Translations under genes and position numbers: made by a program
Notes under the pieces: generated by a model
Told to the model about the DNA's origin: nothing
What the model saw: the letters and a program-made list of their open reading frames with translations, nothing else
The model's database searches: none
Source: a virus
Reading direction: 5' to 3' (one strand)
IMG/VR virus record: IMGVR_UViG_3300027747_004699
Coordinates: 1 to 37,595 of that record
Length of the DNA stretch: 37,595 bases
Shown: positions 1 through 37,595 of the stretch, piece by piece
How the letters are laid out: each line of letters starts with the position of its first letter
Numbering within the stretch: the first letter of the stretch is position 1

Positions 1-47
<47 letters not shown>

Positions 48-63
48 TTTTACCGCCATTCAT

Positions 64-90
64 CCCAGCCCCTAAAGGGGACTGGGTTTT
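64..90 (+). terminator. Rho-independent terminator
   Basis: The arms CCCAGCCCC and GGGG-A-CTGGG pair around a TAAA loop with one bulged A, and TTTT follows. This is the shape of an intrinsic terminator for plus-strand transcription entering from the left. It insulates the gene at 120 from upstream transcription. Confidence 0.7.
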
Positions 91-102
91 CTGGCGGGAG
101 GA

Positions 103-110
103 GATAAATA
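103..110 (+). promoter_or_regulatory. Possible phage late promoter (GATAAATA)
   Basis: GATAAATA lies 10 bases before the ATG at 120 and differs by one base from the T4 late promoter element TATAAATA. The same octamer occurs upstream of the tail-fibre gene that starts at 33553. With two instances and no identified late sigma factor this is only suggestive. The purine-rich GGGAGGAG at 96-103 lies too far from the start for an ordinary ribosome binding site. Confidence 0.22.
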
Positions 111-119
111 CATAGTTTC

Positions 120-620
120 ATGAAAACATTTCAACAGTGGCTAGAAAACGAAGCTCCCTCAATTATTAATGATAATGAACCTGAACAAGGTTTTATGGCG
201 GGCTGGAGAATTCAAAATAATGATGAAATAAATAAAACAACGGGATATACAGCTACTGAAGGCGAAGGATATTACATATTTGTAAATCCAATAGCCGCCA
301 AGATGATGAAGCAACATAGCCGTTGGAGCGGTGTTATACGACGAGTGCAATTTAAAAAGCCGCAAAAGTTAATCAAAGCAGATACGATGCCAATATTATG
401 GGCTTGGCAACATAAAAGCGATATGTTGTTTGAGCCTATAAGTCCCGAAGATTCATTGTGGACTAAGATTAATAAAATCGCTTTAAAACAGACTAAAACA
501 ACCAGGAAAAATCTAAGTGAAAACATAGATATTCTTGTTAAAGAATTAACAAAACAGATCTTAGCTATGGGAGCAGATGCAGTTTTAGTAGAAAAATTTG
601 CTTTTGTGGTGTTAATATGA
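120..620 (+). CDS. Putative ADP-ribosyltransferase-like protein with virion-targeting-like N terminus
   Basis: A 166-residue, AT-rich gene of uncertain function. The first eleven residues, MKTFQQWLENE, resemble the T4 capsid-targeting peptide of internal head proteins (MKTYQEFIAE, from memory). The body has the segment GEGYYIFVNP, an Ala-Lys stretch, a conserved-looking VQFKKPQKLI strand and a closing GADAVLVE strand. This layout recalls ADP-ribosyltransferase-fold domains of phage polyvalent proteins, but no catalytic triad can be assigned with confidence. Inference: a small effector packaged in the head and injected, by analogy with T4 Alt. Its stop overlaps an ATG (ATGA at 617-620) that opens the broken frame at 617-811. 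Base composition is clearly more AT-rich than the operon to its right, which suggests separate acquisition. Confidence 0.6.
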   Translation: MKTFQQWLENEAPSIINDNEPEQGFMAGWRIQNNDEINKTTGYTATEGEGYYIFVNPIAAKMMKQHSRWSGVIRRVQFKKPQKLIKADTMPILWAWQHKSDMLFEPISPEDSLWTKINKIALKQTKTTRKNLSENIDILVKELTKQILAMGADAVLVEKFAFVVLI

Positions 621-811
621 ACTTTTATCAATTATGAGGCATTGGCTACGAACGCAACCAGTACCCCGCCCACGTTGAGAAGCTTGACGCCGAAGGCAAC
701 AACGACACCGAGGGCTTCACCGGAGGATTCGGCGGATTCGTACTCCACACCGGCGACAACAATGAGCGCAGGTTCATGTGGACCGTGATCAAGACCGGCT
801 TCAACGGCTGA
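617..811 (+). pseudogene. Interrupted frame: 3' remnant of an unknown gene
   Basis: The ATG at 617 overlaps the preceding stop, codes six residues and meets TGA at 635-637. The same frame then stays open for 57 GC-rich codons to TGA at 809-811, encoding a Gly/Asn/Thr-rich peptide that contains TEGFTGGFGGFVLHTG and ends KTGFNG. Composition changes from AT-rich to GC-rich almost exactly at the in-frame TGA. The simplest reading is a recombination or assembly junction that left the C-terminal end of a phage gene next to its terminator. A nonsense mutation or TGA readthrough is possible but less likely. No family is recognised. Confidence 0.55.
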
Positions 812-837
812 TTTTGTTTACATAATGATGCTTATGG

Positions 838-869
838 GACAGGGCGGGGAAACCCGCCCTGTCTTTTTT
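838..869 (+). terminator. Strong Rho-independent terminator with GAAA tetraloop
   Basis: Arms GACAGGGCGGG and CCCGCCCTGTC form a perfect 11-bp stem closed by GAAA, followed by six T. It lies directly after the plus-strand remnant and touches the 3' end of the minus-strand SpoVR gene. It terminates plus-strand transcripts and shields the long minus-strand operon. On the minus strand the same hairpin lacks a T-run. Confidence 0.9.
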
Positions 870-3703
870 CACACCCTGATTTCGTCGTACTCTTCCCTCG
901 GCATGACCTCCACGTCGCATTCGTCCCCGTGACACCTGTAGATGAACTCTGCCCCCGCGGCGTTCTTGGTGGAGAGGCACACGTCGTTCTTCCACAACTT
1001 CCGCAGGGACTCCAGCACAGGTCCTATGTATGCGTCGTGCAGGGGCCTACCCGTCCATCTGTGCTGGAGGAACATGATCCCCTTGCCCCTGTGGTTGGGG
1101 TCGACGAGCCTGATCTCCGGGAGTCCGCCGTTCGTGTAGCTCGAGATGAGCTTGGCCTTTATGCGCTCGGGGTCCTTGCTCTCTATCTTGTACTCGCCGT
1201 TCGGGTATTTCTTCCACTCGAAGAACTCGTATTTCTCGCAGAACTCGGGGGTGAAGAACTCCATGATTAGCGTGATGTCGTTGTAGAGCTTGCGGACCTC
1301 AAAGACCTTCTCCTTGCCGAGTCCAAGTCCCCTGTCCCAGTTCTCCTTCTCCTTGATGTCGGAGCACTCCTCCCACTCCCTGCCGAACTGGCCCTTGTTC
1401 CATCGCTCTTCTATGTCGCACAGGAGGTTGAACCCGAGCTTGTACGGGTTCATGCTGTACTTGCCGCCGAGGACCCCCATCTTGTGCTGGGCGTACTCGA
1501 TGATGCCCGAGCTTTCGTGCTCCAATCCGAGGGAGGCAAGGCCCTGCCTGGCGATGATGTTGTAGTCGACCCAGCTGTTATGGTTTATGAAACCGTGCGC
1601 AGAATACCTGTGGGTTTCCTCCACTGTTATGTCGTACACAGTTCCTCTTCCATGCTGAATGGCGACAACCTCATCAAAACAATCTTCCTTGGTGAACCAC
1701 ATTCTATTGCCGACATGATTTGACAAGGAATCCTGCTTCCTCTTTAGTCCGAACCCTATTTCCTCCATGAATTTCTTGGTCTGGATTCCGCCCATGCGAA
1801 TATGCCAAATATGAGTCTTGCTCTCATCAGAGGATTTCGCCTTCTTTCTAGAACATATAATTCCGTAATTGAGCAGCACATTCTGTACCTGCTCTCCCAT
1901 CTTTTCACTTGATGTAGATAGTATCACGCCGCCCTTGCCGGCGTATCCGTCACAGTCGAAGTAAGCGCGCAAGAAGGCAGACATGACGTTTTTGGGAGAC
2001 ATCATTATGCATTCTGGGATCGTTTTTTTTCTGGCGCATTTGCCGGTATGAAGACCTAGGCTCCTTAGGAATTCCTGGAGAGTTTTGGAAGACAAGGACA
2101 CCCTCCATCTTCCGTTTTTAGAACTTCCATCCCATTTTCTTCTCCCCCTAATTCCAAACAATGAGTATAGCAATTCCTCGTAGGCTTCCACCTGTTCAAG
2201 GTCGCCAGAAGTTAAGCCCAAAGTTCTGCCCGATTCAGAAATGTGACCGTCGCCAATCATATAGCCAAGAAAACTGGCGAGGCGAGAGTCGACGACGGGC
2301 GGTACGGATATCTTTTTCCTTCTGATTGTTTGGGTCTGCCCTAGTCTGGCGATCTGGTCATCCACAATTCTGCTTATTTCTACAATTTCTTGTTCAGCAC
2401 AATCGTCTGTGCGCCTTCCCATCCTGTATTCATTATATTTCCAGTATCTAGACCCAAGAATATTCTTTATTTTTTTGGTGTCCAATCTTTCTTCTTCAAC
2501 ATAATCTACAGATACCAATTCCGTGGGCCAAATGTCCGATTTGGCTATTAGGATCGCACTTCCCTCCTTCGCATCCTTCATGTAAACCCACTCGCCCATA
2601 GAATTCCAAATCCTGTGGGTGTCGGAGCCTACGATCTTGTATCCCCTGCTGGTCTCTATGGTTACGGTATTTGTGTCTTCAAAGCGAAACCAATCGGTTA
2701 TTTCCCTACAACTTTCGCCATCGTGAACTAAACACGACATCTTTTTGTCTACAATATTCTTTGCGGCGATCATGCCTTTACTAGTTGGTATGAGTGTATC
2801 CGGACCGACACAGGCATGGCCTTCGTTGGACACCTTGGTCATTCTCTGCGGCGCGAAGTAGATGCTCTCCTCGTACAGCATCGAGACTATGTCGCTCTCC
2901 CATGGCTTGAGCGGGGCGTTGTCCCGTATGAACCCCATGATGTCCTTCGTGGAGCCGACGAACATGTCGAGGTACTCCGCCGCCTCGATCTTCTCTATCC
3001 GCTCGTGCTGCTTCTTGAGCCACTCCTCGGTGTTCAGATACCCCTCCATGTAGTCGTGGCCCTCTTCAACCTTGAGGCGGCTGGGGTGGTGGTACTTCCT
3101 GCTGTCCTTGTGGATGCTGTCCTTGTACCTCTTGGGCTCCCAGGCCTTGGCCGGGTCTATGAGCGTCTCTATGCGGAGCACGTGGTCGATGAACTCCGTG
3201 ACCCGCTCCTTGCCCCAGCGCGTCATGTACCGCCGGATGCGCGTCCCGTGGTTGGCCAGCTCGTTCATCATGTTCTGGCTGGTCTGCGCGAAGTAGATGT
3301 TGTTCTTGAAGAAGTCGGCATGTCCTAGGGCGTGGGCCACGACCGTGACGTTGTCGACCAAGGTGTTTGAGTCGAGGCAGTACAGGTAGCAGGGATCGGA
3401 ATTCACGACCATTTCGTATATGCGGTGCATCCCGTGCATATAGCCCTGCTGGAGTTCCTCGTACTCCATGCCCCAGCGCCAGTGGGGGTAACGCACCGGG
3501 AAGCCCCCGTACGCGGCGATCTCGCTGATCTCGTCGTAGGTCAGCATCTCCACGACGGTCGGCGGGAAGTCGCACCCGAAATCGCTGACCCGCCTGAATA
3601 TCTCTGGCAGGAGCCTCTTGAGCTCGTCGGGCATGGGAACGCCCGGAACGGTGCTGTCGCCTATGAGGACGGGCGAACCAAACATGAACTTGTTCTGTCT
3701 CAT
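869..3703 (-). CDS. spoVR: SpoVR family protein interrupted by an intein
   Basis: The precursor is 944 residues. Removing the intein (residues 298-709) leaves a 532-residue SpoVR/YcgB-like protein, close to the roughly 510 residues of E. coli YcgB. Extein signatures include HWRWGMEYEE, NTLVDNVTVVAHALGHADFF and the NEG(H)A segment into which the intein is inserted. SpoVR proteins are of uncertain biochemistry: they are linked to spore cortex formation in Bacillus and sit with PrkA and YeaH in a conserved stress-related operon in non-sporulating bacteria. The ATG at 3703 overlaps the YeaH stop (ATGA) and follows GGGGGTGG, so I chose it over an upstream in-frame start lying inside yeaH. The gene ends at the convergent terminator. 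Finding SpoVR on a phage is unusual. Confidence 0.93.
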   Translation of the reverse strand: MRQNKFMFGSPVLIGDSTVPGVPMPDELKRLLPEIFRRVSDFGCDFPPTVVEMLTYDEISEIAAYGGFPVRYPHWRWGMEYEELQQGYMHGMHRIYEMVVNSDPCYLYCLDSNTLVDNVTVVAHALGHADFFKNNIYFAQTSQNMMNELANHGTRIRRYMTRWGKERVTEFIDHVLRIETLIDPAKAWEPKRYKDSIHKDSRKYHHPSRLKVEEGHDYMEGYLNTEEWLKKQHERIEKIEAAEYLDMFVGSTKDIMGFIRDNAPLKPWESDIVSMLYEESIYFAPQRMTKVSNEGHACVGPDTLIPTSKGMIAAKNIVDKKMSCLVHDGESCREITDWFRFEDTNTVTIETSRGYKIVGSDTHRIWNSMGEWVYMKDAKEGSAILIAKSDIWPTELVSVDYVEEERLDTKKIKNILGSRYWKYNEYRMGRRTDDCAEQEIVEISRIVDDQIARLGQTQTIRRKKISVPPVVDSRLASFLGYMIGDGHISESGRTLGLTSGDLEQVEAYEELLYSLFGIRGRRKWDGSSKNGRWRVSLSSKTLQEFLRSLGLHTGKCARKKTIPECIMMSPKNVMSAFLRAYFDCDGYAGKGGVILSTSSEKMGEQVQNVLLNYGIICSRKKAKSSDESKTHIWHIRMGGIQTKKFMEEIGFGLKRKQDSLSNHVGNRMWFTKEDCFDEVVAIQHGRGTVYDITVEETHRYSAHGFINHNSWVDYNIIARQGLASLGLEHESSGIIEYAQHKMGVLGGKYSMNPYKLGFNLLCDIEERWNKGQFGREWEECSDIKEKENWDRGLGLGKEKVFEVRKLYNDITLIMEFFTPEFCEKYEFFEWKKYPNGEYKIESKDPERIKAKLISSYTNGGLPEIRLVDPNHRGKGIMFLQHRWTGRPLHDAYIGPVLESLRKLWKNDVCLSTKNAAGAEFIYRCHGDECDVEVMPREEYDEIRV
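1577..2812 (-). mobile_element. Intein with LAGLIDADG homing endonuclease (in SpoVR)
   Basis: This 412-residue in-frame insertion begins with Cys (CVGPDTLIPT, block A) and ends with GFINHN, with Ser as the +1 residue. Block B is GSDTHRIWN. Two LAGLIDADG-like helices are LGYMIGDGH and LRAYFDCDGY. Block F is VYDITVEETH. All splicing residues are present, so splicing and homing both look functional. It sits in the conserved SpoVR NEG-x-A motif, a typical choice because loss by imprecise deletion would destroy the host protein. Codon use is more AT-rich than in the flanking extein. Confidence 0.95.
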
Positions 3704-4911
3704 CTGTCCACCCCCGAGGCAGAAGACCAGTAGTTGATTTCCCTGTCCCTGGTGCGGCCGAGGAGCTCGGATATGGACGCCCTTATGGACTTGTCCCGCT
3801 CCTCTTCGTTCGCGGGACTCATTCCCATGGTTCCGACCTGAGTCGTCCTGATGTTCTTGCCCGAGCAAGAGCTGTCGACCTGCTGTTTCAGGCTGCTTTC
3901 GTATCTCCAAGGGAATATCTGAGCGATGCCTGCCATGTTGACGACTTCAGGGCGGAAGTCGGCGTCCAGCATCTTGCAGAAGACCTCGTTGTCCCCGTCC
4001 CAGTTCTCGCCGTCGGTGAAGTAGAAAAGGTATATGTTCCATTTCGCGGGGTCGAATCTGTTCTCGAACATGCCGGATATCAGTTTGAGGGCCGTCGAGC
4101 ACGTCGTGCCGCCGCCGTAGCGGTGCTTGTAGAACTTCTTCTCGTCAACCTCCTTGGCCACGGTGTCGTGCCAGACATACACGCGTTCGACCTTCTCGTA
4201 GAACTGCCTTATCCAGACGTCTATCCACCAGCTCATGTCACTGACGATGTCGCACTTGAACTGGTCCATCGAGGCCGAACCGTCGCGGGCGAAGAAGATC
4301 ACGGCGCTGCTGGTCGGGATCTTTATCTCGTTGAACTGACGGTACCGCTTGTCGCTGTTGATCGGGGTTATGAGGCGAACCGGGTTGGCGAAGCCGGGTA
4401 TGTCGTGAAGCTTGTTGATGGATCCGTCCGCGCACTGCCTCTTCAGAGCCTGCTTGAGGGTCCTCGCGTTGTGCCGCAGGCTCTCGGGCCCGACGAGCGA
4501 GATGTTGTTGTACCTCTTGATGATCTCCTCGTAGGTGTCTCCGGGCTTCGGCTTCATGTCGGGGAGCTCCAGTTCCTCCTTCATGAACTTGAGAACCTCC
4601 TCGAGGTCGACAGCTATGTCTATACCGTCTCCGGCATCCTGTCCGGCCTTGTTTCCCTTGCCGTCGGCCTTCTGGGGGTCCTTGCCTATGACATCCCCCT
4701 TCTCCCCCTGCCCGCGGCCCACGCCGCCGCCTCCTTCGCCGTAGACTATGTGGGGGATGTCTATCTTGGGTATGGTGACGACGACCTTGCCGTTCTTCCC
4801 TCGGCTCCTGAATATCGAGCCGTTCTTTATGTATTTCTTGAGTTCTTTTCGCCTGATGCCGCCGTAGACATCTTGAAAGTCCTTGTGATCCGCGTCGATC
4901 CTTCTTGGCAT
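3700..4911 (-). CDS. yeaH: YeaH/YhbH family (DUF444) VWA-like protein
   Basis: A 403-residue protein matching the DUF444 family (E. coli YeaH, B. subtilis YhbH). The N terminus is basic, a Gly-rich low-complexity linker spans about residues 58-95, and a von Willebrand A-like domain starts near residue 200. MIDAS-type residues are visible: DGSAS at 210-214, the GGGTTCS threonine near 270 and FTDGEN near 298-303. The family accompanies PrkA and SpoVR, and its molecular role is not settled. The start follows a strong AAGGAGG that overlaps the end of prkA 11 bases upstream, and its stop overlaps the SpoVR start. Translational coupling of all three genes is therefore likely. Confidence 0.93.
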   Translation of the reverse strand: MPRRIDADHKDFQDVYGGIRRKELKKYIKNGSIFRSRGKNGKVVVTIPKIDIPHIVYGEGGGGVGRGQGEKGDVIGKDPQKADGKGNKAGQDAGDGIDIAVDLEEVLKFMKEELELPDMKPKPGDTYEEIIKRYNNISLVGPESLRHNARTLKQALKRQCADGSINKLHDIPGFANPVRLITPINSDKRYRQFNEIKIPTSSAVIFFARDGSASMDQFKCDIVSDMSWWIDVWIRQFYEKVERVYVWHDTVAKEVDEKKFYKHRYGGGTTCSTALKLISGMFENRFDPAKWNIYLFYFTDGENWDGDNEVFCKMLDADFRPEVVNMAGIAQIFPWRYESSLKQQVDSSCSGKNIRTTQVGTMGMSPANEEERDKSIRASISELLGRTRDREINYWSSASGVDR

Positions 4912-4922
4912 CGGGCGCCTCC

Positions 4923-7001
4923 TTAATCTTCCTCGGAGACGTCCCCGCGGGCGAATATAGACGCCACATAGGCGAGAACATCCGTGGCGGACTTCTCGTT
5001 GTAGCCGTACTGGTCTATCAGCCTCTTCTTGACCGCGTCGATCTTCTCCTGCACGTCTTTGTCGACCACGGACGCGCCCTTAATGTCGAGGGCGGAAAGC
5101 TTTATGTGGTCCTTGGTGTCCTCGAATAGCTTGGCCTCCAGGGCCCGTTTGAGCTGCGGGTTGCTGTCCCACCTGAACTCCCTGCCGCCGTGGGCGAGGT
5201 GGCCGATGAAGCCCGCGAGCATCCGGCGGAAGTCGTCCGCCCCGACCTCCGGGACATCTATCTTCTCCTCGATGGACCGCATCAGCCTCTCGTCCGGCTC
5301 CTGGTCCTGCTCGGTCAGAGGATTGCGTATCTTCGTCCTGTTGATGTAGGCCATCACATTGTCGATGTAGTTGGAGCAGAGCCTCTCTATGGCGTTCTCG
5401 TCGCCCACGAGGGCCTTCTGAACCTCGTTCTTGAGTATCTCGTCGAGTTCCTTCCTCGCGTGGTCTATGCACTGCACGAAGCGGGCCTTGTCCTCCTGGT
5501 TGTTTATGAGGGACTGGTGGTCGAGGCCCATCTTGAGCTCGTTCAGAACCATGAAGAAATTGATGTAGTCGTAGTGCGAGCTCAGGCAGTTGCTGATCTT
5601 GTCCTGAGTGTATCTGCAGCTGATGCCCGTCATGCCCTCGTCGGGGTACTTGTCGCGCATCTCCTTGACGCTGTCCTCTGTCCATCCCGGGAGCGCGCGG
5701 CCGTCGTACAGCTTGGCCTTCTCCACGAGGCTGATCTTCCCGTCCTTGTCGTCCTGGAGCCTCGTGAGCACGGACCACAGGGCGGCTATCTCCAGCGTGT
5801 GCGGGGCGATGTGCTGCTTTATCCTGTCCTTGGAGTAGTGGTGTTCCAGAACCTTGAACTCCTCGCTCCATCGCAGCAGGTAGGGGACGTCTATCTTGAC
5901 TGTCCTGTCCCTGAGGGCCTCCATAGTCTGGTCGCTCTTGAGTCGGAGGAACTCGGGGGAGTTGGTATGGCCTATGAGGACGGTGTCCACCGCGACCTGG
6001 GGGAACTTCTTGGGCTTGATCTGCTTTTCCTGGCTGGCCCCGAGGAGGTCGTACAGGAACTCCTTGGCGAGCTTGAGAACCTCTATGAACTCCACGAGGC
6101 CCCTGTTGCCGACGCAAAATTCGCCGTCAAAGTTGAACGCCCTGGGATCCGAGTCCGTGCCGAAGTGGGGAAGCTTGCCCCAATTGACGTCGCCCGTGAG
6201 CTCCGTGCTGTCCTGGTTCTTCTCGTCCTTGGGCTGGAAAGTCGCGATTCCGCACCTGTCCGCCTCGTTGTGGACCTTTCTGACGACGCGTATGTGGTTC
6301 TCGACGACCTTGCCCCAGTCCCCGTCGTACCTTACGAGGAGCTCCTGCATGAACTTCTTCGATCGCGGGTCGAGGTCGCCGTCGACGGACAGCCGGTACA
6401 TGGAGGTCTTCTCGGTGTCCGGAGTCCGCTCCGCGAGTATGCGGTTGAGGTCGGACACGACCTCCTTCCTCATCTCCGCAGGGAGGAGCTTCAGAGGGTC
6501 CTCGTGCATGGGGGACTCGTCCTCGCTTTGAGTGTATATACCGTCCTCTTTTCCGGTGGGCAGGTTGACCCACTTGAACGTGTACCACGCCCCCTCGTCC
6601 GTCAGGGAGTACGCCTCCAGACCCTTCTTTATGCAGCGTAGAATGGTCGACTTGGAGCTCCCGACGGGGCCGTGAAGAAGCAGCACCCTCCTGTCTGGGC
6701 CGTAGCCGCCGGCGGCGCCCTTGAAGAACTGGACGATCTGGTGGAGCGTCTCGTCCAGGCCGAAGATCGGCATGTCGGAACTCTCGAAGAAGTTGTACCT
6801 TATGTAGGTCTTCCTGTACCGCTCGATCTTCTTAGACCCCTTGCTGACAATCATGTCGTAGAGGTACTGGTATGCCGTGCGGGCCAGCTTGGGTCTATCG
6901 TAGACGATGTCGAGGTATTCGGCGAACGACATCTCCTCGTTGATCTTCTTGAATTTTTCCCTGTCGAACCTAGAAGAAAGCCTTCGGAGTGCTTCGCTCA
7001 T
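4923..7001 (-). CDS. prkA: PrkA family serine kinase / AAA+ ATPase
   Basis: A 692-residue protein of the PrkA/YeaG family (631-644 residues in B. subtilis and E. coli). The AAA+ part shows Walker A GPVGSSKST at 111-119, a Walker B-like NRGLVEFIE at 299-307 and a sensor-type VLIGHTN at 341-347, followed by the C-terminal PrkA region. PrkA proteins have been described as serine kinases and, more recently, as AAA+ proteases. They act in sporulation control in Bacillus and in nutrient-stress adaptation in enterobacteria. The protein is probably cytoplasmic. It heads the prkA-yeaH-spoVR triad and has its own likely promoter at 7034-7062. The canonical motifs argue that it is active rather than decayed. 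Confidence 0.94.
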   Translation of the reverse strand: MSEALRRLSSRFDREKFKKINEEMSFAEYLDIVYDRPKLARTAYQYLYDMIVSKGSKKIERYRKTYIRYNFFESSDMPIFGLDETLHQIVQFFKGAAGGYGPDRRVLLLHGPVGSSKSTILRCIKKGLEAYSLTDEGAWYTFKWVNLPTGKEDGIYTQSEDESPMHEDPLKLLPAEMRKEVVSDLNRILAERTPDTEKTSMYRLSVDGDLDPRSKKFMQELLVRYDGDWGKVVENHIRVVRKVHNEADRCGIATFQPKDEKNQDSTELTGDVNWGKLPHFGTDSDPRAFNFDGEFCVGNRGLVEFIEVLKLAKEFLYDLLGASQEKQIKPKKFPQVAVDTVLIGHTNSPEFLRLKSDQTMEALRDRTVKIDVPYLLRWSEEFKVLEHHYSKDRIKQHIAPHTLEIAALWSVLTRLQDDKDGKISLVEKAKLYDGRALPGWTEDSVKEMRDKYPDEGMTGISCRYTQDKISNCLSSHYDYINFFMVLNELKMGLDHQSLINNQEDKARFVQCIDHARKELDEILKNEVQKALVGDENAIERLCSNYIDNVMAYINRTKIRNPLTEQDQEPDERLMRSIEEKIDVPEVGADDFRRMLAGFIGHLAHGGREFRWDSNPQLKRALEAKLFEDTKDHIKLSALDIKGASVVDKDVQEKIDAVKKRLIDQYGYNEKSATDVLAYVASIFARGDVSEED

Positions 7002-7033
7002 CTTTCCATTCCTTTCGGATGCGGGTTGGACTT

Positions 7034-7062
7034 AATCTAGTCATCCATCGCATTAAAATCAA
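7034..7062 (-). promoter_or_regulatory. Putative sigma70-type promoter for the prkA triad
   Basis: On the minus strand TTGATT and TAGATT are separated by 17 bases, with the expected start site about 26 bases before the prkA ATG. Each hexamer matches the consensus at four of six positions. It lies in the only real gap (7002-7064) between the zinc-ribbon gene and prkA, which supports separate expression of the triad. Confidence 0.4.
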
Positions 7063-7064
7063 TA

Positions 7065-7415
7065 TCACTTCACTTCGCCGAAATGCTTGCCGCTGGATAT
7101 GTCGTCTATCCTGCGGTACGGCTCGGCTCCGACCTTGGACGCGCGGGCGGCGGCCGCCCTTTGGTCTCTCGTGCCGCCCGGCTTGTCCATGTTGTACTTG
7201 AACCGGTAGTCGTGGCCCTTGCTCTCGCTGTTCCACCTGTCGGTGCCCACCGGGTTGGAGAAGCTGACGGACGGGCAGCCCACTATCTCCGTCTTTTCCG
7301 CGGCTCCGCACGATGGGCAAGTCGCCCGCCCCACCGACTCATCCTTCTTGGACATCTGGCACAGAATGTCGTATGCTTCGCCGCACGCGTTGCACACCAT
7401 CTCATAAATCGGCAT
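7065..7415 (-). CDS. FmdB-type zinc ribbon protein
   Basis: A 116-residue protein with an FmdB-like N terminus: MPIYEMVCNACG at residues 1-12 and a second CPSC pair near 33-36, forming a four-cysteine zinc ribbon. The rest is basic and hydrophilic. FmdB-type ribbons are small putative regulatory or nucleic-acid-binding domains; the substrate here is unknown. AAGGAG lies 10 bases before the ATG. The gene overlaps its upstream neighbour by 14 bases and is directly followed by the promoter and prkA, so a regulatory link to the triad is possible but unproven. Confidence 0.75.
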   Translation of the reverse strand: MPIYEMVCNACGEAYDILCQMSKKDESVGRATCPSCGAAEKTEIVGCPSVSFSNPVGTDRWNSESKGHDYRFKYNMDKPGGTRDQRAAAARASKVGAEPYRRIDDISSGKHFGEVK

Positions 7416-7665
7416 CTTCGTCGTACTCCTTCCTTATTTCGGCAAGACCCTTGAAAACCTTCGAGACCATGGCGACCTTGTCCTCCGGGGACATGAATCT
7501 CCAACCGAAAGTGCCCTCGCACATCCTTATCGAGCAATCCATGAGGTGTCGGGCCGGGCTCTCCACCTGCGCCATGGATATGAACTCGGTCGGAGGCGGC
7601 ATTTCGAACTCGCCGCCGTCCTCCTCGTCGCCCCCGTCGTCGTCGCCGAAGTAAAATCTCTTCAT
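7402..7665 (-). CDS. Hypothetical protein
   Basis: An 87-residue protein starting MKRFYFGDDDGG, with a very acidic N terminus (residues 6-20) and an amphipathic C-terminal half. The start overlaps the preceding stop by one base (TGATG) and follows GGGGG, so I reject a longer upstream reading. No family is recognised. It belongs to the tightly overlapped series leading to prkA. Confidence 0.65.
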   Translation of the reverse strand: MKRFYFGDDDGGDEEDGGEFEMPPPTEFISMAQVESPARHLMDCSIRMCEGTFGWRFMSPEDKVAMVSKVFKGLAEIRKEYDEDADL

Positions 7666-8126
7666 CAAACCCCCACAGACCTGTAAAGGTCGTTGCATTT
7701 CTCCCAGGCCCTGAGCACCGCAACCTCGTTGACAGTCATGTCAAGTGTTCCGAATCTCTTGGTCGCCCTGTGGAACGGAACCTGGTTTCTATTTATCCAT
7801 TCGTCGGCCACAAAATTGCCGCAACCTCCCGAATAATCCACGAGAAACTTCTGGTCTTCCGACTTGGCAGAAGCCGCAGACCAGTCGCCCTCGAAATCCC
7901 GAACCGCGACGACGGCAGGATGGAACCTGAAGTCCGCCCTGGGGGGCCTCCCCAGGGCCCCGAAAACCGACGCCCATCGGAACAGCGGGTGGACGAGATC
8001 AACCTCCACGAACACCTTGCAATCCGGGAGGAATTTCCTGAACGAGTACCAGGCCGCGAAGGCCATCCAGTCATGGCATGGAAGGCACCGGCACTCTATC
8101 GATATCACAAGTCCTTTGGGGATCAC
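7665..8126 (-). CDS. Hypothetical protein
   Basis: A protein of about 153 residues beginning with a strand-like VISIECRCLP and then an aromatic-rich HDWMAFAAWYSF segment. It has five Cys and several Trp, and no motif that I can name. The GTG at 8126 lies three bases after the upstream stop. A second GTG at 8108 (before ISIEC) is equally possible because neither has a well-spaced Shine-Dalgarno sequence. A Rossmann-like or glycosyltransferase-like fold is imaginable from the first strand and the neighbouring sugar genes, but this is a guess. Confidence 0.6.
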   Translation of the reverse strand: MIPKGLVISIECRCLPCHDWMAFAAWYSFRKFLPDCKVFVEVDLVHPLFRWASVFGALGRPPRADFRFHPAVVAVRDFEGDWSAASAKSEDQKFLVDYSGGCGNFVADEWINRNQVPFHRATKRFGTLDMTVNEVAVLRAWEKCNDLYRSVGV

Positions 8127-8129
8127 GAA

Positions 8130-8300
8130 CTAGATTAGCTGGCGAAATCCCAAAGATGGGCGGGGAGGTTTGGGGGGACGAACCGCGTGGCGCATTCTCA
8201 TCCCGGATTGAGCCTGCCCGCCGGCATTAAGCCCTGTGGCTGTGATCTTCGATCCCTTGTTCCGAGACCTCTTGACCAGCCATTCGGAGAAGGTCTTCAT
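8130..8300 (-). CDS. Small protein with MKTFSEWL virion-targeting-like N terminus
   Basis: A 56-residue frame. Its ATG overlaps the upstream gene's TGA (ATGA at 8297-8300) and its TAG falls just before the next gene. The N terminus MKTFSEWLVKRSRNKGSK nearly repeats the start of the gene at 120 (MKTFQQWL). The rest is basic and Pro/Arg-rich, with RPPKPPRPS near the C terminus. The coupled start and the shared N-terminal motif support it being real. Basic composition plus the motif suggest an internal head or DNA-associated protein (inference). Confidence 0.6.
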   Translation of the reverse strand: MKTFSEWLVKRSRNKGSKITATGLNAGGQAQSGMRMRHAVRPPKPPRPSLGFRQLI

Positions 8301-8560
8301 TTGGCAATCTGATCCGACGCAGAAGAGACGACATCCGCTATGGCCTGGAGGTCTTTGGGGGTCGACTTGGGGTCGGCCTGCTTCTTCTTCGCCAGCGCGG
8401 CCAGAGCCATCGTGCGGGCCTGCTTGGGCTTGCCCATGTTCGCCACGATCACCTGCTTGATCTCGGAGTCCACGCCCGGGCCCTTCGTCTGCATGGCCGG
8501 TGACGGCTTCTGCGTCTGAATCTCCTGTTCGCGCACCACCATCCAGTCAGAAAAAGCCAT
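8297..8560 (-). CDS. Small hypothetical protein with MAFSDWM N terminus
   Basis: An 87-residue, Ala/Lys/Gln-rich helical protein. I chose the ATG at 8560 because MAFSDWMVV matches the M-x-F-x-x-W-L/M pattern of several neighbours; an ATG at 8569 (MKLMAF) would add three residues. Neither has a clear Shine-Dalgarno sequence. It follows the HldE stop at 8574 and overlaps the next small gene by ATGA. No enzymatic motif is visible. Confidence 0.6.
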   Translation of the reverse strand: MAFSDWMVVREQEIQTQKPSPAMQTKGPGVDSEIKQVIVANMGKPKQARTMALAALAKKKQADPKSTPKDLQAIADVVSSASDQIAK

Positions 8561-8573
8561 TAATTTCATGCAA

Positions 8574-9932
8574 CTATGTAGTCGCAATCCGACTTATTTT
8601 TCTTATGGACTCCGTGGTCGAATGCCCGCCCACAAGACCGAAAGAGCACACCTCCTGGACTAGGTCGGAGCCGACCGGGTCCGGACAGTCCGACCCTTTG
8701 ACCAAAACGTCGGGCATGACCTTCTTCATGAGTTCGTAGGGGGTGTCCTCTTCGAAGTCCAAGACGAAGTCCACGCACTCGAGGGCCGCAATCATGGATT
8801 TTCTGTAGCCTAGGGAGTTGATGAGGGGATGGCTCTTGCCCTGTCTTCTGACGCTTTCGTCTGAATTGAGAGCTACAACGAGACCGTCGGCCTTGGACCT
8901 TGCGAACTTGAGTAGTTCCATGTGGCCGGGGTGAAGGACATCAAAACATCCGTTACAAAAGGCAAGCGAAAAATCCCTCTTCTGAAGAATCCTGGGATCT
9001 ACACATTTGGAAGGAGCAATCTGATAGGGATAGAGAGGACGGTTGTGAGGCTCTTCTACATAGAGGGAGCAAGCCTTGAACGCTATTTCCACCGCCCTGC
9101 GGATGTCTATGGAGTGAGCCATGCACATGGCAAGAAATGCGACGAAGGCGTCGCCCGCACCAACGACAGACCTCGGAGCCTTCCTGAAGGCTGGCCTGTG
9201 TTCAAACCAAACGCCCTGCACGTTTCCCACGACACCCTCGCCAGCCTGCGTTATGACGACCGCCTGGCAGTCGGTCTCACGCATGAAGAATTCGCACTGC
9301 CGTTTCCAGTCGGAATGACCGCTAATATCCTCAGCCTCTTTGGAGTTGGGTTTTATGATTGTGCATCCCCTCCACCGCCCAAGGGGAGCCTTCTTGGGAT
9401 CAACTATTGTGATCGTGCTTTCGTCGATGCGGCCAATGAATTCGCCCATGCCCCTGAAGAGTCCCTTGTCGTAGTCGGAAAACACGACGACATCAAACGG
9501 ATCGCGGGAAAGCAGCTTTTCAAGGAGCTTGTCCCGCAGTCCCTGCAGGGAATCCAGTTCCAGGCCGTAGTCCTGGGATTCGACATCGAAGCGGAAGAGG
9601 GGAAATCCTTCGCTGTAGAACCTCTTCTTGACTGGGACGCGCTTTGAAAATATGCACCCGTCCATGTTTATCCCGCCGGCGAGATACTTTATCCTCTCGT
9701 TGGTCAGGGCAAAAAGGCTGATGTCAAAGTTGAAATTGGAAAACTGCCTGCAGACATTCGCGGCTCCGCCGAGGACGATGCCCGGGACGTCGTCATGAGA
9801 GTGGAAGACGGGTATCGGAAACTCGGGACTCACCCTGTCTGCAGAAACCTCGTAGTACTCGTCGAGCATCGCGTCCCCGAAGACGGCCACCCTCGGACGA
9901 AAATCAAACTGCCTGTCTATCAGCTCATTCAA
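8574..9932 (-). CDS. hldE: Bifunctional heptose 7-phosphate kinase / heptose 1-phosphate adenylyltransferase
   Basis: A 452-residue HldE/RfaE-type protein (E. coli, 477 residues). The N-terminal PfkB-type kinase shows GGAANV at 55-60 and the catalytic VGAGDAF at 257-263. The C-terminal nucleotidyltransferase has FCNGCFDVLHPGH at 325-337 with the diagnostic HxGH. Together these domains make ADP-heptose for LPS inner core. The apparent start is TTG at 9932: it overlaps the thyX stop and has GGAGG ten bases upstream, while no ATG lies at the right place. Two glycosyltransferases occur in the same operon. On a phage the pathway could serve remodelling of host LPS or glycosylation of phage components. 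Confidence 0.93.
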   Translation of the reverse strand: MNELIDRQFDFRPRVAVFGDAMLDEYYEVSADRVSPEFPIPVFHSHDDVPGIVLGGAANVCRQFSNFNFDISLFALTNERIKYLAGGINMDGCIFSKRVPVKKRFYSEGFPLFRFDVESQDYGLELDSLQGLRDKLLEKLLSRDPFDVVVFSDYDKGLFRGMGEFIGRIDESTITIVDPKKAPLGRWRGCTIIKPNSKEAEDISGHSDWKRQCEFFMRETDCQAVVITQAGEGVVGNVQGVWFEHRPAFRKAPRSVVGAGDAFVAFLAMCMAHSIDIRRAVEIAFKACSLYVEEPHNRPLYPYQIAPSKCVDPRILQKRDFSLAFCNGCFDVLHPGHMELLKFARSKADGLVVALNSDESVRRQGKSHPLINSLGYRKSMIAALECVDFVLDFEEDTPYELMKKVMPDVLVKGSDCPDPVGSDLVQEVCSFGLVGGHSTTESIRKISRIATT

Positions 9933-10573
9933 AATCCGAAGGCCTCCAGGGTAAGACGGAAGGGACTTCCCGGAAGAGCCCGGACCGCGTCCAGCATCAT
10001 CTGGGCGACGTCCCTGGTCTCCTTCTGGGCGTCGGGCTTCAGCCTCAATTTCCAGAGGTGGAGGAAAGCCGCGAGCGAACCCGTCCATATGAACTGCGTC
10101 TCAAGGCAGAGGGGCAGTATTATCCTGCACTGCTCCTTGGCCACTCCCGCCGCCACCATGTCCTCGTAGAGCTCCTTGCACTGGGCTACAAGGCCGTTGA
10201 TTCTCGCAACAAAATGAGAGTTGTCGGCAGAAACCATGTCTCCCGCGCTCCCCTGCTTGCTGTCCTTGGACTGAAGCCTCAGCTTTTCGGGAATCCAGTA
10301 CTCGTCCGAGAAATCCACATATCTCCCGCTTATGCTGTTGGCCGTGAGTCCGACCTGGTGCTTGAAGAGCTGCCTCTCCACGAATATCGGACACTGTATC
10401 CGGAACTGGAGCTGGGGGTGCCGGAACGGCGAGGTGTGGCCGTGCTCAACGAGAAACCGTATGAGCCTCGAGTCCTTGTCGTCCAGGACTCTCTTGCTCT
10501 TGCCGTAGCTGACGCGAGCCGCGTTCACGACCATTAGGTCGTCGCCGAAGTGAGAAAGAAGTTCGGCGTTCAT
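9929..10573 (-). CDS. thyX: Flavin-dependent thymidylate synthase
   Basis: A 214-residue ThyX that converts dUMP to dTMP using methylene-tetrahydrofolate, NADPH and FAD. The ThyX signature (normally RHRxxSxNxxSxRY) reads KHQVGLTANSISGRY here, so the first two arginines are replaced by Lys and Gln. The C-terminal QCRIILP and AQKETRDVA segments are normal for the family. The start overlaps the upstream glycosyltransferase stop (ATGA), and its own 3' end contains the start of hldE. ThyX is common in large lytic phages for thymidine supply, and the dNMP kinase at 15785 fits the same role. Confidence 0.92.
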   Translation of the reverse strand: MNAELLSHFGDDLMVVNAARVSYGKSKRVLDDKDSRLIRFLVEHGHTSPFRHPQLQFRIQCPIFVERQLFKHQVGLTANSISGRYVDFSDEYWIPEKLRLQSKDSKQGSAGDMVSADNSHFVARINGLVAQCKELYEDMVAAGVAKEQCRIILPLCLETQFIWTGSLAAFLHLWKLRLKPDAQKETRDVAQMMLDAVRALPGSPFRLTLEAFGF

Positions 10574-11433
10574 GAAAAAACGCCCTTCTTGACTCCCGCA
10601 TTATTGACCTGGCCCCACGGAGTGAACACCCTCTGCATCTTGGTGCTTTCGAACACCTTCTTGCCGACCTCCGTGAGAGCGGACTTGCTCCTCATGGCGT
10701 GGACTATGGCCGGGTTCACGGTGGATCGGTCGTTGGTCATGTATTCCTGGAACTCCCACTCCGAACCGGACGGCAGCCTGTCCTTGAGCGACCCCGTCCA
10801 CTCGCTGGCCCATATGTCCATGTTCCGCGAATGGAACCTGTTGGAGTAGTCCTTGCTGAAGAGATGTGACATCACGGCTATGGCGACCTCCTCGGGCAGG
10901 TCGAGTTTCAGGCCCCTCTGGTAGTCCCTGAAGAGCAGTCCCGTGGCCGCGGCGTGCTTTATGAAGGGCTTCTTGCACATCCAGAAGCCGCCGTTTGTGC
11001 TGTACACCGTGTCCTGGACCACGCCGAAATCCCTGTACAAAAGAGTCATGGCGTGGTTTTGCACCCCCCACCAGTCGCCCCTCTTGGTCAAGGGCGAATT
11101 GATGGGCGACTCAAGGAACGAGTGCCACGGGTCTGCCCCTATGATCTCGGCGAAGTCCCTCGGAGGCTTGCGCACGAAATAATGGTCGCTGTCTATGAAC
11201 ACGAACAGGTCGTAGTCCAGAGCCTCCAGCTTGCGCAGGTAGTGGAACTTCCAGTACTGCTTGAAGTCCATGTCTATGGACTTGTCCATCTCGCACGACA
11301 GCACATTGGCCAGAGGCTCGTCGGAGAAGGTTAGTATGTCGTGATTTATGCCGACAGACCTGATGGAGTCCATAAGAGTCTGCGTCATGTACCTGTAGTC
11401 GCCCCAGGCGACCGACCAAATAAGAGTCTTCAT
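10570..11433 (-). CDS. Putative glycosyltransferase (GT-A-like)
   Basis: A 287-residue protein starting MKTLIWSVAWGDYRYM. A DXD-type sequence, FIDSDHYF, lies near residues 93-100 after a strand-rich N terminus, and a later STNGGFWM segment resembles the acceptor-loop region of nucleotide-sugar-dependent GT-A enzymes. It is probably cytoplasmic. It overlaps its upstream glycosyltransferase and downstream thyX by ATGA at both ends, so it is co-expressed with hldE. Donor and acceptor cannot be read from sequence. Confidence 0.72.
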   Translation of the reverse strand: MKTLIWSVAWGDYRYMTQTLMDSIRSVGINHDILTFSDEPLANVLSCEMDKSIDMDFKQYWKFHYLRKLEALDYDLFVFIDSDHYFVRKPPRDFAEIIGADPWHSFLESPINSPLTKRGDWWGVQNHAMTLLYRDFGVVQDTVYSTNGGFWMCKKPFIKHAAATGLLFRDYQRGLKLDLPEEVAIAVMSHLFSKDYSNRFHSRNMDIWASEWTGSLKDRLPSGSEWEFQEYMTNDRSTVNPAIVHAMRSKSALTEVGKKVFESTKMQRVFTPWGQVNNAGVKKGVFS

Positions 11434-12470
11434 GATGCCCCCACAAAATTCAAAAGGCTGTCCCACTTCTTCCTGGCGGTCGGCGCGTCGCACCATATCT
11501 CCCTCGTGCAATCGCTCGCGAGCCGGCCCATCCTTCGACGCGTCGTCGGATCCGCCAGTCGGGCCAGGGCGTCCTTGATGTGAAAGAGGTTCTCCCACAG
11601 GAAGCCGGTCCTCTCGTCCCAGATCATGTTGGGGAAGTTCCACTTGTTGGGGGCCACGACCGGGATGCCGGTGAGCTGCGACTCCACGATGGCTCGACTC
11701 TGGTTCTCGATGAACCTGTGGTTGCAGTTGTAGAGGAACACGTCGATTGACTCGTAGAAGCTATTCGTTGGCTCCTGGTTCGCGGAGATCAGCTCCCATT
11801 TCCCGTCGAACCCGAACCAAGAGTATTTGGCGGACAACTCATTGCTCCATCCCATGACCCTGAAGGACACGGGGAGGCCGTCCGCGGCCCGCTCGTAAAA
11901 GAACGGAAAGTCCTCGGAGAACTTCATCTGGTCGTTTCTGCTCACCTTGCCGCACACCATGGTGTCTCGGTCTGGCCTCTCCACATACGGCCATGTAGAA
12001 CTGTCGAAGTAGTTGTCGAGAACCGCGGTCTTCTGATCCTTGTTTGCGGCGATAAACTTCTTGCCTATCATGCTCTCGTGGAATGGAGAGGTGAAGAGGC
12101 AGCACCCGACCTTGCCCTTCTTGACGGCCTCTATCTCCTCCTCGGTGGTCCACATCATGTCGTTAGACCAAAGCAACTTCAGGCCGAGATTGTTGATGAA
12201 GTCGATCCTTTCGGTCTCCTTGAAGAGACGGAAGTTGCAGTTCGCGTACGCGAAGCCCTTCGGTCTCTTGGGGAGCTTCTCGGGCATGCAGTATTTCACG
12301 CCCAATGAGTCTAGGAAGTCGGTGTTGTGCTTCTCGCTGAGCCTGAACTCGTCGTTTGGTATGCATGTTATGTTGAAGTCGTCCTTCAACAAAACGAGAA
12401 GTTCTTTTAGCCTGGTGTCCGCTCCGCCGAGGTCGGATATCCATTGGAATACATACAGGTCGGTTTTCAT
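11430..12470 (-). CDS. Putative GT-B glycosyltransferase (family 4-like)
   Basis: A 346-residue protein. The C-terminal half has the typical GT4/GT1 donor-site pattern: ENQSRAIVESQLTGIPVVAP near residues 265-284 with the conserved Glu, followed by WDERTGFLW. The N-terminal half begins with a Rossmann-like strand and a loop containing GGADTR. It first-codes the sugar operon after a promoter with a perfect TTGACA box. The ATG has no Shine-Dalgarno sequence, and the predicted transcript start lies only a few bases upstream, so translation may be nearly leaderless. Confidence 0.82.
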   Translation of the reverse strand: MKTDLYVFQWISDLGGADTRLKELLVLLKDDFNITCIPNDEFRLSEKHNTDFLDSLGVKYCMPEKLPKRPKGFAYANCNFRLFKETERIDFINNLGLKLLWSNDMMWTTEEEIEAVKKGKVGCCLFTSPFHESMIGKKFIAANKDQKTAVLDNYFDSSTWPYVERPDRDTMVCGKVSRNDQMKFSEDFPFFYERAADGLPVSFRVMGWSNELSAKYSWFGFDGKWELISANQEPTNSFYESIDVFLYNCNHRFIENQSRAIVESQLTGIPVVAPNKWNFPNMIWDERTGFLWENLFHIKDALARLADPTTRRRMGRLASDCTREIWCDAPTARKKWDSLLNFVGAS

Positions 12471-12480
12471 GATATCAAAT

Positions 12481-12509
12481 AGTCTATGAAAAACGATTAT
12501 CTATGTCAA
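12481..12509 (-). promoter_or_regulatory. Sigma70-type promoter for the glycosyltransferase-thyX-hldE genes
   Basis: On the minus strand TTGACA (six of six) and TAGACT (four of six) are spaced by 17 bases. The -10 box ends ten bases before the ATG at 12470. It lies in the only gap (12471-12516) in this stretch of the operon. Confidence 0.6.
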
Positions 12510-12516
12510 CTGGGGA

Positions 12517-13302
12517 TCACCCGAATTTCGCCCGCGCGGCGGCGTCTATGGAGCCCTGGTCCAGGCCTCTGGCCTTTAGCATGGCCCTGAATTCGTCCTC
12601 GCTCCCGGAGAACGGGGCCGACCTCTTGGAGGCCTTCAGGCTCTTCTTGGAGGCGTCCAATATGCCCGCTATGTTCTTGGCGAGGTTCGGGGCCTTGGCC
12701 CTTCCGATCTGGTCGGCCCACATCAAAACCAAGAGGAGCCTGATCGGCCTCTCGTTCTTTACCTTTCCGGAATCGAAGTAGGACATGATTATAGACTTGG
12801 GAAATCCGCCGGAGGTCAAATCCATATGGTGTTCTATCAGGAACTGGATCAGATCACGATTGGACTCGTAGGCGGCGGCCACGCCTTTCGGCGCGACGGC
12901 CATCAGCCTGTCGACCTGCGGGCCGTAGTGTTCGGGCCTCTCGTGGCCGATCGACCGCACCTTGCCGTGGCCCGTGGCGGCCCTGAACGGCACGTCGTCG
13001 ACCGTGGTCGCGGTGGCCTTCCCTATGTCGTGCAGGTAGGCGGCTAGACCCAGAACCGTCAGGTCGTTCTCGCTCAAGCGAAAATCCAAGTCGGAGAGAA
13101 TCGGGCCGAGGACTGGGTCGGACTTCTTGTCCTCTAGGCTCTTGGCGGCGAACAGTATCGCCTTCCTGACCAGCCTGGAATGGTTGAGAACAGACCCCTC
13201 GGGGTGGTGTTCGACGTTCTGCGGGACGTCCTTCAGCGCGTCGGTGTACGCCCTAGCCAGTTCTTTCATGCCCTCCACCGCGAGCCAATCCTTGAATCCC
13301 AT
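12517..13302 (-). CDS. HD-domain phosphohydrolase
   Basis: A 261-residue protein with the HD metal-binding set: a first His in VLNHSRL, the HD pair in AYLHDIGK, His in GHERPEHYG, a further pair in IEHHMDL and a late Asp in MWADQIG. This is the arrangement of the HD domain found in tRNA nucleotidyltransferase-type and metal-dependent phosphohydrolases. The substrate is unknown; nucleotides or cyclic nucleotides are usual. The N terminus MGFKDWLAVEG shares the F-x-x-W-L pattern of three other proteins in the window. It lies eight bases after the cupin gene and before the sugar-operon promoter. Confidence 0.82.
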   Translation of the reverse strand: MGFKDWLAVEGMKELARAYTDALKDVPQNVEHHPEGSVLNHSRLVRKAILFAAKSLEDKKSDPVLGPILSDLDFRLSENDLTVLGLAAYLHDIGKATATTVDDVPFRAATGHGKVRSIGHERPEHYGPQVDRLMAVAPKGVAAAYESNRDLIQFLIEHHMDLTSGGFPKSIIMSYFDSGKVKNERPIRLLLVLMWADQIGRAKAPNLAKNIAGILDASKKSLKASKRSAPFSGSEDEFRAMLKARGLDQGSIDAAARAKFG

Positions 13303-13310
13303 GGGGATAT

Positions 13311-13649
13311 CTATTCGCCCGGGACAATTCTTATGGAGTCTTCGGGGAAATCCGGGGTGGAGAACTCGAAAAGCTCGGAGTCCTCCAAGGCTTCCATCTG
13401 GTGTCTGAGTCCGGCGGGGACATGAAAGGAATCGCCCGTCTTAAGAACCAACGAATCGGCCTGCGAAGGGTCGTCCGAATGACCGTACCTGACGACGACT
13501 TCCCCCACGCAGTAGAAGGTCTCGGTCTTCAAGCGGTGGTAGTGGTAACTGCACTTCCCGCCCTTCCTGAAGCACAGTATCTTGCCGCAGTAGCCGTCCG
13601 CGTTGTGGATTATCTTCTCGTGTCCCCACGCCTTCTGCACGACTTCCAT
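13311..13649 (-). CDS. Cupin protein, sugar-isomerase-like
   Basis: A 112-residue single-domain cupin. Motif 1 is visible as SYHYHRLKTETFYC, with the two His and the Glu that bind metal. Motif 2 is GDSFHVPAGLRHQ. The opening WGHEKII recalls mannose-6-phosphate isomerase-type cupins found in several large phages. It probably acts on a sugar or sugar nucleotide, given HldE and glycosyltransferases downstream. No Shine-Dalgarno sequence precedes the ATG, but TATGAT lies six bases before it. Confidence 0.82.
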   Translation of the reverse strand: MEVVQKAWGHEKIIHNADGYCGKILCFRKGGKCSYHYHRLKTETFYCVGEVVVRYGHSDDPSQADSLVLKTGDSFHVPAGLRHQMEALEDSELFEFSTPDFPEDSIRIVPGE

Positions 13650-13674
13650 GGCGGAATCATAGCGCGCAAGGGCG

Positions 13675-14337
13675 TCAGTCGTCCAGCCTCTGCCTCCTGA
13701 CCTCCTGGGCGAGCTTGTCTATCCTCTGCTCAGTGAACACCTCGAACTTCCACCCCCTGACTTTGCAGGCCTGCTCCGCGGCCCGCCACTTGTTCTTGTT
13801 CTGCTCGAGGTCAGTCTGGTTGCTGGGCTTGACCTCCCATAGCTCCTTGTGGCCGTCCATGAAGGTCACGAAGAGGTCGGGTATGTACTTGTGGGCCTGA
13901 CCCCTGTGAATGTAGTCGATGTTGAAGGGTTCCGAACAAAAGGAGATGACGTCGTCGTGCTGGTCCAGCACCTTGTAGAGTTTCTCCTCCAGGCCCGACC
14001 TGTAGCCCAGAACGCGACCCGTCTTGGTGGACTCGTACTTGCCCTGCTTGAAGCGGGGCTTCTTGGTCTTCTTGCCCTTCGCAGAGAAGTCGTGCCACAC
14101 TATGGCCTTCGCCTGGCCCCTGAAGTTGCGGAGGTCGTACTTTGGGTGCTTGACCTTAATGTGCAGCTTTGCGTCCCTCACCGGCGCGCCGCAGTGTTCC
14201 AGAGGGCACCGCACAAAGTCCCTGCCCTCCTCGTGGGTCTCCAGGATGTGAGACTTGAACTCCTCGTAGTCGGAGAACTGCACGCCGCAGCAGAAGCACA
14301 CGTGCTTACCGGCAGAATCGCCGAACTGCAAGGTCAT
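13675..14337 (-). CDS. Zinc-finger protein with TnsA/gp4-like PD-(D/E)XK nuclease domain
   Basis: A 220-residue two-part protein. Residues 1-60 hold zinc-finger patterns: CFCCGVQF followed by SHILETHEEG (C2H2-like), then a second Cys/His set ending in KLHIKVKH. The C-terminal half has the restriction-nuclease core: YRSGLEEKLY supplies the Glu helix, YIPDLFV the Asp and WEVKPS the E-x-K. This layout resembles TnsA N-terminal domains and the T4 gp4/50 head-completion family. The ATG at 14337 overlaps the upstream stop (ATGA), which excludes a longer in-frame reading. Possible roles are virion DNA-end processing or site-specific cleavage. Confidence 0.8.
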   Translation of the reverse strand: MTLQFGDSAGKHVCFCCGVQFSDYEEFKSHILETHEEGRDFVRCPLEHCGAPVRDAKLHIKVKHPKYDLRNFRGQAKAIVWHDFSAKGKKTKKPRFKQGKYESTKTGRVLGYRSGLEEKLYKVLDQHDDVISFCSEPFNIDYIHRGQAHKYIPDLFVTFMDGHKELWEVKPSNQTDLEQNKNKWRAAEQACKVRGWKFEVFTEQRIDKLAQEVRRQRLDD

Positions 14338-14516
14338 TCTGCCCCCTTGTACTCCGACCTGATGCACCCCAGTATCTCCTCCATGGCCTCGCGGGCGGTT
14401 TGGCACCGACGCGGGACCAGGTCGTCCGAAGGGTGCCAGATGTACCCGCCATCGGACTCTTCGACAACATAACCCAGACGGCTCGCCCAGCTCTCTATCG
14501 AAGCGTATCCGCCCAT
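14334..14516 (-). CDS. Small hypothetical protein
   Basis: A 60-residue protein, MGGYASIESWASRLGY at its start, with no recognised domain. The start is set by the ribosome binding site: GGAGG lies seven bases before the ATG at 14516, whereas an in-frame GTG six bases further upstream directly abuts it. It overlaps the nuclease gene by ATGA. Confidence 0.65.
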   Translation of the reverse strand: MGGYASIESWASRLGYVVEESDGGYIWHPSDDLVPRRCQTAREAMEEILGCIRSEYKGAE

Positions 14517-14518
14517 GA

Positions 14519-14893
14519 TCACTCCTCCCCTATAGACTTTCCTTTAGGATCGTCCTCGTCCGGCACCACGGGTATTCCCTTGCCCTTCTTCTTGAGTTCC
14601 TTCTGGGCTTCGTCATGGTCGACGATCTCTATGTCTGGGAGGTCGGCGGCGGAGAACACGCTGGTGGCGTCGGCGCCCTTCTCCAAGTCGTACGCGGAAA
14701 AGGTCGCCTCCCTCCTCCACTCCTTGTCCTCCTTGGACTCCGGGTTCTTCATCCTGGCGAAGGTTATCCTCGAGGATTCCCCGGCTCCGTAGAGCCTGCC
14801 GTCTTTGCGGAAGAAAAGGCACAGGTCGTTCTCCAGCATCAGCCTGCTGGCCCTGTCCCACTTCTCCATGAGGTCCCTGAATTCCGAGAACAT
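14519..14893 (-). CDS. Hypothetical protein, first gene of the minus-strand series
   Basis: A 124-residue charged protein starting MFSEFRDLMEKWDRAS, with a Lys/Asp/Glu-rich C-terminal tail. GGGAGG just before the ATG at 14893 decides against a TTG four codons upstream. The N terminus loosely resembles the F-x-x-F/W pattern of virion-associated neighbours. It is divergent from the plus-strand gene at 14936, separated by 42 bases that carry TATATA-like sequence on both strands. Confidence 0.68.
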   Translation of the reverse strand: MFSEFRDLMEKWDRASRLMLENDLCLFFRKDGRLYGAGESSRITFARMKNPESKEDKEWRREATFSAYDLEKGADATSVFSAADLPDIEIVDHDEAQKELKKKGKGIPVVPDEDDPKGKSIGEE

Positions 14894-14935
14894 CTTCCCT
14901 CCCAATAAACTTGGACACGGCCTATATACCTTGCG

Positions 14936-15334
14936 ATGAGAGCAAAATCATTCGGCAAATTCGTGGAAGAAAAAGAGGGGTCGAGCCCGTACATCAACGC
15001 CCTTCAGGACGAACTCGGGATAGACTCGAGGGACCTCGAAGAAGAACCGCAGGTCGCCAGCTTCTTCTCGCTCGGGAACGACGCGAAAAACATAGGGCTG
15101 TACAGGATAGTAAAGATAATCCGCGACGGCGACGGCAACCCCACCCACGCGGTCGTGAAGACCATGGAGGACAAGTCCATAAAAAGCCGAAGGTACAGAG
15201 ACGGAGAGGGTGGAATGAAAAGGGTCGATGGGGAAACGGACGAAGAGTCTTTCGTGGTTCCCATAGAGGAACTTGACAAACTCATGTCCCAAGACTTCCA
15301 GCCTCCACCGGCCGCGCCAGGGGGGATGGCGTGA
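14936..15334 (+). CDS. Hypothetical protein, possibly virion associated
   Basis: A 132-residue protein beginning MRAKSFGKFVEEKEG, which resembles the N-terminal targeting peptides of T4-type internal head proteins. The middle contains SLGNDAKNIGLYRIVKIIRD, likely beta strands, and the C terminus is Pro-rich (PPPAAPGG). No enzyme motif is seen. No Shine-Dalgarno sequence precedes the ATG; TATATA lies seven bases upstream. The stop overlaps the GTG start of the next gene (GTGA). Confidence 0.66.
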   Translation: MRAKSFGKFVEEKEGSSPYINALQDELGIDSRDLEEEPQVASFFSLGNDAKNIGLYRIVKIIRDGDGNPTHAVVKTMEDKSIKSRRYRDGEGGMKRVDGETDEESFVVPIEELDKLMSQDFQPPPAAPGGMA

Positions 15335-15879
15335 ACGAGAAGTCGGCGGGCGACCTAATGGCTCTCCGCAACGAATTGGCGTCGGCGGCCCAAGCGGTCT
15401 ACGACGAATGGGACCAAGACGCGGAAGGGCACGACGAAGAATACGGCGGCGGCGGGATATGCCACGAAGTGGCGGACGCGATGGTGGAGGTTCTGGGACG
15501 CCACGGCATAGAGTCACAGTCGGTGTCGCAATCCATCGGAGAGGTTCACGTCTATGTGGTCGCCAAGGTAAAAGACGGCGTGTACACGGTCGACATACTG
15601 CCCGGCACTTACGAAAAAGGCTCTGCCTACACCTGGTCGAAGATACCGGGCGTTAAATTCGACGCGAACGACGTGGACATAAGTCAGATCGACGCCGACC
15701 CAAACAGGTTCGAAGAGTACCTGGAGGGACGGGTCGACAATTTCAAGCGGTGGCTTGCTCTTTACGAGACTGGATGCCCGCTCATTATACGACGCAGCTG
15801 GGCGACCTTGACGGGCGAAGATGGGGGACAACTAGATCGTCGATCTTCGCGTAAAGGTCGTCGATCGTCCCGTCGTTGA
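15331..15879 (+). CDS. Putative cysteine-peptidase/transglutaminase-like protein
   Basis: A 182-residue protein with a GTG start overlapping the previous stop. The order GGGICHEVADAM (Cys near residue 45), VHVYVV (His) and VYTVDILPG (Asp) matches a Cys-His-Asp triad of papain/transglutaminase-fold enzymes. Such domains occur in phage structural and processing proteins. The fold is inferred only from this spacing. The last 32 codons overlap the convergent dNMP kinase gene by 95 bases and encode an Arg/Ser-rich tail that may be dispensable. Confidence 0.6.
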   Translation: MNEKSAGDLMALRNELASAAQAVYDEWDQDAEGHDEEYGGGGICHEVADAMVEVLGRHGIESQSVSQSIGEVHVYVVAKVKDGVYTVDILPGTYEKGSAYTWSKIPGVKFDANDVDISQIDADPNRFEEYLEGRVDNFKRWLALYETGCPLIIRRSWATLTGEDGGQLDRRSSRKGRRSSRR

Positions 15880-16384
15880 CCAAAAAGAAATCGACCAGGT
15901 CGAAATCTCCGTCATGACTGACGAGACCCTCCCTGCCGGACGCCATGAAATGATCCACGAATGTGCGGATTTGGGACTCCGAACCGTTCGGATCGTCGTT
16001 GAGAAAGCCCGGACGGCACATGAGGATGTTGTATCCTCCTCTGCGCCTGACAGAAGCCAACTCGTTCCTGTACCTGACATCCGAAATCACAACGCCCCTC
16101 GGGCACAATCGGAAAAGGCTCTCTATCCAGACCTCCTCCTTGATGCCCCGAAAGCCGTCCCCTATGAACTGCAGGGCCTTCCTGACATTCATTTTAAAGC
16201 CGGGCGGCGGCTCCTGAATCACCTTCCAGCGCTCTATGAACTCCATGTCGACGCCGAAGTACTCGCAAAAGGCCTGCTTGACGCCGGCCGCGAAAGCCCC
16301 CCTGCCAAGCCCAAGTTTGCTGGCGATGTAGTCGGCGGCCACATCCTTTCCCTGCCTGAGCTGTCCGGCAACTCCGATTATCAT
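15785..16384 (-). CDS. Deoxynucleoside monophosphate kinase
   Basis: A 199-residue P-loop kinase of the phage dNMP kinase type (T4 gene 1-like). The nucleotide-binding loop GVAGQLRQGKDVAADYI occupies residues 4-20, and VVISDVRYRNE resembles the family's second conserved strand. It phosphorylates dNMPs for phage DNA synthesis and so complements ThyX. The ATG at 16384 has GAGGAG at good spacing; an upstream in-frame TTG would place that site inside the gene. It has its own promoter at 16403-16430 and is the only minus-strand gene between plus-strand genes. Confidence 0.85.
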   Translation of the reverse strand: MIIGVAGQLRQGKDVAADYIASKLGLGRGAFAAGVKQAFCEYFGVDMEFIERWKVIQEPPPGFKMNVRKALQFIGDGFRGIKEEVWIESLFRLCPRGVVISDVRYRNELASVRRRGGYNILMCRPGFLNDDPNGSESQIRTFVDHFMASGREGLVSHDGDFDLVDFFLVNDGTIDDLYAKIDDLVVPHLRPSRSPSCVV

Positions 16385-16402
16385 GATGGTCTCCTCACCC
16401 AA

Positions 16403-16430
16403 ATTATACTCTTCTAATGCCAGATTTCAA
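16403..16430 (-). promoter_or_regulatory. Sigma70-type promoter for the dNMP kinase
   Basis: Minus-strand TTGAAA (five of six) and TATAAT (six of six) are spaced by 16 bases, upstream of the ATG at 16384. It lies in the divergent gap to the plus-strand gene at 16456. Confidence 0.65.
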
Positions 16431-16455
16431 AGCCTACATATTGCAAAGGTGACCT

Positions 16456-16701
16456 ATGGAACCAATCTGTGGAAACTGCCTCCTGTTTGACAAGGAAAAC
16501 GAGCGGTGCAAAGTCGCAATCCTGGTGGAGGGGCAGACCCTTCACATGCCCGTCGGCGCGAAAGATAGATGCCACATGGACGAGCTCGGAATACCAGTCC
16601 AGCAAGTCAGGTGGTGGGTGGAAGACCCCAAGACAGGAGAGGCCACAGAAGGCAACGGAACCGTAAAGATCGAGTACCCGGACGGGTTCTTCGGGAGGTA
16701 G
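16456..16701 (+). CDS. Small cysteine-rich protein
   Basis: An 81-residue protein with four Cys in CGNCLLF, RCKVAIL and RCHMDEL, a spacing that suits a zinc- or iron-binding knuckle. AAGGTG precedes the ATG. It is followed without any gap by the Cys-rich poly-Ser gene and may be expressed with it. No family name can be given. Confidence 0.7.
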   Translation: MEPICGNCLLFDKENERCKVAILVEGQTLHMPVGAKDRCHMDELGIPVQQVRWWVEDPKTGEATEGNGTVKIEYPDGFFGR

Positions 16702-18219
16702 ATGGGGAATTGCTGCGGGCCATTCAAACGAGGAAGACCAGCCAAGGCGGTTGTATCTAGCCAACAGTGCTTCGCGGACTGCTGCGGGAACCTGTGCCCG
16801 CCGGAGGGCTGCTGCGATTCGATAACCATCAATTTCGAGTGCGGCTGCGGATGCGAATGCCAGCAGACCTACAACTTCAACGGACTGAAGTTCAAGAGGA
16901 AGACGCCTAGAACAATAGGGATACCGTCCTTCTCGAAAAAGGTTTTGACCGCGAACGGATTCACTTTCGCGGCGGGCGGCACGGTGCCATCCATACCCGG
17001 TTCATCTTCTACCGAAGAGCCGCCAACCTCCAGCAGCACCACGGAGCCACCTTCCAGCTCCTCTACAGAAGTCACCTCCAGCAGTTCGTCCATCACCTCC
17101 AGCAGTTCGTCCATCACCTCCAGCAGTTCGTCCGTCACCTCCAGCAGTTCGTCCGTCACCTCCAGCAGTTCGTCCGTCACCTCCAGCAGTTCGTCCAGCA
17201 GTTCCAGTAGTTCCAGCAGTTCCAGCAGTTCGTCCGTCACCTCCAGCAGTTCCAGCAGTTCGTCCAGCAGTTCGTCCATCACCTCCAGCAGTTCCAGCAG
17301 TTCCAGCAGTTCGTCCAGCAGTTCGTCCAGCTCAAGCGAGTTGTACTACTGCGTTGTAGTCAAGAGTTCCAGCAGTTCGTCCAGCACCACAGGTGGGTGC
17401 CAAACCGGAGGGTGCGTAGGGTGGTACAGAAAGACCGACTGTGCGCCTTGCGTATACACAGGGCCGAAAGGCGCTCCGGCAGGAACAACTAAAGATGTAT
17501 ATACAGGATCCAATGGGCAATACAACTGCGATACATTGGCCCCGTTCAAGCCGGGCAGTCCGGAGTGCTCGGGCGGGGCGGGCTTCATTGACTTTCCGAG
17601 TGTTGAATGGCCGCCAGAAATAATTACGGCACAGGCCAACCCGGGGTGCGAAAGGCAGTGCATAAAAGAGTCGGAGCTAGATCCGAAGCGCCACATAGTC
17701 GTTGGCGGACCGTACCTTACGACGGAGGAATGCGAACAGAACTGCCAGTGCTCCAGTTCCAGTTCCAGTTCCAGCTTCATCTCCAGTTCCAGTTCCAGTT
17801 CTAGTTCCAGCTCCAGCTCCAGCAGCTCCTGCGTTTGCAAGACCGCATCTGTGCAGGTCACAACAAGCGGGTGCTGCCTGTACCTGGCGTCGGGTGGCGT
17901 GGAGGCGGTCGGATCGGGCGAGGTTTCGGCGTCGCTGTCCGGCCCCGGTCTGGATGGCTGTCCGGTCACGCTGCTCATGAATGGACAGGCGACAAGCACC
18001 ATATCCGTAGAGGACGGGGACAGCATAGACATAGAACTGCAGACGGAGGGCAGCTGCACATGCTGCAAGACCCAGTCTGACTGCTCGTCCCAATCAACGG
18101 GCATGTGGGTTCAGAAGAGCAACAAGGACAAGTCCACCATAGCTCTCGACAAGCGTACGCTCATGGCGAAGATAAAGGCGGCTACCGACAAGGTGAGGGG
18201 CAGGCGAAGAAAAGGCTAG
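16702..18219 (+). CDS. Cysteine-rich, poly-serine structural protein
   Basis: A 505-residue protein of very unusual composition. Residues 1-60 hold about fifteen Cys, including CGCGCEC. Residues 100-212 are an almost pure Ser tract with Ile-Thr and Val-Thr punctuation. Next comes a Cys-rich globular segment, 213-350, with the pattern GPYLTTEECEQNC, then a second pure-Ser tract, about 351-376, and a final domain of about 130 residues with CTCCKTQ and a basic C terminus. Ser-rich flexible linkers between disulfide- or metal-stabilised modules suggest a surface decoration or adhesion protein. It starts immediately after the previous stop. Its TAG overlaps the convergent helicase TAG within CTAG. 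Confidence 0.8.
   Translation: MGNCCGPFKRGRPAKAVVSSQQCFADCCGNLCPPEGCCDSITINFECGCGCECQQTYNFNGLKFKRKTPRTIGIPSFSKKVLTANGFTFAAGGTVPSIPGSSSTEEPPTSSSTTEPPSSSSTEVTSSSSSITSSSSSITSSSSSVTSSSSSVTSSSSSVTSSSSSSSSSSSSSSSSSSVTSSSSSSSSSSSSITSSSSSSSSSSSSSSSSSSELYYCVVVKSSSSSSSTTGGCQTGGCVGWYRKTDCAPCVYTGPKGAPAGTTKDVYTGSNGQYNCDTLAPFKPGSPECSGGAGFIDFPSVEWPPEIITAQANPGCERQCIKESELDPKRHIVVGGPYLTTEECEQNCQCSSSSSSSSFISSSSSSSSSSSSSSSSCVCKTASVQVTTSGCCLYLASGGVEAVGSGEVSASLSGPGLDGCPVTLLMNGQATSTISVEDGDSIDIELQTEGSCTCCKTQSDCSSQSTGMWVQKSNKDKSTIALDKRTLMAKIKAATDKVRGRRRKG
17068..17335 (+). repeat. Ser-coding tandem repeat, first tract
   Basis: Short units such as TCCAGCAGTTCG and an 18-base unit encoding Ser with Ile-Thr or Val-Thr repeat head to tail in frame. 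Copies are near identical at DNA level, so length variation by slippage is expected. Any change in multiples of three keeps the frame. Confidence 0.85.
17752..17829 (+). repeat. Ser-coding tandem repeat, second tract
   Basis: Mainly alternating TCC and AGT codons (TCCAGT units), unlike the TCCAGCAGTTCG pattern of the first tract. The two Ser tracts therefore probably expanded independently. Confidence 0.8.
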
Positions 18220-21200
18220 CTGCCCCTGATGTGGGCCAGCATCTCTGCCACCCTGTCGTCCTTCATGTTCAGCACCCGCTTGACGGCCTGGGGATCGGCG
18301 AGGAGGTCTGACGGCCTCCTGAACCCGGCGGCGAACAGCTTTTCGGCCCGGACCTTGCCGACATTGGGGATCCTGCACAGGTCAACGAGCTCGGTGCGAA
18401 CGCCGTAGGAAACCCTCATCGACAGGTCCCTGAAGAAGGATCCGCGGTTCCATTTGGCCGCCATGGAATCAAGCAGGTTCAGAACGCTTGCGAGGCGGTC
18501 GAAATCCATTTGGAGGCCTCTTGCCATGGACGCGAAGGGTCCTAGGGGAGACCCGTTGAGGAGACAATGGTAGGCGTACGCGCCTTTTACGGTACCATCA
18601 GGCCAGTCGCCGAAGGCCTTTCTGAACTTGACGGCGAAGAACTCCATCTCTTCCTTCTCCGCCCTTGTCACGAAGCCACTCCGGATGGAATCCACGTTGC
18701 CGAGGGCCATGGCGACGGCCAAATCGTTGGACTCGTTGGAGTTGGCGAACAAATGCTTGAAGTTGCGCCGAAGATCGGCGACGTCGAACGGGCTGTAGTA
18801 CAGCATGCTCGACACCTTGCCGACGGAGGTGACCTCGTACCTGCCGCCCTCCTCCTTGATCGCCCCCACCCTGAGTAGGAGGTCTATGGTCTTGTCGGCT
18901 ATCGAGTCGTCAAGCTCCTTGTACTGGAAGTACGCGAGGGATCGCGCGTACCAGTCGTGGACGTCGGCCATGCAAGATATCGAGCCGTGATGTATGTCGC
19001 TGACGAGGTGGAAAGCGAGGGTCTTGTAGTGCGGATCGTCCTCGCTGCCGGTATGGTTGAGCAGTTGGGACTCTATCTTCTTGGGGACGGACAGACGCTC
19101 GATGTGGTGATCAGGGTTCCTGTTGGGCACGAGGATGTAGACATCGCCCCGGGGGTCGTACCCCGGCCTGCCAGCCCGACCGGCCATCTGGAAGATGTCG
19201 TAGGTCTCGACCTCCGTCATGCCCCGATGGACGCCGGCGATGATCACCCTTCGGGCTGGGAGGTTGCAGTTGTGCGATATCGCTCCGCAACCAACATAGG
19301 CGTGGGGGCTCTCAACCTCTATCTCCCTGAACTTGCCACCTTTGCATTCTTGCAGTTCTTTCACCCTCGCCCAGTAGTATGGTTTTTCAAGAACGTCGTT
19401 CAGTCTAGTCTTTTTTGGGGATGCAGAAACCAGTTTTTCTATCGTGGCTCTAGCGCAGTCTTGTGTATTAAGACTGTTGTATAGGTCGCCACCTGTAATA
19501 TTGCGGAAATCCTTGGCCTTGAGATTGTTGGAGCCGACATATTCGCACAACAACTCTCTCGCCGGAACCAAATCCTTTGCGTGACCAGCAGCCGAGGTCG
19601 CGAGAAAATCATCAAGCCTAGAAGCCTTGCTCGGACAACCAAAGCCTATGTGCCTCCTGAAGGCCTCCAGATTCGTCCTGCCGAAAACCCGAAGTCTGTA
19701 GCAGTAGTCCCTGACGGGATTTTGAAGCCTTCCTTTTATGACCGAGGGCTTGATTTTTTTTCTGCCGAAGGAGGACCTGATTCCGAAGCCAAGAAGTAGA
19801 GTCCTGACCGATTCGACCGCCTTCTCGCTGATGTTGGTGAGGCCGACCGAAACATTCCCGTTAGAATTGCTCTCTGTGCCACCGTCCGAATCAAAAAGCC
19901 CCCTCAAAAAACTTTTAACCCTACTTTGGTCTCCGTAAACAGAATTTGGTATGTCGTTCGTTCCGTTCTTGCGCCCAATCGGGAGAATCTCCTTGAGTCT
20001 ATCGGTCGTAGATTTTTTCTTCGTGACGAGATGAGGTATGCCATTGGTGTCGTTCCTTACGCCGCCCGATACGCCGAACTCCTCGTAAAACATTCTGATG
20101 ACCTGGTTGGCCAGGCTGTCCATCTTGCCGAGACAGATGTCTATAGTTATCTTTTCCGAACCATCGGCGTGACTTCCACTTCTTACGAGACATCCGTCGC
20201 CGAAAATGAACCCGACCAAATACCAAAAGCGATCCAGTCCGACCTCTTCTCTCCAAATTTTGAGATCGGACGGAACGGCGACAAAGTCTCCTTTGGACAA
20301 AGAGGAGACCCTATTCCAGTTCGGCGAAGACCTGCCCTTGGCGGACAGAAACACATGGTCGTCTGACACAGTCATCGTGTCGCCGCACTCAAGTTTGATG
20401 AAGTAACCAGAATCGGAATCGAAGTCCTTGGTCCTCACGACCTTTCTGGACTTGAAGCCGTCTTTCACGGGACAAAGCAACTCGTCCCCGACTCGCAATT
20501 CGGCAACATCCTTCAGCGAGCCATCGGGAAGGACCACCCTGCTCCCATGTCTGTAGCAGCCCCACGCGACCGTGCTCGTAGCGATGAGCACCCTCAGGTC
20601 GCCGTGCTTGAACCTGTCCTCGACCGCGTGCCTCTTCTCCTTCTCGAGATCGGCGTTGTGGAACTCACACTCTATACGACGGTCGGCGAGCGCCGACCTG
20701 ATCCTCTCGCCGGTGGCCTTGGAGTGGACGAAGACGAGGAACTTGTCGTCCTTGTACTCCCTGATCAAGTCCACTGCCCTCTCCGCCTTGTACTCCTCAG
20801 TCTGGTCGTAGGTCTCGGCGACCTCGTACTCCTCGTAGTGGATGTCGAGCGGGCAGGGCCTGTAGTCGGAGACCACGAGGTAGGTGTCCTTCTTGACCAG
20901 GCTGCATCCCACCCAGTTGGCTATCTCGTCGACGTTCGGCATGGTCGCGGAAAGGAAGACGATCCTCGGGTCGCGGGCGACCTTGGAGAACTTCATCAGG
21001 CCGACCTCCAGGTGGTCGCCCCGGCCGGGAACCGTCAGCAGGTGCGACTCGTCAACCACGATGGTGCCGCACGCCTTCAGGAACTCGTTCTTCTCGGAGT
21101 CCATGTTCCTGCACCGCGACGAGAGCATCTCGGAGGTCATGACTATGACATCCGCCTCCTCGAGCTCCTTGTGCCTGGCCTCCGTCAGCCTGTAGTCGCC

Positions 21201-21521
21201 CGTGCAGATCGCGACCTTTAGGCCGTCGAAGACCGACCCCGGCGAGGTCCACTCGTCGATCTTCTCCTTCGCGAGGGCCCGGAGCGGGGCCAGGTAGATG
21301 GCCTTGCCTCCCCTCTCCCTGACCTCGTGGGCCATGAAGAGCTCCGCGCATATCGTCTTGCCGACCCCGGTGGGCGCGGCGATGACGCAGTTGCAGTCCC
21401 TGTCGTGCACCTCGAAGACCCTGCTCTGGACCCTGTTGAAGTGTTCGAACGGGTACCTAGCGTGGACGAAGGCCGAGGCGGGGACGAGCTCGTTCTGGTC
21501 TGTTAGCGTTGTCAGCGACAT
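18216..21521 (-). CDS. Hel308/Ski2-like superfamily 2 helicase interrupted by an intein
   Basis: The 1101-residue precursor becomes about 671 residues after removal of the intein (322-751). Helicase motifs are clear: I APTGVGKT at 49-56, II DESH at 157-160, III SAT near 191, V split by the intein (TVAWG / CNLPA) and VI QMAGRAGRPG. A C-terminal helix-hairpin-helix (IPNVGKVRAEKLFAAGF) matches Hel308, a 3'-5' DNA helicase of fork repair in archaea and eukaryotes. Here it probably serves phage recombination-dependent replication with UvsX and the gp32-like protein. The ATG at 21521 lies six bases after a strong hairpin and lacks an accessible Shine-Dalgarno sequence; an in-frame GTG at 21569 is an alternative. 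Confidence 0.9.
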   Translation of the reverse strand: MSLTTLTDQNELVPASAFVHARYPFEHFNRVQSRVFEVHDRDCNCVIAAPTGVGKTICAELFMAHEVRERGGKAIYLAPLRALAKEKIDEWTSPGSVFDGLKVAICTGDYRLTEARHKELEEADVIVMTSEMLSSRCRNMDSEKNEFLKACGTIVVDESHLLTVPGRGDHLEVGLMKFSKVARDPRIVFLSATMPNVDEIANWVGCSLVKKDTYLVVSDYRPCPLDIHYEEYEVAETYDQTEEYKAERAVDLIREYKDDKFLVFVHSKATGERIRSALADRRIECEFHNADLEKEKRHAVEDRFKHGDLRVLIATSTVAWGCYRHGSRVVLPDGSLKDVAELRVGDELLCPVKDGFKSRKVVRTKDFDSDSGYFIKLECGDTMTVSDDHVFLSAKGRSSPNWNRVSSLSKGDFVAVPSDLKIWREEVGLDRFWYLVGFIFGDGCLVRSGSHADGSEKITIDICLGKMDSLANQVIRMFYEEFGVSGGVRNDTNGIPHLVTKKKSTTDRLKEILPIGRKNGTNDIPNSVYGDQSRVKSFLRGLFDSDGGTESNSNGNVSVGLTNISEKAVESVRTLLLGFGIRSSFGRKKIKPSVIKGRLQNPVRDYCYRLRVFGRTNLEAFRRHIGFGCPSKASRLDDFLATSAAGHAKDLVPARELLCEYVGSNNLKAKDFRNITGGDLYNSLNTQDCARATIEKLVSASPKKTRLNDVLEKPYYWARVKELQECKGGKFREIEVESPHAYVGCGAISHNCNLPARRVIIAGVHRGMTEVETYDIFQMAGRAGRPGYDPRGDVYILVPNRNPDHHIERLSVPKKIESQLLNHTGSEDDPHYKTLAFHLVSDIHHGSISCMADVHDWYARSLAYFQYKELDDSIADKTIDLLLRVGAIKEEGGRYEVTSVGKVSSMLYYSPFDVADLRRNFKHLFANSNESNDLAVAMALGNVDSIRSGFVTRAEKEEMEFFAVKFRKAFGDWPDGTVKGAYAYHCLLNGSPLGPFASMARGLQMDFDRLASVLNLLDSMAAKWNRGSFFRDLSMRVSYGVRTELVDLCRIPNVGKVRAEKLFAAGFRRPSDLLADPQAVKRVLNMKDDRVAEMLAHIRGS
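19269..20558 (-). mobile_element. Intein with LAGLIDADG homing endonuclease (in helicase motif V)
   Basis: A 430-residue in-frame insertion beginning CYRHGSRVVLPDG (block A, Cys1) and ending GCGAISHN, with Cys as the +1 residue. Block B is VSDDHVFLS. LAGLIDADG-like helices are LVGFIFGDGCL and FLRGLFDSDGG. Block F runs through EIEVESPHAYV. It splits the motif V sequence of the helicase. Splicing residues are intact. It differs clearly from the SpoVR intein, so the two were not produced by a recent duplication. Confidence 0.95.
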
Positions 21522-21527
21522 GGAAAC

Positions 21528-21555
21528 GGGGAGGGGGTCTTTCGGCCCCCTCCCC
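21528..21555 (-). promoter_or_regulatory. Strong hairpin directly before the helicase start
   Basis: Minus-strand GGGGAGGGGG and CCCCCTCCCC pair perfectly over 10 bp with an eight-base loop, six bases before the ATG. The purine-rich arm is the only Shine-Dalgarno-like sequence and would be hidden in the stem. No T-run follows. It could restrict translation, act as an attenuator, or mark RNA processing. Confidence 0.7.
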
Positions 21556-21573
21556 TCCCTCTCCCCCACTATG

Positions 21574-21849
21574 TTACTTCTTAGAAGACCTTCTGTCCAG
21601 CTCCGCCGCAGCGGCGTCGCCCACCGAGTCGATCCTCACGAACCAGTCGTCGGCGCCGGTTGCCTGCGACAGCCACCGGTCCACCTGGTTGTCCTTCTGG
21701 AGTATCGCGCAAGCGCTCGACCTGTCGAACGCTATGGTCTGCGGCAGCAGGTCCGCCAGGGCCCTAAGGTCGTCGTCCGAAGACCTAGAGCAGAACTCCT
21801 TCACCAGAACCGTCTCCGACTTGCCGACCTTCTTCTTCGACTGAACCAT
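21574..21849 (-). CDS. Hypothetical protein
   Basis: A 91-residue, mostly helical protein starting MVQSKKKVGKSE, with acidic Ser/Asp stretches and a basic C terminus. The ATG at 21849 is preceded by GGGGT and lies about 60 bases from a promoter. No domain is recognised. It is the first gene of the unit that also includes the helicase. Confidence 0.65.
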   Translation of the reverse strand: MVQSKKKVGKSETVLVKEFCSRSSDDDLRALADLLPQTIAFDRSSACAILQKDNQVDRWLSQATGADDWFVRIDSVGDAAAAELDRRSSKK

Positions 21850-21916
21850 CCAAATTACCCCGAAATAATGTTCGAACCACGGCACCGCACACGGAGGCCG
21901 ATCGCGACACTTGTTT

Positions 21917-21945
21917 AGAATAATACAGATGGAAGCGGCGGTCAA
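21917..21945 (-). promoter_or_regulatory. Sigma70-type promoter for the helicase unit
   Basis: Minus-strand TTGACC and TATTCT are spaced by 17 bases. The same TATTGACC box, with an upstream TCTAGAAAA, recurs before the gp32-like gene, which suggests a shared early-promoter design. Confidence 0.6.
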
Positions 21946-21954
21946 TATGGTTTT

Positions 21955-22260
21955 CTAGAGCACGTCAAGTATGTTGATGTTGGTGCCGTCTTCGCCTATG
22001 AGCGACTGCTCGCACACCATCTCCCTGTCGCCGTGGTACCGAAGGCCGAGGTTGTACCGGTCTATCGACACCGAACGGTTCCTCTGGGACGCGACGACCC
22101 AGCAGTAGTCGGGCGTGATCTCCTGGTCTCCGTACCTGTTCTCCTGCGTGACGCCGACCTCGAGCACCATGCCGCTCGGCAGGGAGAGCTCAAGCACGCC
22201 CTCCTTGAGAAGGTACTCGACTAACAGCCTCTGTATCTTGTTCTTGGCCGACGAACTCAT
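21955..22260 (-). CDS. Hypothetical protein
   Basis: A 101-residue protein with a helical N terminus (KIQRLLVEYLLKEG) followed by predicted beta strands. AGGAGG lies six bases before the ATG. No motif identifies a function. It ends just upstream of the helicase-unit promoter, with its TAG part of the conserved TCTAGAAAA sequence. Confidence 0.7.
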   Translation of the reverse strand: MSSSAKNKIQRLLVEYLLKEGVLELSLPSGMVLEVGVTQENRYGDQEITPDYCWVVASQRNRSVSIDRYNLGLRYHGDREMVCEQSLIGEDGTNINILDVL

Positions 22261-22288
22261 GGGAACCTCCTGGATGAAGGAATGGTGT

Positions 22289-22738
22289 TCAGTACAGATT
22301 CAGTTGCTCCGGCCTCATGTATGCGTACCTGAAGCCCTCGAACTCCCTCGGGTCCGTCCTCTCCTTCATGGGGGAGGCGATGGGACGGCCCCTGGAGTCG
22401 AGGCAGACGCTCCAGCAGTAGACCTTCTTGTCCTCCTGGTAGAACTCGACGAGCGCCAGATGGTGCGAGCCGAGCGCCTTCCTCGCGAGCTTCGTGACGA
22501 GGCAGAAAGGGAGGAACGGTGCGTACTTGTTGTAGACCTGGAAAGACTCTAGGTAGTGGTCGTTGTAGGCCGCCCTGTTGAAGTGGAAAACGAGAGAATA
22601 CCCGTCCACGTCGGCCTCGGACCTCTTGAGGGGCGAAAGATAGTACTCCAGCTCGACCGGGCCGAGCGGGAAGTTGTACGGCACGAGGTCGCGGGAAAGG
22701 TTCCTCAAGTTCTCCAGTCTGGAGTCGAAGTTCGACAT
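22289..22738 (-). CDS. Hypothetical protein
   Basis: A 149-residue protein starting MSNFDSRLENLRNLSRD, mixed alpha/beta and rich in Tyr and Phe, with no recognised family. GGAGAGGG eight bases before this ATG favours it over a start six codons upstream. It lies directly left of the nested inverted repeat and is transcribed away from it. Confidence 0.68.
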   Translation of the reverse strand: MSNFDSRLENLRNLSRDLVPYNFPLGPVELEYYLSPLKRSEADVDGYSLVFHFNRAAYNDHYLESFQVYNKYAPFLPFCLVTKLARKALGSHHLALVEFYQEDKKVYCWSVCLDSRGRPIASPMKERTDPREFEGFRYAYMRPEQLNLY

Positions 22739-22784
22739 GGCCGTTGCCCTCTCCACTATGTATCCCGCATCGGCCGAATAAAAG

Positions 22785-22839
22785 CGCCGGTTCGTCCAAA
22801 AAACAAAGGCCGAGGAGCCTTTTTTTGGCCGAACCGGCG
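22785..22839. terminator. Nested inverted repeats, likely bidirectional terminator
   Basis: The inner stem AAAGGC/GCCTTT is followed by a T-run on both strands (TTTTTTT on plus, GTTTTTT on minus), so it can terminate in both directions. An outer perfect 10-bp inverted repeat, CGCCGGTTCG and CGAACCGGCG, encloses it. It stands between divergent genes starting at 22738 and 22913, where a terminator is not expected to serve an upstream gene directly. Confidence 0.75.
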
Positions 22840-22912
22840 AGCCTTGAGCAATGCCGAAAAGGTTGATCTAATTTAGTGGCGGGGACACAATGGCACACGC
22901 GGAGAATTTCAC

Positions 22913-23164
22913 ATGTCGATAAAATGCCTCATGCTGGAGACCTCGGACAAGAAGAGGTTCTTCCTGCCGATCGGGTGCAGAAAGACGCTCGACGAATACT
23001 GCCGGGCCTTCGGGGCGAAGACCCAGGTCGTGCAAGCGGAGCTCAAGAGAAAGCAGCTAATCGGCATCCCCGCCCTGGTGCTAGCACTGTGCGACAAGGG
23101 ACACAGGCCGGACAGGGTGGAGTTCAAGGCCGCGGGAAAAGGGAACGCCAAAAGGGCCAGATGA
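22913..23164 (+). CDS. Small hypothetical protein
   Basis: An 83-residue basic protein starting MSIKCLMLETSDKKRF. A GGAG lies eight bases before the ATG. It contains a short helical repeat-like region and ends KGNAKRAR. No domain is recognised. It is a lone plus-strand gene between the divergent inverted repeat and the convergent uvsX, 12 bases from the uvsX stop. Confidence 0.66.
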   Translation: MSIKCLMLETSDKKRFFLPIGCRKTLDEYCRAFGAKTQVVQAELKRKQLIGIPALVLALCDKGHRPDRVEFKAAGKGNAKRAR

Positions 23165-23176
23165 CCGACCCCCGGG

Positions 23177-24367
23177 TCAATCCTCTTCCTTGGACCCGAG
23201 CAGGTGTCCGACGTCCTGGTTGGTGTCCACCTGCTCCACATTGTCGCTGTTCGTGAGGGCGATCGCCCCCGACCACTCTTTGAGGTATTCGGAGACCTCC
23301 TCCGGACTTTCGGCGTCGACGAGAGCGGGATACTTCATCAGTATAGCGGAGTCGAACGGCGCGGACTTGGACTGCTGGAAGGTGGCCCCCTCCTCGCCGG
23401 CGTTCCACTGGGGGAGGATCACATACTTGCCGGCCCCCTTGGAGGGTTCGACGCGCTTCGCCATGAGAAGGGCGTCGAGCAGGCCGCCGAGCGGGTTTAT
23501 GCCGGAGTCGAAGAATAGAGGCACGTTCTCGACCTTCACCCCGGGCGTGAAGTGCCGGTTCTTCTTGTTGGCGATCGTCATGTTGACGCCCAGGGACAGC
23601 TTGGTGTCCTTGTCCTGGAACGACTTGGGGGCGCCGGTCCTGAACCTGAGCGAGGCGTAGAACTTGAGGGCCTCCCCGCCGCCGCTCGTCGTCTCGTCGT
23701 TGCCGTAGATGACGCCGATCTTCTTGCGCACCTGGTTGATGACGTACAGGGTCGCGTCGTTGTCGTTGAGGAACGGGTTGAGGCTCCGCAGAATCTTGTT
23801 GGCGAACTTCGCCCTCTCGCCGGGGCGCTCATGCCCGACGGCGTCGATCTGGGCCTTCGTGGGGTTGTCCGGAAGGTCGACCTCGCTGAACTCGCGCTCC
23901 GTGGGGTTCACGCCGATGCTGTCCCACACTATGCCGATGGGCTTGTCGGGGAACTTCGACCGTATGGCCCTGACCACGGAGATTATCTGCTTCTCGACCT
24001 GCTGGAGGGTTACGGGGCTGTATACGATGAGTTTGTCGGGGTCGACATGGCCGCAGCGCTCCGCGAACTCGCTTCCGCTGGACCTCTCGCAGTCCAGCAG
24101 GACGGCTATGCCCCCCTGCTTCTGGATCGCCCCGAGGAAGCAGTAGCCGAGGAACGACTTGCCCGAGGCCTCCGGGCCGAAGGCCTCGATGATTCGTCCG
24201 CCGGGGAAGCCGCCCTTGACGAACCGGCCGCTGCAGGCGTAGTTGATGGCCAAGTTGCCAGTGTTTACGTAGTACGGCACGATCCCCGCGTTGCGCAGGG
24301 TCTCGCCTCCGGTGGAAGAGAGTATCTCGTCCAGAATCGAATCCTCGTTCTTCTTTGCCTTGGCCAT
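23177..24367 (-). CDS. uvsX: RecA/UvsX-family recombinase
   Basis: A 396-residue strand-exchange protein. Walker A is GPEASGKS at 64-71, Walker B is GIVWDS near 145-150, and an acidic C terminus ends GSKEED as in RecA and UvsX. It forms filaments on single-stranded DNA for recombination-dependent replication and repair. GGAG lies six bases before the ATG at 24367. The gene follows the gp32-like gene across a strong hairpin, an adjacency that supports a functional replication/recombination unit. I prefer the name uvsX because of the gp32-like neighbour, but RecA-type classification is possible. Confidence 0.93.
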   Translation of the reverse strand: MAKAKKNEDSILDEILSSTGGETLRNAGIVPYYVNTGNLAINYACSGRFVKGGFPGGRIIEAFGPEASGKSFLGYCFLGAIQKQGGIAVLLDCERSSGSEFAERCGHVDPDKLIVYSPVTLQQVEKQIISVVRAIRSKFPDKPIGIVWDSIGVNPTEREFSEVDLPDNPTKAQIDAVGHERPGERAKFANKILRSLNPFLNDNDATLYVINQVRKKIGVIYGNDETTSGGGEALKFYASLRFRTGAPKSFQDKDTKLSLGVNMTIANKKNRHFTPGVKVENVPLFFDSGINPLGGLLDALLMAKRVEPSKGAGKYVILPQWNAGEEGATFQQSKSAPFDSAILMKYPALVDAESPEEVSEYLKEWSGAIALTNSDNVEQVDTNQDVGHLLGSKEED

Positions 24368-24402
24368 GTTTTGCTCCGTGGTTTGATCGAGAAATGGAAT
24401 AG

Positions 24403-24438
24403 GGCCTCCCCCTCGGCCCGATTGCCCAGGGGGAGGCC
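24403..24438 (-). promoter_or_regulatory. Intercistronic hairpin between gp32-like gene and uvsX
   Basis: Perfect 11-base arms GGCCTCCCCCT and AGGGGGAGGCC flank a 14-base loop, about 20 bases after the upstream stop. No T-run follows, so it is not a standard intrinsic terminator. It may stabilise the gp32-like mRNA end or adjust expression between the two genes. Confidence 0.7.
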
Positions 24439-24456
24439 TGTTCCAACAGAAAAGAA

Positions 24457-25398
24457 TCAGCCGAGCTTCCTGAGCTCTTCGAGGAAGTCCTCGTCGGCGT
24501 CGGACTCGTCGGAATCCGACTCCTGCGCCACCGTGGCGGCGACAGGGGCGTGCCGAGCCTCGTCGCGGGGCTTCGCCTCGGCGGCCTGGGGCTTGCTGGC
24601 GTACTTGGTGGGATCGAACCCGCCTTCCGTCTCCTGCTTGAGGCCGAGATGGACGAGGAGCTCGTGCTCCAGCTCCTCGTAGCTCTTCAGGATCCTGAGG
24701 GCCTTGAGGTCGTGGAGGTTCTCCATCCACCTCTTGCAATCGTCGGGATCGCCGGCGGGCGACTCCTCAAGGAAATGGGAACCCTCGTAGTTCGGGAAGC
24801 TCTGGTCCCCGGACTTGCGGATGGTCTTGACGAGCTTGAAGTCGTACCCGGCCTTGAAGTCGGTCACGTCGCCGAGCTTGGGCTGGTTCATCTCCTTGTC
24901 GCCGAGGATGCCCCTCAGGATGATCTCGTGGACGGTCTTGCCGACCGACAGGATCTTGGGGCCGACATTCTTCTTGACCGTGCCGTCCTCCGACCGCTCC
25001 TCGCGGACGATGACGTTGTAGTAGTACCTCTCGATCGGCTTGATCTGCCTGTAGAGGTTCCTCTTCTGCTCGGCCTCCGCCGGGGCGGCCTGCTCGCTCT
25101 CCTTCCAGAGGTGACGCATGTACTCGCAGATCGGGTTCTTGCCGACCCACTTGCCGTTGACATACTCGCGTATGTCGTGGAGGCTCTTGCCGTTCACCCT
25201 GTGGAGGGCGGTCACGAGGTAGAAGGGGTTCTCGTCCCTGCCGAAGGTCCCCTTGGGGGCTGGCGGTAGCAGGCGCATCACCACGCTGCCCTTGCCTTCA
25301 GGCATCCTCACGAAGTTCTCGAGGAAAGACCCACCGCTGCCCTCCGCAGCCTTGAGCGTCTTGTAGTCATTCTGAAGCGATCCGAGATCAAGTCCCAT
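24457..25398 (-). CDS. gp32-like single-stranded DNA-binding protein
   Basis: A 313-residue protein with a T4 gp32 layout: a short basic N terminus, an OB-fold core, an Ala/Pro/Glu linker near 265-290 and an acidic C-terminal tail (SDSDESDADEDF) for partner binding. The zinc-binding set of T4 gp32 (one His and three Cys) is largely missing; I see one Cys in NPICEYMRH. It coats single-stranded DNA during replication and recombination. GGAG precedes the ATG, and a near-consensus promoter lies about 60 bases upstream, consistent with strong early expression. Confidence 0.85.
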   Translation of the reverse strand: MGLDLGSLQNDYKTLKAAEGSGGSFLENFVRMPEGKGSVVMRLLPPAPKGTFGRDENPFYLVTALHRVNGKSLHDIREYVNGKWVGKNPICEYMRHLWKESEQAAPAEAEQKRNLYRQIKPIERYYYNVIVREERSEDGTVKKNVGPKILSVGKTVHEIILRGILGDKEMNQPKLGDVTDFKAGYDFKLVKTIRKSGDQSFPNYEGSHFLEESPAGDPDDCKRWMENLHDLKALRILKSYEELEHELLVHLGLKQETEGGFDPTKYASKPQAAEAKPRDEARHAPVAATVAQESDSDESDADEDFLEELRKLG

Positions 25399-25456
25399 GT
25401 CATTCTCCGTTTGTAAAGGTTAAGGTTTCCGCGACACTTCCGTGCCGCGTCAACAT

Positions 25457-25485
25457 GTTATACATAAGATCGGAGAAACGGTCAA
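25457..25485 (-). promoter_or_regulatory. Strong sigma70-type promoter for the gp32-like gene
   Basis: Minus-strand TTGACC (five of six) and TATAAC (five of six) are spaced by exactly 17 bases, with TCTAGAAAA upstream as in the promoter at 21917. The leader to the ATG is about 50 bases. Confidence 0.8.
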
Positions 25486-25514
25486 TAGACTTTAGCGGAT
25501 TTTTCTAGAAATCT

Positions 25515-25937
25515 TCAGCCTTCGGGGGAGATGTCCAGACGGCCCTCGGTCCCGGCCTCCTCGCTGGCGGACCGGGCCTTGGCCTCGAGCGCCCCGAGCT
25601 TTTCCTTCAGGGTGTGGTGGCCCTCGGACTCCAGCCCTTCGTTGATGGCCCTCTTCTGGGCCATGTCGCGTTCGTACTCGTCCTCGAGGGCCTTGAGTAT
25701 CTCGGCATTGCGCTGGAGCCTCTCCAGGACCCTCTTCTTCTCGGCCTCCTCGGCGGCCCGCTTCTTCTCCGGGTCTTTGACTATGGGATTGACCTTCTCC
25801 CTGAACTTCCTGTCGAGGGAGGCCTTGCGGCGCTCGTCCCTGGAGAGCTGCTGGAACTTGTGCCTCCTCGCGGCGGCACGGGCCTTGCCCTTGAGCTCCC
25901 TGGCCTTCTTCTTCTGCATCTGCTTCTTCGTCGGCAT
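25515..25937 (-). CDS. Basic coiled-coil protein
   Basis: A 140-residue Lys/Arg/Glu/Ala-rich protein, MPTKKQMQKKKAREL at its start, predicted almost wholly helical with heptad-like spacing around residues 55-130. Its ATG overlaps the preceding stop (TGATG) and AAGGAGG lies upstream, so the long in-frame extension over the neighbour is not used. It could bind nucleic acid or scaffold a virion part. No family is recognised. Confidence 0.68.
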   Translation of the reverse strand: MPTKKQMQKKKARELKGKARAAARRHKFQQLSRDERRKASLDRKFREKVNPIVKDPEKKRAAEEAEKKRVLERLQRNAEILKALEDEYERDMAQKRAINEGLESEGHHTLKEKLGALEAKARSASEEAGTEGRLDISPEG

Positions 25938-26647
25938 CACTTCCTCCTTATGTCCGGCACGTCGCCACTCTCGTAGTTCCCCCAGAGGTTTATCTCCTCC
26001 TTGCGGTCCTCGGCCCCGACGTACTTGGGGCCCTCGTCCTGCTGGACGAGCCCGGTCCCGATCGCGACGAAGTACTCCGCGCTGACGTCCACGTCCCTGC
26101 CCGCGTCGTCGGTCGTGGCGTAGAGGAGGGTCGTCCCCATGGACTTCTCCGACCACACGGGGTACTGCCTGCCGCTGGTGAATTTCAGGCCCTTCTGCTT
26201 GGCCTTGAACTCGGCGATCGGCTCCGGGTCGTAGCGCTCGTGCCTCAGGGGCCTCCTGGCGAGGTTCTTTGCCGTGAGCGGGCACGCCCTGTCGGCCGCG
26301 GCCTTGGAGGGCGACGGCAGGGGCTTGAAGTCCTCCTGCACGGCGTCCTCGAAGTCCTCCGTCTCCACCACCTTCCCCGAGTCGAATGAGAACTTCTTGT
26401 TCTTGATGACGATGCCCGCGCCCGTCTCCCTGTACGACACCCTCTTCTTGGCGTATTCGTATATCTCGACGCCGACTATGAATATGTTCCGGCGGGCGAG
26501 CTGGGTCATGACCTTTGCGGCGAGGGCGTCCAGGCCGACCTCCTCCGTGACCTTCCCGATCTTGGCGCTCTTCTCCTTCACCTCCTCGGAGTACACGCCC
26601 GGGACGTCGGTCGCCTCCTTGTACCTGTAGATTATCTCGTATCCCAT
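25937..26647 (-). CDS. Hypothetical protein
   Basis: A 236-residue protein starting MGYEIIYRYKEATDVPG, with predicted beta strands at both ends and a disordered Pro/Ala/Arg segment near 110-140. No motif gives a function. It is coupled to the coiled-coil gene downstream and lies 13 bases after the methyltransferase-like gene. Its position ahead of the gp32-like gene is where T4-type phages may keep replication or late-transcription accessory proteins, but I see no homology to them. Confidence 0.7.
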   Translation of the reverse strand: MGYEIIYRYKEATDVPGVYSEEVKEKSAKIGKVTEEVGLDALAAKVMTQLARRNIFIVGVEIYEYAKKRVSYRETGAGIVIKNKKFSFDSGKVVETEDFEDAVQEDFKPLPSPSKAAADRACPLTAKNLARRPLRHERYDPEPIAEFKAKQKGLKFTSGRQYPVWSEKSMGTTLLYATTDDAGRDVDVSAEYFVAIGTGLVQQDEGPKYVGAEDRKEEINLWGNYESGDVPDIRRK

Positions 26648-26660
26648 GGAACTATTCTAG

Positions 26661-27302
26661 CTACCTCGCGGCGATACCGGAGCCGTAGCGGGTCCGGAAA
26701 GCGAGGGACTTCGCCCCCTTGGACCTGCAGAAGTCCGCGAATACCTCCTCCGAAGCGCCGTGGGACAGACGGTCCACGCAGAGGACGCCCCCGTCGGAAA
26801 GAGAAGACCAGCAGAAGTCCATGCATTCCATGAGCGAGTCGCTGCCCATCTCGCGGGTGACCACGGCCATGTCTGTCCCCCGGCACGCCTCCGCGACGAG
26901 GGGGTCGTGGAAGTCCCCGACATGGACGGACACGGGGAATCGCCGGCCCGCCGCGGACCTGACATTGGAAAGGGCGAGCCTAGGAGAATAGAAGGCGTCG
27001 GAGGGGGGCTGGACGCACACGGCCGACTCTGGGGCCTCGCACCCCTTCAGGAGGCAGCTCAGGTGGAGGCCGAGGTCCAGTCCGATGCAAACTATCCTCC
27101 TCGGGCCGAACACCCTGCCCATGTGGTAGTAGAACGGCAGGTAGTTGGGATCCTGGTACTGCCCCGTGAGCCTCGAGGACTCCTCTATGAGCCTCATCCC
27201 CCCGAGCAATGCGCGTGGGGACATGAGACTCGACTTGAGCCTCCGCTCCAGTTCGGCGACGGAGGCCGAAAAACCGCGTTCCGCCGCCGCTTCGGGATCC
27301 AT
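26661..27302 (-). CDS. Methyltransferase-like Rossmann protein
   Basis: A 213-residue protein. IVCIGLDLGLHLSCLL near residues 70-85 is a Rossmann beta-alpha motif of the class I SAM-methyltransferase type, though the usual GxGxG is altered. A later GGVLCVDRLS resembles the conserved strand after motif III. Substrate unknown. The ATG at 27302 (MDPEAAAERGF) overlaps the end of the sulfotransferase gene; a TTG further up is possible. It is probably co-transcribed with that sulfotransferase. Confidence 0.6.
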   Translation of the reverse strand: MDPEAAAERGFSASVAELERRLKSSLMSPRALLGGMRLIEESSRLTGQYQDPNYLPFYYHMGRVFGPRRIVCIGLDLGLHLSCLLKGCEAPESAVCVQPPSDAFYSPRLALSNVRSAAGRRFPVSVHVGDFHDPLVAEACRGTDMAVVTREMGSDSLMECMDFCWSSLSDGGVLCVDRLSHGASEEVFADFCRSKGAKSLAFRTRYGSGIAAR

Positions 27303-27310
27303 GTGGACGC

Positions 27311-28129
27311 TCAAGTTACCTGGGTTTGTGGGTGCCGCCAAATCTCGGCGTTGCCGTACTTCTGCACGAGGTGCGGGCCGAGGACTTCCAGGGCCTTGTG
27401 CGGAACGGGCGCTACCGTCGGCCTTATGGAGTGGAGGCCGGGTATCCTGTGGACGTTGACGTCGTCCTCCTTGGACACCTGCTCCACATTCAGGAAATTG
27501 TGCTCGTACGGCTGCTCGCCCAAAAACTCGTATATCCTTCGCATTGTCGAGGCGGGCTGGCTCGTCAGGTCGTCGAACTCCACGAAAAGCATGCAGTCTT
27601 GGTGGCCCCGGGCGATGGCGTCCTTCACGCGGTTGTAGGCGAGCCCCACCGGCTGCCCAGATCCGGCCCAGATGTCGCAGCGCCCCTCAATCGTCTGGGC
27701 CTTGAAGTAGTCCGCGCTCTCAAACGACCACTGGCTCTGGCCGGTGCTCTTGCGCCAGAGCTGCTCGAAGCTGGCGAGGATTTCGGAGACATTGCGGACG
27801 GGGACGATGATCTTGGGCTTCTCGCCCTTGATGAACTCGAGCATCTCTATGAGCGAGAGCCAGCCTCGGCCCTTGTCGATAACAACCTGCCTTTCGGTCA
27901 GGTGGTAGGATTCCATGGCGGCCCTTAAGACGCACCTCAGCTGCTCGTAGTCTATGCCCTCCGCCTGGTGCTCGATCAGCCGGTCCCACTGGTTACGGAT
28001 GCCGAAGAGCACATCGTGACAGCCGGACGTGGCCGGGGAGACATAAAATTTGGGGTTCTGCGCCAGGATGTTGCACAGAAGCGTGCTTCCAGACCTGGGG
28101 AGGCCCGATATGTAGTAATGAGTTCGCAT
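27311..28129 (-). CDS. Sulfotransferase family protein
   Basis: A 272-residue PAPS-dependent sulfotransferase-type protein. The 5'-phosphosulfate loop GLPRSGSTLL is at residues 9-18, and the 3'-phosphate segment PVRNVSEILASF is near 102-113. It would transfer sulfate from PAPS to a sugar or protein. The start MRTHYY at 28129 is fixed by comparison with the truncated copy at 28381-28593, which begins identically while sequence further upstream differs. No Shine-Dalgarno sequence is present. It is adjacent to the tail-fibre cassette and may modify fibres or the host surface. Confidence 0.85.
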   Translation of the reverse strand: MRTHYYISGLPRSGSTLLCNILAQNPKFYVSPATSGCHDVLFGIRNQWDRLIEHQAEGIDYEQLRCVLRAAMESYHLTERQVVIDKGRGWLSLIEMLEFIKGEKPKIIVPVRNVSEILASFEQLWRKSTGQSQWSFESADYFKAQTIEGRCDIWAGSGQPVGLAYNRVKDAIARGHQDCMLFVEFDDLTSQPASTMRRIYEFLGEQPYEHNFLNVEQVSKEDDVNVHRIPGLHSIRPTVAPVPHKALEVLGPHLVQKYGNAEIWRHPQTQVT

Positions 28130-28137
28130 GCCTAAAC

Positions 28138-28165
28138 ATAGTAACGCGTGCGTTTTTGGCGTCAA
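28138..28165 (-). promoter_or_regulatory. Putative promoter of the intact sulfotransferase
   Basis: Minus-strand TTGACG, 16 bases, TACTAT, then eight bases to the ATG. The same geometry stands before the truncated copy. The predicted transcript would be nearly leaderless. Confidence 0.42.
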
Positions 28166-28172
28166 GGCGTAT

Positions 28173-28202
28173 TTGGCGGCAATAGATATCTATTGCCGCC
28201 AA
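28173..28202. repeat. 30-bp perfect palindrome
   Basis: TTGGCGGCAATAGAT followed directly by its exact reverse complement. As RNA it would fold into a stable hairpin. It lies between the fibre remnant and the intact sulfotransferase promoter. No T-run follows on either strand, so it may be a protein binding site or a recombination scar rather than a terminator. Confidence 0.9.
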
Positions 28203-28208
28203 CACCAA

Positions 28209-28391
28209 TCAGGCCGAATAGCCTGCCCAATACATTCCAATTTCGAGGCCATCCACGCGCGCAAACCAATAAATAGTATGGTTAGTCTGGCCGGTCACAG
28301 AAATATCCAGCGCTTTATTCGTGTTGTCTGCCGTTATCGCAACGTCATAGGCAGCGTCATCTTCAACGTCCGTGCCAACGAGTTGCCGCCA
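28209..28391 (-). pseudogene. 3' remnant of a tail-fibre gene
   Basis: An open frame of 60 codons without a start ends at TGA 28209-28211. Its peptide contains TNKALDISVTGQ and TIYWFARVDGLEIGM and parallels the fibre C-terminal segment TAKSLDILVLG and VAWVAAVEITQV of the protein at 31733-33553. It joins the truncated sulfotransferase near 28381. I read it as the tail end of a fibre gene left after a deletion. Confidence 0.55.
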
Positions 28392-28593
28392 TTACTCGTT
28401 GAAGCCGTGCGTAGTTAACGCCTTCCGCTTAATGCTCAATCAGTGAATCCCACTGGTTACGAATGCCGAACAAAACGTCGTGGCAGCCGCTTGTTGCTGG
28501 CGAAACGTAGAACGCCGGATTCTGCGCGAGAATGTTGCAGAGCAGGGTCGAGCCCGATCGCGGCAGGCCCGAGATGTAGTAATGTGTTCTCAT
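28381..28593 (-). pseudogene. Truncated second sulfotransferase
   Basis: Starts MRTHYYISGLPRSGSTLL and matches the intact copy at 52 of 54 residues, then a TAA replaces the Gln codon (CAG in the intact copy). Beyond it the frame still matches loosely (AEGVNYARLQRVMAA versus AEGIDYEQLRCVLRAA) until about 28381, where homology ends at the fibre remnant. Most codons differ synonymously from the intact copy. The gene is therefore an anciently diverged relative that was inactivated recently. Confidence 0.88.
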
Positions 28594-28601
28594 GACCGAT
28601 T

Positions 28602-28629
28602 AATATACCGAGCCGCGAGAATTGAGCAA
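28602..28629 (-). promoter_or_regulatory. Putative promoter of the truncated sulfotransferase
   Basis: Minus-strand TTGCTC, 16 bases, TATATT, then eight bases to the ATG. Spacing is identical to the promoter of the intact copy although the sequence differs. The remaining gap, 28630-28732, holds nothing else that I can identify. Confidence 0.35.
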
Positions 28630-28732
28630 GCGAGTTCTGCCTCCGCGATTGCTAGCGGCAATACGGAATAGCAACGCCACGGGCAGTACGCGCCGATCGT
28701 GCCGCAGAGCAGGAGTTCAAGGGTGTGCCTCA

Positions 28733-29473
28733 TTACCCGCAGTCGCCTCCAAAGCTGCTCGCAAAGCCGTTGTTCTCTGTGAACTCTGCGTAGCTAGAGC
28801 TTTCGCCGATGGCATTCACTGCGTATATGCGAAGCACCCATGAGGCGTTGTAGAAATCCACTCCGCTGATTACAGAACCTCCATTGAGGCAGCCAGTAGT
28901 CAGAGATGGCGCGTTAACTTGTCGGAATGTCGCGTAGCCGTTACGGCTTGCCCGCAGCCGGTAGCTTGTGATCGCGCTGCCACCGTCAGAAAGCGGCGCG
29001 AGCCAACTGATGGTTGCATTGGAGCACCCGCATGGCGTGACAGTTATTGATCTCGGCGCACCGGGAACGCTTGCCGCAACCGGCGTACCGCTCGCCGTCC
29101 CGCTGTAATCTCCCGCAGTAAAATTCACCGCCGCCACCCGCACCGTGTACGAAGTGCCGTTCGTCAATCCCGTGAGCGTGTAACTTGTGCTGGTGCTGCC
29201 TGTCAGCACATACGCCGCGGAGCCGCTCGCTGGCGTGTATTCCACAAGATAATTTGTGATCGTACCGTGAGTTGTGGCCGGTGCCGTCCAACTCAGCGTG
29301 AGTCGGGCGTTGCCGGCCGTTGCCGTGAGGCTGGTCGGGGCGACGGGGCCGCTGGGCCATTGAGCAGCCGTGCGCATCGCCTGCGCCTCGCGGAGCGTGA
29401 AAACACCACTAGTAGCGATCGTCGTCCAAGTCGGCACGGTACCGATGATCAATCCGCCGCGTGGCTTGCTCAT
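28733..29473 (-). CDS. Tail protein with fibronectin type III domains
   Basis: A 246-residue protein. Residues 1-40 form a tail-attachment-like N terminus (GVFTLREAQAMRTAAQWP). Two FN3 domains follow, about 44-133 and 136-236. The first shows LTLSWTAP, YLVEYTPAS and TNGTSYTVRVAAVN; the second shows ISWLAPLSDGGSAITSYRL. FN3 domains are common in phage tail proteins and may aid weak carbohydrate binding. The start overlaps the 26-residue gene upstream (ATGA). It is the last gene of the tail cassette. Confidence 0.85.
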   Translation of the reverse strand: MSKPRGGLIIGTVPTWTTIATSGVFTLREAQAMRTAAQWPSGPVAPTSLTATAGNARLTLSWTAPATTHGTITNYLVEYTPASGSAAYVLTGSTSTSYTLTGLTNGTSYTVRVAAVNFTAGDYSGTASGTPVAASVPGAPRSITVTPCGCSNATISWLAPLSDGGSAITSYRLRASRNGYATFRQVNAPSLTTGCLNGGSVISGVDFYNASWVLRIYAVNAIGESSSYAEFTENNGFASSFGGDCG

Positions 29474-29550
29474 GCGGCACCTCCTGCGCTCGCCGCCGCG
29501 CTCGTCGTGCCGGGAGAATCAAGCCAGTATAGATCGTTAAGAGACGGCAT
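29470..29550 (-). CDS. 26-residue small protein in the tail cassette
   Basis: The frame MPSLNDLYWLDSPGTTSAAA plus six residues is coupled at both ends: TGATG to the gene before and ATGA to the FN3 gene after. GGAAGGAG lies eight bases before its ATG. Such coupling on both sides and a good ribosome binding site argue that it is translated. Function unknown; it may simply couple translation of its neighbours. Confidence 0.55.
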   Translation of the reverse strand: MPSLNDLYWLDSPGTTSAAASAGGAA

Positions 29551-29924
29551 CACGAATACTCCTTCCAGAACGCAATCACATGAAGGTCGCCGCCAGCACT
29601 CGCCTGCGCGTAGATCGATTGCGCTTCTTTGAGCGTCAAACCAAAATCTTTGGAAACCACCACAAGCGTGGCGTCCGCGGGAACGGTCACAGTATGCGCA
29701 AGCTTTGTGGCGGTTCCAGTGTTTGTGGCGGCGGCATAGAAATTGAGCGTGATGTCGCACGCATTGATGCCATCTACATTTGCGACAACAATTGAGTCAA
29801 TCATGTACGCCTTGTTGCTCGCGGCGGCGTTTGAGACGACTTGCGTTTCAGTCGTGGTGTCCAACCGCACAAGCGCGTTGTTGAGTATGACTGATGTTGC
29901 TGCATTGAGGTTTGGATTTGCCAT
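29550..29924 (-). CDS. Phage tail/virion beta-structured protein
   Basis: A 124-residue protein starting MANPNLNAATSVILNN. Strands such as AYMIDSIVVANVDG and ATLVVVSKDFGLTL and the ending LHVIAFWKEYS match a type of small beta-sandwich protein I associate with tail-fibre loci of marine phages. It probably assembles with the fibre. AGGA precedes the ATG. It lies between the large repeat fibre and the small coupled gene. Confidence 0.75.
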   Translation of the reverse strand: MANPNLNAATSVILNNALVRLDTTTETQVVSNAAASNKAYMIDSIVVANVDGINACDITLNFYAAATNTGTATKLAHTVTVPADATLVVVSKDFGLTLKEAQSIYAQASAGGDLHVIAFWKEYS

Positions 29925-29933
29925 GGATTGTTC

Positions 29934-31334
29934 CTATGTGAGTGCCAAAATCAGTCCTAGTTTAACGCCGCCTGCTGCCGTTGTCTGCGTTGTGCCGTCT
30001 GGGAATGTGACACCGCGGCCGCTGTCAACGATTTTAAGCCCGTTGACGAACGTCGTGTTAGCGGCGTCAGCCGTGATGTTCGACCCGATGATGTGGGCGT
30101 TGGAGTAGGAGTTGGTGTTGTTGCTTTGGCCGCCAAGTACGCTAGAGTGGGTGCCACTGGCGGTGTTGCCCTTGCCGCCGCTGACGGTGCTGTACTGAGC
30201 GCTGGCGGTGTTGTATGATCCGCCGCCGACGGTGCCGAAGTCGTAGGCGGTGTTGTATCTGCCGCCGCCTACGGTGCTGATGTAGCCGCTGGCAGTGTTG
30301 TATCTGCCGCCGCCGACGGTGCTGTAAGCGTTGCTGGCGTTGTTGATATTACCGCCGCTGACGGTGCTGTAGCCTCCGCTGGCGGTGTTGTTGTAACCGC
30401 CGCTGACGGTGCTGTAGTTGCTACTGGCGTCGTTGCTATAGCCGCCGCCGACGGTGCTGCGGTCGCCGATGGCGGTGTTGTCCTGACCGCCGCCAACAGT
30501 GCTGCGGTTGCCGCTTGCCGTGTTGTTTCTGCCGCCGCCGACGGTGCTGTAGTTGTTACTGGCTGTGTTGCTCCGACCGCCAAGTACGCTGGAGTACGTG
30601 CCGCTGGCGGTGTTGTTAAGGCCGCCGCCGACGGTGCTTCGACTGCTGCTGGCGGTGTTGTTAAGGCCGCCGCCGACGGTGCTGTTGTAACTGCTGGCGG
30701 CGTTGCCCATGCCGCCGCCGACGGTGCTGCGGTAGCCGCTGGCGGTGTTGAGTCTGCCGCCGCTGACGGTGCTGTAGTCGCCGCTGGCGGTGTTGCCCTT
30801 GCCGCCGCCGATGGTGCTGACATAGCCGCTAGCGGTGTGGCCCTTGCCGCCGCTGACGGCGCTCATGTAACCGCTGGCAGTGTTGTTTGAGCCGCCGCCG
30901 ACGGTGCTGAGGTCGCCGCTGGCGGCGTTGAGTCTGCCGCCGCTGACGGTGCTGTAGTCGCCGCTGGCGGTGTTGTCCTTGCCGCCGCCGATGGTGCTGT
31001 AGTAGGCGCTGGCGGTGTTGTGGTAACCGCCGCCGATGGTGCTGACATGGCCGCTGGCGGTGTTGTTGTAGCCGCCGCTGACGGTGCTGTAGTTGCCGCT
31101 GGCGTTGTTCTGCCGACCGCCGACGGTGCTGTAGTTGCCGCTGGCGGTAGAGTGGGAACCGCCGCTGACTACGCTGTAGTTGCCGCTGGCGGTGTTGTAG
31201 CCGTTGACGGGCTGAATACTTTGATAGCCTGAGCCGGTTGTGTACGGACTTGAGCCGCCACCACCGCCGGTGACAGAAGAGTCCAGCGTCGCGTTCTTGA
31301 GCGTCTTGCCGCCAAAGTCAATTTCGTCAGCCAT
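29934..31334 (-). CDS. Tail fibre/adhesin of YadA-type head repeats
   Basis: A 466-residue protein. Residues 1-52 form the N-terminal linker (MADEIDFGGKTLKN). Residues 53-410 are 24 copies of a 15-residue unit, consensus YSTVGGGxxNTASGN, typical of the left-handed beta-roll of YadA-like trimeric adhesins. The C terminus has a trimerisation-type end with GVTFPDGTTQTT. It is likely a homotrimeric, host-binding fibre. GGAG precedes the ATG. Two repeats are one residue short, which would shift the roll locally. Confidence 0.9.
   Translation of the reverse strand: MADEIDFGGKTLKNATLDSSVTGGGGGSSPYTTGSGYQSIQPVNGYNTASGNYSVVSGGSHSTASGNYSTVGGRQNNASGNYSTVSGGYNNTASGHVSTIGGGYHNTASAYYSTIGGGKDNTASGDYSTVSGGRLNAASGDLSTVGGGSNNTASGYMSAVSGGKGHTASGYVSTIGGGKGNTASGDYSTVSGGRLNTASGYRSTVGGGMGNAASSYNSTVGGGLNNTASSSRSTVGGGLNNTASGTYSSVLGGRSNTASNNYSTVGGGRNNTASGNRSTVGGGQDNTAIGDRSTVGGGYSNDASSNYSTVSGGYNNTASGGYSTVSGGNINNASNAYSTVGGGRYNTASGYISTVGGGRYNTAYDFGTVGGGSYNTASAQYSTVSGGKGNTASGTHSSVLGGQSNNTNSYSNAHIIGSNITADAANTTFVNGLKIVDSGRGVTFPDGTTQTTAAGGVKLGLILALT
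30105..31178 (-). repeat. 24 tandem 45-bp units coding YadA-like repeats
   Basis: Each unit encodes about 15 residues with core STVGGG and NTAS. Neighbouring units share long identical stretches at DNA level. Units also closely match those in the second fibre gene, giving ample substrate for recombination between the genes. Confidence 0.9.
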
Positions 31335-31366
31335 GATTCAGTTACTCCTTTCGTCTATAAAGATAT

Positions 31367-31708
31367 CTACACCTTTGACGGCGGATTCGGCGGGGGCACG
31401 AACACAGGCTGCGACAACGGCACGCTCAGTTTTTCCAGCGTTTCAGCAAGATTTGGCCCCAGACGCTCAAGCACGCGGGCCTCGACCTGCGCCTGCGTGT
31501 AATCGCCCGCGGCGTCATATTCAGCGCCTTCCCACAAAATAAGCGACTGACGACCAAAGCGCAGAATCGCGCGCGCGCTCTTTCGGGCGCTATCGTCAAT
31601 TAAAACAAACGATAGGTCGGTTAACGTTATAGGCGGAAATGTATGCTGTTTGCCGTTGGTGTCGATGAACGACGCTGGAGTAAAAGTGACTGGCGTGGAA
31701 AGTTGCAT
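31367..31708 (-). CDS. Hypothetical tail-associated protein
   Basis: A 113-residue protein starting MQLSTPVTFTPASFID and ending PPPNPPSKV. Strand-rich first half, helical second half (TQAQVEARVLERLG), Pro-rich tail. AGGAG precedes the ATG. It lies between the two repeat fibres, so a chaperone or baseplate-link role is possible, but no family is recognised. Confidence 0.72.
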   Translation of the reverse strand: MQLSTPVTFTPASFIDTNGKQHTFPPITLTDLSFVLIDDSARKSARAILRFGRQSLILWEGAEYDAAGDYTQAQVEARVLERLGPNLAETLEKLSVPLSQPVFVPPPNPPSKV

Positions 31709-31732
31709 AAGAAATCTCCTGTTCTAGTGTGT

Positions 31733-33553
31733 TCAATACGTGCACGAACCGTCGTCGCAGGTGGCGTCGGGGTTGTAGTTCGCGGAGGCTGGGTCGGTGC
31801 AGCCGTAGATGGCGCATTCTCCGCACGATTCACAAATTCCGAAGTAATCGCACGAGTTTCCGCAACCATCAAACGAGATGTACTGGCCGCAGCCCCCCGA
31901 AGATTCGCAATAATCTAAAAAAGTGCCTCCGTAGCCGCAGCCATCATAAATATTCCCATAGCACGACCCATCGTTGCAGCCGGCGGCGGGATTATAGTTG
32001 CACGCCCACGGGTCTGTGCACCCAACTTCGCCATACAAGCACGACCCATCGTCGCAAGTCGCGGCAGGATTATAGTTGCACGCCGTCGGGTCTATGCACC
32101 CAGAGACGCTAGGCGCGATAACCTGCGTGATCTCTACTGCCGCCACCCACGCCACCGCTTCGCCGCCCGCACCCAGCACGAGAATGTCAAGCGACTTGGC
32201 TGTGTCATTAGCCGAAAGCGTAACTGTAGAGCCATCTAGGGCCGTATCCATCCACGTCTCAACGATGGGGCTGCCCACCAGCGAAACAGTGCCGCCCGTC
32301 ATGCGTTTAATTACGCCGCGCAGCGTCCAGCCGCCTGCGGCCGCGTTTGCGCACGCCGACACGGCCGACAAGCGCACATTAAAATGCCACACCGCATTCG
32401 CGGGAAGCGTAAGCCGGGCGCCGGACCCGTCCAAAAACATTGCCGACGGGCTGCTGGCGCTGCCTGCCGTAACGGTGCGCATCAAAACTCTGATCGTCTG
32501 CGCGTCGCCGTTTTGGAGAAAACGTCCAGCGGCGTGAGCCTGCGCGCCGTAATGTGACGCAACGGCGGCTATGCCTCCGCTGACGGTGCTGGCGTAGGCG
32601 CTGGCGGTGTTGCCCCTGCCGCCGCCGACGGTGCTGTAGGCGCTGCTGGCGATGTTTTCTCGCCCGCCGCTAACTGTGCTGATGTCTCCGCTGGCGTTGT
32701 TTTGCCTTCCGCCGGCGACGGCGCTGTAGTAGCTACTAGCGGCGTTTTGTTGGCCGCCGCCGACGGTGGCGAACTGGTTACTAGCGGTGTTGCTATCGCC
32801 GCCGCCGACGGTGCTGATGTAGCCGCTGGCGGTGTTGCTGACGCCGCCGCCGACGGTGCTGAAGTAGCCGCTGGCGTTGTTTTGCCCGCCGCCGCCGACG
32901 GTGCTGTAGTTGCTACTGGCGGTGTTGTTCGCGCCGCCGCCTACGGTGCTGCGGGCGGCGCTGGCGGTGTTGCTCTGTCCGCCGCCGACGGTGCTGTAGT
33001 TGCTACTGGCGGTGTTGTTCGCGCCGCCGCTGACGGTGCAGGCATATCCGCTGGCGTTGTTGCTTTGGCCGCCGCTTACGGTGCTGTATTGAGCGCTGGC
33101 GGTGTTGCTCCTGCCGCCGCCGACGGTGCTGCGGTCGCCGGTAGCGTGATTCAGATATCCGCCGCTGACGGTGCTGTAGGTGTTGCTGGCGGTGTTGTTT
33201 TTGCCGCCTCCAATAACGCTATAGTCACCGGTCGCTGTGTTGTTTAAACCGGATCCGACAATGCTGTTTGTGCCTGCGCCTACGGCGTACGGCCCGCCAC
33301 CTCCGCCGACGCCCACGGAAACATATGCGGATCCGTCCCATCTGTACTGGCTGTTGTCGTTCTTGGAAAGGTAGATGAACCTGACGTCGCCTGTCGCCGG
33401 AAACGAGGCGAAATCGGCGAACTGCTGGACGGCCAGGGAGGCTATGTCCCCGAGTTTTATCTTGCTGGTAGCCGTGCCGACCACGTTCGCGGAAGGAACC
33501 ACCGCGTTCTGCTCGGCGGCGCCGAGTGGCAATTGAGATATCTTGATGCCCAT
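31733..33553 (-). CDS. Tail fibre with YadA-type repeats and CTDPxACNYNP cysteine repeats
   Basis: A 606-residue protein. N terminus 1-90 is virion-binding-like, with FPATGDVRFIYLSKN and YRWDGSAYV. Residues 111-335 are fifteen YadA-type 15-residue repeats. A beta-rich region follows to about 480 (VWHFNVRLSAVSA, SLDILVLG). The final 110 residues carry three GCTDPxACNYNPxATCDDGSC-like repeats separated by Cys/Gly-rich sequence. Such repeats are common in surface proteins of marine Bacteroidetes. GGAGGG precedes the ATG at 33553. Codon use in the N terminus (AGG, ATA) resembles core genes, while the later part favours CGC and ATC. Confidence 0.9.
   Translation of the reverse strand: MGIKISQLPLGAAEQNAVVPSANVVGTATSKIKLGDIASLAVQQFADFASFPATGDVRFIYLSKNDNSQYRWDGSAYVSVGVGGGGGPYAVGAGTNSIVGSGLNNTATGDYSVIGGGKNNTASNTYSTVSGGYLNHATGDRSTVGGGRSNTASAQYSTVSGGQSNNASGYACTVSGGANNTASSNYSTVGGGQSNTASAARSTVGGGANNTASSNYSTVGGGGQNNASGYFSTVGGGVSNTASGYISTVGGGDSNTASNQFATVGGGQQNAASSYYSAVAGGRQNNASGDISTVSGGRENIASSAYSTVGGGRGNTASAYASTVSGGIAAVASHYGAQAHAAGRFLQNGDAQTIRVLMRTVTAGSASSPSAMFLDGSGARLTLPANAVWHFNVRLSAVSACANAAAGGWTLRGVIKRMTGGTVSLVGSPIVETWMDTALDGSTVTLSANDTAKSLDILVLGAGGEAVAWVAAVEITQVIAPSVSGCIDPTACNYNPAATCDDGSCLYGEVGCTDPWACNYNPAAGCNDGSCYGNIYDGCGYGGTFLDYCESSGGCGQYISFDGCGNSCDYFGICESCGECAIYGCTDPASANYNPDATCDDGSCTY
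32549..33223 (-). repeat. 15 tandem 45-bp units coding YadA-like repeats
   Basis: Units encode STVGGG-NTAS repeats as in the fibre downstream. Two units near 32900 and 33000 are identical over about 45 bases, a sign of recent duplication or conversion. Confidence 0.9.
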
Positions 33554-33589
33554 TTCACCCTCCGACCTATATATGCGAACTAAAGTCAA

Positions 33590-33607
33590 TCAAGATATTT
33601 ATCTTGA
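33590..33607. repeat. Inverted repeat at the AT-rich boundary
   Basis: TCAAGATA and TATCTTGA are separated by two bases. On the minus strand it contains GATAAATA, the same octamer seen before the gene at 120, and lies upstream of the fibre gene at 33553. It could be a weak terminator of the AT-rich genes or a late promoter; neither is certain. Confidence 0.55.
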
Positions 33608-33655
33608 GCCCTATCTCTAAATCAAGCAAAATTGCGGGAGTTTCGTGTTATTGTG

Positions 33656-34339
33656 TTATTGGTCGTAGTTACTGGCAATGCTGTCTATTTTTTCTATATT
33701 CTCTTGGCTCAAATAGTTAATATAATCGCCAACTTTACCGTTTCTAGTTTTGTACGAGTCAATGTTATTTATGTCTTTAGGACACAACTCAACCAAATCC
33801 GAGCCCGTTATTTTAGCATTAGAATAATTTGCTATTTCTTGATTTCTCATATTATCAAAACTATTTAGCTCCAAGCACTCGTCCAACTTTGTCTTATCAA
33901 ATACAGAAAGAGACCTAATAGACTCTTCCATTTTCTCATAGTACAAGTACTCTTTGTCTTTGCCTTGTTCTTCAATGGCCTTATAGAAGTTGATGATGCT
34001 TTTTATTCCGCCATAATCAAAGTCAATAAATTCGCTTAGTGTACCGCCGTATTTCGTTGATTCTCTATATTTTTGCTGGAAGTAACAACTAACTAAAATA
34101 TCTTTGAAATCACGATATAAGATTATACATTTGTCGTGATTGGGAACCTCAAACTTTGTCGCATACAAAGGGTTGTTTAAATATGAAAAAATAACGGTAT
34201 GATATTTTGAAGCGTATATTCTCTTGATGTTATGAGATATTTGCTTGAATATTTTATATTTGTTCTTCAACAAGCAATCCAATGTCCTACACAGCCATGT
34301 TGTGCCAGACTTTGGGAATCCTGTGATCAATATTTTCAT
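33656..34339 (-). CDS. Sulfotransferase (P-loop, type 1)
   Basis: A 227-residue protein of AT-rich coding sequence. GFPKSGTTWL at residues 7-16 is the 5'-phosphosulfate loop, LYRDFKDILVSCY near 94-106 holds the 3'-phosphate residues, and a late NGKVGDY matches the conserved GxxGDW. It transfers sulfate from PAPS to an unknown acceptor. It is unrelated at the sequence level to the sulfotransferase at 27311. It overlaps the GT92 gene by ATGA. Confidence 0.88.
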   Translation of the reverse strand: MKILITGFPKSGTTWLCRTLDCLLKNKYKIFKQISHNIKRIYASKYHTVIFSYLNNPLYATKFEVPNHDKCIILYRDFKDILVSCYFQQKYRESTKYGGTLSEFIDFDYGGIKSIINFYKAIEEQGKDKEYLYYEKMEESIRSLSVFDKTKLDECLELNSFDNMRNQEIANYSNAKITGSDLVELCPKDINNIDSYKTRNGKVGDYINYLSQENIEKIDSIASNYDQ

Positions 34340-35136
34340 AACAACTCTTTTATTTTTGATGAATATTTTGTGCTTATCAAATCATCTTTATAATCAAAAG
34401 AGCCAAAATAATCAAACCATTCATTTGGATATTTGGGAGAATTGCTGAATCTTGGTCTGTTTGTCTTAAAAGTCCAATCTTCCAAACTTTTTGTAAAGTA
34501 ATGGTTTAGTCTTATCTTGGAGAGTGATCTATTGCAAGTATATTTTCTGTACAATTGACCATTCTCGTCAACTATAGGGGTGTGTGTTAAGTATTCATGG
34601 CTGTCTAGAACCCTTTTAAGACTTCTTCTTCTAACAATTGTCTTTATGATTTTGAACAAGTCGCATGGTTGTTGAAAGTTTGGGTAGTTTTTAGGGAAAT
34701 CAAAGTTGTCTGGATGTCTTTTTGTATAATTGTCTATCACCAATCCGTTTGGTGAGGCTTGGTGATCATTTGATCCAAAAATATTTTGATGCAAAACTAT
34801 GCCCCCGAATCCATCAAACAAAGAAGAACTCAAAAAGTCTTTGATGTCATCATGTTCTGGCATCACGATAAATTCGTCTATATCTAGACAACAAACAAAT
34901 TCTGTGTTTGCTTCTTGTATTATTTCCGTGTATAGTTTGTTTTTAACTTCAAATCCAAGATATTCGCTAGATACATTTTTAAAATTAACCCCCAAATCCC
35001 CAAGAATGTCCGCAGAATCATCTGTGTTGTTGTGCAGGTAAATTGAGAAATTATCAACTCCAACCAAGCTGTGGTACAGCACCCACTCTTTTAAATACTT
35101 TGATTCATTTTTGGCGACCAATCCAAGAGTTATCAT
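34336..35136 (-). CDS. Glycosyltransferase family 92 (DUF23-type)
   Basis: A 266-residue protein with the GT92 pattern: KNESKYLKEWVLYHSLVGVD at residues 9-28, FSIYLHNNTDDS next, and the DXD-like CLDIDEFIV near 83-91. A late His/Asn segment, KIRLNHYFTKS, also fits the family. It probably adds a hexose to a surface glycan or virion protein. It is coupled by four-base overlaps to the sulfotransferase after it and the radical SAM gene before it, so glycan building and sulfation may be linked. Confidence 0.85.
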   Translation of the reverse strand: MITLGLVAKNESKYLKEWVLYHSLVGVDNFSIYLHNNTDDSADILGDLGVNFKNVSSEYLGFEVKNKLYTEIIQEANTEFVCCLDIDEFIVMPEHDDIKDFLSSSLFDGFGGIVLHQNIFGSNDHQASPNGLVIDNYTKRHPDNFDFPKNYPNFQQPCDLFKIIKTIVRRRSLKRVLDSHEYLTHTPIVDENGQLYRKYTCNRSLSKIRLNHYFTKSLEDWTFKTNRPRFSNSPKYPNEWFDYFGSFDYKDDLISTKYSSKIKELL

Positions 35137-35933
35137 ATGGGTTTATTTTTTATTTTGATCGCTTCTGATGGACACATGGTACAAAAACTTTCTGATTTGT
35201 AATTACGATCAAAAAATTCTTGGATTTTTTCGATAGGATCAGAATAAGATATCGGTTTATATGTAAGATACTGATCAAATTCTGGTGTCGTTTTATTTAT
35301 TTCCTTCATTTGTGGCAAGTAAGCCAACGGCGCACATTTATAGATTTTATCGTCAATTAAAATTGCGCAATATTTACAAGGGCATATGCTCCAGCTTTTT
35401 TCTTGATCATTATCTTGAAATGGAGATATGGTTCCGTCAGCATTAGTGTGATATCTTTTTGTCCAATTCGTAATGCCGTCTTTATGGGTTACATTAACCC
35501 CCAAAGATTTCCAATGTCTTAATATTTCCAAGTTTGGTTTCAAATCATCAGCATAATTTTTTGATGTGCTGTGTATTGTGGTTTGAATATCAATTTTATT
35601 ATCGATTAAATTCTGCAGGATGATATCTATGTTCTTTATTTTATTGAGAAGTAATCCATTGGTGTAAATTAAGATTTTAGAATTTGGCAGTATTTTTCTG
35701 GCTACAGAACAAAACTTGTCAATATTTCTATTTATGAATGGTTCCCCACCAAGCATATTGAATTGATTTATTTCTAGTATCTTTGACCAGGCCAACAAGT
35801 GTTCTTCTAGATCGGTTGGTTGTTTTGTATTACCTTTTAGTATGTTTGTATAGTGGCTACAACTTTCACAAGCCAAATTGCAAGAATTTGTCAAGTGATA
35901 TTCAAGGATTGGTATTTTTATTTTTGCGGACAT
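35133..35933 (-). CDS. Radical SAM enzyme with additional C-terminal cysteines
   Basis: A 266-residue protein. CNLACESC at residues 18-25 is the CxxxCxxC cluster motif and MLGGEPF near 60-66 the SAM-binding GGEP. C-terminal CPCKYC with a further YKC and FCTMC suggest an auxiliary iron-sulfur site of the SPASM/Twitch type. Such enzymes modify peptides or sugars. It stands in a run with GT92 and sulfotransferase genes, which favours a role in glycan or virion-protein modification. AT-rich like its neighbours. Confidence 0.87.
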   Translation of the reverse strand: MSAKIKIPILEYHLTNSCNLACESCSHYTNILKGNTKQPTDLEEHLLAWSKILEINQFNMLGGEPFINRNIDKFCSVARKILPNSKILIYTNGLLLNKIKNIDIILQNLIDNKIDIQTTIHSTSKNYADDLKPNLEILRHWKSLGVNVTHKDGITNWTKRYHTNADGTISPFQDNDQEKSWSICPCKYCAILIDDKIYKCAPLAYLPQMKEINKTTPEFDQYLTYKPISYSDPIEKIQEFFDRNYKSESFCTMCPSEAIKIKNKPI

Positions 35934-35939
35934 AGGAAA

Positions 35940-36569
35940 CTATAGATTTGTCGCAATATGTCTTTTGATGTATAAATCATTATATTTTTCCATCAAATCA
36001 TCAAATTTTGTTATTTTTGATTCTTTGTTGATTTTATTCCATAAGTGTTCAATACTGCCTATGTTGCAGGATACACTTTCCAATATGTTTTTTCTATACT
36101 CATGGTCTTGAATAAATTGTTTGTATTCTATTTCTACAAGTTGCCAATTGCTATCTCTACATTTGCTCGTGAAGTTTTCTAATTGCTGTTTGTTTTGTTC
36201 ATAATGATTTTGTTCTACAATCTCACTAATGCTATTTTTCAAGTCCTCAAAAGCATAGTTTACATATATGACTCTTCCAGTAAAGGGGGTGTTTAAAAGA
36301 TATTGAGTGCAAACTATGTCTCTTAAATTGTTTGTGGAAAAGTCATTTGCTGTTCTTAAAAATCCAAAAAGTTCATTGATGTAGGACTGATCTAGTTCAA
36401 AACTATAGTAAGGAATGTGTCCGTAAAATGAAAACAAAATGTCATTTTTTGTGTATGTTTCTAGATCATCTTGATCTAAATATTCGTTAAAATAAAATCC
36501 GCAAAGTTTTAAAAGATGAGAAACCACGCCAATGTGTGGCCCGTCCAATCCTATTATCTGACTTATCAT
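35940..36569 (-). CDS. Hypothetical protein
   Basis: A 209-residue AT-rich protein starting MISQIIGLDGPHIGVVSHLL. The N-terminal IIGLDGPHIGVVSHLL resembles a P-loop kinase or sulfotransferase start in which the GK[ST] has been lost, so an inactive nucleotide-fold protein is possible. The remainder is helical and acidic. It has six bases to the radical SAM gene and two to the lectin-like gene, so it belongs to the same unit. Confidence 0.68.
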   Translation of the reverse strand: MISQIIGLDGPHIGVVSHLLKLCGFYFNEYLDQDDLETYTKNDILFSFYGHIPYYSFELDQSYINELFGFLRTANDFSTNNLRDIVCTQYLLNTPFTGRVIYVNYAFEDLKNSISEIVEQNHYEQNKQQLENFTSKCRDSNWQLVEIEYKQFIQDHEYRKNILESVSCNIGSIEHLWNKINKESKITKFDDLMEKYNDLYIKRHIATNL

Positions 36570-36570
36570 T

Positions 36571-37595
36571 TTAGGCTCCGAAAAGGAATGTTGTGTTTTT
36601 TACGTTGCTTCCTGTCCAAGTGTTATTACTCGGATCAACAGCGAAGGCGGGGCCAAATTTAGCACTTCCGGTTATGGTGTTGCTGTCCATGACAACCTCT
36701 CCGTTAGACTCCGCCCCGCTTAATGTCGCTTTTAGTTTAAGAGGAATGCCGCTTAGATCATAGCCCAAAACCACTGGTTGTACAAACTTAATATTTGTTG
36801 CATCAGCGACTGCAAGATTAGCACATCTTACTTGTATATTCTGATTGTAATTATTTATTACTAACTTGTTTGACATATTACCAGATGCAGATATTGTAGC
36901 ATCGCTTATGCTTGCCAAATTACCACTAGATGCTGTGTTGCTGATCAGCGTGTCAAAATCACCCTTTAGGCAACTTACACTTCCCAAGAAATTATTTGGC
37001 GCAACGGCATCTTTTTGAAGCAGATAAATGTCATCAAAATATGTTGTCCAGTGAGTTGCTGTGTTCCACGCTTTGTCGCTGTAAAAGGAACCAGAGCCGT
37101 CCGCTCTGTGTGCCCAAAAAGTTCCAAAAGCTACTTGTCCGACTGTTGGGGTCGCTTGAGCCGTTTGGGTTGTTGTTATAACACTATTAACTTGGCTGTC
37201 AATAACGCTGCTGCTGTCCGAGGCCAGATTATTTATTCTGACCTTGAAGCTACCAGTCGAAGAAGATGAAATAACATATTCTACTTCAATATAATTCCAA
37301 GACGAAGCATTTAAAGTTCCTGTCGAGGTGTGAACCAATGTGAAGGCACTTGAATTGGCCACTGTGGAGTTCCAAGTAATAGTCCGGGAATCGCAATTAT
37401 CTCCCGCACTGCTTGCCGGTGTGGAAACCCAGTTTTGTTGAATTGAAAATCCTTTATCGCAGTAACCACCGCCGGTTGCGGCTATGCTGACAATATCACT
37501 GTTCCAAGTAAAATTTGCCGCCGATATGGTTGCATTTGCCCCCATACTAGCACTAGTGTTCCACCTTCTTAATTCTACTTGTCTACTTCCATTAA
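36571..37595 (-). CDS. Partial tail/surface protein with lectin-like domain (N terminus outside window)
   Basis: The frame stays open through the right edge, so the 324 residues from the first internal Met are only the C-terminal part; about 16 more codons (including VELRRWNTSA) are visible. Strand patterns such as YIEVEYVIS, FKVRINN and YFDDIYLL are characteristic of concanavalin A/LamG-like jelly-rolls, here near residues 1-195. A further beta-rich domain ends NTTFLFGA. It is probably a glycan-binding virion protein, sharing the AT-rich composition of its neighbours. Confidence 0.75.
   Translation of the reverse strand, partial: NGSRQVELRRWNTSASMGANATISAANFTWNSDIVSIAATGGGYCDKGFSIQQNWVSTPASSAGDNCDSRTITWNSTVANSSAFTLVHTSTGTLNASSWNYIEVEYVISSSSTGSFKVRINNLASDSSSVIDSQVNSVITTTQTAQATPTVGQVAFGTFWAHRADGSGSFYSDKAWNTATHWTTYFDDIYLLQKDAVAPNNFLGSVSCLKGDFDTLISNTASSGNLASISDATISASGNMSNKLVINNYNQNIQVRCANLAVADATNIKFVQPVVLGYDLSGIPLKLKATLSGAESNGEVVMDSNTITGSAKFGPAFAVDPSNNTWTGSNVKNTTFLFGA

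Follow-up and report, generated by a model that had tools for sequence, protein, structure and literature searches.

PrkA, YeaH (DUF444/UPF0229) and SpoVR constitute a stress module that is widespread in bacteria, though its biochemical function is not settled. In R. etli and Sphingobium, the genes lie in the order prkA-yeaH-spoVR, and in R. etli they have been described as a single operon (prkA-vWA-spoVR; PMC3188799); E. coli carries yeaGH, with ycgB unlinked. Mutation of yeaG or yeaH alters how E. coli copes with sustained nitrogen starvation, which these genes help it to survive (PMC4664914). All three families are also present in phages, including the Thermus phages phiYS40 (in which SpoVR is annotated as YS40_057 and the kinase as YS40_059), TMA, phiLo, Lalka8 and MN1, and the huge phages of approx. 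640 kb LR756502, LR756504 and LR745206. Moreover, PrkA and SpoVR have been reported in the Ralstonia jumbo phage RsoM2USA (PMC8504454), and spoVR has already been listed as a viral auxiliary gene (PMC8940887). Phage triads as such (phiYS40), and PrkA together with SpoVR in RsoM2USA, are therefore known; the size and age of the phage clade described below, its fourth gene (a zinc ribbon) and the traffic of inteins through its SpoVR genes are new.

The stretch of DNA analysed here (the window) is an entire IMG/VR record of 37,595 bp, itself a fragment, and it is a piece of a huge T4-like phage (Caudoviricetes). This identity is drawn from a UvsX-like recombinase gene (23177..24739, minus strand; phrog_97, 7e-51; collinear in contigs G001, G003 and G005), a gene for a gp32-type ssDNA-binding protein (24457..25398, minus strand; PF08804, 4e-13; phrog_1192) and the collinearity of positions 881-27,200 with the same three independent contigs, one of which has capsid genes, at protein identities of up to 94%. 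The gene set of the window also includes a dNMP kinase, a ThyX thymidylate synthase (9929..10573, minus strand; PF02511; found in 42 of 80 viral loci) and an HldE-like kinase/nucleotidyltransferase (8574..10088, minus strand; PF00294 and PF01467; 70 of 80). The initial annotation had argued for phage flanks from the overlap with thyX-hldE; the ThyX and HldE-like genes do overlap, but it is UvsX, gp32 and the collinear contigs that identify the phage.

The 37.6-kb window itself holds no capsid or terminase gene. A T4-type gp23 gene lies on the same contig as the triad in G003 (151 kb), G028 (320 kb), G038 (459 kb) and LR756511 (595 kb), at a distance of at least 129 kb from it in each; a portal gene (gp20) is found in G003, G028 and LR756511, a sheath gene in eight contigs, and a terminase above the cut-off in G028. 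An initial gp23 scan with one protein as query matched only its own contig. When contigs were selected by capsid first, the triad was found in a 459-kb contig and in neither of two gp23 contigs of 323 kb and 251 kb, which are possibly fragments. The gp23 genes on triad contigs, some with portal or sheath, together with the phage-only clades in three trees (see below), strongly support the residence of the module in phages, as had been proposed. The alternative of a bacterial chromosomal fragment is ruled out by the same trees and by collinearity with capsid-bearing contigs.

The module is encoded on the minus strand in the order PrkA (4923..7001, 692 aa), DUF444 (3700..4911, 403 aa) and SpoVR (869..3703, a 944-aa precursor whose start ATG is at 3703, not 3910). 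Pfam confirms the three families named in the initial annotation, and the order is indeed that of the bacterial operon. The genes had also been described as overlapping, which is true of DUF444 and SpoVR (ATGA), whereas an 11-bp gap containing a ribosome-binding site separates PrkA from DUF444. Directly upstream of PrkA lies a gene for a 116-aa FmdB-type zinc-ribbon protein (7065..7415, minus strand; TIGR02605, above the cut-off). A zinc-ribbon gene occupies this position in 70 of 88 viral loci vs 0 of 80 bacterial ones, counted among the best loci of each scan. A T4-type late promoter (ATAAATA, a motif enriched across the window) before the triad was considered and rejected, the only nearby minus-strand copy falling within an ORF (7665-8126).

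PrkA is an AAA+ ATPase with a PrkA C-terminal domain, and both domains are matched at full length (PF08298, 6e-78, 262.8 bits; PF06798, 4e-75, 253.3 bits; cut-offs 25). It matches the solved homologue 9xip with 683 bits; 9xip, 9xiq and 9xir are recent PDB entries, with 30 chains in total, that contain this PrkA homologue. The Walker motifs had been called intact, and alignment bears this out for Walker A (GPVGSSKS), whose lysine aligns with E. coli K116. In contrast, the designation as a kinase can be retained only as a family name. Members of this subfamily do not conserve K426, the kinase lysine of YeaG; the window PrkA has Asp at the aligned position, and since B. licheniformis PrkA likewise lacks Lys there, K426 is not a family-wide feature. 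The YeaG-type equivalog PRK15455 (NCBIfam) scores 201.7 bits against the window protein, below its cut-off of 576, which places the latter in a different subfamily. In B. anthracis, neither kinase nor protease activity of PrkA was detectable (PMC13001217).

The DUF444 (YeaH/YhbH) protein matches PF04285 (9e-63). Its MIDAS residues, previously reported as intact, are D210-x-S212-x-S214, T269 and D300, all invariant across 70 homologues. Structures matched by its AlphaFold model are vWA/MIDAS domains (E 4e-7), those of Rea1/MDN1 among them, and the modelled fold is that of a von Willebrand A domain with the complete MIDAS. A similar arrangement of an AAA+ motor and a MIDAS-bearing vWA protein is found in MoxR AAA+/vWA systems, Mg-chelatase I/D and Rea1-MIDAS. 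This is a comparison of how such systems work and not a claim of membership; PrkA belongs to an AAA+ family of its own and has an extra C-terminal domain.

All three genes had been described as intact, and each has strong Pfam support; SpoVR, however, is interrupted by a 412-aa intein that had been overlooked (1577..2812, minus strand; NEGHA|C...HN|SWVDYN). The insertion is in-frame and splits the most conserved motif of SpoVR, NEG-x-A|S. The intein possesses the expected hallmarks, namely Cys1, a terminal HN, the +1 nucleophile and two LAGLIDADG endonuclease motifs; it matches PF14528 (1.8e-21) and TIGR01443 (intein C-terminal region), while PF14890 gives 35.3 bits, slightly below its cut-off of 35.8. 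Judged by its sequence, the 532-aa extein with the intein taken out is an ordinary SpoVR, as the spliced form matches PF04293 (5e-96, 322.4 bits) and SpoVR_C (PF24755; 5e-7, 30.2 bits), both above the cut-offs. A PDB search with the AlphaFold model of SpoVR (pLDDT 85.7) found no solved relative of the fold; the best match (E 0.12, TM <0.15) was not significant, and no activity is assigned.

A PrkA scan matched 134 viral stretches, of which the best 80 were fetched, and later additions brought the set to 88 loci; the viral and bacterial sets thus represent the best 80 of each scan and not a random sample. Within these limits, 84 of the 88 viral (IMG/VR) loci hold a collinear triad, the remaining four stopping at a contig edge, and the order PrkA-DUF444-SpoVR is found in 57 of 80 bacterial loci. 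In the PrkA tree, the window belongs to a set of 57 rows that are all from phages (SH-aLRT 100), the neighbours of which are Planctomycetota, Myxococcota, Bdellovibrionota and Chloroflexota. Phage-only clades are likewise obtained for SpoVR (55 rows, SH-aLRT 96) and DUF444 (57 rows, SH-aLRT 91), so that the phage copies of each protein form a clade of their own. The trees were built by a quick method, and deep joins of long branches are unsure; the SpoVR and DUF444 trees unite a small lineage (L202/L203) with the main phage clade, a placement that the PrkA tree does not resolve. The three genes have dN/dS values of 0.035-0.11 in comparison with close relatives, indicating strong purifying selection on the triad. 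The zinc ribbon-PrkA-DUF444-SpoVR operon of this clade is old and vertically inherited. It shares families and gene order with the bacterial operon but is distinguished by its own clades, the upstream zinc ribbon, the SpoVR inteins and a PrkA no more than 55% identical to bacterial ones.

The other phage triads have different histories. Those of the Thermus phages are ordered DUF444-SpoVR-PrkA, have a PrkA of approx. 30% identity, form a separate long-branched lineage, and no intein was found in them. In the phages of approx. 640 kb, PrkA is of the YeaG type known from proteobacteria (25-27% identity), which marks their triad as a separate acquisition. As both groups fall elsewhere in the trees, phages have probably acquired the triad on three or more occasions. 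One further locus, L096 (Enterobacter phage LAU1), carries YeaG/YeaH at one edge of its 30.8-kb record, near-identical to the E. coli gene; these are likely the host flank of a prophage and not phage genes.

A census of 74 full-length phage SpoVR genes (L003-L082) identified inteins at two sites, a (YEMVN|T/S; 14 genes) and b (NEG-x-A|S; 17 genes), with eight genes carrying both; in total, 23 of the 74 genes are occupied and 51 are free of inteins. The site-a carriers include L023, and the window intein is at site b. Both sites touch invariant SpoVR residues. The carriers are scattered over the SpoVR tree (9 and 7 changes), and three genes that are 97-99% identical around the sites have no intein (L025), one at site b (L026) or both (L028), the empty sites being clean. 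Between the window and its nearest relative (L003), dS is 0.077 in the intein and 0.71-0.93 in the triad; this roughly tenfold difference from the host gene indicates recent homing. Identity between the two rises to 94-96% immediately upstream of the intein, which suggests co-conversion. The sequences thus show that the intein moves between phages. Three stages can be seen, namely inteins that look active, a decaying one in L050 with degenerate endonuclease motifs, and a 129-aa mini-intein in SpoVR of LR756504 that lacks the endonuclease and lies two residues off.

Inteins at site b also occur in bacterial SpoVR genes, in three Chloroflexota genomes (L111, L113 and L122; Oscillochloris and two MAGs), with an identical insertion site (NEGWA|C...HN|S). 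The Oscillochloris intein is 43% identical to phage inteins over its full length, and two of the three have been stripped of most of the endonuclease domain. The shared site and the homology of the inteins argue for an exchange between phages and bacteria at some time, in either direction. A stronger version, in which inteins circulate by homing through a single network of phage and bacterial SpoVR genes, and splicing gates the phage stress module, is considered unlikely. No paper naming SpoVR and an intein together was found, which is weak evidence, given partial coverage of the literature.

Two alternatives concern the origin and function of these elements. A recent insertion of bacterial DNA, or a chimeric assembly within a viral record, is a highly improbable source of the triad. 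Composition does shift along the window: GC falls from about 60% to 30-45% at 33,600-37,595, adjacent to a repetitive gene for a YadA-like stalk (31733-33589), and 33,684-37,595 is collinear with, and 84% identical to, a 31%-GC contig (IMGVR 3300032312_001042, G051). The right end (about 33.6-37.6 kb) is therefore probably a chimeric join, or else a product of recombination, and it has no effect on the triad. For the latter, the reading is refuted by the collinearity over 881-27,200, by the phage-only clades, by a PrkA identity of 62-92% within the phage clade vs at most 55% to bacteria, and by a GC content of 57-59% in PrkA, DUF444 and the SpoVR extein, as in the rest of the window. As for the intein, one could imagine that it is kept as a switch, with redox- or stress-dependent splicing timing the activation of SpoVR; at both sites the insertion directly adjoins invariant residues, and SpoVR would be blocked for as long as the intein stays in place; moreover, Cys-based inteins sit at conserved sites. 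This proposal is improbable, however, in view of presence that varies even between nearly identical phages, a majority of clade members without any intein and the occurrence of decayed forms. Such patchiness, empty sites and decay fit a selfish homing cycle, and the intein is most simply regarded as a selfish homing element that has settled where the gene tolerates no change.

The role of the module was weighed in a similar manner. In other AAA+/MIDAS pairs, the AAA+ motor works with a MIDAS-bearing vWA protein. By analogy, PrkA would form an ATP-driven AAA+ ring and DUF444 would serve as its MIDAS-bearing adaptor, as in MoxR-vWA pairs or Rea1-MIDAS; the two may jointly remodel or activate the effector SpoVR, which would be functional only after the predicted self-splicing of its intein. 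Less certainly, the module might help a host that is under stress or growing slowly to survive a prolonged infection, much as bacteria employ their own copy. We assign a probability of about 0.6 to this explanation as a whole, i.e., an old phage operon whose AAA+/MIDAS pair acts on SpoVR and sustains the stressed host. The module might instead serve the development of the phage itself, remodelling a phage substrate in virion assembly or genome packaging. The matches of the DUF444 model to the MIDAS domains of Rea1/MDN1, active in assembly remodelling, are in keeping with such a role, and in Lalka8 and phiYS40 the reordered Thermus triad has portal, minor head or terminase genes as neighbours, an arrangement compatible with a developmental role. 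In the window clade, on the other hand, the triad is found among genes of DNA metabolism (UvsX, gp32, helicase, ThyX and dNMP kinase) and far from gp23 on the four large contigs, which mildly disfavours a virion role; we regard it as rather improbable. Somewhat less probable still is that the module counters host defence or imposes a dormancy that favours the phage and not the survival of the host. In viruses of oxygen-minimum zones, spoVR has been proposed to promote host persistence (PMC8940887), but a PADLOC search matched none of the four proteins (PrkA, DUF444, zinc ribbon and SpoVR without its intein), and the bacterial counterparts are widespread stress genes and not defence genes.

The retention of the triad under purifying selection in a large phage clade suggests that the three proteins act as one unit, and the phage triad offers a compact system for testing the module. 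The inteins mark the SpoVR residues least able to change, and the insertion site held in common with Chloroflexota records DNA contact between phages and bacteria in the past and is a possible clue to the hosts of these huge phages.

Several further features of the window were observed. Positions 60-110, which appear intergenic, contain a repeated element, a terminator-like hairpin (followed in the window by an ATAAATA motif resembling a T4 late promoter), which recurs in relatives (G003 at 17450, 17909 and 147972). A plus-strand ORF at 16702-18219 has serine runs and Cys-rich ends, with a partial match in relatives on the opposite-strand side of the map. Finally, a DEAD/DEAH-box, Hel308-like helicase gene (18216-21569) contains a 430-aa LAGLIDADG intein (19269-20558), the site of which is empty in G001, G003 and G005.
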